Assembly: GCF_004348345.1 (NCBI RefSeq)
Contig: NZ_SMJZ01000006.1
Coordinates: 1-64,000, forward strand
DNA from: Nonomuraea longispora
GTDB lineage: Bacteria; Actinomycetota; Actinomycetes; Streptosporangiales; Streptosporangiaceae
Direction of reading: 5' to 3'
Length of the DNA stretch: 64,000 nucleotides
The position numbers and the translations under genes are program-made. The notes under the pieces are model-generated. The model was not told the origin of the DNA. It worked only from the letters and a program-made list of their open reading frames with translations, and ran no database searches. Of the stretch, positions 1 through 64,000 are shown one piece after another (position 1 is the stretch's first letter; the number at the start of each line of letters is the position of its first letter).

Positions 1-1
1 C

Positions 2-2161
2 CGCCGCCCCCGACCGACCGACGAACCCGCCCCGGACCGCGACAGCAGGCCCGACGACGATGACGAGTTCTTCGACCGCGAGACGATCGCGGTCGAAGAC
101 CGGACGGTCGGCCCGCCGGTGGACCGCCCCGACGATGACGACCTGCCCTACCGTCCGACCGCCGCGTCCAAGCGCGCCCCGATCATCCCGGCCTGGGCGC
201 GCACCCTGCGCAGCATCAGGGCCATGCTGATCTGGCAGGCCAAGGACGCCGCCTACGTCGTCAGCTACCACGGTGTGCGCACGCCGAAGTACACCGCCAA
301 GGCGCTGTGGTACGCCGTTCCCGGCTTGTTCCGCACCCTTGGCCGCCTGCTGCACTGGGCTGCGGCTGAGGAGGGCAACTGGGCGCTTCGCCAGCACGCC
401 GCCGACCGCAACGACCCCGAGGTATGGCTCAAGCTGGACAAGCAGCGTCAGCGTCAGTCCCGCTGGCGCGTGTCGGTGGTCACCGCGCTGGCCGGCCTGG
501 CCTTGGTCGCCCTGCTGGTCCTCCTGCTGGCCGACGTGCCCGGCCTGGTCCGCTCCCTGCTGCCGCTGCTGGCAGGGCTGCCGGACTGGGCGTTGCGCCT
601 GCTCGTGCTCACACCCGCCGTGCCGGTGCTGGCCCGCGTCGGACGGCCCGCCGACGCGCCCATCACCGACCGCGTGAGCGAGGGACCGCGCTACCGCAAG
701 CTCACCGCCGAACTCGTACGGCGCGCCCTGCTCTCGTGCGGCATCGCCGGGATCAACTCCGCAGTGGCCAAGGATCAGCACGCCATCAGCTTCCCCAACG
801 ACATCCACCGTGACGGCCCCGGCCACCTCGCCATCGTGGATCTGCCCTACGGCGTGGAAGCTTCCGACGTGATCGCCCGCCGGGGACGCCTGGCCTCCGC
901 GATGCGGCTCCCGCTCGATCAGGTCTGGCCCGAGCCCGGCACCGGCCACCCCGGACGCCTGGCCCTGTGGGTCGGCTACGAGCCTGCCTCGCAGATGAAG
1001 CAGCCCGCCTGGCCGCTGCTGCGCGAGGGCCAGGTGGATGTGTTCAAGCCCTTCCCGTTCGCCACCACCCCGCGCATGGAGACGGTCTACGCCGAGCTGA
1101 TGTTCCGCAACTGGCTCGACGGCGGCCAGCCCGGTTCGGGCAAGACCTTCGCCTTGCGGTTGAAGGTGCTGGCTGCCGCCTTGGACCCGCGCGCTGAGCT
1201 GCGAATATATGAGCTCAAGGGCGTCGGTGACTTCAAGGTGCTGGAGCCAGTCTGCACCGAGTACGGCAACGGCTTCGACGATGAGACGTTGGCCCGCTGC
1301 GCGGGAATGATCAAGTGGCTCTACCAGGAGTGCCAGCGCCGATCCAAGCGCATCTCGCACTACGCCGCCCTGGGCAAGGCCCCGGAGAACAAGGTCACGC
1401 CCGAACTGGCCTCACTCAAGGGTTCGGGGCTGCATCCGCTCATCGTCGCCATCGATGAGCTGCAAGAACTGATGCTCTCCAAGTACGGCAAGGAAGCCGG
1501 AGAGATCCTTGAGAAGGTCATCAAGCTGGCCCGCGCGCTGGGCATCATCCTGCTGATCGGCACGCAGATCCCCGACAAGGACAGCCTCCCGACCGGCATC
1601 ACCCGCAACGTCAACACCCGCTACTGCCTCAGCGTGGCCGACCAGACGGCCAACGACATGATCCTGGGCACCTCGATGTACAAGCAGGGCTACCGCGCGA
1701 CCGTCTTCCAGCCGGTCGTGGAAGCCGGGTGGGGCATCCTGTCCGGCCTGGGCAAGCCCGCCGCCCGCCGCTCCTACTACGTCAACAGCCAGGACGCCGA
1801 ACACGTCGTGGCCCGCGCGATGAAGCTGCGTGGCCTGGCTGGCACCCTGCCGGAGACGGACACCCAGACCCGTCAAGACGCCCCCGTCTTCGACGTGCTG
1901 TCCGACCTGGCCAACATCTGGCCCGCCGGGGAGAACGCCGCATGGAACGAAGCGCTGTGCGCCCGCCTGATCGAGCTGCGGCCCGACTTCTACACCGGGT
2001 GGAAGTCCGAACAGCTCACCACCGCGCTCAAGCCGTACGGCGTGAGCGTAGGCGACATCGGACGCCGCATCGACGGCAAGGCCGTCACCCGGCGCGGTAT
2101 CCGCTTCGACGACCTCACCGAAGCCGTAGCAGAACGTAACCGCCGAAACGGCACCGACTGA
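2..2161 (+). CDS. FtsK/SpoIIIE-type conjugal DNA translocase (TraB/TraSA-like), 5' partial
   Basis: This is the hexameric ATPase that moves double-stranded DNA between mycelial cells in actinomycete conjugation. The frame is open to the window edge. A GTG at 119 is possible, but the upstream codons continue an acidic, proline-rich stretch, so the true start probably lies outside. Counting from 119, two hydrophobic segments lie at about residues 118-175, a Walker A GQPGSGKT near 335 and a Walker B (VAIDELQEL) near 442. The C-terminal part, after about residue 580, resembles the winged-helix DNA-binding end of TraB proteins (inferred). It lies directly upstream of a palindrome cluster that could be its target site. 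Confidence 0.88.
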   Translation, partial: RRPRPTDEPAPDRDSRPDDDDEFFDRETIAVEDRTVGPPVDRPDDDDLPYRPTAASKRAPIIPAWARTLRSIRAMLIWQAKDAAYVVSYHGVRTPKYTAKALWYAVPGLFRTLGRLLHWAAAEEGNWALRQHAADRNDPEVWLKLDKQRQRQSRWRVSVVTALAGLALVALLVLLLADVPGLVRSLLPLLAGLPDWALRLLVLTPAVPVLARVGRPADAPITDRVSEGPRYRKLTAELVRRALLSCGIAGINSAVAKDQHAISFPNDIHRDGPGHLAIVDLPYGVEASDVIARRGRLASAMRLPLDQVWPEPGTGHPGRLALWVGYEPASQMKQPAWPLLREGQVDVFKPFPFATTPRMETVYAELMFRNWLDGGQPGSGKTFALRLKVLAAALDPRAELRIYELKGVGDFKVLEPVCTEYGNGFDDETLARCAGMIKWLYQECQRRSKRISHYAALGKAPENKVTPELASLKGSGLHPLIVAIDELQELMLSKYGKEAGEILEKVIKLARALGIILLIGTQIPDKDSLPTGITRNVNTRYCLSVADQTANDMILGTSMYKQGYRATVFQPVVEAGWGILSGLGKPAARRSYYVNSQDAEHVVARAMKLRGLAGTLPETDTQTRQDAPVFDVLSDLANIWPAGENAAWNEALCARLIELRPDFYTGWKSEQLTTALKPYGVSVGDIGRRIDGKAVTRRGIRFDDLTEAVAERNRRNGTD

Positions 2162-2173
2162 CCCTTCGGAGGG

Positions 2174-2330
2174 TGCTAGCGCTAGCGGGCAATCCTGCTA
2201 GCGCTAGCACCCCCGCTAGCACCCCAAAACAAGCCATGATCAGGGCGCTAGCACGCTAGCGGCCCTGGCTGACGACACCCTGAATCCGGCCTGGGAGGCT
2301 GTTTTGAACCCCGCCGTGCTCGCTGCTAGC
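2174..2330. repeat. Cluster of eight GCTAGC palindromes (candidate clt or replication iteron)
   Basis: GCTAGC occurs at 2175, 2181, 2197, 2203, 2215, 2247, 2255 and 2325. The first four form two copies of the 13-mer TGCTAGCGCTAGC, 22 bases apart. The cluster fills the gap after the tra stop codon and reaches into the start of the next gene. In Streptomyces plasmids TraB recognises short repeats (clt) next to tra, and replication origins also carry iterons, so either role fits. Function is inferred from position and repetition only. Confidence 0.7.
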
Positions 2331-2555
2331 GCAGCGATCCTCACCCCAATCGTTCTCACTCTCCGTTACCTGACGCTGTGCTACGTCAAGCCCTTCCGCA
2401 CCTGCCGCAAGTGCGACGGCAAGCGCCGCATCCCCAACCGCATCGGCAAAGGCTCCCACGACTGCCGCCGCTGCGACGCCACCGGCCTGCGCCTGCGCTG
2501 GGGCCGTCACGTCCTCAACTACGCCCGCCGCCTGCACCGCGACGGCACCCGATGA
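2304..2555 (+). CDS. Small zinc-finger-like protein of the element
   Basis: The 83-residue protein starts at a TTG, supported by GGGAGG at 2293-2298. It has a hydrophobic N-terminal stretch (about residues 4-27) followed by two CxxC pairs, CRKC and CRRC, with nearby glycines, reminiscent of DnaJ-type zinc modules. The C-terminus is basic. It sits between tra and the replication genes and its stop overlaps an ATG (ATGA at 2552) of the next frame. Small proteins of this type are common in actinomycete integrative elements, but no function is known to me. It could anchor a replication or transfer factor to the membrane, which is speculation. Confidence 0.72.
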   Translation: MNPAVLAASAAILTPIVLTLRYLTLCYVKPFRTCRKCDGKRRIPNRIGKGSHDCRRCDATGLRLRWGRHVLNYARRLHRDGTR

Positions 2556-2581
2556 CCCCGCCAAGCCGAAGGAGACCGCCG

Positions 2582-3478
2582 ATGCGCACTGACCAACTCC
2601 GCTACGCCCTGGCCGCCGCCGCGCGCGGCTGGCCCGTCTTCCCACTCGTGCCCGGCGGCAAGGAGCCGCTCAAGGGCTGGCCGTGGAAGGAACGCAACAC
2701 CACCGACCCCGACGCCATCCGCGACATGTGGGCGCGTCAGCCGTACAACGTCGGCATCGCATGCGGCCCGGCCCGGCTCGTGGTGCTCGACCTCGACACC
2801 CCCAAGCCCGGCGAGATCCCACCGCCCGAGTGGGACCGGCCCGGCATCAACGACGGTGCTGACGTGCTGGCCGCGCTCTGCGACCAGCACGGCCAACCGC
2901 TCCCGCTGGAGACCTTCCAAGTCCGCACCCGCCGGGGAGGAACCCACCTGTACTACAGCGCCGCGGACGGCCTGAACCTGGGCAACACCCAGGGTTCACG
3001 CGGCGGCCTGGCCTGGCTGATCGACACGCGCGCCAACGGCGGGTACGCCGTCGGCCCCGGCAGCACCGTGACCGCCCCCGACGGCAACGGCACCTACCAA
3101 GTCCTCAACCCCGCGTCTCCCGCACCACTTCCCGACTGGCTGGCCGACCTGCTCACCCCGGCCCCGTTGCCCGAACAGCGCCCGGTGGTGGTGGACCTGG
3201 CCAGCGCCGAACGGCACAGCGCCTACCTGCAAACCGCCATCAACGGCGAGTTGGAACGGGTGACCAGTTCACCCGAGCACGGCCACAACGTCGCGCTCTA
3301 CCGCGCCTCCGTCGCGCTGGGTCAGCTCGTGGCCGGTGGCACGCTGTCCGAGCACGAGGTGACCGGCCTGCTGCTCAACGCCGCTCAGAACGTCGGCCAG
3401 CGGTACGGCGAAGCCTGCCGAACCATCGGATCAGGGCTCAAAGCCGGTGCCCGCAGGCCGCGAACGGTCGCCGCATGA
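2582..3478 (+). CDS. Bifunctional DNA primase/polymerase (prim-pol) replication protein
   Basis: The 298-residue protein matches the N-terminal prim-pol fold of archaeo-eukaryotic-type primases. A DxD metal motif lies at D70/D72 (VVLDLDT), the next catalytic histidine at H122 (GGTHLYY), and a further acidic residue at D148 (WLIDTR). The start at 2582 follows AAGGAG at 2569-2574; an upstream in-frame ATG at 2552 overlaps the previous stop but has a poorer ribosome site. Its stop overlaps the start of the helicase gene. Together they form a RepPP-type replication initiation module, letting the element replicate autonomously after excision. Confidence 0.87.
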   Translation: MRTDQLRYALAAAARGWPVFPLVPGGKEPLKGWPWKERNTTDPDAIRDMWARQPYNVGIACGPARLVVLDLDTPKPGEIPPPEWDRPGINDGADVLAALCDQHGQPLPLETFQVRTRRGGTHLYYSAADGLNLGNTQGSRGGLAWLIDTRANGGYAVGPGSTVTAPDGNGTYQVLNPASPAPLPDWLADLLTPAPLPEQRPVVVDLASAERHSAYLQTAINGELERVTSSPEHGHNVALYRASVALGQLVAGGTLSEHEVTGLLLNAAQNVGQRYGEACRTIGSGLKAGARRPRTVAA

Positions 3479-4623
3479 ACAGCTCCGACAAGCCTTCTCA
3501 CCTGCACCTCGTGCGTGGTGATGCCGTCCACGCGCCCGACCTGTCGAGCACTCCGCCGGCGCCCTTCCGCACCTCGTGGACCGCCGACGAACTCATGGCC
3601 ATGACCTTCCCCGAGCCCAAGTACGCCGTGCCCGGCATCCTGGCCGAAGGGCTCTCGCTGCTGGCCGGACCGCCCAAGGTCGGCAAGAGCTGGCTGTCAC
3701 TCAGTACGGCTATCGCCGTCGCCGCCGGAACTAAGGCCCTGGGCTCCATCCCGGTGGAACCCGGCCCAGTGCTCTACCTGGCCTTGGAGGACACCCCGCG
3801 CCGACTCCAGAACCGCATGGCCAAGATCCTGCACGGCCAGCCCGCACCCGCTCAACTCACCCTGGCCACCTCATGCCCGACCCTGCCCAACGGCGGAGCT
3901 GAGCACATCGCACGCTGGCTGGAACGCAACGTCGGCGCGCGCCTGGTGGTCATCGACGTGTTCGCCAAGGTACGCGGCACCACCCCGCCCGGCCTGTCGG
4001 CCTATGACGCCGACTACGCCGCGATGGGGTACGCCAAGCGCCTGGCCGACACGTTCGGCGTGGCTGTGGTGCTTGTGCATCACGTCCGCAAGATGGGCTC
4101 TGACGACTTCCTGGAGCAGGTCTCCGGCACGAACGGTCTGGCCGGTGCCGCTGACTCCACGTTGGTGCTCAAGCGCGCCCGAGGGACTGCCGACGGCGTG
4201 CTCCACATCACGGGGAGGGATGTGGAAGAGGCCGAACACGCCCTGTCCTTCCAATCCGACACCGGCACCTGGCACCTCCTCGACGGCCCGCCCGAGGATC
4301 ACCAACTCGGAGAGACCCGCACGGCCATCGTCCGATACCTGCGCAGCAACCCGAACAGCCCGCCCAAGGACATCGCCGAAGCCATCGGCCTGTCCCGCGA
4401 CACGGTCAAGCGGACATGCGCCCGCATGGCCACCGACGGCCAGGTCGGCGTGGACGCCGCCGGACGCTACCGCCTGCCGGGGACAGAGTCCCCCGGAAGT
4501 GTCCCCGGCGTCCCCGCTGTCCCCGTACCGCCTCTGACCAGCACAAACGCGACCGATCTCCGGGGACAGTCCACCCTGCCCGCTGTCCCCGCTGTCCCCG
4601 CCAAGGAGAACGACCCTTCATGA
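3475..4623 (+). CDS. RecA-like AAA ATPase, replicative helicase partner of the prim-pol
   Basis: The 382-residue protein has a Walker A GPPKVGKS at residues 65-72, a Walker B (RLVVIDVF) near 155, and a VVLVHHVRK motif like the sensor strand of RepA/KaiC-type helicases. Near residues 298-335 a winged-helix segment follows (KDIAEAIGLSRDTVKR). The tail is rich in Pro, Val and Ala with a repeated VPAVP motif. It overlaps the prim-pol gene by four bases (ATGA) and the excisionase gene likewise, so the genes are probably translationally coupled. The likely role is DNA unwinding for element replication, inferred from family and context. Confidence 0.83.
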   Translation: MNSSDKPSHLHLVRGDAVHAPDLSSTPPAPFRTSWTADELMAMTFPEPKYAVPGILAEGLSLLAGPPKVGKSWLSLSTAIAVAAGTKALGSIPVEPGPVLYLALEDTPRRLQNRMAKILHGQPAPAQLTLATSCPTLPNGGAEHIARWLERNVGARLVVIDVFAKVRGTTPPGLSAYDADYAAMGYAKRLADTFGVAVVLVHHVRKMGSDDFLEQVSGTNGLAGAADSTLVLKRARGTADGVLHITGRDVEEAEHALSFQSDTGTWHLLDGPPEDHQLGETRTAIVRYLRSNPNSPPKDIAEAIGLSRDTVKRTCARMATDGQVGVDAAGRYRLPGTESPGSVPGVPAVPVPPLTSTNATDLRGQSTLPAVPAVPAKENDPS

Positions 4624-4823
4624 ACACGGCCATTGAAGACGCCCAGCTCTACCGGATCACCGACGCCATGCAGCTCCTGAGGCTCAGCAGGAGCTTGATC
4701 TACGACCAGATCAGGACAGGCCGCCTGCGCTCAGTCAAGCAAGGCCGCGCCCGTCTGATCACCGCAAACGCCATCCGCGAGTACATCGCACTTCTGGAAA
4801 AGGAAGCAGAGGAAGCAGCCTGA
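4620..4823 (+). CDS. xis: Excisionase, MerR-like helix-turn-helix
   Basis: This 67-residue protein is a single helix-turn-helix: a YRITDAMQLLRLSRSLIYDQ recognition region, a short wing (GRLRSVKQGRARLI), then a C-terminal helix ending in acidic residues. This is the usual form of AICE excisionases, which bend attachment-site DNA and steer the integrase toward excision. Its ATG overlaps the helicase stop (ATGA) and its TGA overlaps the int start (TGATG), so xis and int are co-translated. The size and position immediately upstream of int make the call firm. Confidence 0.88.
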   Translation: MNTAIEDAQLYRITDAMQLLRLSRSLIYDQIRTGRLRSVKQGRARLITANAIREYIALLEKEAEEAA

Positions 4824-5965
4824 TGACCAAGCGACGTAGCAGGGGAGACGGCGGTCTCCACTGGGATGACAAGCGGCAACGCTGGATCGCGACCGCAAGT
4901 CTCGGCTTCGCGCCGGACGGCAAGCGGATCATCAAGCGGGGAAGCGGCAAAACCAAGACGGAAGCCAAGGCCAAGCTCAAGGAGGTACTCAGGGACTACG
5001 AAGACGGGCTGACCATCGCGCCAGGGGAGTTCACCGTCGCTCAGGCCGCGACTGACTGGTTGGCCTACGGGCTCAGCGGTCTGGACCCGAGCACCGTTGC
5101 GACGAACACGACCCTGGTCAAGACACACATCATCCCGGCACTGGGTAAGCGGAAGCTCCGCGACCTCAGTGCACAGGATGTGGACAAATGGCTGGCAGGC
5201 AAGGCCAAGACGCACAGCACGAGCACCGTGGCCCGGCTCCACTCGTGTCTGAATCGGATCATCAAGCGCGCCATGGCGCGGGACAAGGTCCGTCGGAACG
5301 TCGTTGAGCTGTGCCGAGTGCCTCAAGGGAAGGAAGGGCGTCCGTCCAAGGCGCTCACGATGGCTCAGGCCGAAGAGGTGCTCAAGGCAGCCGAGGACAA
5401 GAACCTGTACGCCTACATCGTGGTCTCCCTGCTCACCGGCGCGCGAACGGAGGAACTCCGCGCGCTGCGCTGGGATCACGTTGACCTCGTGGGCAACCTC
5501 GACGGCACCCCACCGATCCCGCCGTACGTCGCCGTGTGGCGCTCCGTGCGGAACGGGGGAGACACCAAGACCCGCAAGTCACGGCGCACTCTGGCACTCC
5601 CCAAACGGTGCGTCGACGTGCTGATCGAGCAACAGGAAGCCCAGCAGAAGGAACAGGGCGACGCCTGGTCAGAGCACGGCCTGGTGTTCGCGTCCAACGC
5701 CGGAACCGAACTGGACGCGGCCAACGTACGGCGCGCGTTCCGCCGGGTCATCAAGCGCACCAGCTTGAACCCGAAGGAGTGGACGCCCCGAGAGCTGCGG
5801 CACAGCTTCGTGTCCCTGCTCTCCGACAACGGGACGCCCCTGGAGGAGATCTCCCGCTTGGTCGGGCACAGCAGCACCGCAGTGACAGAGCTGGTCTACC
5901 GGAAGCAGATTAGGCCCGTGCTCCAAGGGGGAGCGGTGGTCATGGACCGCATCTTTCAATCGTGA
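4823..5965 (+). CDS. int: Tyrosine site-specific integrase
   Basis: The 380-residue protein has an N-terminal arm-type DNA-binding part, a SAM-like core-binding domain (about residues 70-165) and a catalytic domain. Visible active-site residues are R208 (TGARTEELR), a lysine near 252, R326 (RELRHSFVS), H349 (VGHSS) and the nucleophile Y359 (LVYRK). The first box II histidine is replaced by arginine (R323), a substitution I have seen in other actinomycete integrases. It would recombine the element with the 3' end of the nearby tRNA-Ile gene. It converges on the HEPN gene, with a hairpin between them. Confidence 0.93.
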   Translation: MTKRRSRGDGGLHWDDKRQRWIATASLGFAPDGKRIIKRGSGKTKTEAKAKLKEVLRDYEDGLTIAPGEFTVAQAATDWLAYGLSGLDPSTVATNTTLVKTHIIPALGKRKLRDLSAQDVDKWLAGKAKTHSTSTVARLHSCLNRIIKRAMARDKVRRNVVELCRVPQGKEGRPSKALTMAQAEEVLKAAEDKNLYAYIVVSLLTGARTEELRALRWDHVDLVGNLDGTPPIPPYVAVWRSVRNGGDTKTRKSRRTLALPKRCVDVLIEQQEAQQKEQGDAWSEHGLVFASNAGTELDAANVRRAFRRVIKRTSLNPKEWTPRELRHSFVSLLSDNGTPLEEISRLVGHSSTAVTELVYRKQIRPVLQGGAVVMDRIFQS

Positions 5966-5985
5966 ACGTCAGCGCTCGGCCGGCT

Positions 5986-6012
5986 GTCCTCCTGCGACTA
6001 CCGCAGGAGGAC
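5986..6012. terminator. Bidirectional hairpin between int and the HEPN gene
   Basis: An 11-bp perfect stem, GTCCTCCTGCG with CGCAGGAGGAC, flanks a five-base loop in the 55-base gap between two convergent genes. There is no T-run, which is common for actinomycete terminators. Confidence 0.7.
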
Positions 6013-6020
6013 GGCATCGC

Positions 6021-6985
6021 TTAGTCTCCAGAGCTGATGTAGTCGAAGCAGGTGGAGCAGATGTTCATCTCATCTGGCCCCGCCGGGATCCACTCACCGC
6101 ACCGAGAGCACCGATCAAGCTCGCCCCGCTCACCGTAGTACCCACAAGAAAAGCATCCTTGGGTGGCTTGACCGACCCGGTGGTCACGATCCCATCCACC
6201 AACGCCCTATCCGCACAGATGTGGCAATGGCCCACGATCCATTCGCCACCGTCCTTCACGGTCGCGTACTCGCTCTCCCCTAGGACGTTGGACGCATAGT
6301 CATCAGCGGCCACGACACCCGCAAGGCGGTAAGCACAGAACAGGCAACTGCCAGGCTCACCATCCGCGAACAAATATGCCTCGTTGAGGCACTCAGGGCA
6401 CTTGACCACAGGAACACCCGCTTGGGAGATGACGGGCTTGAGTGATTTCATCCGCTCGCGGACCATCACCTCGATCTCTCGGATCCGCTCCATGACGCTG
6501 GCATACGTGTCGTTGATGAGTTCGCGTTCGTCGTCAGGTGCGCCCGGGGCGAGTTCCTTCTCGATGAAGCGCAGGAGAGCCTCCATCGCACGGGCGACTG
6601 TAGCGCGCGTCGCCAATGGGTTATCTCCGATGAGCGCGAAGTGCGCTATCTGGTTACGCGTCCGGTTCAAGCTTGTGATCCGCTGACGGTCCTTCTCTGA
6701 GATCGCCACGTTCGCGATACCCGCAAGCCGGTCCAAGGCCTGATCGATGGTGGCACTCTTGAAGTCTCCGGCCTCATACTTCGTGCGCTGTGCCTCCCGA
6801 GGATCCGCCACGACAAGCGTCCAATGCTCGCGAGCCAGCCGAACCTTAAGGAGGGTCTCGATGCTGGCACTGAGATGAAGAGCGGCGTACTTTACCTCCC
6901 TCGCACCACCGCTACCGAGTAGCTCGACGGCGCTTTCGAGGAAGTCCAAGCCGTTGTTGACCACATGCCAGTTGATCTCAACCAT
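6021..6985 (-). pseudogene. HEPN-domain, triple zinc-ribbon protein, interrupted by a -1 frameshift
   Basis: The start at 6985 is supported by GGGAG at 6991-6995. As read, the frame ends at 6065. A HEPN RNase-type motif RNQIAH (Rx4H, R110-H115) lies in an alpha-helical N-terminal half, followed by CPEC/CLFC and CHIC. After about residue 265 the frame runs into non-protein-like sequence, while the adjacent frame continues with CFSC, CSRC and CSTC and stops at 6021. One extra G in the run at 6191-6193 (CCC on plus) would give one 321-residue protein with three complete zinc ribbons. It may be a true mutation, an assembly error or programmed frameshifting. HEPN proteins often act as RNA-cutting toxins or defence factors; that role here is inferred. 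Confidence 0.75.
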
Positions 6986-7076
6986 GGCTACTCCCTCGCC
7001 ACGCAGAGGCACTCGGTCGCGCTCCGTTGGAGACAAGATCCGGAACGGTAGTCACACAGTTAGACACTCAAGCAGC

Positions 7077-7114
7077 AAAATGGCCGCTTCCCGAAGATCG
7101 GATAGCGGCCTTTT
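7077..7114. terminator. Hairpin flanked by A and T runs downstream of tRNA-Ile
   Basis: GGCCGCT (7082-7088) pairs with AGCGGCC (7104-7110), with AAAA before and TTTT after, so it can end transcription in either direction. It lies 17 bases past the tRNA 3' end on the element side. It would stop tRNA transcripts from entering the element, and lies just upstream of the promoter region of the HEPN gene. Confidence 0.7.
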
Positions 7115-7130
7115 GACTGGTCAAACTATG

Positions 7131-7176
7131 TGGGGCTACCAGGACTTGAACCTGGGACCTCTTCCTTATCAGGGAA
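7131..7176. other. Putative right attachment site in the tRNA 3' half
   Basis: Elements of this type recombine within the T-arm and anticodon-arm half of a tRNA gene and carry a copy of that end so the tRNA stays whole. The tRNA here is intact and its 3' end faces int. The exact core cannot be set without the left end of the element. Confidence 0.5.
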
Positions 7177-7204
7177 GCGCTCTAACCGTCTGAGCTATAG
7201 CCCC
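7131..7204 (-). tRNA. ileT: tRNA-Ile (GAT anticodon)
   Basis: The minus strand folds as a complete cloverleaf. The acceptor stem GGGGCTA pairs with TAGCCCC, the anticodon stem CTTCC pairs with GGAAG around loop CTGATAA (anticodon GAT at 7170-7168), and the T-arm is CCAGG-TTCAAGT-CCTGG. The discriminator base is A at 7131 and no CCA is encoded. Location downstream of gyrA and the DUF3566 gene is conserved in actinobacteria, where a tRNA-Ala usually follows. That gene is not seen here, probably because the element separates the two. Confidence 0.97.
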
Positions 7205-7291
7205 GCACGCACACCGAACGTTATCGCATCCGGCGATCGGAGGCGAACCGGTTTGTTCGGTCGGGAAAAGCTTACCGTGTCCGGCCTGCTG

Positions 7292-7324
7292 CTCGCGCCG
7301 TGCCGGGCGAGGGCACGGCGCGAG
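7292..7324 (-). terminator. Terminator of the gyrBA-DUF3566 transcript
   Basis: A 13-bp perfect stem (CTCGCGCCGTGCC with its complement, seven-base loop) begins 16 bases after the DUF3566 stop codon. Confidence 0.75.
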
Positions 7325-7339
7325 CACACCGGCTACGGC

Positions 7340-8023
7340 CTATTCGGCCTCGCTGAAGGTCACCTCGACGCCCCCGACGAGGTCGGAGGCGACGTTGTAG
7401 ATGACCGCCCCCAGCGTGGCCAGAGCCGTGATGAGCACGACGTTGACCGCTCCGATCAGGGCGGTGTAGCCCAGGATGCGCACGGGCTCGAACCAGGACG
7501 CGATGTCGATCGGGATCGAGTTCTGGCCCTGCTCGCCCTGGCCGAGCTGGTTGACCAGGTCGACGATCGAGTCGAACACGCCCAGCGCCGACAGCACGCC
7601 GTAGAGCACGGCCACCGCCACGAACAGCACCACGAAGCAGACCAGGGACACCACGAAGCTGAACTTCATGGCCGACCATGGCTCGATGCGGCGCAGGACC
7701 AGGTGGGCCTTGCGGGGGAGCCGCGCCCCCGCGCCGCCCGACTTCTTCTTCGGCGCCTCGGCCGCGGGCGGCGGAGGTGCCTCCGTGGCCAGCGACGGGC
7801 GGATGCGTACCGTGTCGTTGCCCTCCGGCTGCTGCGACGACTGCTTCTGCGGAGGCGTCGGCGGCGGCGCGGGCTTGGCGTCGTCCTTGGCCGGGAAGGG
7901 CCTGCCCTGTGCGGGCGAGGTGTCCCGGGTTTCGTCGAAGGTCTCTTTCTCTGTGGGTCTCTTCGGTTGTTGTCCGTTACCCGAAGCCGCCTTTGCCCTG
8001 GCGGTGCCACCTTGGGCGCTCAT
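7340..8023 (-). CDS. DUF3566 family membrane protein
   Basis: The 227-residue protein has a disordered N-terminus rich in Pro, Gln and Lys (about residues 1-95), then the DUF3566 region. That region has a first transmembrane helix (FVVSLVCFVVLFVAVAVLYG), an amphipathic loop and a second helix (LIGAVNVVLITALATLGAVI), and an acidic end. The gene follows gyrA by two bases, so they are co-transcribed. This linkage of gyrA, DUF3566 and tRNA-Ile is a standard actinobacterial arrangement. Function is unknown. Its length is typical of the longer actinomycete members. Confidence 0.92.
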   Translation of the reverse strand: MSAQGGTARAKAASGNGQQPKRPTEKETFDETRDTSPAQGRPFPAKDDAKPAPPPTPPQKQSSQQPEGNDTVRIRPSLATEAPPPPAAEAPKKKSGGAGARLPRKAHLVLRRIEPWSAMKFSFVVSLVCFVVLFVAVAVLYGVLSALGVFDSIVDLVNQLGQGEQGQNSIPIDIASWFEPVRILGYTALIGAVNVVLITALATLGAVIYNVASDLVGGVEVTFSEAE

Positions 8024-8025
8024 GA

Positions 8026-10524
8026 CTACTCTCCTCCCCCGTCTTCCTCACTCTCCATCGAAGTCACCAAGGACTCCGCGTTCCGGGCGAGGGCCACCAC
8101 GCTGTCGCCTTCAGCGAGATTCATCAATCGCACTCCCATGGTCTGACGGCCGGACTGTTTGATCTCTCCGGCACTCGTCCGGATCACCCCGCCGGCAGAC
8201 GTGATCGCGAAGACCTCGTCCTCTGGATTGACCATGACGGCTCCGACCAGCTTGCCACGGGAGGATACGATTTTCGCAGTAAGCACGCCCCTACCGCCAC
8301 GTCCTTGAACTGGATATTGCTCCACTGGCGTCCGTTTTGCGTACCCAGCCTTCGTGGCGATAAGCACATGTTGACCGTCGGCGATGCGATTCATGGCGAG
8401 AAGTTCGTCACCGTCGAGGAACCTCATCCCGATGACGCCACTGGTCGCACGCCCCATGGGCCGCAGCGCGTCGTCGGAGGCGGTGAACCGGATCGACTGC
8501 GCTCCCTTGGAGACGAGCAGCAGATCGTCTTCCTCGGAGACCAGGCGGGCTCCGATGACCTCGTCGTCGTCGCGCAGGTTGATCGCGATCAGGCCGCCGG
8601 ACCTGGGGGAGTCGTACTCGGCCAGGCGCGTCTTCTTGACCAGCCCGCTGCGGGTGGCGAGGACCAGGTAGGGGGCGACGTCGTAGTCACGAAGGGCGAG
8701 GACCTCCATGACGGTCTCGTCGGGCTGCATGGCCAGCAGGTTGGCCAGGTGCATGCCGCGGGCGTCGCGGCCGGCGTCGGGCAGTTCGTACGCCTTGACC
8801 CGGTAGACCCGGCCCTTGTTCGTGAAGAACAGCAGCCAGTGATGCGTCGTGGTGACGAAGAAGTGGTCGACGATGTCGTCCTGGCGCAGCTGCGCCCCGC
8901 GTACGCCCTTGCCGCCGCGCTTCTGGGCGCGGTAGAGGTCGGTGCGGGTGCGCTTGGCGTAGCCTCCCCGCGTGATCGTGACGACGATCTCCTCTTCGGC
9001 GATCAGATCCTCGATCGACATGTCGCCGTCGTAGGCGATGATCTCGGTCTTGCGCTCGTCGCCGTAACGGCCGACCAGCTCGGCCAGCTCGTCGTTGACG
9101 ATCTCGCGCTGGCGGGCCTCGCTGGCCAGGATCGAGTTGTACTCCGCGATCTGCGTCATCAGGGAGTCGTACTCGTCCTGGATGGCCTGCCGCTCCAGGG
9201 CGGCCAGCTTGCGCAGCTGCATGTCGAGGATGGCCTGCGCCTGGATCTCGTCGATCTCCAGGAGCCCCATGAGGCCCTGCTGGGCGGCCGAGGCGGACTC
9301 GGAGGCGCGGATGAGGGCGATGACCTCGTCGAGCCGGTTGAGGGCCTTCAGCAACCCGCTCAGGATGTGGGCGCGCTCTTCGGCCTTGCGCAGGAGGTAG
9401 CGGGTCCTGCGGACGATGACCTCGATCTGGTGGGCCACGTAGTGCCGGATGAACTGGTCGAGCCGCAGGGTGCGCGGCACCCCGTCGACCAGCGCCAGCA
9501 TGTTGGCGCCGAAGGTGTCCTGGAGCTGGGTGTGCTTGTAGAGGTTGTTGAGCACGACCTTGGCGACCGCGTCACGCTTGAGCACGATCACCAGGCGCTG
9601 CCCGACCCGCGAGGAGCTTTCGTCGCGTACGTCGGCGATGCCGGTCAGCTTGCCCTCACGCACCAGCTCCGCGATCTTCAGCGCGAGGTTGTCGGGGTTG
9701 ACCTGGTACGGCAACTCGGTGACGACGAGCGCCTGCCGGCCCTTGTCCTCCTCGACCTCGACCACGGCCCGCATGGTGATCGAGCCGCGCCCGGTGCGGT
9801 AGGCGTCTTCGATGCCGCGCCGGCCCACGATCAGCGCGCTTGTGGGGAAGTCGGGCCCCTTGACCAGTCTGATCGAGGCTTCGAGCAGCTCTTCGTCGGT
9901 CGCCTCCGGGTTCTCCAGCGCCCACCTGACCGCCGAGGCGACCTCGCGCAGGTTGTGCGGGGGGATGTTGGTGGCCATGCCGACGGCGATGCCGCCCGAG
10001 CCGTTGACCAGCAACTGCGGGAAACGCGCCGGCAGGACGTCCGGCTCCTGCGACTTTCCGTCGTAGTTGGGCCGGAAGTCGACGGTCTCCTTGTCGATGT
10101 CGCGCAGCATCTCCATGGCGATGGGCGCGAGCTTGCACTCGGTGTACCGCATCGCCGCCGCGGGGTCGTTGCCCGGCGAACCGAAGTTGCCCTGGCCGTC
10201 GACCAGCGGATAACGCAGCGACCACGGCTGCGCCAGGCGCACCAGCGCGTCGTAGATCGAGGTGTCGCCATGGGGGTGGTAGGTGCCCATCACGTCACCG
10301 ACGACGCGGGCGCACTTGAAGTAGCCGCGGTCGGGGCGGTAGCCACCGTCGTACATCGCGTAGAGCACCCGGCGGTGCACCGGTTTGAGCCCGTCGCGCA
10401 CGTCCGGCAGCGCCCTGGACACGATGACGGACATCGCGTAGTCCATGTAACTGCGCTGCATCTCGGACTGGATGTCCACAGGCTCGATGCGGTCAGCCGG
10501 GGGAGTGGTGTTCACGTCCGTCAC
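8026..10524 (-). CDS. gyrA: DNA gyrase subunit A
   Basis: The 832-residue subunit cuts and reseals DNA in the A2B2 gyrase that introduces negative supercoils. Tyr127 (MRYTE) is the DNA-linking nucleophile. The quinolone-resistance region reads [10 protein letters not shown], with Thr88 at the position of E. coli Ser83 and Asp92 at Asp87. The C-terminal beta-pinwheel carries the GyrA box (QKRGGKGV). It starts with GTG and follows gyrB by 84 bases in the same direction. The tail ends in a short acidic, glycine-rich stretch. Length and motifs are complete. Confidence 0.98.
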
Positions 10525-10608
10525 AGGTTGAGGTCCTTCTTCATGGAACGATGAGCCAGGTCCTGCGGCTCACCGCAGGTAGCGGAATCTGCACCCACGG
10601 CCGGTCGC

Positions 10609-12892
<2,284 letters not shown>

Positions 12893-13393
12893 CTACCCAT
12901 AGGTGTCGCCGGGGCCCCGGCTTCCGGTCACCCGCAACCCGCCTGACGGGCGCGGGGCGTTCTGCGGTCCTCTGACCTTGACCTTCGTCACCGTGCCGTC
13001 GCCCAGTTCCTCGTTGAGCCTGCGTACGAGGGTGCGCGCGAGCATCCGCACCTGCGTGGCCCAGGCCGTCGAGTCGGCCGCGATCAGCACCACGCCGTCG
13101 TCGAACGACTCGGGCCTGGTGTGGGCGGCCAGGTCGGGGCCCACCATGTCGGCCCAGCGCCCGAACACCCCGCCGACGGCCGCCGAGCGTTCCCAGCCGC
13201 GATCGGCGAGCAGGTCGGCGATGGCCCGTCCGAAAAGTTGTGGATCGCCGCCCTCCCTGCGCGGCCCCGCGGCCCTGCGCCTGGGCTCGCGCCGGGGGAG
13301 CTGGCCGCGTTTGGCCGCGTCGGCCTTGGCCTGGGCGAGCTTCTCCCTGGCCATCGCTGCGCCCTTGGCTGTGGGGTTGTCCTCAGCGGACAC
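12893..13393 (-). CDS. DUF721 (DciA-like) protein
   Basis: The 166-residue protein has a basic, charged N-terminal third ([14 protein letters not shown] onward) and a C-terminal DUF721 domain (about residues 55-140), with [19 protein letters not shown] and a [12 protein letters not shown] motif. DUF721 is the domain of DciA, which loads or assists the DnaB helicase in bacteria lacking DnaC. The place right after recF in the origin cluster is conserved in actinobacteria and fits a replication role. It overlaps the recF 3' end by 11 bases and starts with GTG. Confidence 0.9.
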
Positions 13394-14627
13394 GGGTCAC
13401 ACTCCCCTCCGCGACGTCGTACCTGCCGCCTGACAGCTCCTTGGGGACGTCGTCGGGCACTGCCGCGGTGATGAGCACCTGCTCGGCCGGTGCGACCATC
13501 TCGGCGAGGCGGCGTCTGCGCTGGGTGTCGAGCTCGGCGAACACGTCGTCGAGGATCAGCACGGGATCCCCGCCGTCGGCGCGCAGCAGGTCGTAGGCGG
13601 CCAGCCGCAGCGCCAGCGCGAACGACCAGGACTCGCCGTGGCTGGCGTAGCCGCGGGCGGGCAGGTCGCCGAGACCGAGGATCAGGTCGTCGCGGTGCGG
13701 GCCGACGAGCGTGACGCCCCGCTCCAGCTCGGACTGGCGCACCTCCAGGAGGCGCGCGCGGAGACGCTCCTCAAGGGTTTTCCCCAAGTCTGTGGATAAC
13801 GTCTGTGTATCGGAAGATCCCCGCTCACCGGCGTGTTCGGGCAGTTCGTCACCCTCACCGTTGTCCCCACCTGTGGACAACGTACTGCGATAGGCCATCG
13901 TCGCCGGAGCGCTCGCGGGGGCGAGCGCGGCGTAGGCCCCCGCGACCAGCGGGCGCAGCGCCTCGATGAGCTCGAGCCTCGCCTGCAACAGCTCGGCGCC
14001 GTGCCTGGCGAGATGGGCGTCCCACACCTCCAGAGTGCTCAGTACGTCGCCCGCGCCCGCCGCGGCGAACCCGGTGTCGCGTTCCGCCCTCCTCGCGCTC
14101 CTGGCGCCTCTGCGGGCCTGCGCGGCAGTGCGGAGCAGGGCGCCGCGCTGCTTGAGCACCCGGTCGTAGTCGGCGCGCACTCCGGCGAACCTGGGGGCCC
14201 TGGCCACCAGCAGGTCGTCGAGGAACCGGCGGCGCTCCGACGGGTCTCCCTTGGACAGCGTCAGGTCCTCGGGGGCGAACAACACCGTGCGCAGCAGACC
14301 CACGACGTCGCGCGCCCTCGGCACGGGCGAGCGGTTGAGCCTGGCGCGGTTGGCCCGGCCCGGGTTGATCTCCAGCTCGACGAGCGCCCGGCGGTCGTCG
14401 CGCTGGACGGCACAGCGTACGACCGCGCGCGTGGCGCCCTGCCGGACGAGGGGCGCGTCGCTCGCCACCCGGTGGCTGGAGTGCGTCGCGACGTAGCCGA
14501 GGGCCTCGACCAGGTTGGTCTTGCCCTGGCCGTTGGGCCCCACGAACGCCGTGACGCCCGGCTCCAGGCCGAGCTCCACGGACGCGTAGGACCGGAAGTC
14601 GGTCAGCGAGAGGTGGGCGACATGCAC
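13383..14627 (-). CDS. recF: DNA replication and repair protein RecF
   Basis: RecF is an SMC-like ATPase that loads RecA at gaps with RecO and RecR. The Walker [11 protein letters not shown] is at about residues 30-39, the ABC-type signature lies in the C-terminal third ([13 protein letters not shown]), and the Walker B is [11 protein letters not shown]. At 414 residues it is slightly longer than the usual 360-390. The extra length is a linker around residues 245-290 ([18 protein letters not shown] and following), and that linker encodes two perfect DnaA boxes. The gene starts with GTG and is followed by the overlapping DUF721 gene. Confidence 0.96.
13791..13880. promoter_or_regulatory. Two perfect DnaA boxes inside recF
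   Basis: TGTGGATAA at 13791-13799 and TGTGGACAA at 13872-13880 are exact reverse complements of TTATCCACA and TTGTCCACA. They lie 81 bases apart in the recF linker, about 3 kb from oriC. Binding by DnaA is inferred from sequence. Confidence 0.55.
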
Positions 14628-14687
14628 CTCACGAAGGTTAGTCGGCCTCGCCCGTCACTGGGGTCACCGGCTCGCGATGGACGGCTG

Positions 14688-15632
14688 CTAGCGCTCGCCC
14701 GGGCCGGGCGGCGTGACGTCGGCGCCCGGCGAGTCGGCGCCCTTGGCGGTGCTGCCTTCCGCCGCGGTGGTCGCGTGGCCGCCGAACTGGTTGCGCAGCG
14801 CCGCGACGACCTTCATCGCGGGGGAGTCGTCCTGGCGCGAGGCGAACCTCGCGTAGAGCGCGGCGGTGATGACCGGCAGCGGAACGGCGTGGTCGACGGC
14901 CGCCTGCACCGTCCACCGGCCCTCCCCGGAGTCCTGTGCGTAGCCGCGCAGCTGGTCGAGGTGCTCGTCGTCGTCGAGCGCGCGCACCAGCAGGTCGAGC
15001 AGCCAGGAACGGATCACGGTGCCGGTGCGCCAGCTGCTGAAGGAACCCTTGACGTCCTTGACCACGTCGGATGCCTCGAGAAGCTCCCAGCCCTCCGCGA
15101 AGGCCTGCATCATGCCGTATTCGATGCCGTTGTGGACCATTTTCGCGAAGTGCCCGGCACCGACGTCCCCGGCGTGCACGAAGCCGTCCTCGCCCTCGGG
15201 CTTGAGCGTCTCGAAGATCGGCATCAGCCGCTCGACGTGGGAGGAGTCGCCGCCGCACATGAGCGCGTAGCCGCTGTCCAGGCCCCAGACGCCGCCGCTC
15301 ACGCCGCAGTCGACGAACCCGATGCCCTTCTCCGCCAGCTCGCCGGCGTGCCTCTGGTCGTCGCCGTAGTGGGAGTTTCCGCCGTCGACGACGATGTCGC
15401 CCTCGTCGAGCAACTCGCCGAGATCGTCGACGGTGGTCTGGGTGGGCTTGCCCGCGGGCACCATCACCCAGACCGCGCGTGGGGCTCGCAGGCGCTCGAC
15501 CAGCTCTTTCAGGCTGGCCACGTCGCTGATGGCCGGGTCGCGGTCGTAGCCGACGACCTCATGACCGCCGCGGCGCAGCCGCTCGGCCATGTTGCCGCCC
15601 ATCTTGCCCAGTCCGACCATGCCGATCTGCAT
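14688..15632 (-). CDS. gnd: 6-phosphogluconate dehydrogenase, decarboxylating (short form)
   Basis: This enzyme oxidises 6-phosphogluconate to ribulose 5-phosphate with release of CO2. The NAD(P)-binding fold opens with GMVGLGKMGGNMAERL, the substrate region reads GGNSHYGDDQRH and DCGVSGGVWGL, and the catalytic lysine lies in HFAKMVHNGIEYG. At 314 residues it belongs to the short gnd type (YqeC/GntZ-like), often NAD-preferring, and not the 470-residue form. The tail after about residue 285 is low-complexity. Its place between dnaN and recF is a known actinomycete feature. Confidence 0.94.
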   Translation of the reverse strand: MQIGMVGLGKMGGNMAERLRRGGHEVVGYDRDPAISDVASLKELVERLRAPRAVWVMVPAGKPTQTTVDDLGELLDEGDIVVDGGNSHYGDDQRHAGELAEKGIGFVDCGVSGGVWGLDSGYALMCGGDSSHVERLMPIFETLKPEGEDGFVHAGDVGAGHFAKMVHNGIEYGMMQAFAEGWELLEASDVVKDVKGSFSSWRTGTVIRSWLLDLLVRALDDDEHLDQLRGYAQDSGEGRWTVQAAVDHAVPLPVITAALYARFASRQDDSPAMKVVAALRNQFGGHATTAAEGSTAKGADSPGADVTPPGPGER

Positions 15633-15676
15633 GTTGTGTCCCCCTCGTCAGGCTTCCATCATCCCCGAAGGCCGGG

Positions 15677-16816
15677 TCAGCCGGACAGGCGGATGGGCAT
15701 GATCAGGTAGCGGTAGTCCGCCGCGGCGGCGTCGTCCACAGGCTTGCCACCGGTGAGGATAGCGGGCTTCGTCGACGTGGTCATCTGCAGCCTGGCCACG
15801 TCGGAGTCGATCGCGCCCAGCCCTTCCAGCAGGAACTGGTGGTTGAAGGCGATGTTCATCTCCTCGCCCTCGTAGTCGACGGGCAGCGCCTCGACGGCCT
15901 GTGCCTCGTCGCCGCTGCCGGCTTCCAGCACGACCTCGCCGCTCTTGAAGGCCAGCCGTACGGGGGTGTTGCGCTCGGCGACCAGGGCCACCCGCTTGAC
16001 CGCCTCGACGAACGGGCCTGTGGACAGGTCGGCGCGGGCGGAGAACTCGGTCGGCAGGAGCGAACGGTATTTGGGGAACTCGGGGTCGAGCAGCCGGGTC
16101 GTGGTGCGCCGCCCGGCGCTGGAGAAACCGATCATGCCTTCGCCGGTGCCGCCGGCGGAGCTGAGCGCGATCTCCACCTCGGCGCCTGTCGCGCCGAGCG
16201 CTTTCGCGGTGTCGGCGAGCGTCTTGCCGGGGATCATCGCGATCGCGGAGAAGTCGGGCTGCCCCGGCTGCCACTTGAGCTCGCGCACGGCCAGCCGGTA
16301 GCGGTCGGTCGCGGCGAGCGTCACCGTGTCGCCCTCGATCTCCATGCGTACGCCCGTGAGCATCGGCAGGGTGTCGTCCCGGCCCGCGGCGACGGCGACC
16401 TGACCGACGGCCGAGGCGAACACGTCGCTGCCGACGCGGCCCGCTGCCGGCGGCATCGCGGGGAGCGACGGGTAGTCCTCCACAGGCATGGTCAGCAGGG
16501 TGAACCGCGCGCTGCCGCACGTGACGACCGCCTTGGCGCCGTCGACCACGAAATCCACAGGCTGTGCGGGAAGGGACCGGGTGATCTCGGCGAGGAGCTT
16601 GCCCGAGACGAGTACGACGCCCGGTTCGCCGGTGTGGACCTCGAGCGTCACCTCGGCGGAGACCTCGTAGTCGAATCCGGAGAGCTTGAGCTGCTGCTCG
16701 TCCGTGACCTCCAGGCGCATGCCGGCGAGCACGGGCACCGACGGTCGCGCCGGGAGACTGCGTGCCGTCCATGCCACCGCCTCAGCGAGGACGTCTCGCT
16801 CGATTCGGAACATCAC
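15677..16816 (-). CDS. dnaN: DNA polymerase III sliding clamp, beta subunit
   Basis: The 379-residue clamp subunit forms a ring dimer around DNA and tethers the replicase. The three repeated clamp domains are visible, with typical segments LAGMRLEVTD, DTLPMLTGVRMEIEGD and TDRYRLAVREL. The C-terminus ends YRYLIMPIRLSG, the protein-binding pocket region. The first codon is GTG at 16816, immediately followed by an ATG at 16813; either may be used. It lies just downstream of oriC, transcribed with dnaA and gnd in the same direction. Confidence 0.97.
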   Translation of the reverse strand: MMFRIERDVLAEAVAWTARSLPARPSVPVLAGMRLEVTDEQQLKLSGFDYEVSAEVTLEVHTGEPGVVLVSGKLLAEITRSLPAQPVDFVVDGAKAVVTCGSARFTLLTMPVEDYPSLPAMPPAAGRVGSDVFASAVGQVAVAAGRDDTLPMLTGVRMEIEGDTVTLAATDRYRLAVRELKWQPGQPDFSAIAMIPGKTLADTAKALGATGAEVEIALSSAGGTGEGMIGFSSAGRRTTTRLLDPEFPKYRSLLPTEFSARADLSTGPFVEAVKRVALVAERNTPVRLAFKSGEVVLEAGSGDEAQAVEALPVDYEGEEMNIAFNHQFLLEGLGAIDSDVARLQMTTSTKPAILTGGKPVDDAAAADYRYLIMPIRLSG

Positions 16817-17360
16817 GGTGATCAGCCTCCTGGGTTCGTCGTTGCTTCAAGGATCTCAAGGATCCACCCTCCCGGACTCGCGCTCCGGGAGAACCCCTCT
16901 ATGGGTCTTTGAGTTTCTTAGTAAGAGAGATAAGAGGTCATCACACTAGGGGCTGTGGGTACTGTGGACAACCGGCGTCTTGGCTGGTCAGAGGCCATAT
17001 TTTCATCCACCGACGCTGTGGGTGACGCCTGGGGAGAACTTCCGCGCCTGGGGACAGAGATTTTTCGCCCACAGGCCGTCCCCAGATCTTGGTGCCTTCA
17101 TCCACGGCCGGGCCGGGGTTATCCACGAGGTTTCCACAGGTTATCCACGGGGTATGAGAGGCCCTTCTGGAGCCCCAGATCCGTTGTTCACAGTCTGTCC
17201 ACACACTGTCCACTGGTAGTCCCCAGGTTCTCCCCAGGATGTCCCCACCGTTGTCCCCAACCATTGTGGACGGATTTTTCCCAGCATTGTCGGGCGAACG
17301 GCGAGTGAATTTTTGTGTTTCCGCTGGTCCACAGCGTTTTCCACAGGCTGTGTATGAAAC
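16817..17360. other. oriC: Chromosomal replication origin oriC (dnaA-dnaN intergenic region)
   Basis: This 544-base gap contains a perfect DnaA box TGTGGACAA (16963-16971), two TTATCCACG (17119-17127 and 17141-17149), CTGTCCACA (17195), CTGTCCACT (17206), TGTGGACGG (17265), TGGTCCACA (17325) and TTTTCCACA (17337), plus further near matches. The stretch 16905-16945 is less G/C-rich than its surroundings and could be an unwinding region. The dnaA-dnaN gap is the known oriC site in Streptomyces and Mycobacterium. Confidence 0.9.
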
Positions 17361-18941
17361 TCAAGATCCACGGGGCGTCTGCTTGATCCGCATTGTCAGC
17401 TCGTTGACCTGGTTGTACATCGACCTTCGCTCCGCGATGAGCGACCGGATCTTGCGCTCGGCGTGCATCACGGTCGTGTGGTCCCGTCCGCCGAACTGCT
17501 GGCCGATCTTCGGCAGCGACAGCTCGGTCAGCTCGCGGGCGAGGTACATCGCGATCTGCCTGGCGTTGACGAGCGCCCGGCTGCGGGAGGTACCGCACAG
17601 GTCGTCGATGCTGATGCCGAAGTACTGGGCGGTTTCGCTCATGATCGCCGCGATGGTGATCTCGGTGTCGGACTCCGAGGTGATGAGGTCCTTCAGCACC
17701 ACCTCGGCCAGCTGCAGGTCGACGCCCTGCCGGTTGAGGCTGGCGAACGCGGTCACCCTGATCAGGGCGCCTTCGAGCTCACGGATGTTGGTGGAGATGC
17801 GGCTCGCGATGTATTCGAGCACCTCGGGCGGCGCGGCCAGCCCTTCCTGGATGGCCTTCTTCCTGAGGATGGCGATCCGGGTCTCCAACTCGGGCGGCTG
17901 CACGTCGGTGATCAGACCCCACTCGAACCGGTTGCGCAGCCGGTCCTCCAGCGTGATCAGCTGCTTCGGCGCCCGGTCGCTGGAGATGACGATCTGCTTG
18001 TTGGCGTTGTGGAGCGTGTTGAAGGTGTGGAAGAACTCCTCCTGCGTCTGCTCCTTGCCCTCCAGGAACTGGATGTCGTCCACAAGCAGGATGTCGATCG
18101 CGCGGTAGCGGCCGCGGAACCCGTCGGCCTTGTGGTCGCGGATGCTGTTGATGAAGTCGTTGGTGAACTCCTCGGAGCTCACGTACCTGACCCGCGCGCC
18201 GTCGTACAGGCTCTGGGCGTAGTGCCCGATCGCGTGCAGCAGGTGAGTCTTCCCCAGCCCCGAATCGCCGTAGATGAAGAGGGGGTTGTACGCCTTCGCG
18301 GGGGATTCGGCCACCGCCACGGCCGCCGCGTGGGCGAACCGGTTGCTGGCGCCGATGACGAATGTCTCGAACGTGTATTTCTGGTTGAGCCGTGCTGGTT
18401 CGCTGGGCTTGCTGCTCTTCGCTTCCCAGCGGTTCTGCGCCGGCTCGGGGCTCTTCTCCACAGGCGGTGTGTACGGCTGCGCCTGTTCAAAAGAGAAGCT
18501 CTGCTGTGGATATTCGGTGGATATCTGGGGCTGCTCGGGCTGTGGAGAATAGAACTGTGGAGGCTCGGAAGCCTGGTTGTGCTGCGGTGGCGCAGGCTGT
18601 GCATAACGCGGCTGACTCTCCACATCCTGGGGATAACTGTGAGTCACAGGCTGTTGATGAACGTCCCCGGCCGGCTGCTCGGGCGCCGTCGTGTCGATCA
18701 TCACCGCCAGCCGCATCGTCCGGCCGAGCTCCTGCGACAGCGCGTGCGTGACGAGCGAGCGCAGCTTGCCCTCGATGAGGTCCTTGAGGAAGTCGTTGGG
18801 GACGCCGAGCACGATCGTGTCGTTGGCCAGGGCGATCGGCCGCACCATCGACAGCCACGTGCGCTGCTGCACCGGCACGTTCTCGTTGAGGAAGTTGCCC
18901 AGTGCCCTCTGCCATACCGTGCCGAGGTCGACAGCGTTCAT
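17361..18941 (-). CDS. dnaA: Chromosomal replication initiator DnaA
   Basis: This 526-residue AAA+ protein opens oriC. Domain I is at the N-terminus ([20 protein letters not shown]). A long Gln/Pro-rich domain II covers about residues 95-180. Domain III has the Walker [10 protein letters not shown] near residue 223 and the Walker [11 protein letters not shown]. Domain IV ends with the DnaA signature [19 protein letters not shown] and [15 protein letters not shown], which bind DnaA boxes. The ATG has a GGAGGGGGAG ribosome site. Upstream lies a second group of DnaA boxes, so autoregulation is likely. Confidence 0.98.
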
Positions 18942-19397
18942 GATGCGGCTCCCCCTCCTTCCTCTCGCGGCCCCCCGCGATCGTTATCCACATCTCGCGG
19001 CCGCCCCGGCTCTCGGCGGCCCCTTCGTCCACAGCGTGGCTGCCGGGCTTCCCGCCCGGGCGCTCCACAGGCTCTCCACAGGAGATCCACAGGTTGTGCA
19101 CAGCCTTGGGGCTGGCCCAGAAGGGCTGACAGTATCTATGTGCACAGCCGTGTTCAAGACGTTGTCCACAGCGTAGTGGCACCTGGGTGCACATACTGTG
19201 GACGCCGGCGGGCCCGTGGAAAAGTCGCCTGTGGATTAGTGGATAACCGGTCTGGTTTGACCTGAGCCGCGTTTCACCCGTAACGTACGACGGTCGGCTT
19301 GTCACGCGACGGCTATTTCGCGTGCCCTCGCTTCCCTGACAGGCCATCCTGTGTGTTAAGCGCCGCTGTGGCGCATCATCAAGCCTGGAGCCCACCC
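18942..19397. promoter_or_regulatory. dnaA-rpmH intergenic region with DnaA boxes
   Basis: This 456-base divergent gap carries TTATCCACA (18984-18992), TTGTCCACA (19162-19170) and AGTGGATAA (19238-19246, reverse TTATCCACT), plus many near matches between 19027 and 19105. It must hold the promoters of dnaA and rpmH. The boxes suggest DnaA autoregulation or a second part of the origin. No gene is seen. Confidence 0.75.
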
Positions 19398-19535
19398 GTG
19401 AGCAAGCGTACTTTCCAGCCGAACAACCGTCGCCGCGCGAAGACCCACGGCTTCCGGCTGCGGATGCGCACCCGGGCCGGTCGCGCCATCCTCGCTTCTC
19501 GCCGCCGCAAGGGCCGCGAGAAGCTGTCGGCCTGA
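19398..19535 (+). CDS. rpmH: 50S ribosomal protein L34
   Basis: The 45-residue, strongly basic protein ([20 protein letters not shown] at the start) is the full L34 sequence. The GTG at 19398 gives the normal length. It leads the rpmH-rnpA-yidD-yidC gene run that is conserved beside dnaA in most bacteria. Confidence 0.97.
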
Positions 19536-19556
19536 TCGACCCGCGCCTGTTTGTCG

Positions 19557-19583
19557 GCCCGCCGGTGTTTCTCGCCGGCGGGC
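19557..19583 (+). terminator. Hairpin between rpmH and rnpA
   Basis: GCCCGCCGG pairs with CCGGCGGGC around a nine-base loop. It lies 21 bases past the rpmH stop and 14 before rnpA, so it probably lowers read-through and sets the high L34 to RnpA ratio. Confidence 0.6.
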
Positions 19584-19597
19584 GTTAGGCGTATACG

Positions 19598-19963
19598 GTG
19601 CTGTCCCGCCAATCCCGCATGCGACGCGGGGACGAGTTCGAGACGGCGGTGCGGCGCGGCAAGCGCGCCGGCCGACCGACTCTAGTGGTGCATTTCGCCA
19701 TATCTGGGGATAACGAACCCCTAGTGGGTTTCGTCGTGAGCAAGGCCGTCGGCGGCGCCGTGACGCGCAACAAGGTCAAGCGACGGCTCCGACACCTGAT
19801 GCGGGACCGTCTTGACCGGCTGCCGCGAGGTAGCCTTCTGGTGGTACGCGCCAATCCACCGGCCGCGTCCGCGCGATTCGAGCACCTGGCCGCCGAGCTC
19901 GACTCCGCGCTGGAACGTTTGCTCAGGCGGCACGAGTCCTCGACGGGTGGACAGCAGAGATGA
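19598..19963 (+). CDS. rnpA: Ribonuclease P protein component
   Basis: The 121-residue basic protein partners the RNase P RNA in 5' processing of pre-tRNAs. The RNR signature is seen in [17 protein letters not shown], and the substrate-binding cleft residues in [19 protein letters not shown]. The start is a GTG at 19598 with no strong ribosome site, which fits coupling to rpmH. Its stop overlaps the yidD start by four bases. Confidence 0.96.
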
Positions 19964-20241
19964 CAGAGCAGCCGCAAGTGGTGGCGCCGAGCCACGCCGC
20001 TCGGGCGCTCATCCTCCCCATCCGGTTCTACCGGGCCTTCATCGGCCCGATGCTCGGTCCACGCTGCCGGTTCTACCCGTCGTGCAGTGCATATGGACTC
20101 GAGGCGATTGCCGTGCACGGAGCATTGCGCGGCACATGGCTGACTGTCCGGCGCATCGGGCGGTGCCACCCATTCCATCCCGGAGGTATTGACCCGGTGC
20201 CCCCACGCCCGGTCCGGTCTCACGAAACGCAAGGGAGATAG
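19960..20241 (+). CDS. yidD: Membrane protein insertion efficiency factor YidD
   Basis: The 93-residue protein shows the family core: [20 protein letters not shown], then the cysteine and histidine pattern through [15 protein letters not shown]. It helps YidC insert inner-membrane proteins. It starts inside the rnpA stop (ATGA) and is followed four bases later by yidC, so all three are co-translated. Confidence 0.95.
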
Positions 20242-20245
20242 CTCG

Positions 20246-21196
20246 GTGGAGCTGTCCTGGCTGAGCTGGCTGTACCAAGCCGTAGCCCAAGTCATCATCT
20301 GGATCCATACTGCGTACAGCACGGTCCTCAACCCGGACAGCGGGCTGACCTGGGCGCTGACGATCATCACGCTGACCGCCTTCATGCGGATCCTGATCTT
20401 CCCGCTCTTCCTGAAGCAGATGCGATCGTCGCGGAAGATGCAGGAACTCGCCCCCAAGGTGCAGGAGCTGCGCAAGCGCTACAAGAACGACAAGCAGCGG
20501 ATGAACCAGGAGGTCATGGCGCTCTACCAGGGTGCCGGGGCCAACCCGCTCGGCGGCTGCCTTCCCGTTCTCGCGCAGTTCCCCATCTTCATCTCCATGT
20601 TCACCGTGCTGCAGAAGATGGCCAACGGCGAGCCCAGCTACGGCATGACGCAGGACCTGGTCGACAGCGCCAGAAGCGCGCACATCTTCGGCGCGCCGCT
20701 GCCCGCCCACTTCTGGATGTCGGCGGAGCAGCTCACGACGTTCCAGGCCGGCGCGGTGCAGACCAAGATCGTGCTTGGCATCTTCGTGGCGATCAGCTCG
20801 TTGACCACGTTCCTCACCGTGCGGCAGAGCGTCACCCGGTCCATGGCCCAGATGCCGGACAACCCCATGGCGCAGCAGCAGAAGATCCTGATGTACATCT
20901 CGCCGCTGTTCGCCATCTTCAGCCTCAACTTCCCCCTCGGCCTGATCCTCTACTGGGTCACGACCAACGTGTGGACGCTCGGCCAGCAGCACTGGTTCTA
21001 CAGCCGCTACCCGATGCCTCAGTACGACGCCAAGGGCAACGTGATCCCCACCCCGCCCAAGCAGGGCCTGATCGCGAAGATCCGCAAGACACCCCCCGAG
21101 GAGCAGGCGCCGCCGCCCCCGCCGGAGCCTAAGATCATCAGGCAACAGCCGAGCCGGCAGCCCCGCAGCAAGCGCACCGGCAGCAAGAAGTCGTGA
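20246..21196 (+). CDS. yidC: Membrane protein insertase YidC (Oxa1 type)
   Basis: This is a polytopic insertase of about 316 residues. The GTG start at 20246 follows AAGGGAGA (20231-20238). An N-terminal amphipathic segment and first membrane helix (LTWALTIITLTAFMRILIFP) lead to the cytoplasmic helical hairpin (QMRSSRKMQELAPKVQELRK and following). The conserved NPLGGCLPVLAQFPIF region comes next, then three more membrane helices. The basic tail (SKRTGSKKS) may contact ribosomes. This is the short Gram-positive form. Its stop overlaps a possible GTG start of khpB. Confidence 0.96.
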   Translation: MELSWLSWLYQAVAQVIIWIHTAYSTVLNPDSGLTWALTIITLTAFMRILIFPLFLKQMRSSRKMQELAPKVQELRKRYKNDKQRMNQEVMALYQGAGANPLGGCLPVLAQFPIFISMFTVLQKMANGEPSYGMTQDLVDSARSAHIFGAPLPAHFWMSAEQLTTFQAGAVQTKIVLGIFVAISSLTTFLTVRQSVTRSMAQMPDNPMAQQQKILMYISPLFAIFSLNFPLGLILYWVTTNVWTLGQQHWFYSRYPMPQYDAKGNVIPTPPKQGLIAKIRKTPPEEQAPPPPPEPKIIRQQPSRQPRSKRTGSKKS

Positions 21197-21216
21197 ACAC
21201 GAAGGAGAGGCCGGCC

Positions 21217-21705
21217 ATGACCGAGGCCGAGCAGGAGCAGGCTCCTGATCTCACCGCGCTGGAGCAGGAAGGCGAGATCGCTGCCGACTACGTCGAAGGC
21301 CTTCTCGACATCGCCGACATCGACGGCGACATCGACATGGACGTCGAGGGCGACCGTGCCCTGGTCTCCGTGGTCGGGCTCAAAGGCACGGAGCTGGTGG
21401 GGGCCGGGGGAGAGGTCCTGGAAGCGCTGCAGGAGCTGACCCGCCTGGCCGTGCACCGGCAGACGGGCGAACGTTCCCGGCTGATGCTCGACGTGGCCGG
21501 CTACCGCGAGCGGCGCAGGGCAGAGCTGACCAAGCTCGGCACCGAGGTCGCCAACCAGGTCAAGGAGCGCGGGGAGCCCAAGTCCCTGCACCCGATGACT
21601 CCCTTCGAACGCAAGATCGTCCACGACGCGGTCGCGTCCGCCGGGCTCCGCAGCGAGTCCGAGGGTGAGGAGCCTCAGCGGTACGTCGTGGTCATGCCCG
21701 CCTGA
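21217..21705 (+). CDS. khpB: KH-R3H RNA-binding protein (Jag/KhpB)
   Basis: The 162-residue protein has an acidic N-terminus, a KH domain (GDRALVSVVGLKGTELVG, then the GxGG-like GAGGEVLEALQ) and an R3H domain with ERKIVH in PFERKIVHDAVAS. The ATG at 21217 follows AAGGAG (21202-21207). A GTG at 21193 overlapping the yidC stop is a less likely alternative. The N-terminal Jag domain of the Firmicutes protein is absent, as in other actinobacteria. KhpB binds RNA and is linked to cell-wall synthesis control in other bacteria. Confidence 0.92.
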   Translation: MTEAEQEQAPDLTALEQEGEIAADYVEGLLDIADIDGDIDMDVEGDRALVSVVGLKGTELVGAGGEVLEALQELTRLAVHRQTGERSRLMLDVAGYRERRRAELTKLGTEVANQVKERGEPKSLHPMTPFERKIVHDAVASAGLRSESEGEEPQRYVVVMPA

Positions 21706-21713
21706 CCCCTCCC

Positions 21714-21758
21714 AACGGCCGTCTGCCTCCGCCACCTTCGCGGGAACAGGCGGCCGTT
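21714..21758 (+). terminator. Inverted repeat after khpB
   Basis: AACGGCCG (21714-21721) pairs with CGGCCGTT (21751-21758), nine bases past the khpB stop. It is the likely end of the rpmH-to-khpB transcript. Confidence 0.6.
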
Positions 21759-22190
21759 CGCATGTCCGTCGTCCCGACGGGCACTCCGGGCACGGGATGT
21801 ACGGGCGCTACCGTGACCCGGGAGTCGTGTGCAGGACCGTGCACAATCGTCGAGCACGATCGGTGCACACGCAGCTACTGGCCTCAGGCACGCTCGGGCA
21901 CACGTCCTGGTCGCGCGTGGCGCGTGCGACTTGCCCGTGCTCGGGCGTGAGGCTTGTGCATGTCCGGGGGTACGAGTGGCGTGCGGTCCGCTGAACGGGC
22001 TTGCGGGTGTTTCGGGCACAGGGCCGGGCGGGGGCACGCGGTCCGGCGTCGGCGTTGGGACAGCCCGCTAGTCTTCCCATGTGATCGCGCATCTAGCCTT
22101 GGGTGGGGGACGGCCTCTGACGTCCTCGCGGTCCCCGAGGGCGATCGGCGTCAGGGCTTCGACCAAGCACCAAGAAAGGGCTACCGACCA
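21759..22190. promoter_or_regulatory. khpB-rsmG intergenic region with nested dyad
   Basis: No convincing gene lies in this gap. It is rich in GTGCAC and GGGCAC words. At 21839-21868, two GTGCAC palindromes flank an ATCGT/ACGAT inverted repeat, which looks like a protein-binding site. The rsmG promoter should lie in the right half. AAGAAAGGG at 22172-22180 is the probable rsmG ribosome site. Confidence 0.45.
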
Positions 22191-22862
22191 GTGAGCGATG
22201 AGCTTTCGGAGCCGCCGGAGATAGCGCGTGACGTCTTCACCGGGGAGGCTTGGGGGCGTGCGAACGCGTACGCCGAGCTGCTGGCGGGTCCTGGAGTCGT
22301 CCGCGGGCTGCTGGGGCCCCGGGAGGTGCCGCGGATCTGGGATCGCCACCTGCTCAACTGCGCGGTCGTGGCGGAGGCCGTGCCTCCCGATGTGCGTCTG
22401 GTGGACATCGGGTCAGGCGCCGGGCTGCCCGGGCTCGTGCTGGCCATTGTCCGCCCTGACATCACGGTCACGCTGCTGGAGCCGCTGCTTCGGCGTACCG
22501 TGTTCCTGCAGGAGTGCGTCGACACGCTCAAGCTGGGCAACGTCGAGGTGCTGCGCGGGCGGGCGGAGGAGCTGGCGGGCAAGCGTGAGTACGACGTCGC
22601 CAGTGCTCGCGCGGTGGCCCCGCTCGAACGCCTGCTCACATGGGCCATGCCGCTGTTGTGCGAAGGTGGCGAGCTGATCGCCATGAAGGGGGAGCGGGCC
22701 GCGGGCGAACTGGCCGAGGCGGAGGCCGAATTGCGAGCCACCGGGGCCCGAACGGCTGAGCTCGTGACCGTCGGGCGCGGTAAGGTCGAGCCGCCTGCAA
22801 CATTGGTTCGGGTGGTAGCGGGTCGCGCGCCGGAGCAAGCCAGGCGGCGACGAAGGAGGTGA
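22191..22862 (+). CDS. rsmG: 16S rRNA (guanine(527)-N7)-methyltransferase
   Basis: RsmG (GidB) methylates G527 of 16S rRNA with S-adenosylmethionine, in the 530 loop near the streptomycin site. The 223-residue protein has the SAM-binding motif VDIGSGAGLPGLVLA, the acidic strand TLLEPLLRR and the conserved ASARAVAPLERLLTW. The GTG at 22191 gives the normal N-terminus (SDELSEPPEIARDVF). The tail is arginine-rich. Its TGA overlaps a GTG used by or near parA, so the two are likely coupled. Confidence 0.95.
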   Translation: MSDELSEPPEIARDVFTGEAWGRANAYAELLAGPGVVRGLLGPREVPRIWDRHLLNCAVVAEAVPPDVRLVDIGSGAGLPGLVLAIVRPDITVTLLEPLLRRTVFLQECVDTLKLGNVEVLRGRAEELAGKREYDVASARAVAPLERLLTWAMPLLCEGGELIAMKGERAAGELAEAEAELRATGARTAELVTVGRGKVEPPATLVRVVAGRAPEQARRRRRR

Positions 22863-22867
22863 CGGTT

Positions 22868-23935
22868 GTGCCAGTCGCGTCAAGCGGTCTTGGCTGGCCG
22901 GACAGCCGTCCGTCCGAGAGTCCATCCGGAGTTGGCTGGCCTGAAATGGGCGTGTCGCGACAGTCAATTCCCGGCACCGGCACACCACTCGTTGAAAGGA
23001 TGGCCATCGTGACCCAGACCCCCCTGAACCCCGGTGAATCGCCGTTGGTACGAGAGGCGCTCAGCTCAGTGGTTTCACGTGAAACATCCGCAACGCAGAC
23101 GGCTGCCCAGTCCGGCGAGAGCCCTGCTGATGGCGACGGCTCCTGGCCGCGTCCGGCCAAGACGAGGGTGATCGCGGTGGCCAACCAGAAGGGTGGCGTC
23201 GGCAAGACCACCACTTCGGTCAACATCGCCGCCGCCCTGTCGATGCACGGCCAGCGTGTCCTCGTGGTCGACCTCGACCCGCAGGGCAACGCCTCCACGG
23301 CGCTCGCCACGGAGCACCGCGGCGACGTACCGGATGTCTACCAAGTGCTTGTGGACGATCTGCCCATGGCCGGCATCGTCAAGCAAGTGCCCGACATGCC
23401 CAACCTGTATTGCGCGCCCGCCACCATTGACCTGGCGGGTGCGGAGATCGAGCTGGTCTCCCTCGTGGCGAGGGAAGCCCGCCTCCGCCGGGCGCTGACG
23501 GCGTACGACTCGATCGACCTCGACTACATCGTCATCGACTGTCCGCCGTCCCTGGGGCTTCTGACCGTGAACGCGCTGGTGGCCGCGGACGAGGTCATGA
23601 TCCCCATCCAGTGCGAGTACTACGCGCTGGAGGGCCTCGGTCAGCTCCTCAGGAACGTCGACCTGATCAAGGCGCACCTCAACCCGACGCTCGACCTGTC
23701 GACGATCGTCCTGACGATGTACGACGGCCGCACCCGGCTGGCCTCGCAGGTGGCGGACGAGGTGCGAGCCCATTTCGGGGACACGGTGCTCAACACGGTC
23801 ATCCCGCGCAGCGTCCGCCTGTCGGAGGCGCCCAGCTACGGCCAGTCGGTCATGACGTACGACCCGGGGTCCAGCGGTGCGATGGCCTACATGGACGCCG
23901 CCCGGGAGATAGCCCACCGCGCCACGGTCGCCTGA
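22868..23935 (+). CDS. parA: Chromosome partitioning ATPase ParA
   Basis: This is a deviant-Walker ATPase that moves ParB-parS complexes. The Walker A is KGGVGKTT, followed by LVVDLDPQGNAS and IDCPPSLGLLT. I place the start at the GTG at 22868, after AAGGAGG (22853-22859). A GTG at 22859 and an ATG at 23000 (MAIVTQTP, after GAAAGG) are alternatives. The first 100 residues are poorly conserved linker. Within it, a parS site is translated as V-S-R-E-T, a known arrangement in actinobacteria. Confidence 0.94.
   Translation: MPVASSGLGWPDSRPSESPSGVGWPEMGVSRQSIPGTGTPLVERMAIVTQTPLNPGESPLVREALSSVVSRETSATQTAAQSGESPADGDGSWPRPAKTRVIAVANQKGGVGKTTTSVNIAAALSMHGQRVLVVDLDPQGNASTALATEHRGDVPDVYQVLVDDLPMAGIVKQVPDMPNLYCAPATIDLAGAEIELVSLVAREARLRRALTAYDSIDLDYIVIDCPPSLGLLTVNALVAADEVMIPIQCEYYALEGLGQLLRNVDLIKAHLNPTLDLSTIVLTMYDGRTRLASQVADEVRAHFGDTVLNTVIPRSVRLSEAPSYGQSVMTYDPGSSGAMAYMDAAREIAHRATVA
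23073..23086. other. parS site 1, inside parA
   Basis: GTTTCACGTGAAAC is a perfect 14-base palindrome matching the core of the bacterial parS consensus. It is read as V-S-R-E-T in ParA. Confidence 0.93.
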
Positions 23936-24209
23936 ACCCGCCATTCACGGGGACGCGGGATGCCGCCTCCCGGCCGTCGGACGCTTCCCAACGCCGACCG
24001 AGCGTCCACACCCACGCGACGTACGAGACTGCGATGCGTCCGCTGGGGGAGGCGAGGGAATCGTAGGGGTGGTCATGGGCTGGGCAGATTTGTGATCGTC
24101 TCGGGGTAAATCAAACGGGGCGGTGTGTGGCGAGCGGGCACTCCGTCCGGCGCGCAACGGTAACCTCTCCAGGAGTGACCGGATTCGACCGGCTGGATGA
24201 GGAGACGCA
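23936..24209. promoter_or_regulatory. parA-parB gap, no gene
   Basis: This 274-base gap is longer than usual between parA and parB and may hold a parB promoter. No open frame looks protein-like. GAGGAG lies just before the parB GTG. Confidence 0.4.
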
Positions 24210-25172
24210 GTGAGTCAGCAGCGGCGGGGATTGGGCAAGGGGCTCGGGGCGCTCATCCCGACCGGTCCCATCGTTGACGGCACGGGGGCGGTTCCGTCCT
24301 CGGCCAACGGGTCAACGGCGGCGACGGGCCCGCAGCCGGTCGCGGGGGCGTACTTCAAGGAGGTCGCCCTCGAAGCGATCGTCCCCAACCCACGCCAGCC
24401 GCGTGAGGTGTTCGACGGCGAACGTCTTGAGGAGCTTGCGAAGTCCATCCGCGAGGTGGGGCTCCTGCAGCCGATCGTGGTGCGTTCGGTCGGCGGTGGG
24501 CAGTACGAGCTGATCATGGGGGAGCGGCGCTGGCGGGCGTGCAAGCAGGTCGGCCTTGACCCGATCCCCGCGATCGTCCGCAACACGCAGGACACCGACC
24601 TCCTGCGGGACGCGCTCATCGAGAACCTTCAGCGTGAGCAGCTGAACCCGTTGGAAGAAGCCGCGGCATACCAGCAACTTCTTGATGACTTCCAGGCGAC
24701 GCACGACCAGTTGGCGCAGAAGGTGGGCCGGTCCCGTTCCCACATCACCAACACCCTCCGCCTGCTGAACCTGCCACCCGAGATCCAGCCCAAGGTGGCC
24801 GCCGGTGTCATCAGCGCCGGCCACGCGCGGGCCCTGCTCGGGTTGAGCTCCGTGGAGGAGCAGACCCAGCTCGCTCAGCGGATCGTGGCGGAGCTTCTCT
24901 CGGTACGCGCGGTCGAAGAGATCGTGGCGATGGGAAGTGCCCAGGCGGCCCAGAAGGCTCCCCGCGAACGTACGCCCTCCAAGCCCACCGCACCCGGGCT
25001 CACTCATCTCGCCGACCGCCTCTCCGACCACTTCGAGACGAAGGTCAAGGTCGACCTCGGACGCCGCAAGGGCCGCATCGTCGTCGAGTTCGCCACGATC
25101 GACGACCTTGAGCGCATCATCGACACGATGGCCCCGGAGGCCGTCCGGGCGATGAGGGAAGCTCCTGAATGA
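24210..25172 (+). CDS. parB: Chromosome partitioning protein ParB
   Basis: The 320-residue CTP-dependent DNA clamp starts with GTG and RGLGKGLGALIPTG, the ParA-interacting end. The nuclease-like CTP-binding domain contains IVPNPRQPREVF and the conserved IMGERRWRACK. The helix-turn-helix that reads parS includes AQKVGRSRSHITNTLRLL. The C-terminal dimer domain is in the last 50 residues. Four parS sites surround the gene. ParB spreads from these sites and recruits SMC near the origin. Confidence 0.97.
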   Translation: MSQQRRGLGKGLGALIPTGPIVDGTGAVPSSANGSTAATGPQPVAGAYFKEVALEAIVPNPRQPREVFDGERLEELAKSIREVGLLQPIVVRSVGGGQYELIMGERRWRACKQVGLDPIPAIVRNTQDTDLLRDALIENLQREQLNPLEEAAAYQQLLDDFQATHDQLAQKVGRSRSHITNTLRLLNLPPEIQPKVAAGVISAGHARALLGLSSVEEQTQLAQRIVAELLSVRAVEEIVAMGSAQAAQKAPRERTPSKPTAPGLTHLADRLSDHFETKVKVDLGRRKGRIVVEFATIDDLERIIDTMAPEAVRAMREAPE

Positions 25173-25178
25173 GCGGGT

Positions 25179-25192
25179 GTTTCACGTGAAAC
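25179..25192. other. parS site 2
   Basis: A perfect GTTTCACGTGAAAC lies six bases after the parB stop codon. Confidence 0.93.
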
Positions 25193-25212
25193 CACGCCAG
25201 CTCCGATGCGCT

Positions 25213-25226
25213 GTTCCACGTGAAAC
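25213..25226. other. parS site 3, one mismatch
   Basis: GTTCCACGTGAAAC differs from the palindrome by one base and starts 34 bases from site 2, about three helical turns. Confidence 0.8.
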
Positions 25227-25435
25227 ACCGGCCTCCGTTCGCGGCTCGGCGGGCGGCGGGATTACGCCGCGCCGCCGCCCTGCCGCCGCCCTGCTGCGGG
25301 CGGGCGGTGGACGAGGGCGGGGCGGGCCGGTCGGCCGTCGTACCAGTTCTTCGTGGCGTGTTGCTCGACTGCATCGTGACCGGCCGAGTGTCTTGCGAGT
25401 CTTATGAGTAGGAGCGTCGCCGTTGCGGGGCTCGT

Positions 25436-25449
25436 GTTTCACGTGAAAC
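25436..25449. other. parS site 4
   Basis: GTTTCACGTGAAAC sits within the full 16-base TGTTTCACGTGAAACA at 25435-25450, just past the 3' end of the aldolase gene. Confidence 0.93.
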
Positions 25450-25459
25450 ACGTGGGTGG

Positions 25460-26503
25460 TCACATGGCGGCCTTGCGGATGTCGTCCAGGAAGTCGTCGA
25501 CGTGTTCGGCCGCCGTGTCGAAGGCGGTCATCCAGCGGACGACGCCGGACGCCTCGTCCCAGAAGTGGAACAGGTACCGCTGCTGAAGCGTCTCGGCCAC
25601 CGCCGGCGGGAGCGAGGCGAAGACGGCGTTGGACTGGACGGGGAACGCCAACGACACCCCCGCGATGCCCTCCAAGCCGTTCGCCAGTCGCATGGCCATC
25701 CGGTTGGCGTGGTCCGCGTTCCGACGCCACAAGTCGTCGGTCAGGAGCGCCGAGAGTTGGGCTGAGATGAATCGCATCTTCGAGGCGAGCTGAAGCGACT
25801 GGCGACGCAGGAATGGCACTGCCCGGGTCAGCTCCGGGTCGAGCACCACCACGGCCTCGGCGGCCAGCGCGCCGTTCTTGGTGCCGCCGAAGCTGAAGAC
25901 GTCCACTCCGACGTCGGTGGTGATGGCCTTCAGATCGCAGTCGAGGAAGGCGGCGGCGTTGGCGAGCCGGGCGCCGTCCACGTGGAGGCGTAGGCCCGCC
26001 TCGTGCGCCGCCTCCGCCAGCGCGGCGATCTCCTCAGGGGAGTAGGTGGTGCCGAGTTCCGTGCACTGGGAGATGGAGACGACGGCGGGCTGGGACTCGT
26101 GGTGGTTGCCGACGCCGCCCAGGCGCGCCTGGATGTCGCCGGGCTGGAGCTTGCCCTGCGCGGCGGGGATCGTCATCAACTTCACACCGAGCAACCGCTC
26201 AGCCGCGCCCGCTTCATGAGTGGCGATGTGGGCGCCGTCGGCGCAGAGAATGGCGTCGTAGCGGCCGAGCATCAGAGCGAGGCCGACCATGTTGGCGCCC
26301 GCTCCGTTGAGCACCGCGAAGCCCTCCGCGTCCGGCCCGAACACCTCCTTGATGCTTCCTTCGAAGGCCGCGGTCCAACGGTCGCCGCCGTAGGCGGGCG
26401 CGTCTCCGTCGTTCGCGGCGGTCATCGCCGCCAGGATGTCCGGGTGCACGCCCGCGTGGTTGTCGCTGGCGAAGCTCTTGGGGTACGTGGAATCGATCAG
26501 CAC
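25460..26503 (-). CDS. Low-specificity threonine aldolase family PLP enzyme
   Basis: The 347-residue fold-type I enzyme would cleave L-threonine or allo-threonine to glycine and acetaldehyde. The N-terminal SDNHAGVHPDILAAM and YGGDRW match the family. HVDGARLANAAA holds the PLP-contacting aspartate, and the Schiff-base lysine is in FSFGGTKNG. A related beta-eliminating lyase role cannot be excluded. It starts with GTG and converges on parB across the parS cluster. Confidence 0.88.
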   Translation of the reverse strand: MLIDSTYPKSFASDNHAGVHPDILAAMTAANDGDAPAYGGDRWTAAFEGSIKEVFGPDAEGFAVLNGAGANMVGLALMLGRYDAILCADGAHIATHEAGAAERLLGVKLMTIPAAQGKLQPGDIQARLGGVGNHHESQPAVVSISQCTELGTTYSPEEIAALAEAAHEAGLRLHVDGARLANAAAFLDCDLKAITTDVGVDVFSFGGTKNGALAAEAVVVLDPELTRAVPFLRRQSLQLASKMRFISAQLSALLTDDLWRRNADHANRMAMRLANGLEGIAGVSLAFPVQSNAVFASLPPAVAETLQQRYLFHFWDEASGVVRWMTAFDTAAEHVDDFLDDIRKAAM

Positions 26504-27023
26504 ACCGCAAGGCTACTTTCCGCGGGCAGACACGGCCCCGCCTACGGGTGGAAGGCAACCGTCTGGAGAGAGGGCTCGCGGTCAGTGGCTGGTGACGCAT
26601 TCGGCGTATGTGGCGGGCACGCGGCCGCCGCTGCTGCCGTCGTCGTGGGCCGGCGGACGGTCGCGTCGTGGGTGTGTCGGAGCGTGGCAGATGCATGCCG
26701 CGTTGTTGGTCCGGTGCGCGTGGTGGGCAGACGCCCCGTTTCGGGTCAGCGGTGTGCCGTGTGGATTCGCGGCGGGCAGGAGGTGATGTCGGGTGAGGCG
26801 GGTCGGCGGCATGCGCGGCAGGGCAGACGTGCCCTATGGGGGTGGCTTGCGCGAGACGGCCGCTGTGCGGACGACCCAGGAGGCGCCCTCGACGTGGGTC
26901 AGTGGCGCGCGGTGGTGTCGGGCGGAAAGGTCGCCCTTGTAGTCCTGCGTGACCGTCGGCAGGGGATGACGGCTCAGCGTCGGCGGGCGAGTGGTGCGGC
27001 GGGGCCGGTGTCCGGGCTGGAGG
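26504..27023. other. Gap of 520 bases without a recognisable gene
   Basis: Open frames cross this stretch on both strands, but their translations are rich in Arg, His and Pro and resemble no family I know. It must hold the promoter of the aldolase gene at its left end. I see no RNA gene or repeat. Confidence 0.4.
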
Positions 27024-27980
27024 TCAGGGCCGGGAGCGGATGGCGGCGTTCTGGAGAAGCGCGCGGCAGAGGTCGCCCAGGTCCTGGCCGGCTGCTTCTG
27101 CGGCCATGGGCAGCAGGGAGGTCTCCGTCATCCCCGGCGCCACGTTGACCTCGAGGAAATGGGGCACGCCCGCCGCGTCGACGATCAGGTCCGTACGGGA
27201 GATGTCGCGCAGGCCGAGCGCCGTGTGGGCGGTCACCGCCGTGTCCGCGCACGCCGCGGCGGCCTCGGGGGAGAGACGGGCGGGGGCGAAGAACTCGGTG
27301 TGGCCGGCCGTGTAGCGGGCCGCGTAGTCGTAGACCCCTTCGTCGGGGACGATCTCCACGGCGGGCAGGGCCTCCGGGCCGTTGCCGAGGTCGACGACGG
27401 AGACGGCCACCTCGACGCCTTCGACGTACTGCTCGATCAGGGCCGTGTCGCCGTAGGCGAAGCAGCCGACCATGGCGGCGGGGAGGTCTTCGGCGGTGCG
27501 GACGATGGAGGCGCCCAGCGCCGAGCCGCCACGGGCGGGCTTGACGAAGAGGGGCAGGCCGAGCCGTTCGACGATGCGGCCCAGCACGACGGTGGCGCCG
27601 AGGTCGTGGAAGGTCTCCTTCGGCAGTGTGACGGACTCGGGGGTGTGCAGCCCGACGGAGCGTACGACGGCCTTGGCGGTGGGTTTGTCGAAGGCGACCC
27701 GGCAGGCGTCGGGGTCGGCGCCCACGTAGGGGACGTTGAGCAGTTCGAGGACGGAGCGGATCGCGCCGTCCTCGCCCGCGCCGCCGTGCAGGGTGACGAA
27801 CACGGCCTCCGGCGGGTCGGCGAGGATGGAGGGCACGAGGGACGCGTCGGTGTCGCGGGCTTCGACGTCGACGCCCGCCGCGCGCAGCACCTCGCTGACT
27901 CGGCGACCGGACCGCAGAGACACCTCTCGCTCGTAGGAGAGGCCTCCGGCCAGCACGAGCACGTGGCCCAGATCGCTCAT
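27024..27980 (-). CDS. D-alanine--D-alanine ligase family protein (ATP-grasp)
   Basis: The 318-residue protein resembles Ddl, which joins two D-alanines for peptidoglycan. The N-terminal VLAGGLSYEREVSLRSG, the ATP-grasp PLFVKPARGGSALGASIV and the metal-binding FLEVNVAPGMTETSLLP are all present. The start at 27980 fits AGGAGA (27985-27990); the GTG three bases earlier is less likely. Actinomycetes usually have another ddl elsewhere, so this origin-linked copy may be a paralogue with a changed substrate, which I cannot decide. Confidence 0.85.
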   Translation of the reverse strand: MSDLGHVLVLAGGLSYEREVSLRSGRRVSEVLRAAGVDVEARDTDASLVPSILADPPEAVFVTLHGGAGEDGAIRSVLELLNVPYVGADPDACRVAFDKPTAKAVVRSVGLHTPESVTLPKETFHDLGATVVLGRIVERLGLPLFVKPARGGSALGASIVRTAEDLPAAMVGCFAYGDTALIEQYVEGVEVAVSVVDLGNGPEALPAVEIVPDEGVYDYAARYTAGHTEFFAPARLSPEAAAACADTAVTAHTALGLRDISRTDLIVDAAGVPHFLEVNVAPGMTETSLLPMAAEAAGQDLGDLCRALLQNAAIRSRP

Positions 27981-28083
27981 CACATCTCCTCCGCTGATCG
28001 CACGCTGTCCAACCGTACCGGCGTCGGGGGTGGATGGTGTACGGCAGGTGCTTCGTCCGCGCGCCCGGCATGGGACGGGGAAA

Positions 28084-28121
28084 GACGAAGGGCCGGCGCC
28101 GCCCGGCGCCGGCCCTTCGTC
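28084..28121 (-). terminator. Strong terminator downstream of the aminotransferase gene
   Basis: An almost perfect 18-bp stem with a two-base nominal loop lies eight bases past the aminotransferase stop. It is among the strongest hairpins in the window and can act in both directions. Confidence 0.85.
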
Positions 28122-28128
28122 GTGAGGT

Positions 28129-29475
28129 TCAGGCCAGGTCGGGTCCTGGTGTGTCGACTCCGGCGTGGTCGCGGGCCGAGGAGGTGCCGAACGTGTCGCG
28201 CAGTTGCATCTCCTGTTCGATCACTCCGGCGAGCCGTCGTACGCCTTCACGGATGCGGTCGGGCTCGGGGAAGCAGAACGACAGGCGCATGTGCCGAGAT
28301 CCGCTGCCGTCGGAGAAGAAGCCGGTGCCCGGGACGAACGCGACCCGTTCGGCCACGGCCCGCGGCAGGATGGCCTTGGAGTCGAGCCCTTCGGGCAGGG
28401 TGGCCCAGACGAAGAACCCGCCGGCGGGGCGGGTCCAGGTGACCTCGGGCGGCATCAGGGCTTCCAGCGCGTCGAGGATGGCGTCGCGGCGCTCGCGGTA
28501 GAGCTCCTTGAACGTCTTGATCTGCTCGCGCCAGGGTTGCGTGGTGAGGTATTGGCCGACGGCCAGCTGGGTGAAGGACGAGTGCGACAGCACGGCCGAC
28601 TCCATGGCGAGCACGAGCTTGTCGCGGATGGCGTGCGGGGCGAGCGCCCAGCCGACGCGGAAGCCGGGGGCGAGCGTCTTGGAGAACGACCCCAGGTAGA
28701 CCACACCGTCGGGGTTGTCGGCGCGCAGGGCGCGCATGGGCTCGCCGTCGAAGCCGAGCAGCCCGTACGGGTTGTCCTCGATGACGAGCACCCCGGCCCG
28801 CTGGCAGATGTCGAGCACCTGCTGGCGGCGGGCGATGTTGAGGGTGACGCCGGCGGGGTTCTGGAAGGTCGGGATCGTGTAGAGGAACTTGATGGGCGCG
28901 CCGGCGGTTTCGAGGGCGTAGATGGTCTGGGCCAGGGATTCGGGCACAATGCCCTGATCGTCCATGGCGATATGCACCACTTTGGCCTGGTAGGCGGCGA
29001 ATGTCCCCAGAGCCCCCACGTACGAGGGACCTTCGGCGAGCACCACGTCGCCGGGATCGATGAAGATCCGGGTGATCAGGTCGAGGGCCTGCTGCGAACC
29101 GACGGTGACGACGACGTCGTCCGCCCCGGCGTGGATCCCCTCCAGCCGCATGACCTCGCAGATCTGCTCGCGCAGGTGCGGGTCACCCTGGCCGGAGCCG
29201 TACTGCAGCGCGACGGGGCCGCGCTTGGTGACCAGGTCGGAGACGAGCTCGCCGACCATGTCGAGGGGGAGCGCCGTGACGTACGGCATGCCGCCGGCGA
29301 GCGAGACCACCTCGGGTCTCGACGCGACGGCGAAGAGAGCTCGGATCTCGGAGGCGACCATCCCGGTAGCTCGTGCGGCGTACCGATCGACGTACGCGTC
29401 GATGCGCGACCCGTGGGTCGCGGGTGCCTGACCGTGATCCCGCTCTGCTGTCACGGCCCACCTCCTAGGTGTCAT
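28129..29475 (-). CDS. PLP-dependent aminotransferase, class I/II
   Basis: The protein has up to 448 residues. The PLP lysine is in YLGSFSKTLAPGFRVGW, with GSQQALDLI binding the cofactor phosphate, NPAGVTL and EDNPYGLL contacting the ring, and the C-terminal HMRLSFCF arginine for the carboxylate. This pattern resembles the 2-aminoadipate/LysN and aromatic aminotransferase subgroup. No GntR domain is present. The exact start is uncertain, because the first 30 residues are not conserved-looking. The substrate is unknown. The gene is conserved near trxA in related genomes as I recall. Confidence 0.88.
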   Translation of the reverse strand: MTPRRWAVTAERDHGQAPATHGSRIDAYVDRYAARATGMVASEIRALFAVASRPEVVSLAGGMPYVTALPLDMVGELVSDLVTKRGPVALQYGSGQGDPHLREQICEVMRLEGIHAGADDVVVTVGSQQALDLITRIFIDPGDVVLAEGPSYVGALGTFAAYQAKVVHIAMDDQGIVPESLAQTIYALETAGAPIKFLYTIPTFQNPAGVTLNIARRQQVLDICQRAGVLVIEDNPYGLLGFDGEPMRALRADNPDGVVYLGSFSKTLAPGFRVGWALAPHAIRDKLVLAMESAVLSHSSFTQLAVGQYLTTQPWREQIKTFKELYRERRDAILDALEALMPPEVTWTRPAGGFFVWATLPEGLDSKAILPRAVAERVAFVPGTGFFSDGSGSRHMRLSFCFPEPDRIREGVRRLAGVIEQEMQLRDTFGTSSARDHAGVDTPGPDLA

Positions 29476-29629
29476 ATCGGACTGAAATACCAGATTACGC
29501 TAGACGGACATGTCGCCCGTGACGGGGCTGACCGTCGTGGTGTCGGCTGGTGGCATCTTCACTGGGCTACGATGCCACCTGTGGACGCGGTTTTCGCGCG
29601 CTTTTCCGGGTCAACGATAGGGGCGGTAG

Positions 29630-30247
29630 TTGTCGCGCCGGCTGGTCAACATAACCCTGGACAATCTTGACGATCTGCCGCGCCGCTGCCGGCGGTGTGT
29701 GTTCTGGGAGCTCGATCCCGTCAGCGGCGAGCGCGCGGTGGAGTCGGGCGACTCCGGGCTGGAGAAGGAGGCCTGGATCTCCGGCACGCTCCTGGAGTGG
29801 GGGAGCTGCGGGAAGATCCTCTACGTCGACGGGGCGCCCGCGGGCTTCGTGCTCTACAGCCCGCCGCTCTACAGCCCGCGTTCGCTCGCCTTCCCCACCT
29901 CGCCCGTCAGCGCGGACGCGGTGCTGCTGATGACGGCCCACATCATTCCCGAGTTCTCGGGCGGCGGGCTGGGCCGGATGCTGATCCAGGGCGTCGCCAA
30001 AGACCTCACCCGGCGTGGGGTGAAAGCCATAGAAGCTTTTGGGGACCTCAAGTGGGAAGAGCCGAGTTGCATAGTTCCCGCGGAATATCTGCTTTCTGTT
30101 GGTTTTAAGACAGTTCGTCCGCATTTGAGATTTCCGCGGCTCAGACTGGAACTCAAGACCGCTGTTTCGTGGCGCGAGGACGTCGAGGTGGCTCTGGAAC
30201 GGCTCCTGGGATCCATGAGCCCGGAACGCGCCCTACGTCCCGTCTGA
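29630..30247 (+). CDS. GNAT-type N-acetyltransferase-like protein
   Basis: The 205-residue protein starts at a TTG after AGGGGCGG. The acetyl-CoA loop is visible in PEFSGGGLGRMLIQGVAKDL, followed by VKAIEAFGD and a C-terminal GFKTVRPHLRFPRLRLEL strand. Near the N-terminus is CRRCVFWELD, a cysteine motif typical of a conserved actinobacterial GNAT subgroup located next to trxA. The target is unknown. The central and C-terminal codons are less G/C-rich than the neighbours. Confidence 0.83.
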   Translation: MSRRLVNITLDNLDDLPRRCRRCVFWELDPVSGERAVESGDSGLEKEAWISGTLLEWGSCGKILYVDGAPAGFVLYSPPLYSPRSLAFPTSPVSADAVLLMTAHIIPEFSGGGLGRMLIQGVAKDLTRRGVKAIEAFGDLKWEEPSCIVPAEYLLSVGFKTVRPHLRFPRLRLELKTAVSWREDVEVALERLLGSMSPERALRPV

Positions 30248-30279
30248 CGGCATCTCAGCCCTGCACGCGCCCATGCAGA

Positions 30280-30305
30280 AGCCCCCGCCACGATGGACGG
30301 GGGCT
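30280..30305. terminator. Bidirectional terminator between the GNAT gene and trxA
   Basis: AGCCCCCG pairs with CGGGGGCT across a ten-base loop, between two convergent genes. Confidence 0.7.
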
Positions 30306-30348
30306 CTGCCGGGCGAAGCGCGCCACAAAGGGCGAACCATCCGTGGCG

Positions 30349-30663
30349 CTAGATGATGCCCTCGAGCTCGCGCAGCAGCATGGCCTTCGGCTTGGCGCCG
30401 ATGATCTGCTTCACGACCTCTCCACCCTTGTAGACGTTCATGGTGGGAATCTGGAGTACGCCGTACTGGCGCGGAACCTCAGGATTCTCGTCGATGTTGA
30501 GCTTGACGACCTCCAGCTTGTCGCTGTGCTCGTTGGCGATCTCCTGGAGGATCGGCGAGACCTGGCGGCACGGGCCGCACCATTCGGCCCAGAAGTCGAC
30601 CAGAACGGGCTTGTCGCTCTTGAGGACCTCGGTGTCGAAGTTGGCGTCGGTGACAGCCTTCAC
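30349..30663 (-). CDS. trxA: Thioredoxin
   Basis: This is a 104-residue thioredoxin with the redox site WAEWCGPCRQ and the cis-proline QIPTMNVYKGGE. It reduces disulfides in cytoplasmic proteins and is recharged by the reductase encoded directly upstream. The GTG start follows AAGGAG with a spacing of six bases. The gap to trxB is 10 bases, so the two are one operon. Confidence 0.97.
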   Translation of the reverse strand: MKAVTDANFDTEVLKSDKPVLVDFWAEWCGPCRQVSPILQEIANEHSDKLEVVKLNIDENPEVPRQYGVLQIPTMNVYKGGEVVKQIIGAKPKAMLLRELEGII

Positions 30664-30673
30664 GGTGCGCTCC

Positions 30674-31606
30674 TTACTTCTCGATGGTGGCCAGCCAGCG
30701 CTCGGAGTCGAGCGAGGCCGCGCAGCCGGTGCCGGCCGCGGTGATGGCCTGGCGGTAGGTGTGGTCCACGACGTCTCCTGCGGCGAAGACGCCCTCGATG
30801 TTGGTGGCGGTGCTGGGGGAGGCCACCTTGATGTAGCCGTTCTCGTCGAGGTCGATCTGCCCCTTGATCAGCTCGGTGCGCGGGTCGTGGCCGATGGCCA
30901 GGAACAGCGCGTCGGTGGCCAGCTCGCACTCCTCGCCGGTCTTGAGGTTGCGCAGCTTGACCGCCTCGACCTTGGTGTCGCCGATCACGTCGACGACCTC
31001 GGAGTCCCAGACGAACCGGATCTTGTCGTTGCCGAAGGCGCGGTCCTGCATGATCTTGCTGGCCCGCAGCTGGTCACGCCGGTGCACCACCGTCACCATG
31101 CGGCCGAACCTGGTCAGAAACGTGGCCTCCTCCATCGCGGTGTCGCCGCCGCCGACCACCACGATGTCCTTGTTGCGGAAGAAGAAGCCGTCACAGGTGG
31201 CACACCAGGACACGCCGTGGCCGGACAGACGCTTCTCGTTGGCCAGGCCGAGCTCGCGGTAGCCGGACCCCATCGCCAGGATGACGGACCTGGCGTAGTA
31301 GGTGTCGGTGTGGGTCTTGACGACCTTGGGGTTGGCCCGGAGGTCGACCTCGACGACGTCGTCGGCGATGAGCTCGGCGCCGAACCGTTCGGCCTGCTTG
31401 CGCAGGTTGTCCATCAGGTCGGGGCCCATGATGCCGTCAGGGAACCCAGGGAAGTTCTCCACGTCGGTGGTGTTCATGAGCGCGCCGCCCGCTGTGACGG
31501 AGCCCTCGAAGATCAGCGGCTTGAGCTCGGCACGAGCGGAGTAGACGGCCGCGGTGTAGCCGGCTGGGCCGGATCCGATGATGATCACGTTACGCACGTC
31601 ACTCAA
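30674..31606 (-). CDS. trxB: Thioredoxin-disulfide reductase
   Basis: The 310-residue flavoenzyme passes electrons from NADPH to thioredoxin. The FAD motif [10 protein letters not shown] is at the N-terminus, the redox pair in [11 protein letters not shown], the NADPH motif in [12 protein letters not shown], and the second FAD contact in [15 protein letters not shown]. The start is a TTG. In Streptomyces the trxBA pair responds to disulfide stress through SigR; I did not find a clear SigR promoter by eye. Confidence 0.97.
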
Positions 31607-31708
31607 CGCTTCACGCCTGCCTTCCTCAGTCAGCTGATGCCATCGGCGTCAACAGATCCTAGGCCGCCCTGATTCCCTGCCCTGCCCGCCACACCCACCC
31701 GAAACGAA

Positions 31709-31730
31709 AGAGCCCGCCGAAGCGGGCTCT
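31709..31730 (-). terminator. Terminator of the sigM operon
   Basis: AGAGCCCGC pairs with GCGGGCTCT around the tetraloop CGAA, starting 16 bases after the anti-sigma gene stop. Confidence 0.8.
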
Positions 31731-31745
31731 GACATGGGGTTTCGC

Positions 31746-32711
31746 CTACCAACGGCCCAGTGCGGGCTTACGCAGGTTCTTGCAGTTGAACGGGTCGACG
31801 ATGTCGATGCGCAGCTTCTGGGCGGCCTTGTCCTTCCACGAGGCGATCACCAGGGCCTCCTGGCCGTTGTACTGTCCCTGGTCGACCGCGTACGTCGGCA
31901 GCTTCGAGCGATCCGCCACCCTGTTCACGCACTTGTCGACGCTCGCGGCGTCGGACGTGCCGCCACCGACGATGGGCGCGGGGCCGAAGACGCCTTCGAG
32001 CGGCTGCCGAAGCTCCTGGTCGCTGTAGTTGTGCTGGCTGTCGGTCAGCGCGTACGACCTCGCCCGCGTCGGATTCCGCTCCACCGGCGTGGGCGTCGAC
32101 ACCGCCTTGGACTGCGCCACCGGTGGGGCGACGGTGTCGCCCTGACCGCCTCCGCCGCTCGCCAGCAGGCTGGTCGAGGCCAACGCCGTGCCGACCACGG
32201 CGACCGCCGCCGCTGCCGCGACCGCGGGCAACGCCCAGCCGCGCCGTCGTGCGCGCGTGCGCCTGGCCTGGACGATGGTGCCGTCGTCGGCGACCACGCC
32301 CAGACGCACCGGCTCAGTTGCGTCCTGCCCGGGGGCGTCGGTCCGCGCCGGCTCGGCGACCTTGCCCGCGCCGAAGCGTGCGGGCTCCGGCACCTCGGCG
32401 GCGCGCTCCCACGGCGCGTCCCGCATGAGCTCGTCCCAGTCCGGGGTGTCGGCGAGGCCGACGCCTCCACCCTTGCGGGACTCCGCCTCGGCGGCCAGAG
32501 CCTTGTCGATGCGCAGTGCGACACCCATCGGCATGGCCGGTGTGGGGGTCGCCGCGAGCACCTCGCGAACCGTCGCCAGGTCTGCCAGTAGCTCCCCGCA
32601 GGGGTCGCAGACCGCGAGATGCCCGCGGACCTGGCGTGCCGTGTCGACGTCCAGGAGACCCTCGGCCAACTCGGCCAGGATGTCCAGATCGTAGTGCGTA
32701 TCACCCGTCAC
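31746..32711 (-). CDS. Anti-sigma factor with zinc-binding domain (SigM partner)
   Basis: The protein has 321 residues from a GTG at 32711, which follows GGGAG (32721-32725). A zinc-containing anti-sigma domain shows HLAVCDPCGELL (Hx3CxxC). A long acidic linker, one membrane helix (ALPAVAAAAAVAVVGTALAST) and an extracytoplasmic part of about 115 residues follow. It would hold the adjacent ECF sigma factor inactive at the membrane, as RsmA does for SigM in mycobacteria. The sigma gene stop lies nine bases downstream of its start, so the two frames overlap and are coupled. Confidence 0.9.
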   Translation of the reverse strand: MTGDTHYDLDILAELAEGLLDVDTARQVRGHLAVCDPCGELLADLATVREVLAATPTPAMPMGVALRIDKALAAEAESRKGGGVGLADTPDWDELMRDAPWERAAEVPEPARFGAGKVAEPARTDAPGQDATEPVRLGVVADDGTIVQARRTRARRRGWALPAVAAAAAVAVVGTALASTSLLASGGGGQGDTVAPPVAQSKAVSTPTPVERNPTRARSYALTDSQHNYSDQELRQPLEGVFGPAPIVGGGTSDAASVDKCVNRVADRSKLPTYAVDQGQYNGQEALVIASWKDKAAQKLRIDIVDPFNCKNLRKPALGRW

Positions 32712-33336
32712 GAAGTTCTGCTCCCTTCGCGGATGAGACGCGATTAAGGTCCGTTCGGTTCCGCAGATGCGAAAGAATCGGGGCAAGTTTCGCGCGTCCT
32801 CTGGCACACCGGCTCTTCACCGTGCCGCTCGGAACCTGGAGCACGTGAGCTGCGTCTTCGACCGAATACCCCATCATGTCGACGAGGACGAGGGCCGCCC
32901 GCTGATCGCTGGGCAGGAGTTTGAGCGCGGCCGACACCTCCATGGAGACCTCACGCTCCACGGTCTGGTCGGGCAGGGGGGTCTCGCGCTCGGCGGCCTC
33001 GATCAGCTCGTCGTCCGCGACGGGCCTGACGGACTTGCGGCGCATGCGGTCGAGACAGGCGTTGACCACGATGCGGTGCAGCCAGGTGGTGACGGCCGCC
33101 TCGCCGCGGAACGTGGCGGCCTTGCGGTACGCGGAGACGAAGGCGTCCTGCACGGCGTCGGCGGCCTCGTCGGGGTCACCGAGCGTACGCAGGGCGACCG
33201 CCCACATGCGGTCGCGGTGCCTTTTGACGATTTCGCTGAAGGCGTGGGTATCCCCGTTGATATGGGCAGTCAGCAGCTCGGCGTCTGTGACCGCCGGCCG
33301 CTCCGCTGCTGAGGGTGTCTCGGGTGGGGAGTTCAC
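32701..33336 (-). CDS. sigM: ECF RNA polymerase sigma factor SigM
   Basis: The 211-residue sigma-70 family protein has region 2 (AFSEIVKRHRDRMWAVALRT, then DPDEAADAVQDAFVSAYRKA) and region 4 (SVEDAAHVLQVPSGTVKSRC). Region 3 is missing, as in all ECF factors. The gene order with the anti-sigma gene, trxB-trxA on one side and the pseudokinase and murJ on the other matches the sigM locus of other actinobacteria, where SigM is linked to late growth and cell-surface functions. It starts with GTG. Confidence 0.93.
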   Translation of the reverse strand: MNSPPETPSAAERPAVTDAELLTAHINGDTHAFSEIVKRHRDRMWAVALRTLGDPDEAADAVQDAFVSAYRKAATFRGEAAVTTWLHRIVVNACLDRMRRKSVRPVADDELIEAAERETPLPDQTVEREVSMEVSAALKLLPSDQRAALVLVDMMGYSVEDAAHVLQVPSGTVKSRCARGRAKLAPILSHLRNRTDLNRVSSAKGAELRDG

Positions 33337-33351
33337 AAGAGAGTTTCCTGA

Positions 33352-34863
33352 TTATGCCGATCCGGGAGAGTGCACCACTACGTCATAGATGGTGCCATGA
33401 AACTTGCCCCCATCTGTCGGAACGCGCGTGAACCAGATCAAAACGTACTGACCGCTTGCTGGTTCTTCGGGGGTCAGAGTGGTCTTACCTGCTGCGTCCT
33501 TCTTCGTGGCCACCGTCTTCAGGGCGTCGAGATCGGCTGAGTCACCCACCTTGAGTTCGACGGTCGCGCCCGGCGCGTCGCCCAGCGTAGCCACCACGTC
33601 GCTGATCCGGATGGACTTGCCCATGTCGAGCAGGAGGCCGACGCCGTCCTTCAGCCGGCCGAGGTCGGCGCTGCTGTAGGACTCGGTCTTCCACAGCGTG
33701 CTGGGCTTGCCGTCGATGGCCAGCTTCGCGATGTCGGACTTCTCGTCATCGTCGCCGAGCGGGTCGAAGCCCTTGGCGCTGTCGGGCTTGACGGCCTCGA
33801 CCTGCGCGGACGCCGACGCCGACACGCTGGGAACGGTCTGCTGGGCCTCAGGGTCGGTGGGGCTGCCCAGGCTCCTGCCGATCGTCCACGCGCCCACACC
33901 GACGGCGGCGATGACGAGCAGCACCACCAACGTCATCAGCACCCGGTTGACCATGCTGCCCTCGCCCTTGGGCACGCGGTGCGGCGGGGGCTGCGGCGGT
34001 GGGACGGACAACTTCTGCCGGTGGGCGATGTCGAGGCCCTCGGTATGGGACGCGGAGGCCACCGCCGGGGTCGAAGGGTAGGAGATCGGGATCGGCATCG
34101 GCCTGGCGACGTCGGCCAGCGCCGCGGCCACCTCGTCCGGGTTGGCCAGCGCGCCGTGGCCCTTGCGCGACTCGGGCAGGCACGCCCGCACGGTCACCGC
34201 GTCGAGATAGCCGGGCACGCCCGCGGTGACCTGCCGCGGCGTGCAGAAGTGGCCATCGGTCATCGGCGCCGCGGGCAGCCCGCCCTCTTCCTCGTCGCCT
34301 GGCCAGTGTCCGGTCAGCCCCGCGTAGAGCAGCCGGCCCAGGCCCTCGGCGTCGTCGAGCGCCGGCTGGTCGGTGGTGAGGCCGTACATGGCCGCGTCGA
34401 CGGCCACGCCGAGCACCTTGACCGTGTTGCCGGTCGTCCACACCAGGTGGGACGGGCGCAGGCACAGATGGTAGAGCTGCGCCTCGTGGGCGTGCGCGAG
34501 CGCCTCGGCGGCCTCGGCCACCAGCCCGGCCGCGCGCTCCGGATCCAGCGGGCCCGAGGCCAGCAGGTCGGTCAGGCTCTCGCCGGTGACCCACTCGCTC
34601 ACGACGTAGGAGGCCTTCTCGTCCTCCGCCGCGTCGAACACCTGGGTCAGGCGCGGGTCGGTGAGCCGGCTGGCCGACCGGGCGGCCGTGACGACCTCGT
34701 GGACCCGGGGAAAACCGGGGCTGAAGGTGTGGACCGCCACCGGCCTGGCGAGGATCTCGTCGATGGCCTTCCACAGGGTGGCGCCGTCGGACTCGCTGAC
34801 GCGGTCTTCCAGGCGGAAGCGCTCGGCGAGGCGGGTGCCGGGTTCGACCGCCGACGTGCTCAC
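33352..34863 (-). CDS. Membrane pseudokinase next to murJ
   Basis: The start is a GTG at 34863 after GGAG; a GTG at 34929 would add 22 residues without a ribosome site. The first 250 residues have a serine/threonine kinase fold but lack catalytic residues. The HRD loop reads YHLCLRPSHLV, and the DFG position is replaced by GVAVDAA. A proline-rich linker, one membrane helix (VLMTLVVLLVIAAVGVGAWT) and an extracytoplasmic discoidin-like domain follow. In Mycobacterium the MurJ homologue is fused to a pseudokinase that recruits FhaA to control peptidoglycan synthesis. Here the parts are separate genes. Confidence 0.9.
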   Translation of the reverse strand: MSTSAVEPGTRLAERFRLEDRVSESDGATLWKAIDEILARPVAVHTFSPGFPRVHEVVTAARSASRLTDPRLTQVFDAAEDEKASYVVSEWVTGESLTDLLASGPLDPERAAGLVAEAAEALAHAHEAQLYHLCLRPSHLVWTTGNTVKVLGVAVDAAMYGLTTDQPALDDAEGLGRLLYAGLTGHWPGDEEEGGLPAAPMTDGHFCTPRQVTAGVPGYLDAVTVRACLPESRKGHGALANPDEVAAALADVARPMPIPISYPSTPAVASASHTEGLDIAHRQKLSVPPPQPPPHRVPKGEGSMVNRVLMTLVVLLVIAAVGVGAWTIGRSLGSPTDPEAQQTVPSVSASASAQVEAVKPDSAKGFDPLGDDDEKSDIAKLAIDGKPSTLWKTESYSSADLGRLKDGVGLLLDMGKSIRISDVVATLGDAPGATVELKVGDSADLDALKTVATKKDAAGKTTLTPEEPASGQYVLIWFTRVPTDGGKFHGTIYDVVVHSPGSA

Positions 34864-35029
34864 TGGCTCACTCCGCTGCGCCGATCGGGCGTGCTCATGA
34901 CTCGACTCACCTGCGTGGTCGTGTACCACGAAGGCACGCTATGCCGGGTGGATCCGCCCACGCCCCTCCTGCTCTCATTCGCGCGTGTCGGGCTCCATGG
35001 TAGTGCCGAGTAGATTCCGCCCGCGTTCT

Positions 35030-36637
35030 TTACCGACCTACCCGCCCCGCGACCATCCCAACGATGGAGTTGACCTCCGGGATGCGCATTCTGTGCGCAA
35101 CGCCGAGATAGAGGAGCAACCCGAGACCGCCTCCGACGGCCAGAACGATCAGCGAATTGACGAACCCTAGCCCGTCGAAGACCCCGGTGACCACCCATAC
35201 TGCCCCGAGGGCCAGTACAGCGGTGGGCAGCGCCGCGAGGTACATCCTGGTCAGTGCCATGCCGATGCTCCATCCGCCCAGCCCCTGCACCCGCCGGCCG
35301 GCCAGCCACCAGGCCGTAAGGGCGCCCAGCGCGTACGCGACCGCGTACGCGAGAGCCAGCCCCATCACGGCATAACGCGCCGGCAGCAGCGTGAAGAACA
35401 GCCACATGAGCAGGGCGTTGACCGCGGTCGTGCCCGCGCCGACGAACACCGGCGTGCGGGTGTCGCCGAAGCTGTAGAAGACGCGCAGCAGCAGCTGGAA
35501 GAGCGCGAACGGCACGAGCGCCAGCCCGTATACCTGCAGCACGTTGCCGATGTAGACGGCGTCGGCGACGCTGTTGGCGCCGTGGCCGTAGATCGGCACG
35601 GTGATGGCCGGGCCGAGCACCATGAGCAGCAGCGACACTGGCACCATCAGCGAGCAGACGAGGCGGACGCTCGACCCGAACTCGGAGCGTACGTCGTCGA
35701 ACCGCCCGTCACTGACGGCCCTGCTCATCCGCGGCAGCATGGCCGTGATCACCGAGACGCCGATGACGCCGTAGGGCAGCTGGAAGAGCTGGAACGCCAG
35801 GGTGTACGGGCTGATGCCGTGCCCCTCCACCACGGAGCCCGCGGCGCTGGCCAGGTTGGTGGTCAGCACGAAGCCGAGCTGGGTGACGACGGTGTAGCCG
35901 ATCGTCCAGACGCCGGCCTTGGCCATCTCGCCCAGCCGGGCGTTACGCAGGTCGAGGCGGGGCTTGAAGGAGAACCCGGCGCGCTTGAGCGCCACGATCA
36001 GCACGGACGCCTGTGCCACGATGCCGGCCGTGGTGCCGAGGCCCAGCAGGACGAGATCACCGTCGGTGACCTTGGCGATGTCGCCGCCTGCGGTGCTGAC
36101 CAGGGCGAAGAGAAGGAACGCGCAGATGACGACGAGGTTGTTGAGTACGGGCGCCCACATGGGGGCGGCGAAGCGGTCGCGGGTGTTGAGGATGGCGCCC
36201 GCCACCGCGCCCGTGCCGAAGAAGGCCAACTGCGGCAGGATGAACCGGGCCAGCATGACCGCGACCTCGAACTCCCTGCTGTCCCGGTCCCACACCGTGT
36301 AGAGGTCGATGAGCAGCGGCGCGGCGAAAGCGGCGGCGACCGCGATGACGGCCAGCGTCAGCGTGGCGAGCGTCAGCAGCCGCTGCTCGTAGGCCCGCCC
36401 GCCGTCGGCGTCGCGCTGCTGCGCCCGTACGATCATCGGCACCACGACGCTGCTCAGCACGCCCAGCAGCAGCAGGTCGAGGATGCTGTACGGGATCGCG
36501 TAGGCCGCGTTGTAGGCGTCGCCGAGCAGAGCCGTGCCGATGGCGTACGCCAGCACCATGGTCCTGACGAAACCCGTCACCCTGGACACCATCGTGCCCG
36601 CCGCCATGATGGCGCTGGCCTTCAGCATGCGGCTCAT
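35030..36637 (-). CDS. murJ: Lipid II flippase MurJ (MviN)
   Basis: The 535-residue MOP-superfamily protein has about 14 membrane helices. It carries lipid-linked peptidoglycan precursors across the membrane. The start (SRMLKASAIMAAGTMVSRVTG) and the internal LPRMSRAVSDGRFDD are typical. The ATG is preceded by GGAGGTG (36646-36652) and overlaps the stop of the DUF6049 gene (ATGA). The pseudokinase gene follows 167 bases downstream and probably regulates it. Confidence 0.95.
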   Translation of the reverse strand: MSRMLKASAIMAAGTMVSRVTGFVRTMVLAYAIGTALLGDAYNAAYAIPYSILDLLLLGVLSSVVVPMIVRAQQRDADGGRAYEQRLLTLATLTLAVIAVAAAFAAPLLIDLYTVWDRDSREFEVAVMLARFILPQLAFFGTGAVAGAILNTRDRFAAPMWAPVLNNLVVICAFLLFALVSTAGGDIAKVTDGDLVLLGLGTTAGIVAQASVLIVALKRAGFSFKPRLDLRNARLGEMAKAGVWTIGYTVVTQLGFVLTTNLASAAGSVVEGHGISPYTLAFQLFQLPYGVIGVSVITAMLPRMSRAVSDGRFDDVRSEFGSSVRLVCSLMVPVSLLLMVLGPAITVPIYGHGANSVADAVYIGNVLQVYGLALVPFALFQLLLRVFYSFGDTRTPVFVGAGTTAVNALLMWLFFTLLPARYAVMGLALAYAVAYALGALTAWWLAGRRVQGLGGWSIGMALTRMYLAALPTAVLALGAVWVVTGVFDGLGFVNSLIVLAVGGGLGLLLYLGVAHRMRIPEVNSIVGMVAGRVGR

Positions 36638-38739
36638 GCAGTGCTCACCTCCCGGTTCTTGGCGGCCCGGGCGAGCTTGCGTTCTGACCGTCGGCGCAGC
36701 ACCCGCGTCACCACGGCGGCGAGCATAACGGTGAGAGCGGCTCCGACGATCACCGAGGCGATGCCGGTGTAGCCGGTGGTGCGGATGGTCAGCCGCACCG
36801 GCTCGCCGTACGCCTTGCCGTCGACGGTCCTGAGCTGCACGGTGACCGTGGCGTCGCCGTTGCCGGTGGCGTTCATCGGCACCGGGACCGTGCCGCTCTG
36901 CCCGACGCCGATGGTCAGCCGCTCGTTCTGGTCTTTGACCTGCAGCAGCTTGCGGTTGTTGGACTGGACGTCGACGTAGAGGGAGATCTGGGCGCCCGTC
37001 GAGTTCTTCACGCTGATGGGCACCACGCCGTCGCTGCCGGCCAGCGATTTGCGTGGCCGGTCGGAGCCGGCTCCGGTGATCGTGACCTTGCCCAGGCGGT
37101 CATCGACCGCCGCGCTCACCTGCTTGGTCAGCGCGCGGCCCGTCCGCGAGCTGGAGCGCCAGGCCGAGGAGGACAGCCTGAGTACGGCCGCGTCGAAGCT
37201 GGACCGTGTCTTCGTCGTGGTGATCTCGGCGGTCAGCTGCGCCTTCTCCCAGGTCTCCTTGACCCGCTTGAGGTATTTGCCGCTCAACTCGTCCTTGCGG
37301 TCGGCGTCGGTGTAGGTCAGCCCGGCGCGCGGCACCGAAGCCTTGCTCGGCTTGATCGACTCAAGCGTGGTCATCTGCAGCCACGGCAGGCGGCCCGCGG
37401 CCTTGAGCAGGGCGGAGACGAGGGCCGGGTTGGGATCCCAGCGCCTCGACGGGGCGATGACCAGCGACCTGGGCGAGGTCTGGCCCTGCTCGGCGGAGAT
37501 CATCGCGGTCTCGGCGATGAAACGCTGCGTGCTGAGCAGGACGCTCGTGGCGCCCTTGGGCTCGAACAGGGCGCTCAGCTGGGGATCGGCGACGAGCGCG
37601 GTGACGGGGCCGTTGACCGAGTCGAGGGTCGAGGCGGCGTCGGGCGTGAACGTGACGGGCGGCTGCGGGGGCAGGTTGCCGGGGTCGAGCAGCACCCGGT
37701 CGACCTTGGCGTCGGAGACCGAGAGCAGGTCGAGCGCGTCCGGGTCGAGCCGGCCGGAGGGCGGCCAGTTGACGTTGGTCTTCACCTCGCGGCCCAGCAG
37801 TTCCCCGGCCTTCTGCCCGGCCAGCTGGATGGCCCTGTTGGGCTGGACGTCGAGGCCGCGGTGGGCCATCCCGGTCACGTCGGGATCGGCGTAGGGGACC
37901 GCCACCACGGGCGAGGAGGCCAGCGAGGTGCGCATGCTCGTCAGCCACGCGCCGGCCGCGGCGCTGGCCGGCCGGCTCTCTTCGCCGTCCTTCGTCCTGA
38001 CCGTGTAGCCGCTCTTCATCACGTCGAGGTCGTCGAGCAGCCCGGGCTCGAAGAACCAGGTCACCGTCTTGGGCGCGACCTGCGCGACGCGGGCCAGGTC
38101 GGCCAGGCGGCCCCGGCCGGCGACCGACTGGCTCAACTTGTCGTCCACGAACATGGACCCGTCGGTCGCCCGGTGCGGCTGGTCGATGATCGGCAGGGCG
38201 ACGGCCAGCTTGTTGCGCGGCGGCTTGGGGACGGTGGGCGGCGCGTAGGTGAGGAACGTGCGCTGCGCGAAGATCGGCACGCCGTACTGGGCCACGTCGA
38301 TGGCGATCGGATAGGCCCCGAACGAGCGGTAGCCGAGCTGCACCGGCGTCGCGGTGAACTCCCAGCGGGTCTCCTCGCCGGCGGCGAGCGGCGGGATGTC
38401 CATCGCCGAGGAGGACGAGACGTTGCCCGGGAGCGTCGTGGTGTTCTGGTCGGCCGCGTAGACCTCCATGGACGCCCGGTCGATGATCCTCTGTGGCGTG
38501 TAGCGCAGGCGTACGCGCATGGCAGGTTTGGGAGCGCCCGTGTCGTTGCGGACCGTGCCGGCGAACTTGATCTCGTCGCTTGGGGAAGTGGGCACGTCGG
38601 GGGTGATCGACGCGATCGACACGGTGACGGTCTGCCTGCTCGCGCTGGTGGCAGCCGTGCCCGGCGTCGCCGCCACCATGAGGGCGAGCAACGCGGCGGA
38701 GAGCACGGCGAGCAGCGTGGCCTTACGGATCACGCGCAT
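36634..38739 (-). CDS. DUF6049 family exported membrane protein
   Basis: The protein has about 701 residues from the ATG at 38739. It has a signal peptide (MRVIRKATLLAVLSAALLAL, cut after an alanine-rich end), a large extracellular part with an immunoglobulin-like first region and a glycoside-hydrolase-like middle, and one C-terminal membrane helix followed by a basic tail. The frame is open further upstream, but that translation is Arg/Pro-rich and not real protein. It is coupled to murJ by a four-base overlap, and this pairing is conserved in actinomycetes. Function is unknown; a cell-envelope role is inferred. Confidence 0.88.
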   Translation of the reverse strand: MRVIRKATLLAVLSAALLALMVAATPGTAATSASRQTVTVSIASITPDVPTSPSDEIKFAGTVRNDTGAPKPAMRVRLRYTPQRIIDRASMEVYAADQNTTTLPGNVSSSSAMDIPPLAAGEETRWEFTATPVQLGYRSFGAYPIAIDVAQYGVPIFAQRTFLTYAPPTVPKPPRNKLAVALPIIDQPHRATDGSMFVDDKLSQSVAGRGRLADLARVAQVAPKTVTWFFEPGLLDDLDVMKSGYTVRTKDGEESRPASAAAGAWLTSMRTSLASSPVVAVPYADPDVTGMAHRGLDVQPNRAIQLAGQKAGELLGREVKTNVNWPPSGRLDPDALDLLSVSDAKVDRVLLDPGNLPPQPPVTFTPDAASTLDSVNGPVTALVADPQLSALFEPKGATSVLLSTQRFIAETAMISAEQGQTSPRSLVIAPSRRWDPNPALVSALLKAAGRLPWLQMTTLESIKPSKASVPRAGLTYTDADRKDELSGKYLKRVKETWEKAQLTAEITTTKTRSSFDAAVLRLSSSAWRSSSRTGRALTKQVSAAVDDRLGKVTITGAGSDRPRKSLAGSDGVVPISVKNSTGAQISLYVDVQSNNRKLLQVKDQNERLTIGVGQSGTVPVPMNATGNGDATVTVQLRTVDGKAYGEPVRLTIRTTGYTGIASVIVGAALTVMLAAVVTRVLRRRSERKLARAAKNREVSTA

Positions 38740-38783
38740 GCCCGAGCTGGAGTACGACGACGCACGCCCGCAATGGTACGGGT

Positions 38784-39308
38784 TCAGTGCCGTCGCGCGA
38801 CCGCCCCACGTGCTCCTCTCAGGCGTGCGCCCCGTAGGTCGGCGAGCTTTCCCGGCAGAAGTTCCAGCAGGTCGCGGGCACGTAAGGAGAGGGCGGTGTG
38901 GCGTTCGCCGATGGGCATGAACACCGGTCCTTCGTCCACGCGCAGCCGGTCGTCGATGAACACGGGCAGCGGCTGCGGCAGCAGCAGCGGGCACACCAGC
39001 CCGTCGGCGTAGTCGGTGGCCGCGTTGACCACGTGGGAGGCGGCGTGGCGCACCTGGCGCGCGCCGAGCAGGGCGCCGACGGCTCCGGGCCTGGGCGGCA
39101 GGGCGACGGGGGAGGTCACCGCGACGACGACCTCGCGGCCGACCCTGGTGGCCACTTCGAGCACGGTGACCATCAGGCACCTCTCGGGCGCCGCGGAGAC
39201 CATGTCCGGCAGTTCCCGCGCGGATGTCATGGGACGCGGAAGGCGTACGATCTCATGATGGACCTGGTGTGCGAGGAGCCGGCGGTGGATCGCGAGGGCA
39301 TCCTTCAT
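38784..39308 (-). CDS. YbaK/EbsC-type aminoacyl-tRNA deacylase-like protein
   Basis: The 174-residue protein starts at 39308 after AGGAGG (39313-39318). The opening KDALAIHRRLLAHQVHHEIV and PERCLMVTVLEVATRVG match the YbaK/ProX fold, which removes misattached amino acids from tRNA. The family lysine is hard to place, because the AVTSPVALPPRPGAVGALLG region has drifted. It is divergent from cca, another tRNA gene, across an 80-base promoter gap. Confidence 0.78.
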   Translation of the reverse strand: MKDALAIHRRLLAHQVHHEIVRLPRPMTSARELPDMVSAAPERCLMVTVLEVATRVGREVVVAVTSPVALPPRPGAVGALLGARQVRHAASHVVNAATDYADGLVCPLLLPQPLPVFIDDRLRVDEGPVFMPIGERHTALSLRARDLLELLPGKLADLRGARLRGARGAVARRH

Positions 39309-39388
39309 ATAGTCCTCCTTACCTCGTTCCATGGCCCCCGACGGTCCTTTGACCGAAGGTAACCCGGACCTGGTGTGGCTCGGGGGAT

Positions 39389-40852
39389 ATGTTCCGGAAG
39401 GACCCACTGCGTTTGTCCGACTCAACTCTGACCGAAAGCCAGCGGCAGGCCATGCACGACCTGTTCCGCAAGATCGCGCCGGCGGCCGACGAGCTCGGCC
39501 GCCTGTTCGCCGCGCACGGCCACGAGCTCGCCCTGGTCGGCGGGCCCGTGCGTGACCTCCTCCTCGGCCGCATCGGCAACGACCTCGACCTGACCACCGA
39601 CGCCCGCCCCGAGCGGGTGCTGGAGATCGTCAAGGACTGGGCCGACTCCGTGTGGACGATCGGCATCGACTTCGGCACCGTCGGCCTGCGCAAAGGCGGC
39701 TCGCTCATCGAGATCACGACCTACCGCAGCGAGTCGTACGACCCGAAGTCGCGCAAACCCGACGTCATGTACGGCGAGACGCTGGAGGCCGACCTGGAGC
39801 GGCGCGACTTCGCGGTCAACGCGATGGCGGTGCGGCTGCCGGGGCACGAGTTCATCGACCCCTACGGCGGGCTGCGCGACCTGCGGGCCGGGCTGCTGCG
39901 CACACCGGGGTCTCCCGAACGCTCCTTCGGCGATGATCCGCTGCGCATGTTGCGGGCGGCCAGGTTCGCCTCGCAGCTCGGGTTCACGGTCGACGACGAC
40001 GCCCTGGCGGCGATGTCCGCGATGGCCGAGCGCATCCAGATCGTCTCGGCCGAGCGCATCCGTGACGAGCTCGACAAGCTCGTCTGCGGCGCCAACCCGC
40101 GCGAGGGGCTGCGGCTGCTGGTGCAGACGGGGCTGGCGGCGTACGTGCTGCCCGAGCTGCCCAAGCTGCGCCTCGAGATCGACGAGCACCACCGGCACAA
40201 GGACGTCTACGAGCACACGTTGACGGTGCTCGACCAGGCCATCGCGCAGGAGGAGGACGGCAAGCCCGACAAGATCCTGCGCTGGACGGCGCTCATGCAC
40301 GACGTCGGCAAGCCGAAGACGCGCCGCCACGAGCCGGGCGGCCGGGTGTCGTTCCACCACCACGAGGTGGTCGGCGCCCAGATGACCAAGAAGCGCATGA
40401 CCGAGCTGAAGTTCCCCAAGGACGTCGTGTCCGACGTCTCCCGGCTGGTCGAGCTGCACCTGCGCTTCCACGGCTACGGCACGGGGGAGTGGACCGACAG
40501 CGCCGTGCGTCGCTACGTGCGCGACGCCGGCCATCTGCTCGACCGGCTGCACAAGCTGACCAGGGCCGACTGCACGACCCGCAACAAGCGCAAGGCCGCG
40601 GCGCTGGCGCGGACCTACGACCACCTGGAGGAGCGCATCGCCAGGCTGGCCGAGGAGGAGGAGCTGGCCAAGATCCGCCCCGAGCTCGACGGCAACGAGA
40701 TCCAGCGGGTGCTCGGGGTCGGGCCTGGGCCGGTCGTGGGGCGGGCGTACAAGTTCCTGCTCGAGCTCAGGCTCGACAAGGGCATGATCGGCAAGGAGGC
40801 GGCCACGGAGGCGCTGCTGGAGTGGGCCAGGTCAGACGACCTCGGCGCGTGA
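39389..40852 (+). CDS. cca: CCA tRNA nucleotidyltransferase
   Basis: This 487-residue class II enzyme adds or repairs the 3' CCA of tRNAs, which is needed here since the tRNA-Ile gene lacks an encoded CCA. The nucleotidyltransferase core shows LVGGPVRDLLLGR and the DLDLTTDA metal site, followed by RRDFAVNAMA and the DDPLRMLRAARFASQ template region. A HD domain follows (ALMHDVGKPKTR). Its 3' end overlaps the convergent MFS gene by 21 bases. Similar proteins near oriC were once called poly(A) polymerase PcnA. Confidence 0.95.
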   Translation: MFRKDPLRLSDSTLTESQRQAMHDLFRKIAPAADELGRLFAAHGHELALVGGPVRDLLLGRIGNDLDLTTDARPERVLEIVKDWADSVWTIGIDFGTVGLRKGGSLIEITTYRSESYDPKSRKPDVMYGETLEADLERRDFAVNAMAVRLPGHEFIDPYGGLRDLRAGLLRTPGSPERSFGDDPLRMLRAARFASQLGFTVDDDALAAMSAMAERIQIVSAERIRDELDKLVCGANPREGLRLLVQTGLAAYVLPELPKLRLEIDEHHRHKDVYEHTLTVLDQAIAQEEDGKPDKILRWTALMHDVGKPKTRRHEPGGRVSFHHHEVVGAQMTKKRMTELKFPKDVVSDVSRLVELHLRFHGYGTGEWTDSAVRRYVRDAGHLLDRLHKLTRADCTTRNKRKAAALARTYDHLEERIARLAEEEELAKIRPELDGNEIQRVLGVGPGPVVGRAYKFLLELRLDKGMIGKEAATEALLEWARSDDLGA

Positions 40853-42118
40853 CGCGGTGGTGATCATCCGGTAGACGAGCGCCGCCGCCGGATAGCCGAC
40901 CGAGATGATCACCACGGCGGCGTACGACTTGCCGTCGGCCGGCAGGATCACCGCCGACACGGCGGCGGCGAGCACGTACATGCCGTTGAAGAGCATGTCG
41001 TAGAGGGAGAACGCGCGGCCCCTGTAGATGTCCTCGACGTCGCGCTGGACCGTCGTGTCGGCGCAGATCTTGACGCTCTGCCCGGCCACGCCCAGCACGA
41101 ACCCGGCCACCGGCAGCCCCCACTCCTGGAAGGGCAGCACGAGCGCCGCCGTCAGCACGCCCGCTCCCGCCATCGCGATCTGCACCCACCGCTCGATCCC
41201 GAACCAATCGGTCGTGTACGGGGTGATGACCACGGCGAGGGCCGTGCCGATGCCGGCGCCGACCACGACGAGGCCGACCCCGCGCAGCGCGGTCTCGGCG
41301 TCGCCGTCGGCGAAGTAGTAGCGGTAGAGGATGATGCCGAGCGCGGTGGACATGCCGAACAGGAACCGGTGCGTGGCCATCGCGCCCATCGTCGCGGCGG
41401 CCACCCGGTGGCGCACCAGGTGCCTGGCGCCGTCGATGAGACCGGTGACGACGTTGCGCAGGGCCTGGCGGGCCTGCGGCAGGTCGGGGTCGGACCATGG
41501 GCCGAGCAGCCGGCGGTCCATGGTCCGCGCCACGAGCGCGCTCAGCGTGAACACCACGCCGGACGTCGCCAGCAGCAGCGCCACGCCGAAGTCGCCGCCG
41601 CCGAAGATCTCCCGCAACAGGAACCCAAGACCGGCGCCGATGAACGTGGCCACCGTCCCTGAGGTGGGGGTGACGGCGTTGGCCGCGATCAGCCGCTCGG
41701 GTGGGACGACGTGCGGCAGCGAGGCGCCGAGCGCGGCCAGGAAGAACCGGTTGACGCCGAGCACCAGCAGCGCCGCGCCGTAGAACAGCGGGTCGGGCAC
41801 GTCGGCGACGACCAGCCCGGCCGCCACGAGCAGCAGCACACCGCGTATGAAGGGCGCGACCACCAGGATCTGCCGCCGCGACCAGCGGTCGATGAACACG
41901 CCGACGAACGGCCCGAGCACGCTGTACGGCAGCAGCAGCACGGCCAGCCCCACCGCCACCTCGAGCGCGGTCGTCTGGTTCTCGGGGCTGAAGAAGGCGA
42001 AACCCGTCACGCCGAACTGGAAGATCCCGTCGGAGAACTGGGAGACCAGACGGGTCCCGAACAGGCGCCGGAAATCTCTGCCCCGCAGGACCACGCGGAG
42101 ATCGGCGACGAATGACAC
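40832..42118 (-). CDS. Major facilitator superfamily transporter
   Basis: The 428-residue protein has 12 predicted membrane helices and the MFS loop motif GVFIDRWSRRQILV between helices 2 and 3. The N-terminal SFVADLRVVLRGRDFRRLFG is typical of actinomycete drug/proton antiporter-like members. The substrate is unknown. The start is a GTG. A convergent overlap with cca means the two transcripts can form an antisense pair at their ends. Confidence 0.87.
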   Translation of the reverse strand: MSFVADLRVVLRGRDFRRLFGTRLVSQFSDGIFQFGVTGFAFFSPENQTTALEVAVGLAVLLLPYSVLGPFVGVFIDRWSRRQILVVAPFIRGVLLLVAAGLVVADVPDPLFYGAALLVLGVNRFFLAALGASLPHVVPPERLIAANAVTPTSGTVATFIGAGLGFLLREIFGGGDFGVALLLATSGVVFTLSALVARTMDRRLLGPWSDPDLPQARQALRNVVTGLIDGARHLVRHRVAAATMGAMATHRFLFGMSTALGIILYRYYFADGDAETALRGVGLVVVGAGIGTALAVVITPYTTDWFGIERWVQIAMAGAGVLTAALVLPFQEWGLPVAGFVLGVAGQSVKICADTTVQRDVEDIYRGRAFSLYDMLFNGMYVLAAAVSAVILPADGKSYAAVVIISVGYPAAALVYRMITTASRAEVV

Positions 42119-42222
42119 GCCGTCAGCCTAGCCCCGGACCCGTCGTGCGGGACGCGCGGATGCCGGTCCAGCAGGTGAACCCGGCTTCCCCACAGCACAC
42201 ATGATCACGTACGCTTCGAAGC

Positions 42223-42807
42223 GTGACGACTGACGAACTCGTTGTGCTGGTCGATCGCAGTGGCCATCCGCTCGGCACCGCGCCGAAGATGTCGGTGCAC
42301 TGCCATGACACCCCCCTTCACCTGGCCTTCTCCAGCTATGTCTTCGACCGGGACGGCCGCGTACTGCTCACCAGGAGGGCCGACCACAAGCTCACCTGGC
42401 CCGGCGTCTGGACCAACAGCTGCTGCGGCCACCCGCTGCCGGGTGAGTCGCTCGACCGCGCGGTCATGCGCCGGCTCTCCTACGAGCTGGGGCTGAAGGC
42501 CGAGCGCGCCGACCTGATGCTGCCCGCCTTCGCCTACCGCGCCGTCATGTCCAACGGCATCGTCGAGCACGAGCTCTGCCCGGTCTTCCGGGTCACGGTC
42601 GACGCGCCCGTCGTGCCCAACCCCGACGAGGTGGGGGAGACCTCGTGGATGCCGTGGAAGGAGTTCGCCGAGGGCGTGCTCAACGGCCTGCTGGCGATCT
42701 CGCCGTGGTGCAGGGAGCAGGTGCCGCAGCTGGCGAGGCTCGGCTCCGACCCGCTCACCTGGCGGCCAGCTCCGGCCGACGAGCTGCCTCCCGCGGCCCG
42801 TCTGTGA
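42223..42807 (+). CDS. idi: Isopentenyl-diphosphate delta-isomerase, type 1
   Basis: The 194-residue Nudix-fold enzyme interconverts isopentenyl and dimethylallyl diphosphate. The catalytic cysteine is in WTNSCCGHP and the catalytic glutamate in VEHELCPVF. Metal-binding histidines are in the N-terminal HCHDTPLHLAFS. It starts with GTG and diverges from the MFS gene across about 100 bases. Being alone without other isoprenoid genes is usual in this region of actinomycete chromosomes. Confidence 0.95.
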   Translation: MTTDELVVLVDRSGHPLGTAPKMSVHCHDTPLHLAFSSYVFDRDGRVLLTRRADHKLTWPGVWTNSCCGHPLPGESLDRAVMRRLSYELGLKAERADLMLPAFAYRAVMSNGIVEHELCPVFRVTVDAPVVPNPDEVGETSWMPWKEFAEGVLNGLLAISPWCREQVPQLARLGSDPLTWRPAPADELPPAARL

Positions 42808-42813
42808 GCGAAG

Positions 42814-42845
42814 CCCAGGGCGCCGCACAGGCGCGGCGCCCTGGG
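42814..42845. terminator. Bidirectional terminator between idi and ino1
   Basis: CCCAGGGCGCCGC pairs perfectly over 13 bases with GCGGCGCCCTGGG around a six-base loop. It starts six bases after idi and ends 13 before the convergent ino1 stop codon. Confidence 0.85.
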
Positions 42846-42858
42846 GATGGTGCGGAGG

Positions 42859-43938
42859 TCAGCGTTCGACTTCGCCGCGGATGAACTTCTCGACGTATTC
42901 GCGGGCCTGGTCGTCGGAGTACTGCTCGGGCGGGGACTTCATGAAGTAGGAGGAGGCCGACAGGATGGGCCCGGCGATGCCGCGGTCGAGGGCGATCTTG
43001 GCGGCGCGGACGGCGTCGATGATGATGCCGGCGGAGTTGGGTGAGTCCCACACCTCGAGCTTGTATTCCAGGTTGAGCGGGGTGTCGCCGAAGGAGCGGC
43101 CTTCGAGGCGGACGTAGGCCCATTTGCGGTCGTCGAGCCAGGGCACATGGTCGGAGGGGCCGATGTGCACGTCGCTCTTGCCCATCTCGCGGGGGATCTG
43201 GGAGGTGACCGACTGGGTCTTGGAGATCTTCTTGGACTGCAGGCGCTTGCGCTCCAGCATGTTCATGAAGTCCATGTTGCCGCCGAAGTTGAGCTGGTAG
43301 GTGCGTAGCAGCTCGACGCCGCGGTCTTCGAAGAGCTTGGCCATGACGCGGTGGGTGATGGTGGCGCCGACCTGGGATTTGATGTCGTCGCCGACGATGG
43401 GCACGCCGGCGTCGGTGAACTTGGCCGCCCAGACGGGGTCGGAGGCGATGAAGACGGGCAGCGCGTTGACGAAGGCGACGCCCGCGTCGATGGCGCACTG
43501 GGCGTAGAAGCGGTCTGCGTCCTCGGAGCCGACGGGCAGGTAGGAGACCAGGACGTCGGCCTGGTTGTCGCGCAGCACCTGGACCACGTCGACGGGCGTC
43601 TCGTCGGACTCGTCGATGATGTCCTGGTAGAACTCGCCGAGTCCGTCGAAGGTGGGCCCGCGTTGCACGGTCACGCCGGTGGGCGGCACATCGGTGATCT
43701 TGATGGTGTTGTTCTCGCTGGCGACGATGGCCTCGGACAGGTCACGGCCGACCTTTTTGGCGTCAACGTCGAAGGCCGCGACGAACTCGACGTCGCCGAC
43801 GTGGTAATCGCCGAACTTCACGTGCATCAGGCCCGGGACCCGTGTGTCCGGGTCGGCGTCCTTGTAATAGTGAACACCCTGGACCAGCGACGACGCGCAG
43901 TTGCCGACACCGACAATGGCCACGCGAACCGAACCCAT
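42859..43938 (-). CDS. ino1: Inositol-3-phosphate synthase
   Basis: This enzyme turns glucose 6-phosphate into 1L-myo-inositol 3-phosphate, the first step to phosphatidylinositol and mycothiol. The 359-residue protein starts at 43938 after GGGAG; an upstream ATG at 43959 overlaps padR. The NAD-binding [18 protein letters not shown], the [16 protein letters not shown] segment and the [11 protein letters not shown] active-site region are all present. It is coupled to padR, whose stop lies 14 bases downstream of the ino1 start. Confidence 0.96.
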
Positions 43939-43951
43939 CGCACTCGCTCCC

Positions 43952-44536
43952 TTACTCATCAGTTGACGTGGTGTCTCTGCCGGGCTCTTCCGAGGCCCGG
44001 CGCTCCGTTGCGATCAGCTCGTTGAGCCAGCGCACCTCGCGCTCGACCGACTCGAGCCCGTGACGCTGCAGCTCGAGCGTGTAGCTGTCGAGACGTTCCC
44101 TGGTGCGCGCCAGCGCCGTGCGCACCGCGTCGAGCCGCTCTTCCAGCCGGCTGCGGCGGCCTTCGAGAATGCGCAGCCGCACCTCGGCCTCGGTGTGCCG
44201 GAAAAACGCGAAATGCACGCCGAAGCTCTCGTCCTCCCATGCGGAAGGACCGGCCTGCGTGAGCAGGTCCTGCAGGCGTTCCTTGCCTTCGGCGGTCAGC
44301 TTGTAAACGATTTTCGACCGGCCGCCGACGATCGTGGTGGAAGCGGGCTGCTCCTCCGCGATGAGGCCCCGAGCGAGAAGTGATCGCAGACAGGGGTAAA
44401 GCGATCCGTAGGAGAACGCACGGAACATCCCCAGCAGGGCGTTGAGACGTTTGCGCAGCTCATAGCCGTGCAGCGGCGTTTCGTGCAGCGACCCGAGCAC
44501 GGCCAGCTCCAGGACCCTGCCCTGCCCGCTGGCCAT
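43952..44536 (-). CDS. PadR family transcriptional regulator
   Basis: The 194-residue protein starts at 44536. The winged helix ([20 protein letters not shown], then [19 protein letters not shown]) and the wing with [15 protein letters not shown] are typical. A long coiled-coil C-terminus serves dimerisation. It is co-transcribed with ino1, and a perfect palindrome lies 23 bases upstream of its start. It probably represses its own operon, and so may control inositol synthesis. The ligand is unknown. Confidence 0.92.
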
Positions 44537-44558
44537 GGGAACCGCCCCCTCTCGCGTC

Positions 44559-44579
44559 GATGTATCGAGCCGATACATC
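44559..44579. promoter_or_regulatory. Probable PadR operator
   Basis: GATGTATCG and CGATACATC form a perfect nine-base inverted repeat around three bases. The ATGT and ACAT ends match the style of PadR-family operators. It lies between padR and the divergent DUF5318 gene and could affect both. Confidence 0.75.
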
Positions 44580-44669
44580 CCGATGATACGTCGTGGCGCT
44601 ATATCGCTGCAATCTATGATTCCGCGGAGTCGTTGGGATGGACACTCAAAACGCCGTAGTCTGACGCTC

Positions 44670-45056
44670 ATGTGGTCACAGCGAAGGGTGGTGGATTACG
44701 GTCTCGCGAAGAGAGCGGCAGTCCGCTCCCTGCATTCCGGGCGAGCCTCGCGCGGTGACGTCTGTGACGCACAGCCCTACCTCCTTCGCGCGGCCCGCCA
44801 CTTCGGCGAGCCGACCGAACGTCTCTGCCCGGTCTGCGAAAGGGAGAACGTCACCAATGTGACTTATGTCTACGGTGAGTGCCTTGGGCGCCATGCCGGC
44901 CAGGCAAAAGTCACATCAGAGCTCATCACCATGGCTCATGATTACGATGAGTTCCGGGTGTACGTTGTCGAGGTCTGCCAAGGTTGTTCCTGGAACCACT
45001 TGACGGTTTCGTACGTACTCGGGAACGGACCGCCTGACCTCGTCGGCCAAGCGTGA
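44670..45056 (+). CDS. DUF5318 family protein
   Basis: The 128-residue protein begins WSQRRVVDYGLAKRAAVRSL and has two CxxC pairs (LCPVCE and VCQGCSWNH), suggesting one bound zinc. The segments CDAQPYLLRAARHFGEPTE and VTYVYGECLG are typical of the family, which is limited to actinobacteria and lies next to a bifunctional penicillin-binding protein gene. Function is unknown. Its promoter region is shared with padR. Confidence 0.9.
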   Translation: MWSQRRVVDYGLAKRAAVRSLHSGRASRGDVCDAQPYLLRAARHFGEPTERLCPVCERENVTNVTYVYGECLGRHAGQAKVTSELITMAHDYDEFRVYVVEVCQGCSWNHLTVSYVLGNGPPDLVGQA

Positions 45057-45123
45057 AGACCGAGGGCGGCGAGGAGCCTCACGCCCAACCGCCGTTTCAG
45101 TTCCGACGACGTTGCGAGGACGT

Positions 45124-47751
45124 GTGAGTAACAGCATGAATGAGGGATCGGCGCGCCAAGGCAGGCGCCGTCGCTCCAGCTCATCCCGTTCTGTGCCCCA
45201 AGGTTCCTCTCGCCAGACCGGCGGATCCGGCTGGGGCGAGGCGCCGGAGCCCCGACGTGCCGAAGCGGCGTACGAGCAGACCGGGGCCATGGCCGCACAG
45301 CCGTACGACGAGCCTCCCAGACGCGCCGACCCGGCGGATGAGCGCGGCGACCAGCCGCCGCCGCGCTCTCGTTCGCGCTCGGAGTCGCGCACGCTCAGTA
45401 ACCAGGAGACGATGGCCAGCGACATGCCGCGGCGCTCGCGCAGAAGAGGCCAGGGCGGGCCGCCAGGTCCCCCGGAGCCACCTGTGAAGAAGGGCGGCGG
45501 CGGTGGCCGCCGTGGCTGGCGCAGGTTCGTGCCGAGCTGGAAGATCGTCGTCGCCGGCGTCGTGGTGCTCACGGCGGGCATGTTCGGCATGATCATGGTG
45601 GCGTACGCCAACGTGCCGGTGCCGACGACCGTGCAGGCCGAGGCGACCGCGCAGCAGAGCACCATCTACTACAACGACGGCAAGACCGAGATCGCCAGGC
45701 TCGGCATGCCGCGCAAGAGCGTCGAGATCAACCAGATGGCCGACAGTGTCAAGGACGCCGCGATCGCCATCGAGAACGACACGTTCTACGAGGACTCCGG
45801 CATCTCCTTCTCCGGCATGGCCCGTTCGGTGTGGATGACCGCGACCGGGCAGCAGCTGCAGGGCGCCTCGACCATCACCCAGCAGATGGCCCGCGGTTAC
45901 TACGACGGCCTCAGCCAGGAAGTGTCCATCGAACGTAAGATCAAGGAGATCTTCGTCGCGGTCAAGCTCGACGACACGCTGACCAAGGACGAGATCCTGC
46001 GCAACTACCTCAACACCGTCAACTTCGGCCGCGCGTACGGCGTGGAGGCCGCCGCGCAGGCCTACTTCGGCAAGAGGATGACCGCCGCTAAGTTGTCCCC
46101 CGAGCAGGGCGCCTACCTCGCCGCGCGGATCCAGCAGCCGGCCTGGGAGCCCGACGCCCCAGGGCTGAAATATCGTTTCAACCAGACCGTCAAGAGGATG
46201 GCCGAGCTCTGGCCCGAGAAATACGGCCAGCTCCCGCAGCCCGCGAAGTTCCCCAAGACGCGGAAAACCACCACCAGCAACTCCCTGGGCGGTGACCGGG
46301 GCTACATGGTCAAGCAGGTGCTCAACGAGCTGGAGTCGCGCGGCCTGACCCGCGACGAGGTCGAGAGCGGCGGCTACAAGATCGTCTCCACCTTCGACAG
46401 GAAACTGATGAAGGCCGCCCGGCAGGCGATGAAGACCACGATGCAGGGCATGTCGAAGGAGTTCCACGGCGGCCTGGCCGCGGTCAACCCGAAGAACGGC
46501 CGCGTCCTCGCCTTCTACGGCGGCGACAACTACATCAACGACCCGTGGAACGAAGCCTTCGAGTCGAAGAAGCAGGCCGCGTCGGCGTTCAAGCCGTACG
46601 TGCTGGCCGCCTGGCTGCAGGCCGGCTACTCGCTCAGCAGCTACGTGCCGGGCAACGAGACCGTGCCGAAGGAGCTCCCCGGCCAGCAGAAGGGCGGCAT
46701 CACCAACAGCCACAACGTCGGCAGGGCCGTCGACGTGGTCAAGGCGACGGCCCAGTCGGTCAACACCGCCTTCGTCTCCATGGCGTTCGCGCTGCCCAAC
46801 CGGCTCGACGACGTGAAGAACCTCGTCGTGGCGGCCGGGTTCAACGAACAGGACATGACCAAGGACATCCAGGAGCACCACTACCAGTTCGCCATCGGCA
46901 GCGCCCCGGTGACGCCGGTCGAGCAGGCCGCCGGCTACTCCATCTTCGCCAACGCCGGGAAATACACCCGCTACCACGTCGTGCAGAAGGTCGAGCAGAA
47001 CGGCCAGGTCGCCTACCCGGAGCAGCAGCTCTCCAAGTCGGTCATCGACCCCGGCGTGGCCGCCGACTCCACCGTCGCCATGGCGCAGGTGCTGCGCAAC
47101 GGCACCGCGGCGGGCAAGGGCCTCGGCAACCGGCCGGCCGCCGGCAAGACCGGCACCAACAACGACGAGAACGGCGCCTGGTTCGTCGGCTACACGCCGC
47201 AGATCTCCACCGCCGTCGGATTCTACCGCGAGCAGTGCAGGACAGAAAACGGCAAGGTCGTCCCGCCGCTCCACTCCAACTGCCCCATCACGCCCAAGGG
47301 CAAGGCGAGCAAGAAGTACAACCTCAACAACCCGTACACCAGGCCGTTCGAAGTGTCCCTGGGCTTCGAGGGCGCGGGCCCGCCCACGATCGCCTGGCAG
47401 CGGTTCATGCTGGCCGCGCACGAGGGCAAGCCGGTCGAGCAGTTCCCCGAGAGGGCGGAGATCGGCACGCCGGAGAACATCGTGCCCAGCCCGAGCCCCA
47501 CGCCGACGAAGACGCCGGAGAACCCGTTCGACGACGGCGAGAACCCCTTCGACGACGAGACCGGCGACGACCCCGACTGCCTCATCGGCTGTGACGGCGA
47601 CACCGGCGACGAGCCCACCACCGACGATCCGCCGCCGGCCGACGACGGGTTCCCCGAGGCCGACGACCCGGACGTCGCGGGCGGCGAGACCGGGACCGAC
47701 ACGCGAGCCGGAGGGCCCGGGCCGGTCAACGGCAGGCTCGAGGACCAATGA
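45124..47751 (+). CDS. Bifunctional penicillin-binding protein (transglycosylase and transpeptidase)
   Basis: The protein has about 875 residues from a GTG at 45124 after GAGG; an ATG at 45136 is an alternative. A disordered Arg/Ser/Pro-rich cytoplasmic part of about 130 residues leads to one membrane helix (IVVAGVVVLTAGMFGMIMVA). The GT51 domain has ENDTFYEDSG and QGASTITQQMARGYY. The transpeptidase has SAFK (the SxxK serine, about residue 485), SVN and KTGT. The C-terminal tail is acidic, Pro- and Thr-rich. It builds peptidoglycan strands and crosslinks them. It overlaps the next gene by four bases. Confidence 0.95.
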   Translation: MSNSMNEGSARQGRRRRSSSSRSVPQGSSRQTGGSGWGEAPEPRRAEAAYEQTGAMAAQPYDEPPRRADPADERGDQPPPRSRSRSESRTLSNQETMASDMPRRSRRRGQGGPPGPPEPPVKKGGGGGRRGWRRFVPSWKIVVAGVVVLTAGMFGMIMVAYANVPVPTTVQAEATAQQSTIYYNDGKTEIARLGMPRKSVEINQMADSVKDAAIAIENDTFYEDSGISFSGMARSVWMTATGQQLQGASTITQQMARGYYDGLSQEVSIERKIKEIFVAVKLDDTLTKDEILRNYLNTVNFGRAYGVEAAAQAYFGKRMTAAKLSPEQGAYLAARIQQPAWEPDAPGLKYRFNQTVKRMAELWPEKYGQLPQPAKFPKTRKTTTSNSLGGDRGYMVKQVLNELESRGLTRDEVESGGYKIVSTFDRKLMKAARQAMKTTMQGMSKEFHGGLAAVNPKNGRVLAFYGGDNYINDPWNEAFESKKQAASAFKPYVLAAWLQAGYSLSSYVPGNETVPKELPGQQKGGITNSHNVGRAVDVVKATAQSVNTAFVSMAFALPNRLDDVKNLVVAAGFNEQDMTKDIQEHHYQFAIGSAPVTPVEQAAGYSIFANAGKYTRYHVVQKVEQNGQVAYPEQQLSKSVIDPGVAADSTVAMAQVLRNGTAAGKGLGNRPAAGKTGTNNDENGAWFVGYTPQISTAVGFYREQCRTENGKVVPPLHSNCPITPKGKASKKYNLNNPYTRPFEVSLGFEGAGPPTIAWQRFMLAAHEGKPVEQFPERAEIGTPENIVPSPSPTPTKTPENPFDDGENPFDDETGDDPDCLIGCDGDTGDEPTTDDPPPADDGFPEADDPDVAGGETGTDTRAGGPGPVNGRLEDQ

Positions 47752-49070
47752 CGACCACGGAGGTGCGCGTGCCGCTGGCGGCGCGCGCCATTCCGTTCCT
47801 CCCCTTGGGGCTGTTCGCGGCTCTGGGGGCGTCCCTCGCATACGTCGTGCGGCTGCCGTGCCGCACCGGCGGCTGGAACGACCAGATCTCGACGTACACC
47901 AACTTCTGCTACACCGACATCTACCCGCTCTACTTCGACAGGCAGCTGGCCACCGAGAACCCCTACTTCGCCGCGGTGCCGTTCGACAAGCAGGTCGAAT
48001 ACCCGGTGGTGCTGGGCGAGGTCATGCAGGTGTTCAGCTGGATCGCCCGGTGGCTGGAGCCCGACCAGGTCGCGCAGGCGGTCAGGTTCTACGACCTGAC
48101 GGTCATCCTGCTCGGCCTGTCCCTCGTGGCCGGCGTGCTGCTGATGGCCGCGGTGGCCGGGCCCACGCGTCGGTGGGACGCGCTCTGGTACGCCGTCGCG
48201 CCCGCCGTGGTGCTGGCCGCGTACATCAACTGGGACCTCATCGCCGGCGCGTTGTCCATGGGCATGCTGCTGGCCTGGGCGCGCAAGCGGCAGGTGCTGG
48301 CCGGGGTGCTGCTCGGGCTGGCGATCGCCACGAAGTTCTATCCGCTGATGTTCGTGGGCGCGTTGTTCCTGCTCACCTGGCGTACGGCGCGATGGCGGCC
48401 GTTCCTGGTCACCATGGGCTCGGCCGCCGGCGCGTGGCTCGTGGTCAACGTGCCGTTCATGGTCTTCGCGTGGGACGGCTGGCGTCGCTTCTACGTTTTC
48501 TCCCAGGAGCGCGGCGTCGACTGGGGCTCGCCGTGGTTGTTCTTCCAGAACAAGGGCTGGCCGGTCCTGGGTGAGGCCGACGTGAGCACGCTCGGCATGG
48601 CCTCGCTGGCCGTCCTGTGCTTCGGCATCGCCGTGCTCACGCTGGCCGCGCCGCGCAGGCCGAGGCTCGCGCAGATCTGCTTCCTGGCGCTGGCCGCGTT
48701 CATGATGACGAATAAGGTGTGGTCGCCGCAGTTCGTGCTCTGGCTGGTGCCGTTCGCCGTGCTGGCCAGGCCCAACTGGAAGCCGCTGGCGCTGTGGCAG
48801 CTCGCGGAGGTGTGGTATTTCGTCGCCATCTGGCTCTACCTGCTCGCGCAGCCGCCGCTCAGCAGGGACGACCTGGGCATCGGCGACGACACATACTTCA
48901 CCGCCGTCTGGGGGCGGGTCATCACGATCGGCATCATGATGGCGTTCGTGGTGCGCGACATCCTGCGCCCCGGCAAGGACGTCGTGCGGCAGGCCGGGAT
49001 CGACGACCAGGCGGGCGGCGTGTTCGCCGACGCGCGTGACCGCTTCACCCTGGCCTCCCTCACGCGATGA
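47748..49070 (+). CDS. GT87-like polyprenol-phosphate-dependent glycosyltransferase
   Basis: The 440-residue membrane protein has about 10-11 helices. It belongs to the GT-C fold family with DUF2029/GT87, which includes mycobacterial mannosyltransferases. The long first loop (RTGGWNDQISTYTNFCYTD), AAYINWDLIAGALSMGMLLA and IATKFYPLMFVGA are typical. It overlaps both the penicillin-binding protein gene and the next gene by ATGA, so the three are made together. The acceptor is unknown; a role in wall glycans or protein glycosylation is an inference. Confidence 0.85.
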   Translation: MTTTEVRVPLAARAIPFLPLGLFAALGASLAYVVRLPCRTGGWNDQISTYTNFCYTDIYPLYFDRQLATENPYFAAVPFDKQVEYPVVLGEVMQVFSWIARWLEPDQVAQAVRFYDLTVILLGLSLVAGVLLMAAVAGPTRRWDALWYAVAPAVVLAAYINWDLIAGALSMGMLLAWARKRQVLAGVLLGLAIATKFYPLMFVGALFLLTWRTARWRPFLVTMGSAAGAWLVVNVPFMVFAWDGWRRFYVFSQERGVDWGSPWLFFQNKGWPVLGEADVSTLGMASLAVLCFGIAVLTLAAPRRPRLAQICFLALAAFMMTNKVWSPQFVLWLVPFAVLARPNWKPLALWQLAEVWYFVAIWLYLLAQPPLSRDDLGIGDDTYFTAVWGRVITIGIMMAFVVRDILRPGKDVVRQAGIDDQAGGVFADARDRFTLASLTR

Positions 49071-50131
49071 TCACGCGCTCGTCCGGCCGGGACGCGCTGC
49101 TGCTCTGGTGCGGCTCGCGGGCGGGGCTGCTGCTGGCGACCGTGCTCGGCGTGGCGCTGGGCGAATATCTGGACAAGTGGCGCAAGTGGGATGCCACGCT
49201 GTTCATCACGATCGCCCAGTACGGCTACGACGGCGAGCCCGGCAGACCGGTGGACGAGGGGCTGCCCGCGTTCTTCCCCGGCCTGCCCGCGGCGCTGCGC
49301 ATGGTTTACCTGGTCGTACCCGACTGGGCGGCGGCCGGACTGCTGGTCTCGCTGGCCGCCGGGGCGGTCGCCATGATGGCGCTGGCCCGGCTGACCGAGT
49401 TCGAGGGCGCCTCCGGCTGGATGGCGGTGCTGGCGCTGCTGCTCTTCCCGATGGCGGTGTTCCTGGCCGCGGGCTACAGCGAGTCGCTCTTCCTGGCCTT
49501 CGCCATCCCCGCGTGGCTGGCCGCCAGGCAGGGGCGCTGGCCGGCGGCCGCGCTGCTGGCCGCGGGCGCCTCCTGCGTGCGGATCACCGGGTTGTTCCTG
49601 GCGGTCGCGCTCGTCGTGGAGTTCGGCGCGAGGAGGGAGTCGCCGCACCGGGCCGGGTGGCTGGTGGTGCCGTTCGCCCCGCTGGTGGCGTACTCGTCGT
49701 ACCACTACAGCAGGACGGGCGACTGGCTGGCCTGGAAGCACGCGCAGGAGGCCGGCTGGGGGCGCGACTTCGTGTGGCCGTGGGAGGCGTGGCAGACGAC
49801 CTGGCACTCCGCGATGGGCGCCGACGACTTCGCGGTGGCCTTCAGGATGGAGATCGTGGGGGCCGTGGTGGCCGTGGCCGCGCTGGTCTGGCTGGCCGTG
49901 CTGCGCCGGTGGAGCGAGCTCGTCTACACGGGGGCGCAGGCGGCGGCGCTGATGACGTCGGCGTACTACCTGTCGATCCCGCGCTCGCTGCTGCTGTGGT
50001 TTCCGGTGTGGGTGCTGGTCGCCAAGGTCATGACCAGGAAGGCGTGGGTGCTGGCGCTCTATGCCCTGATCTCGGGGCCGCTCATGCTGGTCAACACCGC
50101 CCGCTTCCTCGACGGCGCGTGGGCGGGCTGA
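49067..50131 (+). CDS. PIG-V-like GT-C mannosyltransferase
   Basis: The 354-residue protein has about eight membrane helices. KWDATLFITIAQYGYDG, PAFFPGLPAALRM, AGYSESLFLAFAIPAWLAAR and GASCVRITGLF match the pattern of PIG-V and related bacterial GT-C enzymes that use dolichol- or polyprenol-phosphate mannose. It is translationally coupled to the GT87-like gene. In Streptomyces similar proteins near this site are called integral membrane proteins without assigned function. Confidence 0.82.
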   Translation: MITRSSGRDALLLWCGSRAGLLLATVLGVALGEYLDKWRKWDATLFITIAQYGYDGEPGRPVDEGLPAFFPGLPAALRMVYLVVPDWAAAGLLVSLAAGAVAMMALARLTEFEGASGWMAVLALLLFPMAVFLAAGYSESLFLAFAIPAWLAARQGRWPAAALLAAGASCVRITGLFLAVALVVEFGARRESPHRAGWLVVPFAPLVAYSSYHYSRTGDWLAWKHAQEAGWGRDFVWPWEAWQTTWHSAMGADDFAVAFRMEIVGAVVAVAALVWLAVLRRWSELVYTGAQAAALMTSAYYLSIPRSLLLWFPVWVLVAKVMTRKAWVLALYALISGPLMLVNTARFLDGAWAG

Positions 50132-50203
50132 GTCGCGGGCGTGGGCGGGTCGATCGGGGGATGATCTCTCTACCCCCTTTCTTTCCTCGGTAATCCAGGG
50201 AAG

Positions 50204-50212
50204 TTATCCACA
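50204..50212. promoter_or_regulatory. Isolated perfect DnaA box
   Basis: TTATCCACA lies in the 96-base gap between the PIG-V-like gene and the convergent endonuclease IV gene, 16 bases from the latter's stop. No other box is near it. Confidence 0.5.
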
Positions 50213-50227
50213 GCCTGTGTGTATTCG

Positions 50228-50971
50228 CTAGAGGTTCTTCCTCAGGAAGGCAATGTCGTCGGCCTGGCCCTCGGCCGGCGTCTCCACCACGACCGGCGCA
50301 CCGGCCGCCCGGCAGACCGCCAGGATCAGCTCGGGGTCGATCGTTCCCTTGCCCAGGTTGGCGTGGCGGTCGGCGCCCGAGTCGAAGGCGTCGCGGGAGT
50401 CGTTGCAGTGCACCAGGTCGATCCGGCCGGTGATGGCCTTGACCCGGTCGACCAGGTCGACCAGCTCTTCGCCTCCCGCGTGCGCGTGGCAGGTGTCGAG
50501 GCAGAAACCCACGTCGAACCCGTCGAGCGCCTCCCACAGCCGGGCGATGCGCTCAAGCTTGCGGGCCATCGCGTTGCCGCCGCCCGCGGTGTTCTCGATC
50601 AGCACGGGGATGGGGCACTCCATGCGCTCGAACACCTTGCGCCAGTTGTCGAACCCGGTCTGCGGGTCGTCGTCCTTGCCGACGTGACCGCCGTGCACGA
50701 TCAGGCCCTTGGCCCCGAGGCCGGCGGCCGCCGTCAGGTGCTGCTGCAGCAGCTTGCGGCTCGGGATCCTGATGCGGTTGTTGGTGGTGGCCACGTTGAC
50801 GAGGTAGGGGGCGTGGATGTAGATGTCGACGCCCTCCACAGGTTCGGCGGGCAGCACGGGCTTCTTGTAGCCCTGGGGATCGCCGAGGAAGAACTGCACC
50901 ACCTCGGCCCCCACCTCCTCGGCGTGAGCGGCCGGGTCGTCCTGGTCGACGTGAGCTCCGATGCGCACCAT
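50228..50971 (-). CDS. Endonuclease IV family TIM-barrel protein
   Basis: The 247-residue protein resembles deoxyribonuclease IV, which cuts DNA at abasic sites. The zinc-ligand motifs are in order: YIHAPYLVN, VHGGHVG, LIENTAGGG, CLDTCHAHAGG, LVHCNDS, SGADRHANLGKG and VVETP. It is shorter than E. coli Nfo (285 residues), as are many actinomycete members. It stands alone, convergent with the glycosyltransferase operon. Confidence 0.9.
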   Translation of the reverse strand: MVRIGAHVDQDDPAAHAEEVGAEVVQFFLGDPQGYKKPVLPAEPVEGVDIYIHAPYLVNVATTNNRIRIPSRKLLQQHLTAAAGLGAKGLIVHGGHVGKDDDPQTGFDNWRKVFERMECPIPVLIENTAGGGNAMARKLERIARLWEALDGFDVGFCLDTCHAHAGGEELVDLVDRVKAITGRIDLVHCNDSRDAFDSGADRHANLGKGTIDPELILAVCRAAGAPVVVETPAEGQADDIAFLRKNL

Positions 50972-51043
50972 GTCACCGAGCTTATCCGTTTGGCCGGGGC
51001 ACGCCGGGGAAGTCGCCAGGCACCCCCGACCCGAGGAGAAACC

Positions 51044-51223
51044 ATGAGCCGCTGGCGCTTACGAGCGCTGATCATCGTGATCTACGTGGTCATCGGCATC
51101 TACGTCGCGTGGGTTCACGACTACATCACGCCAGGACTCCTCAGGGACCTCGCCGAGGCGCTGCTCTCCGTCTTCCTCTGGTTCCTCGTGCTGCTCGGGA
51201 TAGACCTGCACGTCAGCGGATGA
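51044..51223 (+). CDS. Small two-helix membrane protein
   Basis: This 59-residue protein starts at an ATG with GAGGAGA at 51033-51039. It has a basic N-terminus (SRWRLR), one helix (LIIVIYVVIGIYVAWV), a short loop with YITPGLLRDL, and a second helix (LLSVFLWFLVLLGI). Both ends should face the cytoplasm by the positive-inside rule. I know no function; comparable short genes occur near rpsF in related genomes. Confidence 0.72.
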   Translation: MSRWRLRALIIVIYVVIGIYVAWVHDYITPGLLRDLAEALLSVFLWFLVLLGIDLHVSG

Positions 51224-51268
51224 GCTCCGTACGGGCTCGGCGCCAGGCGCGTACGCCGGGGTCCTCGC

Positions 51269-51595
51269 TCACGGATGGGGAAGGAAACCGCCGTGCGCGA
51301 TGCCCAGTGCGGCGCCGATGAACGCCCCCACGAGACCGACGACGTTGAGCGTGCGCTGCGGCGTGGTCGCCGAGATGTACTGGGAGTAGAGACCGACGCC
51401 GAACCCCAGCGTTCCGACCCAGGACGCGATCATGTGCGCGGAGTCCCAGAACGTCGCGACGAACGCCACCACACCGCACACCAGCGTGACGACGGCCAGT
51501 GTGTTCTCCACTGGGTGCGAACGTCCGTCGGTGTTGAGCCTGAGACGGAACCGCTCCTGTTCGGAGGGCTGAAGCACGTGCGGCACAACCACCAC
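51269..51595 (-). CDS. Small conserved membrane protein
   Basis: The 108-residue protein starts with GTG after a GAGGGGG site. A polar N-terminal third with an arginine-rich segment precedes three hydrophobic helices (NTLAVVTLVCGVVAFVATFW, then WVGTLGFGVGLYSQYI and NVVGLVGAFIGAALGIA). Such proteins are conserved in Streptosporangiales and Streptomyces between the endonuclease IV and rpsF regions, as far as I recall. Function is unknown. It diverges from rpsF. Confidence 0.78.
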   Translation of the reverse strand: MVVVPHVLQPSEQERFRLRLNTDGRSHPVENTLAVVTLVCGVVAFVATFWDSAHMIASWVGTLGFGVGLYSQYISATTPQRTLNVVGLVGAFIGAALGIAHGGFLPHP

Positions 51596-51776
51596 CCCCT
51601 CGCTTTCCTAAAGGCTTTCCCACCTTGTCGAGGCTGGTAACCTTGGGCACGCTGCGTTGTGATGGTTGATCCATCGGTCCGGGCGCCGAAAGGGGCGCCA
51701 GGGCTCAGACGTCAGCGTCCTCCTGTCACGGCAGAGTGTCGTGACCGCAAGAGTCCAGAGGAGGTTGGAGTCCCGC

Positions 51777-52067
51777 ATGCGTCGTTACGAAGTAATGGTC
51801 ATTCTGGACCCTTCGCTCGATGAGCGCACCGTCGCGCCGTCCCTCGACCAGTTCCTCACCGTGGTCCGCAACGACGGCGGCACCGTGGAGAAGGTCGACG
51901 TCTGGGGCCGTCGCCGTCTCGCCTACGACATCGACAAGAAGTCCGAAGGCATCTACGCCGTCATCGACCTGGCCGCGGAGCCCGCGACGGTCAAGGAGCT
52001 CGACCGGCAGATGAACCTCAACGAGGGCATCCTCCGCACCAAGGTCCTGCGTCCGGACGTGCACTGA
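51777..52067 (+). CDS. rpsF: 30S ribosomal protein S6
   Basis: The 96-residue protein ([20 protein letters not shown] at the start) is complete. It binds the central domain of 16S rRNA with S18. The ATG is preceded by GAGGAGGTTGGAG. It leads the rpsF-ssb-rpsR-rplI operon. Confidence 0.98.
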
Positions 52068-52155
52068 GCAAGCTCGTTGCCCGGAATTCTGTCGGGCGGC
52101 GACCGTAGTCTGAGCGAAACCCAAGCGAAGGCGTGCAGGAAGGCGAGCGCTAGCC

Positions 52156-52710
52156 ATGGCAGCAGGCGACACCGTAATCACCCTTGTCGGCAACCTTGTC
52201 GACGACCCGGAGCTGCGCTTCACCCCCACGGGGCAAGCGGTGGCTCGATTCCGCATCGCATCCACTCCGCGGTATATGGACCGCCAGACCAACGAGTGGA
52301 AAGACGGCGAGAGCCTCTTCCTGACCTGCAACGTGTGGCGGCAGGCGGCGGAGAACGCCGCCGAGAGCCTCCAGCGCGGCATGCGGGTCATCGTTCAGGG
52401 GCGGCTCAAGCAGCGGTCCTACGAGACCAAGGAAGGCGAGAAGCGCACGGTCTACGAGGTCGAGGTCGACGAGGTCGGCCCGTCCCTGCGCAACGCCACC
52501 GCCAAGGTCAACCGCACCTCCCGCCAGGGTGGTGGCGGCGGCTTCGGCGGCCCGGCCGACGACCCGTGGGCCTCCGCGACGCCCGCCCCGCCCCAGGGCG
52601 GCGGTGGTGGCGGCTTCGGCGGTGGAGGCGGCGGCCAGCAGGGCGGCCAGCAGGGCGGCGGCGGCTTCGGCGGCGGCGGCAACGACTTCAGCGACGAACC
52701 GCCTTTCTAA
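52156..52710 (+). CDS. ssb: Single-stranded DNA-binding protein
   Basis: The 184-residue protein has an N-terminal OB fold (about residues 1-110, with [19 protein letters not shown] and [12 protein letters not shown]-like strands) and a glycine/glutamine-rich linker. The acidic tip DFSDEPPF recruits replication and repair partners. Its place between rpsF and rpsR marks it as the main replicative SSB. The gene starts with ATG 88 bases after rpsF. Confidence 0.97.
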
Positions 52711-52782
52711 CACGTGAAGATCCGCGCAAGCGGATGACTGTCCATTCCCGCCCTGGTGCGGGGCTCTGAGAGGAGCACCACG

Positions 52783-53019
52783 ATGGCCAAGCCGGCACTG
52801 CGCAAGCCCAAGAAGAAGGTTTGCCTGTTCTGCCACGACAAGATCTCCTACGTCGACTACAAGGACACGGCGCTGCTGCGGAAGTTCATCTCCGACCGCG
52901 GCAAGATCCGTGCCCGCCGGGTGACGGGCAACTGCACCCAGCACCAGCGCGACGTGGCGACCGCGATCAAGAACGCCCGTGAGGTGGCCCTGCTGCCTTA
53001 CACGAGCACGGCGCGCTAA
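52783..53019 (+). CDS. rpsR: 30S ribosomal protein S18, zinc-binding form
   Basis: The 78-residue protein keeps CLFC near the N-terminus and a further cysteine and histidine in GNCTQHQRD, the pattern of the zinc-binding (C+) type. Actinomycetes often carry a second, zinc-free S18 under Zur control elsewhere. The start is an ATG after AGAGGAG. Confidence 0.97.
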
Positions 53020-53033
53020 GGAGGCATGTCGAC

Positions 53034-53480
53034 ATGAAGCTCATCCTCACCAACGAGGTCTCCGGCCTCGGCACCCCTGGCGACGTCGTCGAGGTGAAGG
53101 ACGGCTACGGCCGCAACTACCTCATCCCGCGCGGCTACGCCATGCGCTGGACGCGCGGCGCCGAGAAGCAGATCGAGACCATCAGGAAGGCCCGCGACGC
53201 TCGCGAGATCCGCGACCTCGGCACCGCCAAGGAGGTCGCCGGCCAGCTCGGCGCCCTGCGTGTGCGCCTGGCCACCCGCGCCGGCGAGTCCGGCCGGCTG
53301 TTCGGCTCGATCACCACGGGCGACATCGCCGACGCCGTCAAGGCCGCCGGCGGCCCGATCATCGACCGCCGCCGCATCGAGATCGTCAACCCGATCAAGA
53401 GCGTCGGCTCCCACAAGGTCACCGTCAAGCTGCACCCTGAGGTGTCCGCTGCGATCGACGTCGAGGTCGTCGCAGGCTGA
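53034..53480 (+). CDS. rplI: 50S ribosomal protein L9
   Basis: The 148-residue protein is complete, with the N-terminal rRNA-binding domain ([20 protein letters not shown], then [13 protein letters not shown]), a long central helix and a C-terminal domain. It starts 14 bases after rpsR with AAGGAGG and ends the operon. Confidence 0.98.
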
Positions 53481-53491
53481 CCTGTGCGAGA

Positions 53492-53520
53492 AAAGCCCCC
53501 GCCTCGTGCGGGGGCTTTTT
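53492..53520 (+). terminator. Rho-independent terminator after rplI
   Basis: AAAGCCCCCGC pairs with GCGGGGGCTTT around CTCGT and is followed by a T-run, 11 bases past the rplI stop. It is the most textbook terminator in the window. Confidence 0.95.
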
Positions 53521-53592
53521 TCTGTCTCCGCGTGCGGCGTGCTGTCTCCGTCTGTTGCGCTGACTCTTCTGTGTGCTGAGCAGGCTCGCCCT

Positions 53593-54303
53593 TCACCAGC
53601 TCAGCAGCTTCGAACGGCCGGTTGGGGCTGGCAGCCGCTCCCGCAGCACCTGCGCGCCCATCGGGAGCAGCGCCACGCAGAGCAGGCCGGTGACCAGCAC
53701 ATCAGGGATTGAGGCGCCTTTCAGCACACCCATCCAGGTGCCTCCCGCCAACAACACCATCAAGGAGCGGGCGGTGCCGAAGACGCCCGAGCGCCAGGCA
53801 GCGATGGCCAGCAGGAGCGAGCCGGCGTACTGGCCGACCGAGGCCCAGACAGGTACGCGCCACGGCCCGTAGGAGATGTCGACGTACTCCTTCATAGTCG
53901 CATGTGTCGCCTGGTCCAGCCCGAGCACCTCGGTGAGCTGGAAGGCTGTCTGGTCGGCACCGGCGAAGTACAGCCGGGCGAAAAGCCCGACGACCAGCAG
54001 AGCGGCGCCCCAGAAGGCGAGCTCGCCGCCCACGCATCCAGCCAAGGCGATGAAAGCGGGGAAGAGCAGCACCGCCCCCAGCGCGAAGACCGCGTAGGAG
54101 AGGGTGAGTAGAGCGGGTTCTGAGGTATAGGCGAGTAACTGACCGTAGGCGGCGAACGGCTGCGCCTCGGCCCACGCGTGCTGCTGAGAAGTGAGAGCGG
54201 TGGCCGTGCTCACGTAACGCAGCAGGTATCCGGCGCACAGAGCCACCGGCCCCAAGATAAGCGTCACACCGCCGATCCACCGGCCGGGAAAGAACGTGTT
54301 CAT
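53593..54303 (-). CDS. Uncharacterised six-helix membrane protein
   Basis: The 236-residue protein has about six to seven hydrophobic helices, beginning WIGGVTLILGPVALCAGYLL, with a polar loop (ADQTAFQLTEVLGLDQATHA) in the middle. I do not recognise the family with confidence; it loosely resembles DUF4386-type membrane proteins. It lies alone between two convergent or divergent units, and may be lineage-specific. A start at 54303 (ATG) lacks a strong ribosome site. Confidence 0.68.
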   Translation of the reverse strand: MNTFFPGRWIGGVTLILGPVALCAGYLLRYVSTATALTSQQHAWAEAQPFAAYGQLLAYTSEPALLTLSYAVFALGAVLLFPAFIALAGCVGGELAFWGAALLVVGLFARLYFAGADQTAFQLTEVLGLDQATHATMKEYVDISYGPWRVPVWASVGQYAGSLLLAIAAWRSGVFGTARSLMVLLAGGTWMGVLKGASIPDVLVTGLLCVALLPMGAQVLRERLPAPTGRSKLLSW

Positions 54304-54695
54304 GGAGGGAGCCTGTCAAGGGCGAGCCAGGCGGAACATCCCTCGATCGTCAACCATGACCCCTGTCGAAAGTAGGGTCAGCACGCAACCGAGGCCCCGT
54401 AGGGGTGCTGTCTCCATCTGTTACGCGCCGCCGTGGTCCGCCACCCGCCGTACTTCGGTCGAGGGCCCTCCAGGGAACGGCCTCTGACCCTTCACCGGCC
54501 GAGCGCCGTAACGCGAGCCCACGTGGACCCGTCGCCGTGGTCACAACGTTGCCCATGGTCCATGGTGAGCTACTTGACCATGGTCTTGGGGGGAACGTTG
54601 GGGGTGGTTCGGGAGAGGGGCGCGGGCTGGGAGATTGGTTTGGGCAGCGTAGAATGCCCACGTTTATCTGGCACGTTCCCCCTGGAGGCTAGGCC
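54304..54695. promoter_or_regulatory. Upstream region of the amino-acid ABC operon
   Basis: This 392-base gap has no protein-like frame. CCATGG occurs at 54553, 54560 and 54578 (the first two seven bases apart), about 115 to 140 bases before the lipoprotein gene, and may be a regulator site. TGGAGG at 54682-54687 is the ribosome site of that gene. Confidence 0.45.
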
Positions 54696-55541
54696 ATGGC
54701 CCGTCCCCTCATACTGCTCGCACTCGCGGTGGCGGTCGTTGGCTGCGCACCCGTTGAGGACACGGCGGCCGCCCCGACCACGTCCACCGCCTGCGCCAAG
54801 GAGCAGCTCCAGCTCGTCACCCCCGGCAAGCTGACCGTCGGCACCGACAAGCCGGCCTACGAGCCGTGGTTCAAGGACGACGACCCGGGCAACGGCCAGG
54901 GGTTCGAGAGCGCGGTGGCGTTCGCCGTGGCGGGGGAGCTCGGATTCGACCGCACCGAGGTGCAGTGGAACACGGTCAAGTTCGACTCGGCGTACGCGCC
55001 GGGCAAGAAGCAGTTCGACTTCGACATCAACCAGGTGTCCATCACGCCTGACCGGGCCAAGGCGGTCGACTTCAGCAAGGGCTACTACACGGTCAAGCAG
55101 GCCGTGGTGGCGGTCGACGGGAGCAAGGTGGCGGGGGCGAAGAGCCTGGCCGAGCTGAAGGACGCGAAGATCGGCGTACAGGTGGGGACGACCTCGCTCG
55201 ACGCGGTCAAGAGCGTCATCCAGCCCGGCAAGGACCCCAACGTCTACAACGAGCAGGTGGACGCCGTGAACGCGCTGAAGAACAAGCAGGTGGACGCGAT
55301 CGTCGTCGATCTGCCGACGGCGTTCTACGTGACGTCCGCGCAGGTGGAGAACGCCAAGATCGTGGGCCAGTTCAGCTCGACGGGCGGCACGCCGGAGGAG
55401 TTCGGGCTGGTCATGGAGAAGGGCAGCCCGCTCAGGTCCTGCGTGGACAAGGCCGTGGACACGTTGAAGTCGAAGGGTGAGCTGGCCAGAATCGAGCAGG
55501 AGTGGCTCGGTTCGGCGGCGGGCGCGCCCGAGCTGAAGTGA
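54696..55541 (+). CDS. Amino-acid ABC transporter substrate-binding lipoprotein
   Basis: The 281-residue protein has a lipoprotein signal (ARPLILLALAVAVVGC, lipobox VVGC) and the family-3 solute-binding fold: KLTVGTDKPAYEPWF, then FDFDINQVSITPDRAKAVDF and LKDAKIGVQVGTTSLDAVK. It would bind a polar amino acid outside the membrane and pass it to the permease encoded eight bases downstream. The ligand cannot be read from sequence. Confidence 0.92.
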   Translation: MARPLILLALAVAVVGCAPVEDTAAAPTTSTACAKEQLQLVTPGKLTVGTDKPAYEPWFKDDDPGNGQGFESAVAFAVAGELGFDRTEVQWNTVKFDSAYAPGKKQFDFDINQVSITPDRAKAVDFSKGYYTVKQAVVAVDGSKVAGAKSLAELKDAKIGVQVGTTSLDAVKSVIQPGKDPNVYNEQVDAVNALKNKQVDAIVVDLPTAFYVTSAQVENAKIVGQFSSTGGTPEEFGLVMEKGSPLRSCVDKAVDTLKSKGELARIEQEWLGSAAGAPELK

Positions 55542-55548
55542 TGCCGTG

Positions 55549-56388
55549 GTGAGCAAGTGGGTCAAGTCGGAGCGGCAGGCCGAGCGCGAGCGCATGCGCA
55601 GGTCGCGCAGCCGCCGCACGGCCTCCATCGCGACGGCTTCGACGGTCGTCTTCGTCGTCATGGTGGGGTGGATCGTGACGAGCTCGCCGGGCTGGCCGCG
55701 GGTGAGGGAGACGTTCTTCGACTTCGGCGAGTTCCGCGAGGCGCTGCCCGACGTGCTGGACGGGTTTCTGCTCAACATCAAGATGTTCCTGATCGCCGAG
55801 CCGCTGATCCTCGTCGTGGGGCTGCTGGTGGCGCTGGCGAGGGGCATCAGGACGCCCGCGTTCTTCCCGATCCGGGCGCTGGCCACGCTCTACACCGACG
55901 TCTTCCGCGGCGTGCCGACAATCCTGGTGATCTACCTGGTGGGGTTCGGGCTGCCGGCCCTGCGGTTGCAGGGCATTCCCACCGACCTGGCCACGCTGGG
56001 CATCATCGCGCTGACCCTCTCCTACGGCGCGTACGTGGCGGAGGTGTTCCGCTCGGGCATCGAGTCGATCCATCCCAGCCAGGTGGCCGCGGCCCGCTCC
56101 CTCGGGCTGAGCCACGGCAAGGCCATGCGGTTCGTGGTGTTGCCGCAGGCGACCCGCAGGGTGGTGCCGCCGCTGCTGAACGACTTCGTCTCGCTGCAGA
56201 AGGACACGGCGCTGGTGGCCACCATCGGACCGCTGGAGGCGCTTCGGCAGGCGCAGATCCACGCGGCCAGCACGTTCAACTACACGCCCTACCTCGCCGC
56301 CGCGCTGCTGTTCATCCTGCTCACCATCCCCATGGCCAGGTTCACCGACCATCTGGCCGCACGTACGCGCAGGAGGCGTGGCGTATGA
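55549..56388 (+). CDS. Amino-acid ABC transporter permease (HisM type)
   Basis: The 279-residue protein has a basic cytoplasmic N-terminus (RQAERERMRRSRSRRTAS) and about five helices. The ABC-contacting EAA loop is EVFRSGIESIHPSQVAAARS, followed by LGLSHGKAM. Starts are possible at two adjacent GTG codons, 55546 and 55549. Its stop overlaps the ATPase start (ATGA). A single permease gene implies a homodimer. Confidence 0.92.
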   Translation: MSKWVKSERQAERERMRRSRSRRTASIATASTVVFVVMVGWIVTSSPGWPRVRETFFDFGEFREALPDVLDGFLLNIKMFLIAEPLILVVGLLVALARGIRTPAFFPIRALATLYTDVFRGVPTILVIYLVGFGLPALRLQGIPTDLATLGIIALTLSYGAYVAEVFRSGIESIHPSQVAAARSLGLSHGKAMRFVVLPQATRRVVPPLLNDFVSLQKDTALVATIGPLEALRQAQIHAASTFNYTPYLAAALLFILLTIPMARFTDHLAARTRRRRGV

Positions 56389-57128
56389 GCGTCCTCTCGA
56401 TCGACGGGGTGTGGAAGACCTTCGGCGGGCACAGCGTGCTGCGCGGCATCGACCTGGAGGTCGAGGCGCACGAGGTGGTCAGCCTGATCGGCGCGTCGGG
56501 TTCGGGCAAGTCCACGCTGCTGCGCTGCGTCAACCTGCTGGAGACCGTGGACGACGGCACGATCCACCTCGACGGCGACGAGATCACCGATCCGCGCGTG
56601 AACGTCGACGACGTGCGCAAGCGGCTGGGCATCGTGTTCCAGGCGTTCAACCTGTTCCCGCACATGACCGTGCTCGACAACGTCACGCTGGCGCCCCGGC
56701 AGGTGCACCGGGTGGCCAGGGGGCCGGCGGAGGAGCAGGCGCACGACCTGCTGGCCAGGTTCGGGCTGGCGGACAAGGCGCGGGCCTACCCCGACCAGCT
56801 CTCCGGCGGCCAGCAGCAGCGGGTGGCGATCATCAGGGCGCTGGCCACCCAGCCGCGGCTGATGTTGCTCGACGAGGTCACCTCGGCGCTCGACCCGGAG
56901 CTGGTGGTGGAGGTGCTGGGCATCATCAGGGAGCTCAAGGACGCGGGCATGACGATGATCCTCACCACCCACGAGATGGGCTTCTGCCGGGACATCTCGG
57001 ACACGGTCTGCTTCCTCGACGGGGGTGTGCTGTTGGAGAAGGGCCCGCCCGAGAAGATCTTCAACGAGCCGGAGAACGCGCGCACCCGGGAGTTCCTGAG
57101 CAGTGTGCTGGAATCGGGACGGTTCTGA
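56385..57128 (+). CDS. Amino-acid ABC transporter ATP-binding protein (GlnQ/HisP type)
   Basis: The 247-residue ATPase has Walker A GASGSGKST, Q-loop VFQAFNLFPHMTVL, signature LSGGQQQR, Walker B LMLLDEVTSALD and H-loop THEMGF. It powers the import system with the two upstream genes. Its stop lies only four bases from the stop of the convergent APC permease gene. Confidence 0.95.
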   Translation: MSVLSIDGVWKTFGGHSVLRGIDLEVEAHEVVSLIGASGSGKSTLLRCVNLLETVDDGTIHLDGDEITDPRVNVDDVRKRLGIVFQAFNLFPHMTVLDNVTLAPRQVHRVARGPAEEQAHDLLARFGLADKARAYPDQLSGGQQQRVAIIRALATQPRLMLLDEVTSALDPELVVEVLGIIRELKDAGMTMILTTHEMGFCRDISDTVCFLDGGVLLEKGPPEKIFNEPENARTREFLSSVLESGRF

Positions 57129-57132
57129 GAGG

Positions 57133-58605
57133 TCAGCGCCGGTGCCGTCCGCGGGACGGCTCGACGGGGTCGCGGGGGCGGGCCAGCACACTGTGGCGGC
57201 GGCCGTACACGAGGTAGACCAGCAGGCCGAAGGCCATCCACAGGACGAACCACGCCCAGGTCTGCACCCGCAGGTTGACCATGAGCCAGAGGGTGGCGAC
57301 CAGCGAGAGCGCGGGCAGCACGGGTGAGAGCGGCACCCGGAAGCCGCGCTCCAGGCCGGGCATGCGCCGCCGCATCACGATCACGCCCGCCGAGACGAAC
57401 AGGAACGCGAACAGCGCGCCGATCACGACGAACTCCTGCATCGTGAGCACCGGCACGAACTCGGCGAGCAGGATCGCCACGAAGCCGATCAGCAGCGTCA
57501 CCCTGGTGGGCGTGTGGTAGCGGCGGCTGACCGACGCCAGCCCGCGGGGGATCAGCCCGTCGCGGGCCATGGAGAACAGCACCCGCGTCTGCCCCACGAT
57601 CAGCACCAGGATCACGGTCGTCAGGCCGAGCACCGCTCCCACGTCGATGACGTGCACCATCCAGTCGACGCCCGCCGTACGGAACGCGCTGGACAGCGGC
57701 GCCTCCACCGAGATCCGCGTGTACGACACCATGCCCACCATGACGAGGGCGACCGCGAGGTAGATGACCGTGGTGAGCACCAGGCTGCGGATCATGCCCC
57801 TGGGCACGGCTTCGGAGGCGTTCACGGTCTCTTCGGCCGCGGTGGCGACCACGTCGAACCCGATGTACGCGAACGCGATGGCCGAGGCCGCCGCGAAGAT
57901 GCCGAACCAGCCGAACGCCTGGCTCTCACCTACCACGATCTCCAGCACGGTGGCCGGCGGGGTCGGCAGCGACCTGGGCGGCACGTAGAACTCGCCGATG
58001 TTCGCCACGTCGACCTGGGTCAGGCCGACGACGATCACCGCGCCGACGGCCACCAGCTTGGCCGACACCATGATCCACAGTGCCCGCAGTCCGACCCGCG
58101 CGCCGAGTGCGACGATGCCGGTGAGCGTCAGCAGGATCACCAGCACCAGCACGTCGCCGACGAGTTCGGGGTTCGGTACGCGCACGCCGAAGGCGGTGAC
58201 GGCCCCGACCGTGATAGCGGCCCACGCCCTGGCCACCACTGCCGCGGCGAACTGCAGCTCCAGGATGAGCGCCCAGCCGATGATCCACGCCCAGACCTCG
58301 CCGAAGATGACGTACGTGAAGGTGTAGGCGCTGCCGGAGGCCGGCATCGTGGACGCCAGTTCGGCGTAGCACAGGCAGGCGAGCAGGCACGCGATCCCCG
58401 CGATCATGAACGAGAGGATCACGCCGGGACCCGCCGTGGTGGCGGCCTGCCGGCCGGCGATGCTGAAGATGCCCGCACCGATCATCACGCCGAACCCGAG
58501 CACCACGAGATCGGCCGGGCGGTAGACCTCGGCCAGGCTGTGCCGGGCGCCGGTGCGCAGCCCGCGCGCCTCAGAAGGAGGCAGTCGTCGCAGAATCGTG
58601 GACAC
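57133..58605 (-). CDS. APC family amino-acid permease
   Basis: The protein has about 490 residues and 12-13 helices. The family motif is near the first helix (LVVLGFGVMIGAGIFSIAGR), followed by GPGVILSFMIAGIACLLACLCYAEL and the FAYIGFDVVATAAEET segment. It resembles the cationic amino-acid transporter subgroup. The GTG at 58605 follows GAGGGG; a longer frame to 58635 is possible. The neighbouring ABC importer is also for amino acids, but the two are convergent. Confidence 0.9.
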   Translation of the reverse strand: MSTILRRLPPSEARGLRTGARHSLAEVYRPADLVVLGFGVMIGAGIFSIAGRQAATTAGPGVILSFMIAGIACLLACLCYAELASTMPASGSAYTFTYVIFGEVWAWIIGWALILELQFAAAVVARAWAAITVGAVTAFGVRVPNPELVGDVLVLVILLTLTGIVALGARVGLRALWIMVSAKLVAVGAVIVVGLTQVDVANIGEFYVPPRSLPTPPATVLEIVVGESQAFGWFGIFAAASAIAFAYIGFDVVATAAEETVNASEAVPRGMIRSLVLTTVIYLAVALVMVGMVSYTRISVEAPLSSAFRTAGVDWMVHVIDVGAVLGLTTVILVLIVGQTRVLFSMARDGLIPRGLASVSRRYHTPTRVTLLIGFVAILLAEFVPVLTMQEFVVIGALFAFLFVSAGVIVMRRRMPGLERGFRVPLSPVLPALSLVATLWLMVNLRVQTWAWFVLWMAFGLLVYLVYGRRHSVLARPRDPVEPSRGRHRR

Positions 58606-58670
58606 GGAACACCCCTCAGGGACCTCGCCCACCATGTCTCACCACGTGGATGAGGGCAAGCACGGGCAGG

Positions 58671-59972
58671 TCACGCCCCTGTCACCAGCCAGGCAGTGCC
58701 GGCGGCCCGGCGTACCAGGGTGATCAGGCGCGCGAACATCCACACCCCGAGCGCGCACCAGAGAGCGACCACGCCGAAACCGGTGGCGAGAAATGCGGCC
58801 GGCAGGTAGGCCAGTGTCGTCCACACCCCCGCCCACGCGAGGTAGCGCTGGTCGCCCGCGCCGATCAGCACGCCGTCCAGCACGAACACCACCCCGCACA
58901 CCGGCTGGAACAGCGCGACCGGCCACAACACGGCCAGCAGCAGCCCGGCGACCGCGGGATCGGCGTCGAACAGCCCGGGCAGCAGCGGCCGCGCCGCGAG
59001 CACGAGCCCGCCGAGCGCGATGCCCGACCAGATGCCCCACTGGACCATGCGTCTGGTGGCGTCCTTGGTGGCGGCGACGTCGCCGGCGCCGAGCGAACGC
59101 CCCGTGATGGCCTGCCCGGCGATGGCGATGGCGTCGAGGGCGAAGGCGAGCAGCGTCCAGACCTGGGTGGCGATGGCGAACGCGGCCAGATGGGCCTGGC
59201 CCATCCTGGTGGCGACCATGGTGGCCACCAGCAGCACGACGCGCAGACATATCGTACGGATGAGCAGCGCGGCCCCCGCCGTGCCCGCCTGCCGGAGCCC
59301 TTCGAGGCGGGGCGTCAGCGCCGTACCGAGCCGCAGCGCCCCTCTGACCACCACGACGAGATAGACGGCGGCGCCCAGCGTCTGCGCCAGCACGGTGCCC
59401 CAGGCCGACCCGGCGATGCCCCACCCCAGGCCCAGCACGAACCAGGCGTTGAGCGCCGCGTTCAGCGCGAACGAGCCCACGGCCACCACCAGCGGCGTCA
59501 CCGTGTCCTGCAGCCCGCGCAGCACGCCGGTGCCCGCCAGAACGACCAGCATCCCGGGCGCGCCGAGCAGGCTGATCCGCAGGTACGTCACCGCCTGCGC
59601 GCTCTGTTCCTGCGCCGCCCCGAACACCTCCACGATGGCCGGCGCGAGCGGCCAGCACACGGCGATGAGCGCCACGCCGATGCCCAGCGCCAGCCAGATC
59701 CCGTCCACGCCGCTGCGCATGGCTCGATCGTGGTTGCCGGCGCCGCTCTGGCGTGCCACGGAGGCCGTGGTGCCGTACGCGAGGAACACACAGAGGTTGA
59801 CCAGCGTGGTGAGGACCGCGCCCGCCACCCCCAGCGCGCCCACCGCCGTGGTGCCCAGGCCGTGTCCCACGATGGCGTAGTCGGCCAGCAGGAACAGCGG
59901 TTCGGCGACCAGTGCGCCGAACGCGGGCACGGCCAGCCGCAGGATCTCCCGGTCTCTGGCGGTAATGGGCAT
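58671..59972 (-). CDS. MATE family efflux transporter (DinF type)
   Basis: The protein has 433 residues from the ATG at 59972 and 12 helices. The start DREILRLAVPAFGALVAEPLFLLADYAIVG and the repeat half around AFALDAIAIAGQAITGRSLG are typical of the DinF branch. It would export cationic compounds in exchange for Na+ or H+. A MATE gene beside dnaB is conserved in Streptomyces. It diverges from dnaB over a 280-base gap with DnaA boxes. Confidence 0.92.
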   Translation of the reverse strand: MPITARDREILRLAVPAFGALVAEPLFLLADYAIVGHGLGTTAVGALGVAGAVLTTLVNLCVFLAYGTTASVARQSGAGNHDRAMRSGVDGIWLALGIGVALIAVCWPLAPAIVEVFGAAQEQSAQAVTYLRISLLGAPGMLVVLAGTGVLRGLQDTVTPLVVAVGSFALNAALNAWFVLGLGWGIAGSAWGTVLAQTLGAAVYLVVVVRGALRLGTALTPRLEGLRQAGTAGAALLIRTICLRVVLLVATMVATRMGQAHLAAFAIATQVWTLLAFALDAIAIAGQAITGRSLGAGDVAATKDATRRMVQWGIWSGIALGGLVLAARPLLPGLFDADPAVAGLLLAVLWPVALFQPVCGVVFVLDGVLIGAGDQRYLAWAGVWTTLAYLPAAFLATGFGVVALWCALGVWMFARLITLVRRAAGTAWLVTGA

Positions 59973-60080
59973 TGCTCCATTATGGGCCTTACACGGCATG
60001 TCGGGAAAACTTTCTTCCCTCCACAGTCGGTGGACAGTCTTTGCCCAGGTCAGGATGGGTTCGGTGAAGACCCGAAAAGG

Positions 60081-60156
60081 TTATCCACAGCCCCGTCCAC
60101 AGGCCTTTCACAGGCTGGGGGCGACAGTGCACAGCTTGACCACAACGTTGTCCACA
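60081..60156. promoter_or_regulatory. DnaA-box group upstream of dnaB
   Basis: TTATCCACA at 60081-60089 and TTGTCCACA at 60148-60156 are perfect boxes on the same strand. CCGTCCACA (60093) and further near matches lie between. The group is 97 to 172 bases before the dnaB ATG and could let DnaA control helicase expression. Confidence 0.6.
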
Positions 60157-60252
60157 GGCCACGTTGCCGACTGACCGCGACTCCGAGAAACTGTCAGACC
60201 GGTCGACTACAAGTGGGGGTGGTGCGACCACCTGCGAGGTTGAGGGGGCGCA

Positions 60253-63200
60253 ATGAGCATTGACGAGGAGACCGGTGGCGCTGGCCCAGGTTTCGAGCGC
60301 ACCCCGCCGCACAACATCGACGCGGAGCAGTCGGTGCTGGGCGGCATGCTCCTGTCGAAAGACGCCATCGCCGACGTCGTCGAGATCCTGCGTTCCGACG
60401 ACTTCTACCGCCCCGCGCACCAGATGGTCTACGACGTCATCACCGACCTCTACGGCAGGGGCGAGCCCGCCGACGCCGTCACCGTCTTCGACGAGCTGCA
60501 GAAACGCGGCGAGATGGCCAGGGTCGGCGGCGCCGCCTACCTCCACACCCTCACGGCCGTCGTCCCCACCGCCGCCAACGCCGGCTACTACGCGAAGATC
60601 GTCCGGGAGCAGGCCATCCTGCGCCGTCTCATCGAGGCCGGCACCCGCATCGTCTCCTTCGGTTACGGCGGCCAGAACGAAGAGGTCGACGACCTCGTCG
60701 ACCGCGCCCAGGCCGAGATCTACCAGGTCACCGAGCGCCGCACGTCCGAGGACTACGCGCCGCTGGCCGACATCATGCCCGGCGCACTCGACGAGTTGGA
60801 GGCCATCGGCAGCCGCGGCGGCCAGATGGTCGGCGTGCCCACCGGATTCCAGGACCTCGACCAGCTCACCAACGGCCTCCACCCCGGGCAGATGATCGTC
60901 GTCGCCGCCCGCCCGGCCATCGGGAAGGCGCTCGCGCTCGACACCCCGCTGCCCACGCCTACGGGCTGGACGACGATGGGTGAGGTCAGGGTCGGCGATC
61001 AGCTGATCGGAGCCGACGGACGCCCGACGCGGGTGGTCGCCGCAACGGACATCATGTACGCCCGGCCGTGCTACGAGGTGGAGTTCAGCGACGGCACCGT
61101 GATCGTCGCGGACGCTCAGCACCAGTGGCGCACCACCACCCGCGCGTCCAGGCGGGCCGCGCACGTCCACTGGTCCGGCACAGCGGTGGAGGAAGCCCGC
61201 CGGTCGGCTTGTACGGAGCCTGACAAGCAGGTCACTCACCGCGAAGCGCTCGCGGTCGTGGGGGACACGTTCCGGTCCGTCGGCAAGATCCCTGCCCGCG
61301 TGGGCGGGCCGGTCCGCACCGGCTACGTACGACACCTCCCCGCCTACCCGGCGGCGGAGCGTGTGACGACGCCGAAGTACGCAGCCCTGACGGCAGAGCA
61401 CAAGAGCGTGGTCACCACCGAGGAGATCGCGGCTTCGTTGCGCTGTGGGTCTGACCACCGGCCCAACCACGCGGTGGCGGTCGCGGCGCCCTTCGACCTC
61501 GCGCCACAGGATGTGCCGCTGCCGCCGTACGCGCTCGGCGTCTGGCTCGGTGACGGCGAGAGCGCGGCGGCACGCTTCACCACGACCGACCCTGAGATCA
61601 TCGCCCATCTGAGGGCCGAAGGGCTGCGCATCACGCGGGCGGGCTCCACCATCACCTATCGCATGAGTCTTCCCGTGGCGGCGCCGACGTGTCCTGATCG
61701 TGGTCGGCCTACGAGCGGCCTGCGATATGGAACCGTTGAGGGCATTCTGCGTACGCTCGGAGTCCTCCGTGACAAGCACATCCCGCCGGTCTACCTGCGT
61801 GCGTCGGAGCAGCAGAGGCGTGAACTGCTGGCCGGCCTGCTCGACACCGGCGGTGATGTCGGCGCAGCCGGGCGGATCCGGCTCGCGCTGACGAACCGAA
61901 GCCTCGCCCATGACGCTTTCGAGCTCGTCCTGAGCCTCGGCTACGAGGCCACCATGCGGACGAAGCCGGTCGACGGCCGGACCGAGTCCACCTGCTACGT
62001 GATCGACTTCACCACTCCCGACAAGGTCTTCCGGCTGTCCCGCAAGGCGTCCAGGCAGGTTGGCACGGCACAGCCGACCATGCTGGTCCGCTACATCGTC
62101 GACGTCCGCCCTGTCCCATCGCGCCCGGTCCGATGCGTTGAAGTGGACAACGCCGATCACATGTACCTTGCGAGCAGATCATGTATACCGACGCACAACA
62201 GCACGCTCGGTCTGGATTTCGCCCGGTCTGCGGCTATCAAGCACGGGATGGCCACGGTCATCTTCTCGCTGGAGATGTCCCGCAACGAGATCACCATGCG
62301 CCTGCTGTCCGCCGAGGCCCGCGTGGCGCTGCACGCCATGCGCTCCGGCATGATGGGCGACGACGACTGGACCCGCCTGGCCCGCCGCATGAGCGAGGTG
62401 GCGGAGGCGCCGCTGTTCATCGACGACTCGCCCAACATGTCGATGATGGAGATCCGGGCCAAGTGCCGGCGGCTCAAGCAACGTAACGACCTGAGATTCG
62501 TGGTCATCGACTACCTCCAGCTGATGAGCTCGCCGAAGCGGGTCGAGAGCCGCCAGAACGAAGTCTCCGAAATCTCCCGTGCCATCAAGCTGCTGGCCAA
62601 GGAGCTCGAGGTGCCCGTCATCGCGATCTCCCAGCTCAACCGAGGCCCCGAACAACGCACCGACAAACGCCCACAGGTGTCCGACCTGAGGGAGTCGGGC
62701 TGTTTGACTGCAGATACTCGCATTCTTCGGGCCGACACCGGCGCGGAGGCGTCGCTGGGCGATCTGCTGGAGTCGGGGGCGCGTGACATTCCGGTGTGGT
62801 CCCTTGACGAGAGGCTCCGGCTTGTCCCGCGGACCATGACCCACGTGTTCTCCAGCGGTGTGAAGGACGTCTTCCGGCTGCGGTTGAAGTCCGGCTCGGA
62901 GATCACAGCGACGGCCAACCACCCTTTCATGACCTACGACGGGTGGCGGCCCCTTGGCGAGCTTCGGCCTGGAGTGCGGCTTGCTGTTCCACGGCACGTC
63001 TCAGCACCTCAGAAGCTTCAGGAGTGGCGGGAGGACGAGGTCGTCCTGCTCGCCCACATGATCGGCGACGGATCCTTCGCCAGGCGGCAGCCGATCGGTC
63101 CTCGCAGCCACGAGAAATTCGTCCCTGACGGAGTTTTCTCACTTCCGACGCGGCAGGTCGCCCTGTTCCTGCGGCACCTGTGGGCAACCGATGGGTGCAT

Positions 63201-63948
63201 CTGGTGGGACGACAAGGTGGGGCAGGCGAGGATCTACTATGCCTCGACGAGCCGGCGACTGGTCGATGACGTCGCACGACTGCTTCTGCGGTGCAACGTG
63301 ATGGCTCGCGTCAAAGAGGTGCGAAAGGGCAACCACTGGCCGTGCCATCAGTTGTTCGTCTACGGTGTGGAGAACCAGCTCCGGTTCTTGAAGGAGGTGG
63401 GGGCGCACGGCGAGCGTTCGAAGCAGGCCGATCGATGCATCACTCTCCTCCAGGAGATCAAGCGTGATGCCAATGTCGACACGGTTCCGCGTGACGTCTG
63501 GGGCCGCGTTCGAGGCGTTCTGGCAGAACGAAGCGTGAGTCATCGCCAGTTCTGCGGCAGCACGCTGGGGAAGCATGCACCGACTCGGGGACGGCTGGGC
63601 GAGGTGGCTGCAATTCTCGGCGATTCCGATCTCGAGATGTTGGCGACGAACGATGTGTTCTGGGACGAGATCGCCTCGATCGAACACCTGGGTGAGCAGC
63701 CGGTCTACGACGCCACGGTGCCAGGCACCCACAACTTCGTCGCGAATGGCATATCTGTCCACAACAGCATCGAGCAGGACGCCGACATGGTGATCCTTCT
63801 GCACCGGGAGGACGCGTACGAGCGGGAGTCGCCCAGGGCGGGCGAGGCCGACCTGATCGTGGCCAAGCACCGTAACGGCCCCACCGCCACCGTGACGGTG
63901 GCGTTCCAGGGCCACTACAGCCGCTTCGTCGACATGGCCCAGCACTAG
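60253..63948 (+). CDS. dnaB: Replicative DNA helicase DnaB with two inteins
   Basis: The 1231-residue precursor would splice to a 452-residue hexameric helicase. The N-terminal domain (DAEQSVLGGMLLSKDAIADV) and linker lead to the RecA-like domain. Intein 1 splits the P-loop, PAIGK|STLGLD. Intein 2 splits the later motif, DLRESG|SIEQDAD. The rejoined extein has Walker B FVVIDYLQLM and the arginine-rich C-terminus, with nothing missing. The joined length equals that of intein-free DnaB, so splicing should give an active enzyme. Without splicing the helicase is inactive, as ATP binding is broken. Confidence 0.96.
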   Translation: MSIDEETGGAGPGFERTPPHNIDAEQSVLGGMLLSKDAIADVVEILRSDDFYRPAHQMVYDVITDLYGRGEPADAVTVFDELQKRGEMARVGGAAYLHTLTAVVPTAANAGYYAKIVREQAILRRLIEAGTRIVSFGYGGQNEEVDDLVDRAQAEIYQVTERRTSEDYAPLADIMPGALDELEAIGSRGGQMVGVPTGFQDLDQLTNGLHPGQMIVVAARPAIGKALALDTPLPTPTGWTTMGEVRVGDQLIGADGRPTRVVAATDIMYARPCYEVEFSDGTVIVADAQHQWRTTTRASRRAAHVHWSGTAVEEARRSACTEPDKQVTHREALAVVGDTFRSVGKIPARVGGPVRTGYVRHLPAYPAAERVTTPKYAALTAEHKSVVTTEEIAASLRCGSDHRPNHAVAVAAPFDLAPQDVPLPPYALGVWLGDGESAAARFTTTDPEIIAHLRAEGLRITRAGSTITYRMSLPVAAPTCPDRGRPTSGLRYGTVEGILRTLGVLRDKHIPPVYLRASEQQRRELLAGLLDTGGDVGAAGRIRLALTNRSLAHDAFELVLSLGYEATMRTKPVDGRTESTCYVIDFTTPDKVFRLSRKASRQVGTAQPTMLVRYIVDVRPVPSRPVRCVEVDNADHMYLASRSCIPTHNSTLGLDFARSAAIKHGMATVIFSLEMSRNEITMRLLSAEARVALHAMRSGMMGDDDWTRLARRMSEVAEAPLFIDDSPNMSMMEIRAKCRRLKQRNDLRFVVIDYLQLMSSPKRVESRQNEVSEISRAIKLLAKELEVPVIAISQLNRGPEQRTDKRPQVSDLRESGCLTADTRILRADTGAEASLGDLLESGARDIPVWSLDERLRLVPRTMTHVFSSGVKDVFRLRLKSGSEITATANHPFMTYDGWRPLGELRPGVRLAVPRHVSAPQKLQEWREDEVVLLAHMIGDGSFARRQPIGPRSHEKFVPDGVFSLPTRQVALFLRHLWATDGCIWWDDKVGQARIYYASTSRRLVDDVARLLLRCNVMARVKEVRKGNHWPCHQLFVYGVENQLRFLKEVGAHGERSKQADRCITLLQEIKRDANVDTVPRDVWGRVRGVLAERSVSHRQFCGSTLGKHAPTRGRLGEVAAILGDSDLEMLATNDVFWDEIASIEHLGEQPVYDATVPGTHNFVANGISVHNSIEQDADMVILLHREDAYERESPRAGEADLIVAKHRNGPTATVTVAFQGHYSRFVDMAQH
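60928..62199 (+). other. DnaB intein 1, class 3 type, in the P-loop
   Basis: This 424-residue intein (precursor residues 226-649) begins with Ala, not Cys or Ser, and ends THN before Ser. The class 3 signature is present: Trp67 in QHQWRTT, Cys403 in VRCVEV in place of the usual Asp, and Thr422 just before HN. The cysteine at 403 would be the first nucleophile. A LAGLIDADG endonuclease lies in the middle; its first motif ALGVWLGDG is intact, but the second reads LAGLLDTGG, with Gly in place of the catalytic Asp, so cutting activity is probably lost. Confidence 0.9.
62701..63765 (+). other. DnaB intein 2, class 1 type, at the DLRESG site
   Basis: This 355-residue intein (precursor residues 817-1171) begins Cys (CLTADTRIL) and ends SVHN before Ser. 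It has the standard block B ATANHPF (TxxH) and block F VYDATVPGTHNFVA, so it splices by the usual class 1 route. Two endonuclease motifs, LLAHMIGDG and LRHLWATDG, keep both catalytic aspartates. The site matches that of the cyanobacterial Ssp DnaB intein. Base composition looks somewhat lower in G/C than the extein. Confidence 0.92.
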
Positions 63949-64000
63949 CGCGGCCGCTGTAGGGTCCGCGCTTTGATGTCCCTTTCCGCGTCGCCTTGTC
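63949..64000. other. Downstream of dnaB, window end
   Basis: The last 52 bases hold no recognisable gene or hairpin. Confidence 0.4.

Follow-up and report, generated by a model that had tools for sequence, protein, structure and literature searches.

A palindrome array after tra in a Nonomuraea longispora integrative element is a candidate clt whose half-site word varies with the Tra winged helix

Why should 156 bp directly behind a tra gene hold eight copies of one six-base palindrome? In the window that we analyzed, the first 64,000 nucleotides of a contig of Nonomuraea longispora (NZ_SMJZ01000006.1), GCTAGC begins at positions 2175, 2181, 2197, 2203, 2215, 2247, 2255, and 2325, spanning 2175–2330. 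The 64-kb window contains 12 copies of the word, 8 of them within these 156 bp, against 9.99 expected from dinucleotide shuffles; as 32 of 100 shuffles reach 12, the total is within the range of the shuffles and the word is not enriched window-wide. We also confirmed that the 13-mer TGCTAGCGCTAGC occurs twice with a period of 22 nt (2174–2186 and 2196–2208), which, together with the eight copies, had led the original prediction to propose either a new type of clt or a replication origin used by the prim-pol. A similar density elsewhere in the genome could have spoken against a special array; in the 9.16-Mb genome of this strain, the 12-mer GCTAGCGCTAGC was found only at the two array places, compared with 28 occurrences of its letter-reversed control word.

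The array belongs to an actinomycete integrative and conjugative element (AICE), with an integrase, a Rep module, and an FtsK-type Tra near a tRNA. The window starts at the first base of the contig, and bases 2–5965 are the right part of the element, whose left end lies beyond the contig. The genes follow the order tra, small CxxC protein, Prim-Pol, AAA_25 protein (with a C-terminal helix-turn-helix), Xis-like gene (a helix-turn-helix), and tyrosine integrase, with Pfam matches to PF01580 (below cut-off), PF09250, PF13481, PF12728, and PF00589, and a tRNA-Ile is found at 7130–7204. The tra gene (2–2161, forward strand, 719 codons in the window) encodes a TraB/FtsK-like DNA translocase, whose match to PF01580 (FtsK_SpoIIIE) has an E value of 8.8e-05 and 22.5 bits, below the cut-off of 24; its start is off the contig, and Tra residues are numbered here from the GTG at 119 (680 aa).

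Residues 571–680 of Tra (1829–2158, forward strand) form a predicted winged-helix (gamma-like) domain, modeled by AlphaFold2 from 37 homologues with a mean pLDDT of 78.6, rising to 86–89 in the wing blocks. The wing strands of the model are residues 644–651 and 654–662, residue 615 lies in a helix, and the wing beta-hairpin (residues 648–659; 2060–2095, forward strand) contains the columns 648, 655, 656, and 659 that track the half-sites, as described below. Structure comparison of the domain gave a best Z of 6.4 and matches that, judged by their titles, were mostly, although not in every row, winged-helix proteins; matches of this strength would support only a general winged-helix fold. FtsK gamma was absent from the best 50 structural matches, which we did not count against the gamma-like reading, and the isolated C-terminus matched no Pfam domain.

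Apart from the copy at 2325, the array lies between the tra stop codon (2159–2161) and a small gene that starts at 2304. Its core consists of two copies of the palindrome GCTAGCGCTAGC, each made of two half-sites, at 2175–2186 and, 22 bp further, at 2197–2208. An inverted repeat covers both (2171–2212), with 19-nt arms (2171–2189 and 2194–2212) that are 95% complementary. A third half-site follows at 2215–2220, its CTAG placed 7 nt past palindrome 2, then a conserved box TGATCAG (2237–2243, forward strand), which reads TGACCAG in many relatives, and a fourth block with two half-sites, GCTAGC-AC-GCTAGC (2247–2260). The gene behind it (2304–2555, forward strand) encodes a small CxxC protein in Spd-like position, without a Pfam match. 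Seven of the eight GCTAGC copies are therefore half-sites of one site, namely those of the two palindromes, the third half-site, and the fourth-block pair. The eighth falls inside the small gene and probably is coding sequence rather than part of the site: in the relatives described below, GCTAGC occurs at about the same offset in 27 of 79 loci with a G-type site and in 7 of 32 with a T-type site (34/111 in total), named after the outer base of the half-site word, and TCTAGA in none of them, so that this copy ignores the site type. The array as a unit of eight copies was thus right for seven of them.

We then considered how far this layout is conserved. The own genome contains three further tra stretches, C310 (79% DNA identity), C183 (cut at a contig end), and C54, and in C54, aligned after the tra stop, the layout is kept with palindromes CTTCCGGAAG instead of CTAGCGCTAG. 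We searched for tra in 297 family genomes, of which 101 gave a match at E ≤1e-40, and in 345 genomes of the order, of which 102 (mostly of the same family) did so at E ≤1e-90, and the loci analyzed are a subset of all matches; 49 named tra loci represent Nonomuraea, Micromonospora, Salinispora, Dactylosporangium, Frankia, Pseudofrankia, and other genera. A total of 187 loci included the Tra C-terminus followed by 130 nt or more of further sequence; 49 of them were duplicates, and their removal left 138 distinct loci. Loci with a cut C-terminus or a shorter downstream region, as well as L001–L008, L010, and L012, which duplicate other loci or miss the end, were left out.

A script searching for two near-palindromic 12-mers at any spacing from 18 to 27 found the doublet in 111 of the 138 loci, not including L030, which was dropped as a chance palindrome, and the spacing was 22 bp in all 111. 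The doublet is present in 54 of 55 loci at 60% Tra identity or more, in 43 of 58 at 40–50%, and in 14 of 25 at 30–40%, the layout being conserved down to 39% identity. It is missing in 27 of the 138 loci, 26 of them below 45% Tra identity and one close. The close one, L009 of the own genome (79%-identical Tra), has a decayed doublet, GCTGGCAATAGC and GCTATCGCTAGC, at 11790–11850, with a spacing that is still 22 bp.

The other parts of the site are kept as well. CTAG stands exactly 7 nt past the second palindrome in 109 of the 111 doublet loci, the 12-bp cores of the doublet are complementary with at most one mismatch in 110, and a TGACCAG-like box, searched with a loose pattern, follows the third half-site in 107 and precedes the second half-site pair. 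Under this constant layout, the word itself varies between GCTAG, TCTAG, GCTTC, and GCTAC, giving palindromes such as GCTAGCGCTAGC, GCTAGGTCTAGC, TCTAGGTCTAGA, GCTTCCGGAAGC, and GCTACCGGTAGC. We therefore rejected GCTAGC as the functional unit, since the palindrome word is swapped while the layout stays. What recurs after tra in close relatives and other AICEs is the layout, with a variable word; the idea of a clt built on the GCTAGC palindrome holds as to the kind of site, but several other words can stand in the place of GCTAGC.

The outer letter changes in the separate parts together. Among the 79 G-type loci, the third half-site reads CTAGC at +7 in 78, and the last half-site of the fourth block ends in C in 77; among the 32 T-type loci, the corresponding counts are 30 for CTAGA at +7 and 30 for a final A. 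In 108 of the 111 loci, the outer letter of the third half-site changes with the palindromes. Changes of the inner letters, on the other hand, are confined to the palindromes, as GCTAGC is retained as the third half-site in every one of the 6 GCTTC and 4 GCTAC loci. This suggests that the half-sites are probably not equivalent and not all read alike.

Outside this set, the exact doublet was found in 3 of 396 genomes across the phylum, own genome included, always beside tra, and 19 viral contigs contained the doublet pattern, 18 of them with a Tra match within about 350 nt. The remaining one (L260, 39–158) has tandem GTCTAGGCCTAGAC palindromes that are not beside tra and come without a third half-site. 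We also noticed other layouts among the Tra relatives. A clade with an NRKG wing (L086, L087, L088, L119, L124, L139, and L140) has an GAACGCCCC-like hairpin after tra, followed by CGCTAGA-like repeats. The pairs L034/L080 and L040/L085 have a common repeat layout after the stop, with CGCTACC in one and CGCGACC in the other, another apparent word swap.

We asked which part of the neighboring proteins changes with the word. Results showed that the outer base goes with Tra residue 659, in the wing: among G-type loci the residue is R in 78 and Y in 1, and among T-type loci it is I in 21, K in 9, T in 1, and R in 1. Exceptions to this code are L046 (G-type, Y), L141 (mixed arms, R), and L259 (G-type, K; from the hold-out described below), and loci that have GCTAG-like words without the doublet may carry NRYG or NRKG (L110, L132, and the L086 group). 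Among 662 Tra columns, residue 659 is the best predictor of site type, with a balanced accuracy of 0.984, and the runner-up, residue 615 (0.931), is also in the C-terminal domain. Residue 659 was first spotted by eye in 63 loci that overlap the 111. In a hold-out of 23 loci found by the DNA pattern, one of which (L260) has no Tra domain, 21 of the 22 with the domain fit, with R in 19 of 20 G-type loci and K in both T-type loci, the latter class comprising 2 loci only.

On a Tra tree built without the winged-helix domain (110 of the 111 rows), the site type switches 10 times or more, and in 10 independent pairs residue 659 follows the site type in 9.8 on average and never goes the opposite way (median p 0.002 over 200 random pairings). 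A near-minimal pair is given by L053 (GANRRGIV, palindrome GCTAGGTCTAGC) and L060 (GANRIGIV, TCTAGGTCTAGA). As to the inner letters of GCT sites, position 4 (A or T) varies with residues 655/656, as judged from only 6 deviating sequences and with residue 676, outside the wing, scoring equally in the 53 closest rows. Position 5 (G or C) varies with residues 648/655, from only 4 deviating sequences and with three gappy N-terminal Tra columns equal on accuracy.

The small CxxC protein is as close to the site as Tra is, and one could imagine that it is the reader. A homologue was found by tblastn after the site in 109 of 111 site loci, and SpdA2 of pIJ101, a small zinc-finger-like spread protein, is reported to bind a repeated 12-bp palindrome, sps, at or near its own gene (PMC4170104, accessible part). 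Here, however, the word follows Tra more closely than the small protein, whose best column reaches 0.90 over all 109 rows, compared with 0.98 for Tra, and 0.78 against 0.98 on the same 55 rows of the divergent group. Moreover, the small proteins of L053 and L060 are closely similar by eye despite the different site types. For these reasons, we set aside the Spd-like protein as reader, a role that we consider very improbable. As a protein equally adjacent to the site tracks the word less well, linkage alone does not explain the pattern of Tra and word, although the tra end and the site may also be inherited or exchanged together, as one cassette, which could account for part of the co-variation.

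Considering these results, the array is very likely the clt of the AICE, its half-sites being recognized by the winged helix at the C-terminus of the Tra that the element itself encodes. Physical binding of Tra, hexamer loading, and a role in transfer are what we infer from the sequences. In such a mechanism, the winged-helix domain would read half-sites of about 5–6 bp, four of which would form two palindromes about two helical turns apart, with a fifth 7 nt downstream and two more after it. The cluster would bring several Tra subunits together on the DNA, and these might nucleate the hexameric pump that would move double-stranded DNA into the recipient. Elements that change wing and word together would gain a private transfer specificity, and plasmids or elements that have the site but no tra could be moved in trans.

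Winged helices of FtsK-type pumps are known to read short genomic words, as FtsK gamma does with KOPS, which are single directional 8-mers spread over the chromosome; our site would be similar in the type of reader and resembles them in its short words but differs in being one clustered site, with symmetric palindromes and one-sided half-sites. A TRS of the pSVH1 type consists of the 8-bp word GACCCGGA in direct repeat, and as this 8-mer has no copy in positions 1–17875 of the window, site included, the array is not a TRS of that type. Like the pSVH1 TRS, whose repeats are read by the TraB C-terminal winged helix, it consists of short repeats, while the known clt words of pSVH1, pIJ101, and pJV1 are direct repeats, and the word CCGCACASS, taken from PMC3583192, is absent from our site. 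In addition, the specificity of pSVH1 TraB is reported to reside in helix alpha3 (PMC3583192, accessible part), whereas wing residues track the word here.

A parallel in position is the clt of the Streptomyces theta plasmid pWTY27, which, according to the accessible text of PMC3583192, comprises 16 bp of traA and the adjacent 159 bp, contains direct and inverted repeats, and was footprinted with TraA. Both sites occupy about 160 bp directly 3' of tra and contain repeats, and this match in position led us to read the array as a clt. The repeat words of pWTY27, however, are TGACACC and CCCGCCC, and no fixed palindrome doublet is described in that part of the paper. The array would therefore represent a new clt type, as the original prediction had proposed, and appears to be one variant of a widespread layout in which the word changes with the wing of the pump. 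Two lines of evidence support the proposal well, namely that the site is conserved beside tra and that it co-varies with the Tra winged helix.

The other half of the proposal, an origin or priming site of the prim-pol/AAA_25 module with hairpins and repeats recognized by the downstream replication proteins, fared differently. The strong inverted repeat (RNA fold z −5.8) and the Prim-Pol and AAA_25 genes just downstream in the window would fit an origin, and among the 27 of 111 site loci with at least 4.9 kb of downstream sequence, 21 have a prim-pol match. The remaining 6 have none, in a tblastn search with the prim-pol of the window as the one query, which a very divergent homologue could escape, and two loci with the same site (L044 and L072) carry DnaB-N/DUF3987 genes and no prim-pol match in 5.6 kb. 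Moreover, the match lies anywhere from 358 to 4,917 nt after tra, whereas the distance between site and tra is nearly fixed, and the word follows the Tra wing. As the site is retained in loci with no prim-pol match and so does not regularly accompany that gene, it is best read as a TraB-bound clt; we rejected the prim-pol origin, to which we give very little credence.

We also looked for sites away from tra. Among the 297 family genomes, 53 contain the exact doublet pattern, at 69 places in total, and the reversed control pattern has no match in any of the genomes listed. The site begins 16–47 nt beyond a tra match in 45 of the 69 places, and two more are linked to tra at contig ends (in L230, the Tra C-terminus stands just before the site; L248 continues L041, whose tra ends at the end of another contig). 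The other 22, in 17 loci (L231–L247, stretches of 7.7–14.5 kb each), are away from any tra found. Within these stretches, beyond which a tra could still follow on contigs covered in part, searches by profile and by tblastn (six Tra queries, thirteen of the C-terminus) found neither Tra nor its winged helix, and none of the places is among the family tra matches listed at E ≤1e-40.

The clearest case is p2 of N. gerenzanensis (NZ_CP084060.1, L271), a complete circular plasmid of 7,699 bp that was typed as non-mobilizable and has no annotated transfer gene. It encodes ParA and a GntR regulator and carries a solo T-type site at 5632–5665; in the genome of this strain, the AICE tra that we found is of the G type. 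When the site was used as a short query against plasmids, only short or weak matches were obtained beyond N. gerenzanensis. Solo sites also occur in L239 and L243, on contigs of 24.2 and 14.5 kb that each have a ParA-like gene, and by integrases or replication genes (L231, L232, and L241). The tra-less L232 combines RepSA and HNH with an AAA_25-like match and an integrase that shares 73% identity with that of the window. Five loci from four genomes (L240, L241, L242, L245, and L246, the last two alike and from the same genome) contain two sites 0.2–6.1 kb apart, always one G-type and one T-type, each with its third half-site at 7 nt as seen by eye.

By eye, the type of the solo site does not consistently agree with that of the resident Tra: both Tra types reside in G099, and a T-type solo site meets a G-type resident Tra in G015, G265, and G267. 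Few ORFs were scanned in L233, L234, L237, L238, L244, and L247 (none in L233, L234, L238, and L244), and only L247 shows an element gene, an integrase. These six may be chromosomal clt-like sites or remnants, and more generally some solo sites could have been left behind by tra genes since lost, or could be clt-like sites of the chromosome (perhaps L237/L238). Overall, the tra-less sites and the pairs of G-type and T-type sites suggest hitchhiking on the TraB of other elements.

The solo copies also bear on an RNA function, namely a hairpin that would terminate or attenuate transcription from tra into the genes behind it. The long complementary arms and the complementary cores of nearly all doublet loci would suit a hairpin, but no terminator-like site was found, each arm is nearly palindromic by itself, the half-sites outside the hairpin change their outer letter along with it, and copies exist away from tra. 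These features fit half-sites in duplex DNA better, so we rejected the terminator, which seems to us very improbable. Equally hard to credit is an operator for autoregulation by Tra or another regulator, with no role in transfer. Repeated palindromes are typical of operators and the site is upstream of the next gene, but no promoter-like match appeared in a simple sigma-70 scan, solo copies in loci without a Tra-like domain would miss this regulator, and the site follows tra wherever tra is present.

Returning to the array as a clt read by Tra, an element with no more than the cis site could use the machinery of another, as proposed for mobilizable elements. In the accessible parts of the respective papers, Frankia elements without tra or rep are called possible "mobilizable integrating elements" (PMC3218068) and defective AICEs are considered possibly mobilizable by a helper (PMC9513070), with no cis site named in either. 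The situation here is different in that transfer would be of double-stranded DNA by TraB, with no relaxase or oriT. We tentatively propose that TraB conjugation may have its own parasites, translocase-less plasmids and integrated elements that bear a clt, some with two specificities, and are exported by a resident TraB, the wing and the half-site being a swappable code that partitions transfer groups. In the literature searched, which included few subscription papers and some sources in part, we found no description of the doublet, of a wing code, or of clt-bearing elements without tra.

In conclusion, a large AICE family now has a candidate site and residues that apparently read it. A 2022 study of Streptomyces AICEs asks, in its accessible text, whether each element uses its own TraB or hijacks that of another, and notes that no clt motif has been described for the model AICE pSAM2 (PMC9513070). 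With a candidate site and its apparent reading residues at hand, this question becomes testable by point changes, and bare sites would predict which "non-mobilizable" plasmids may move.
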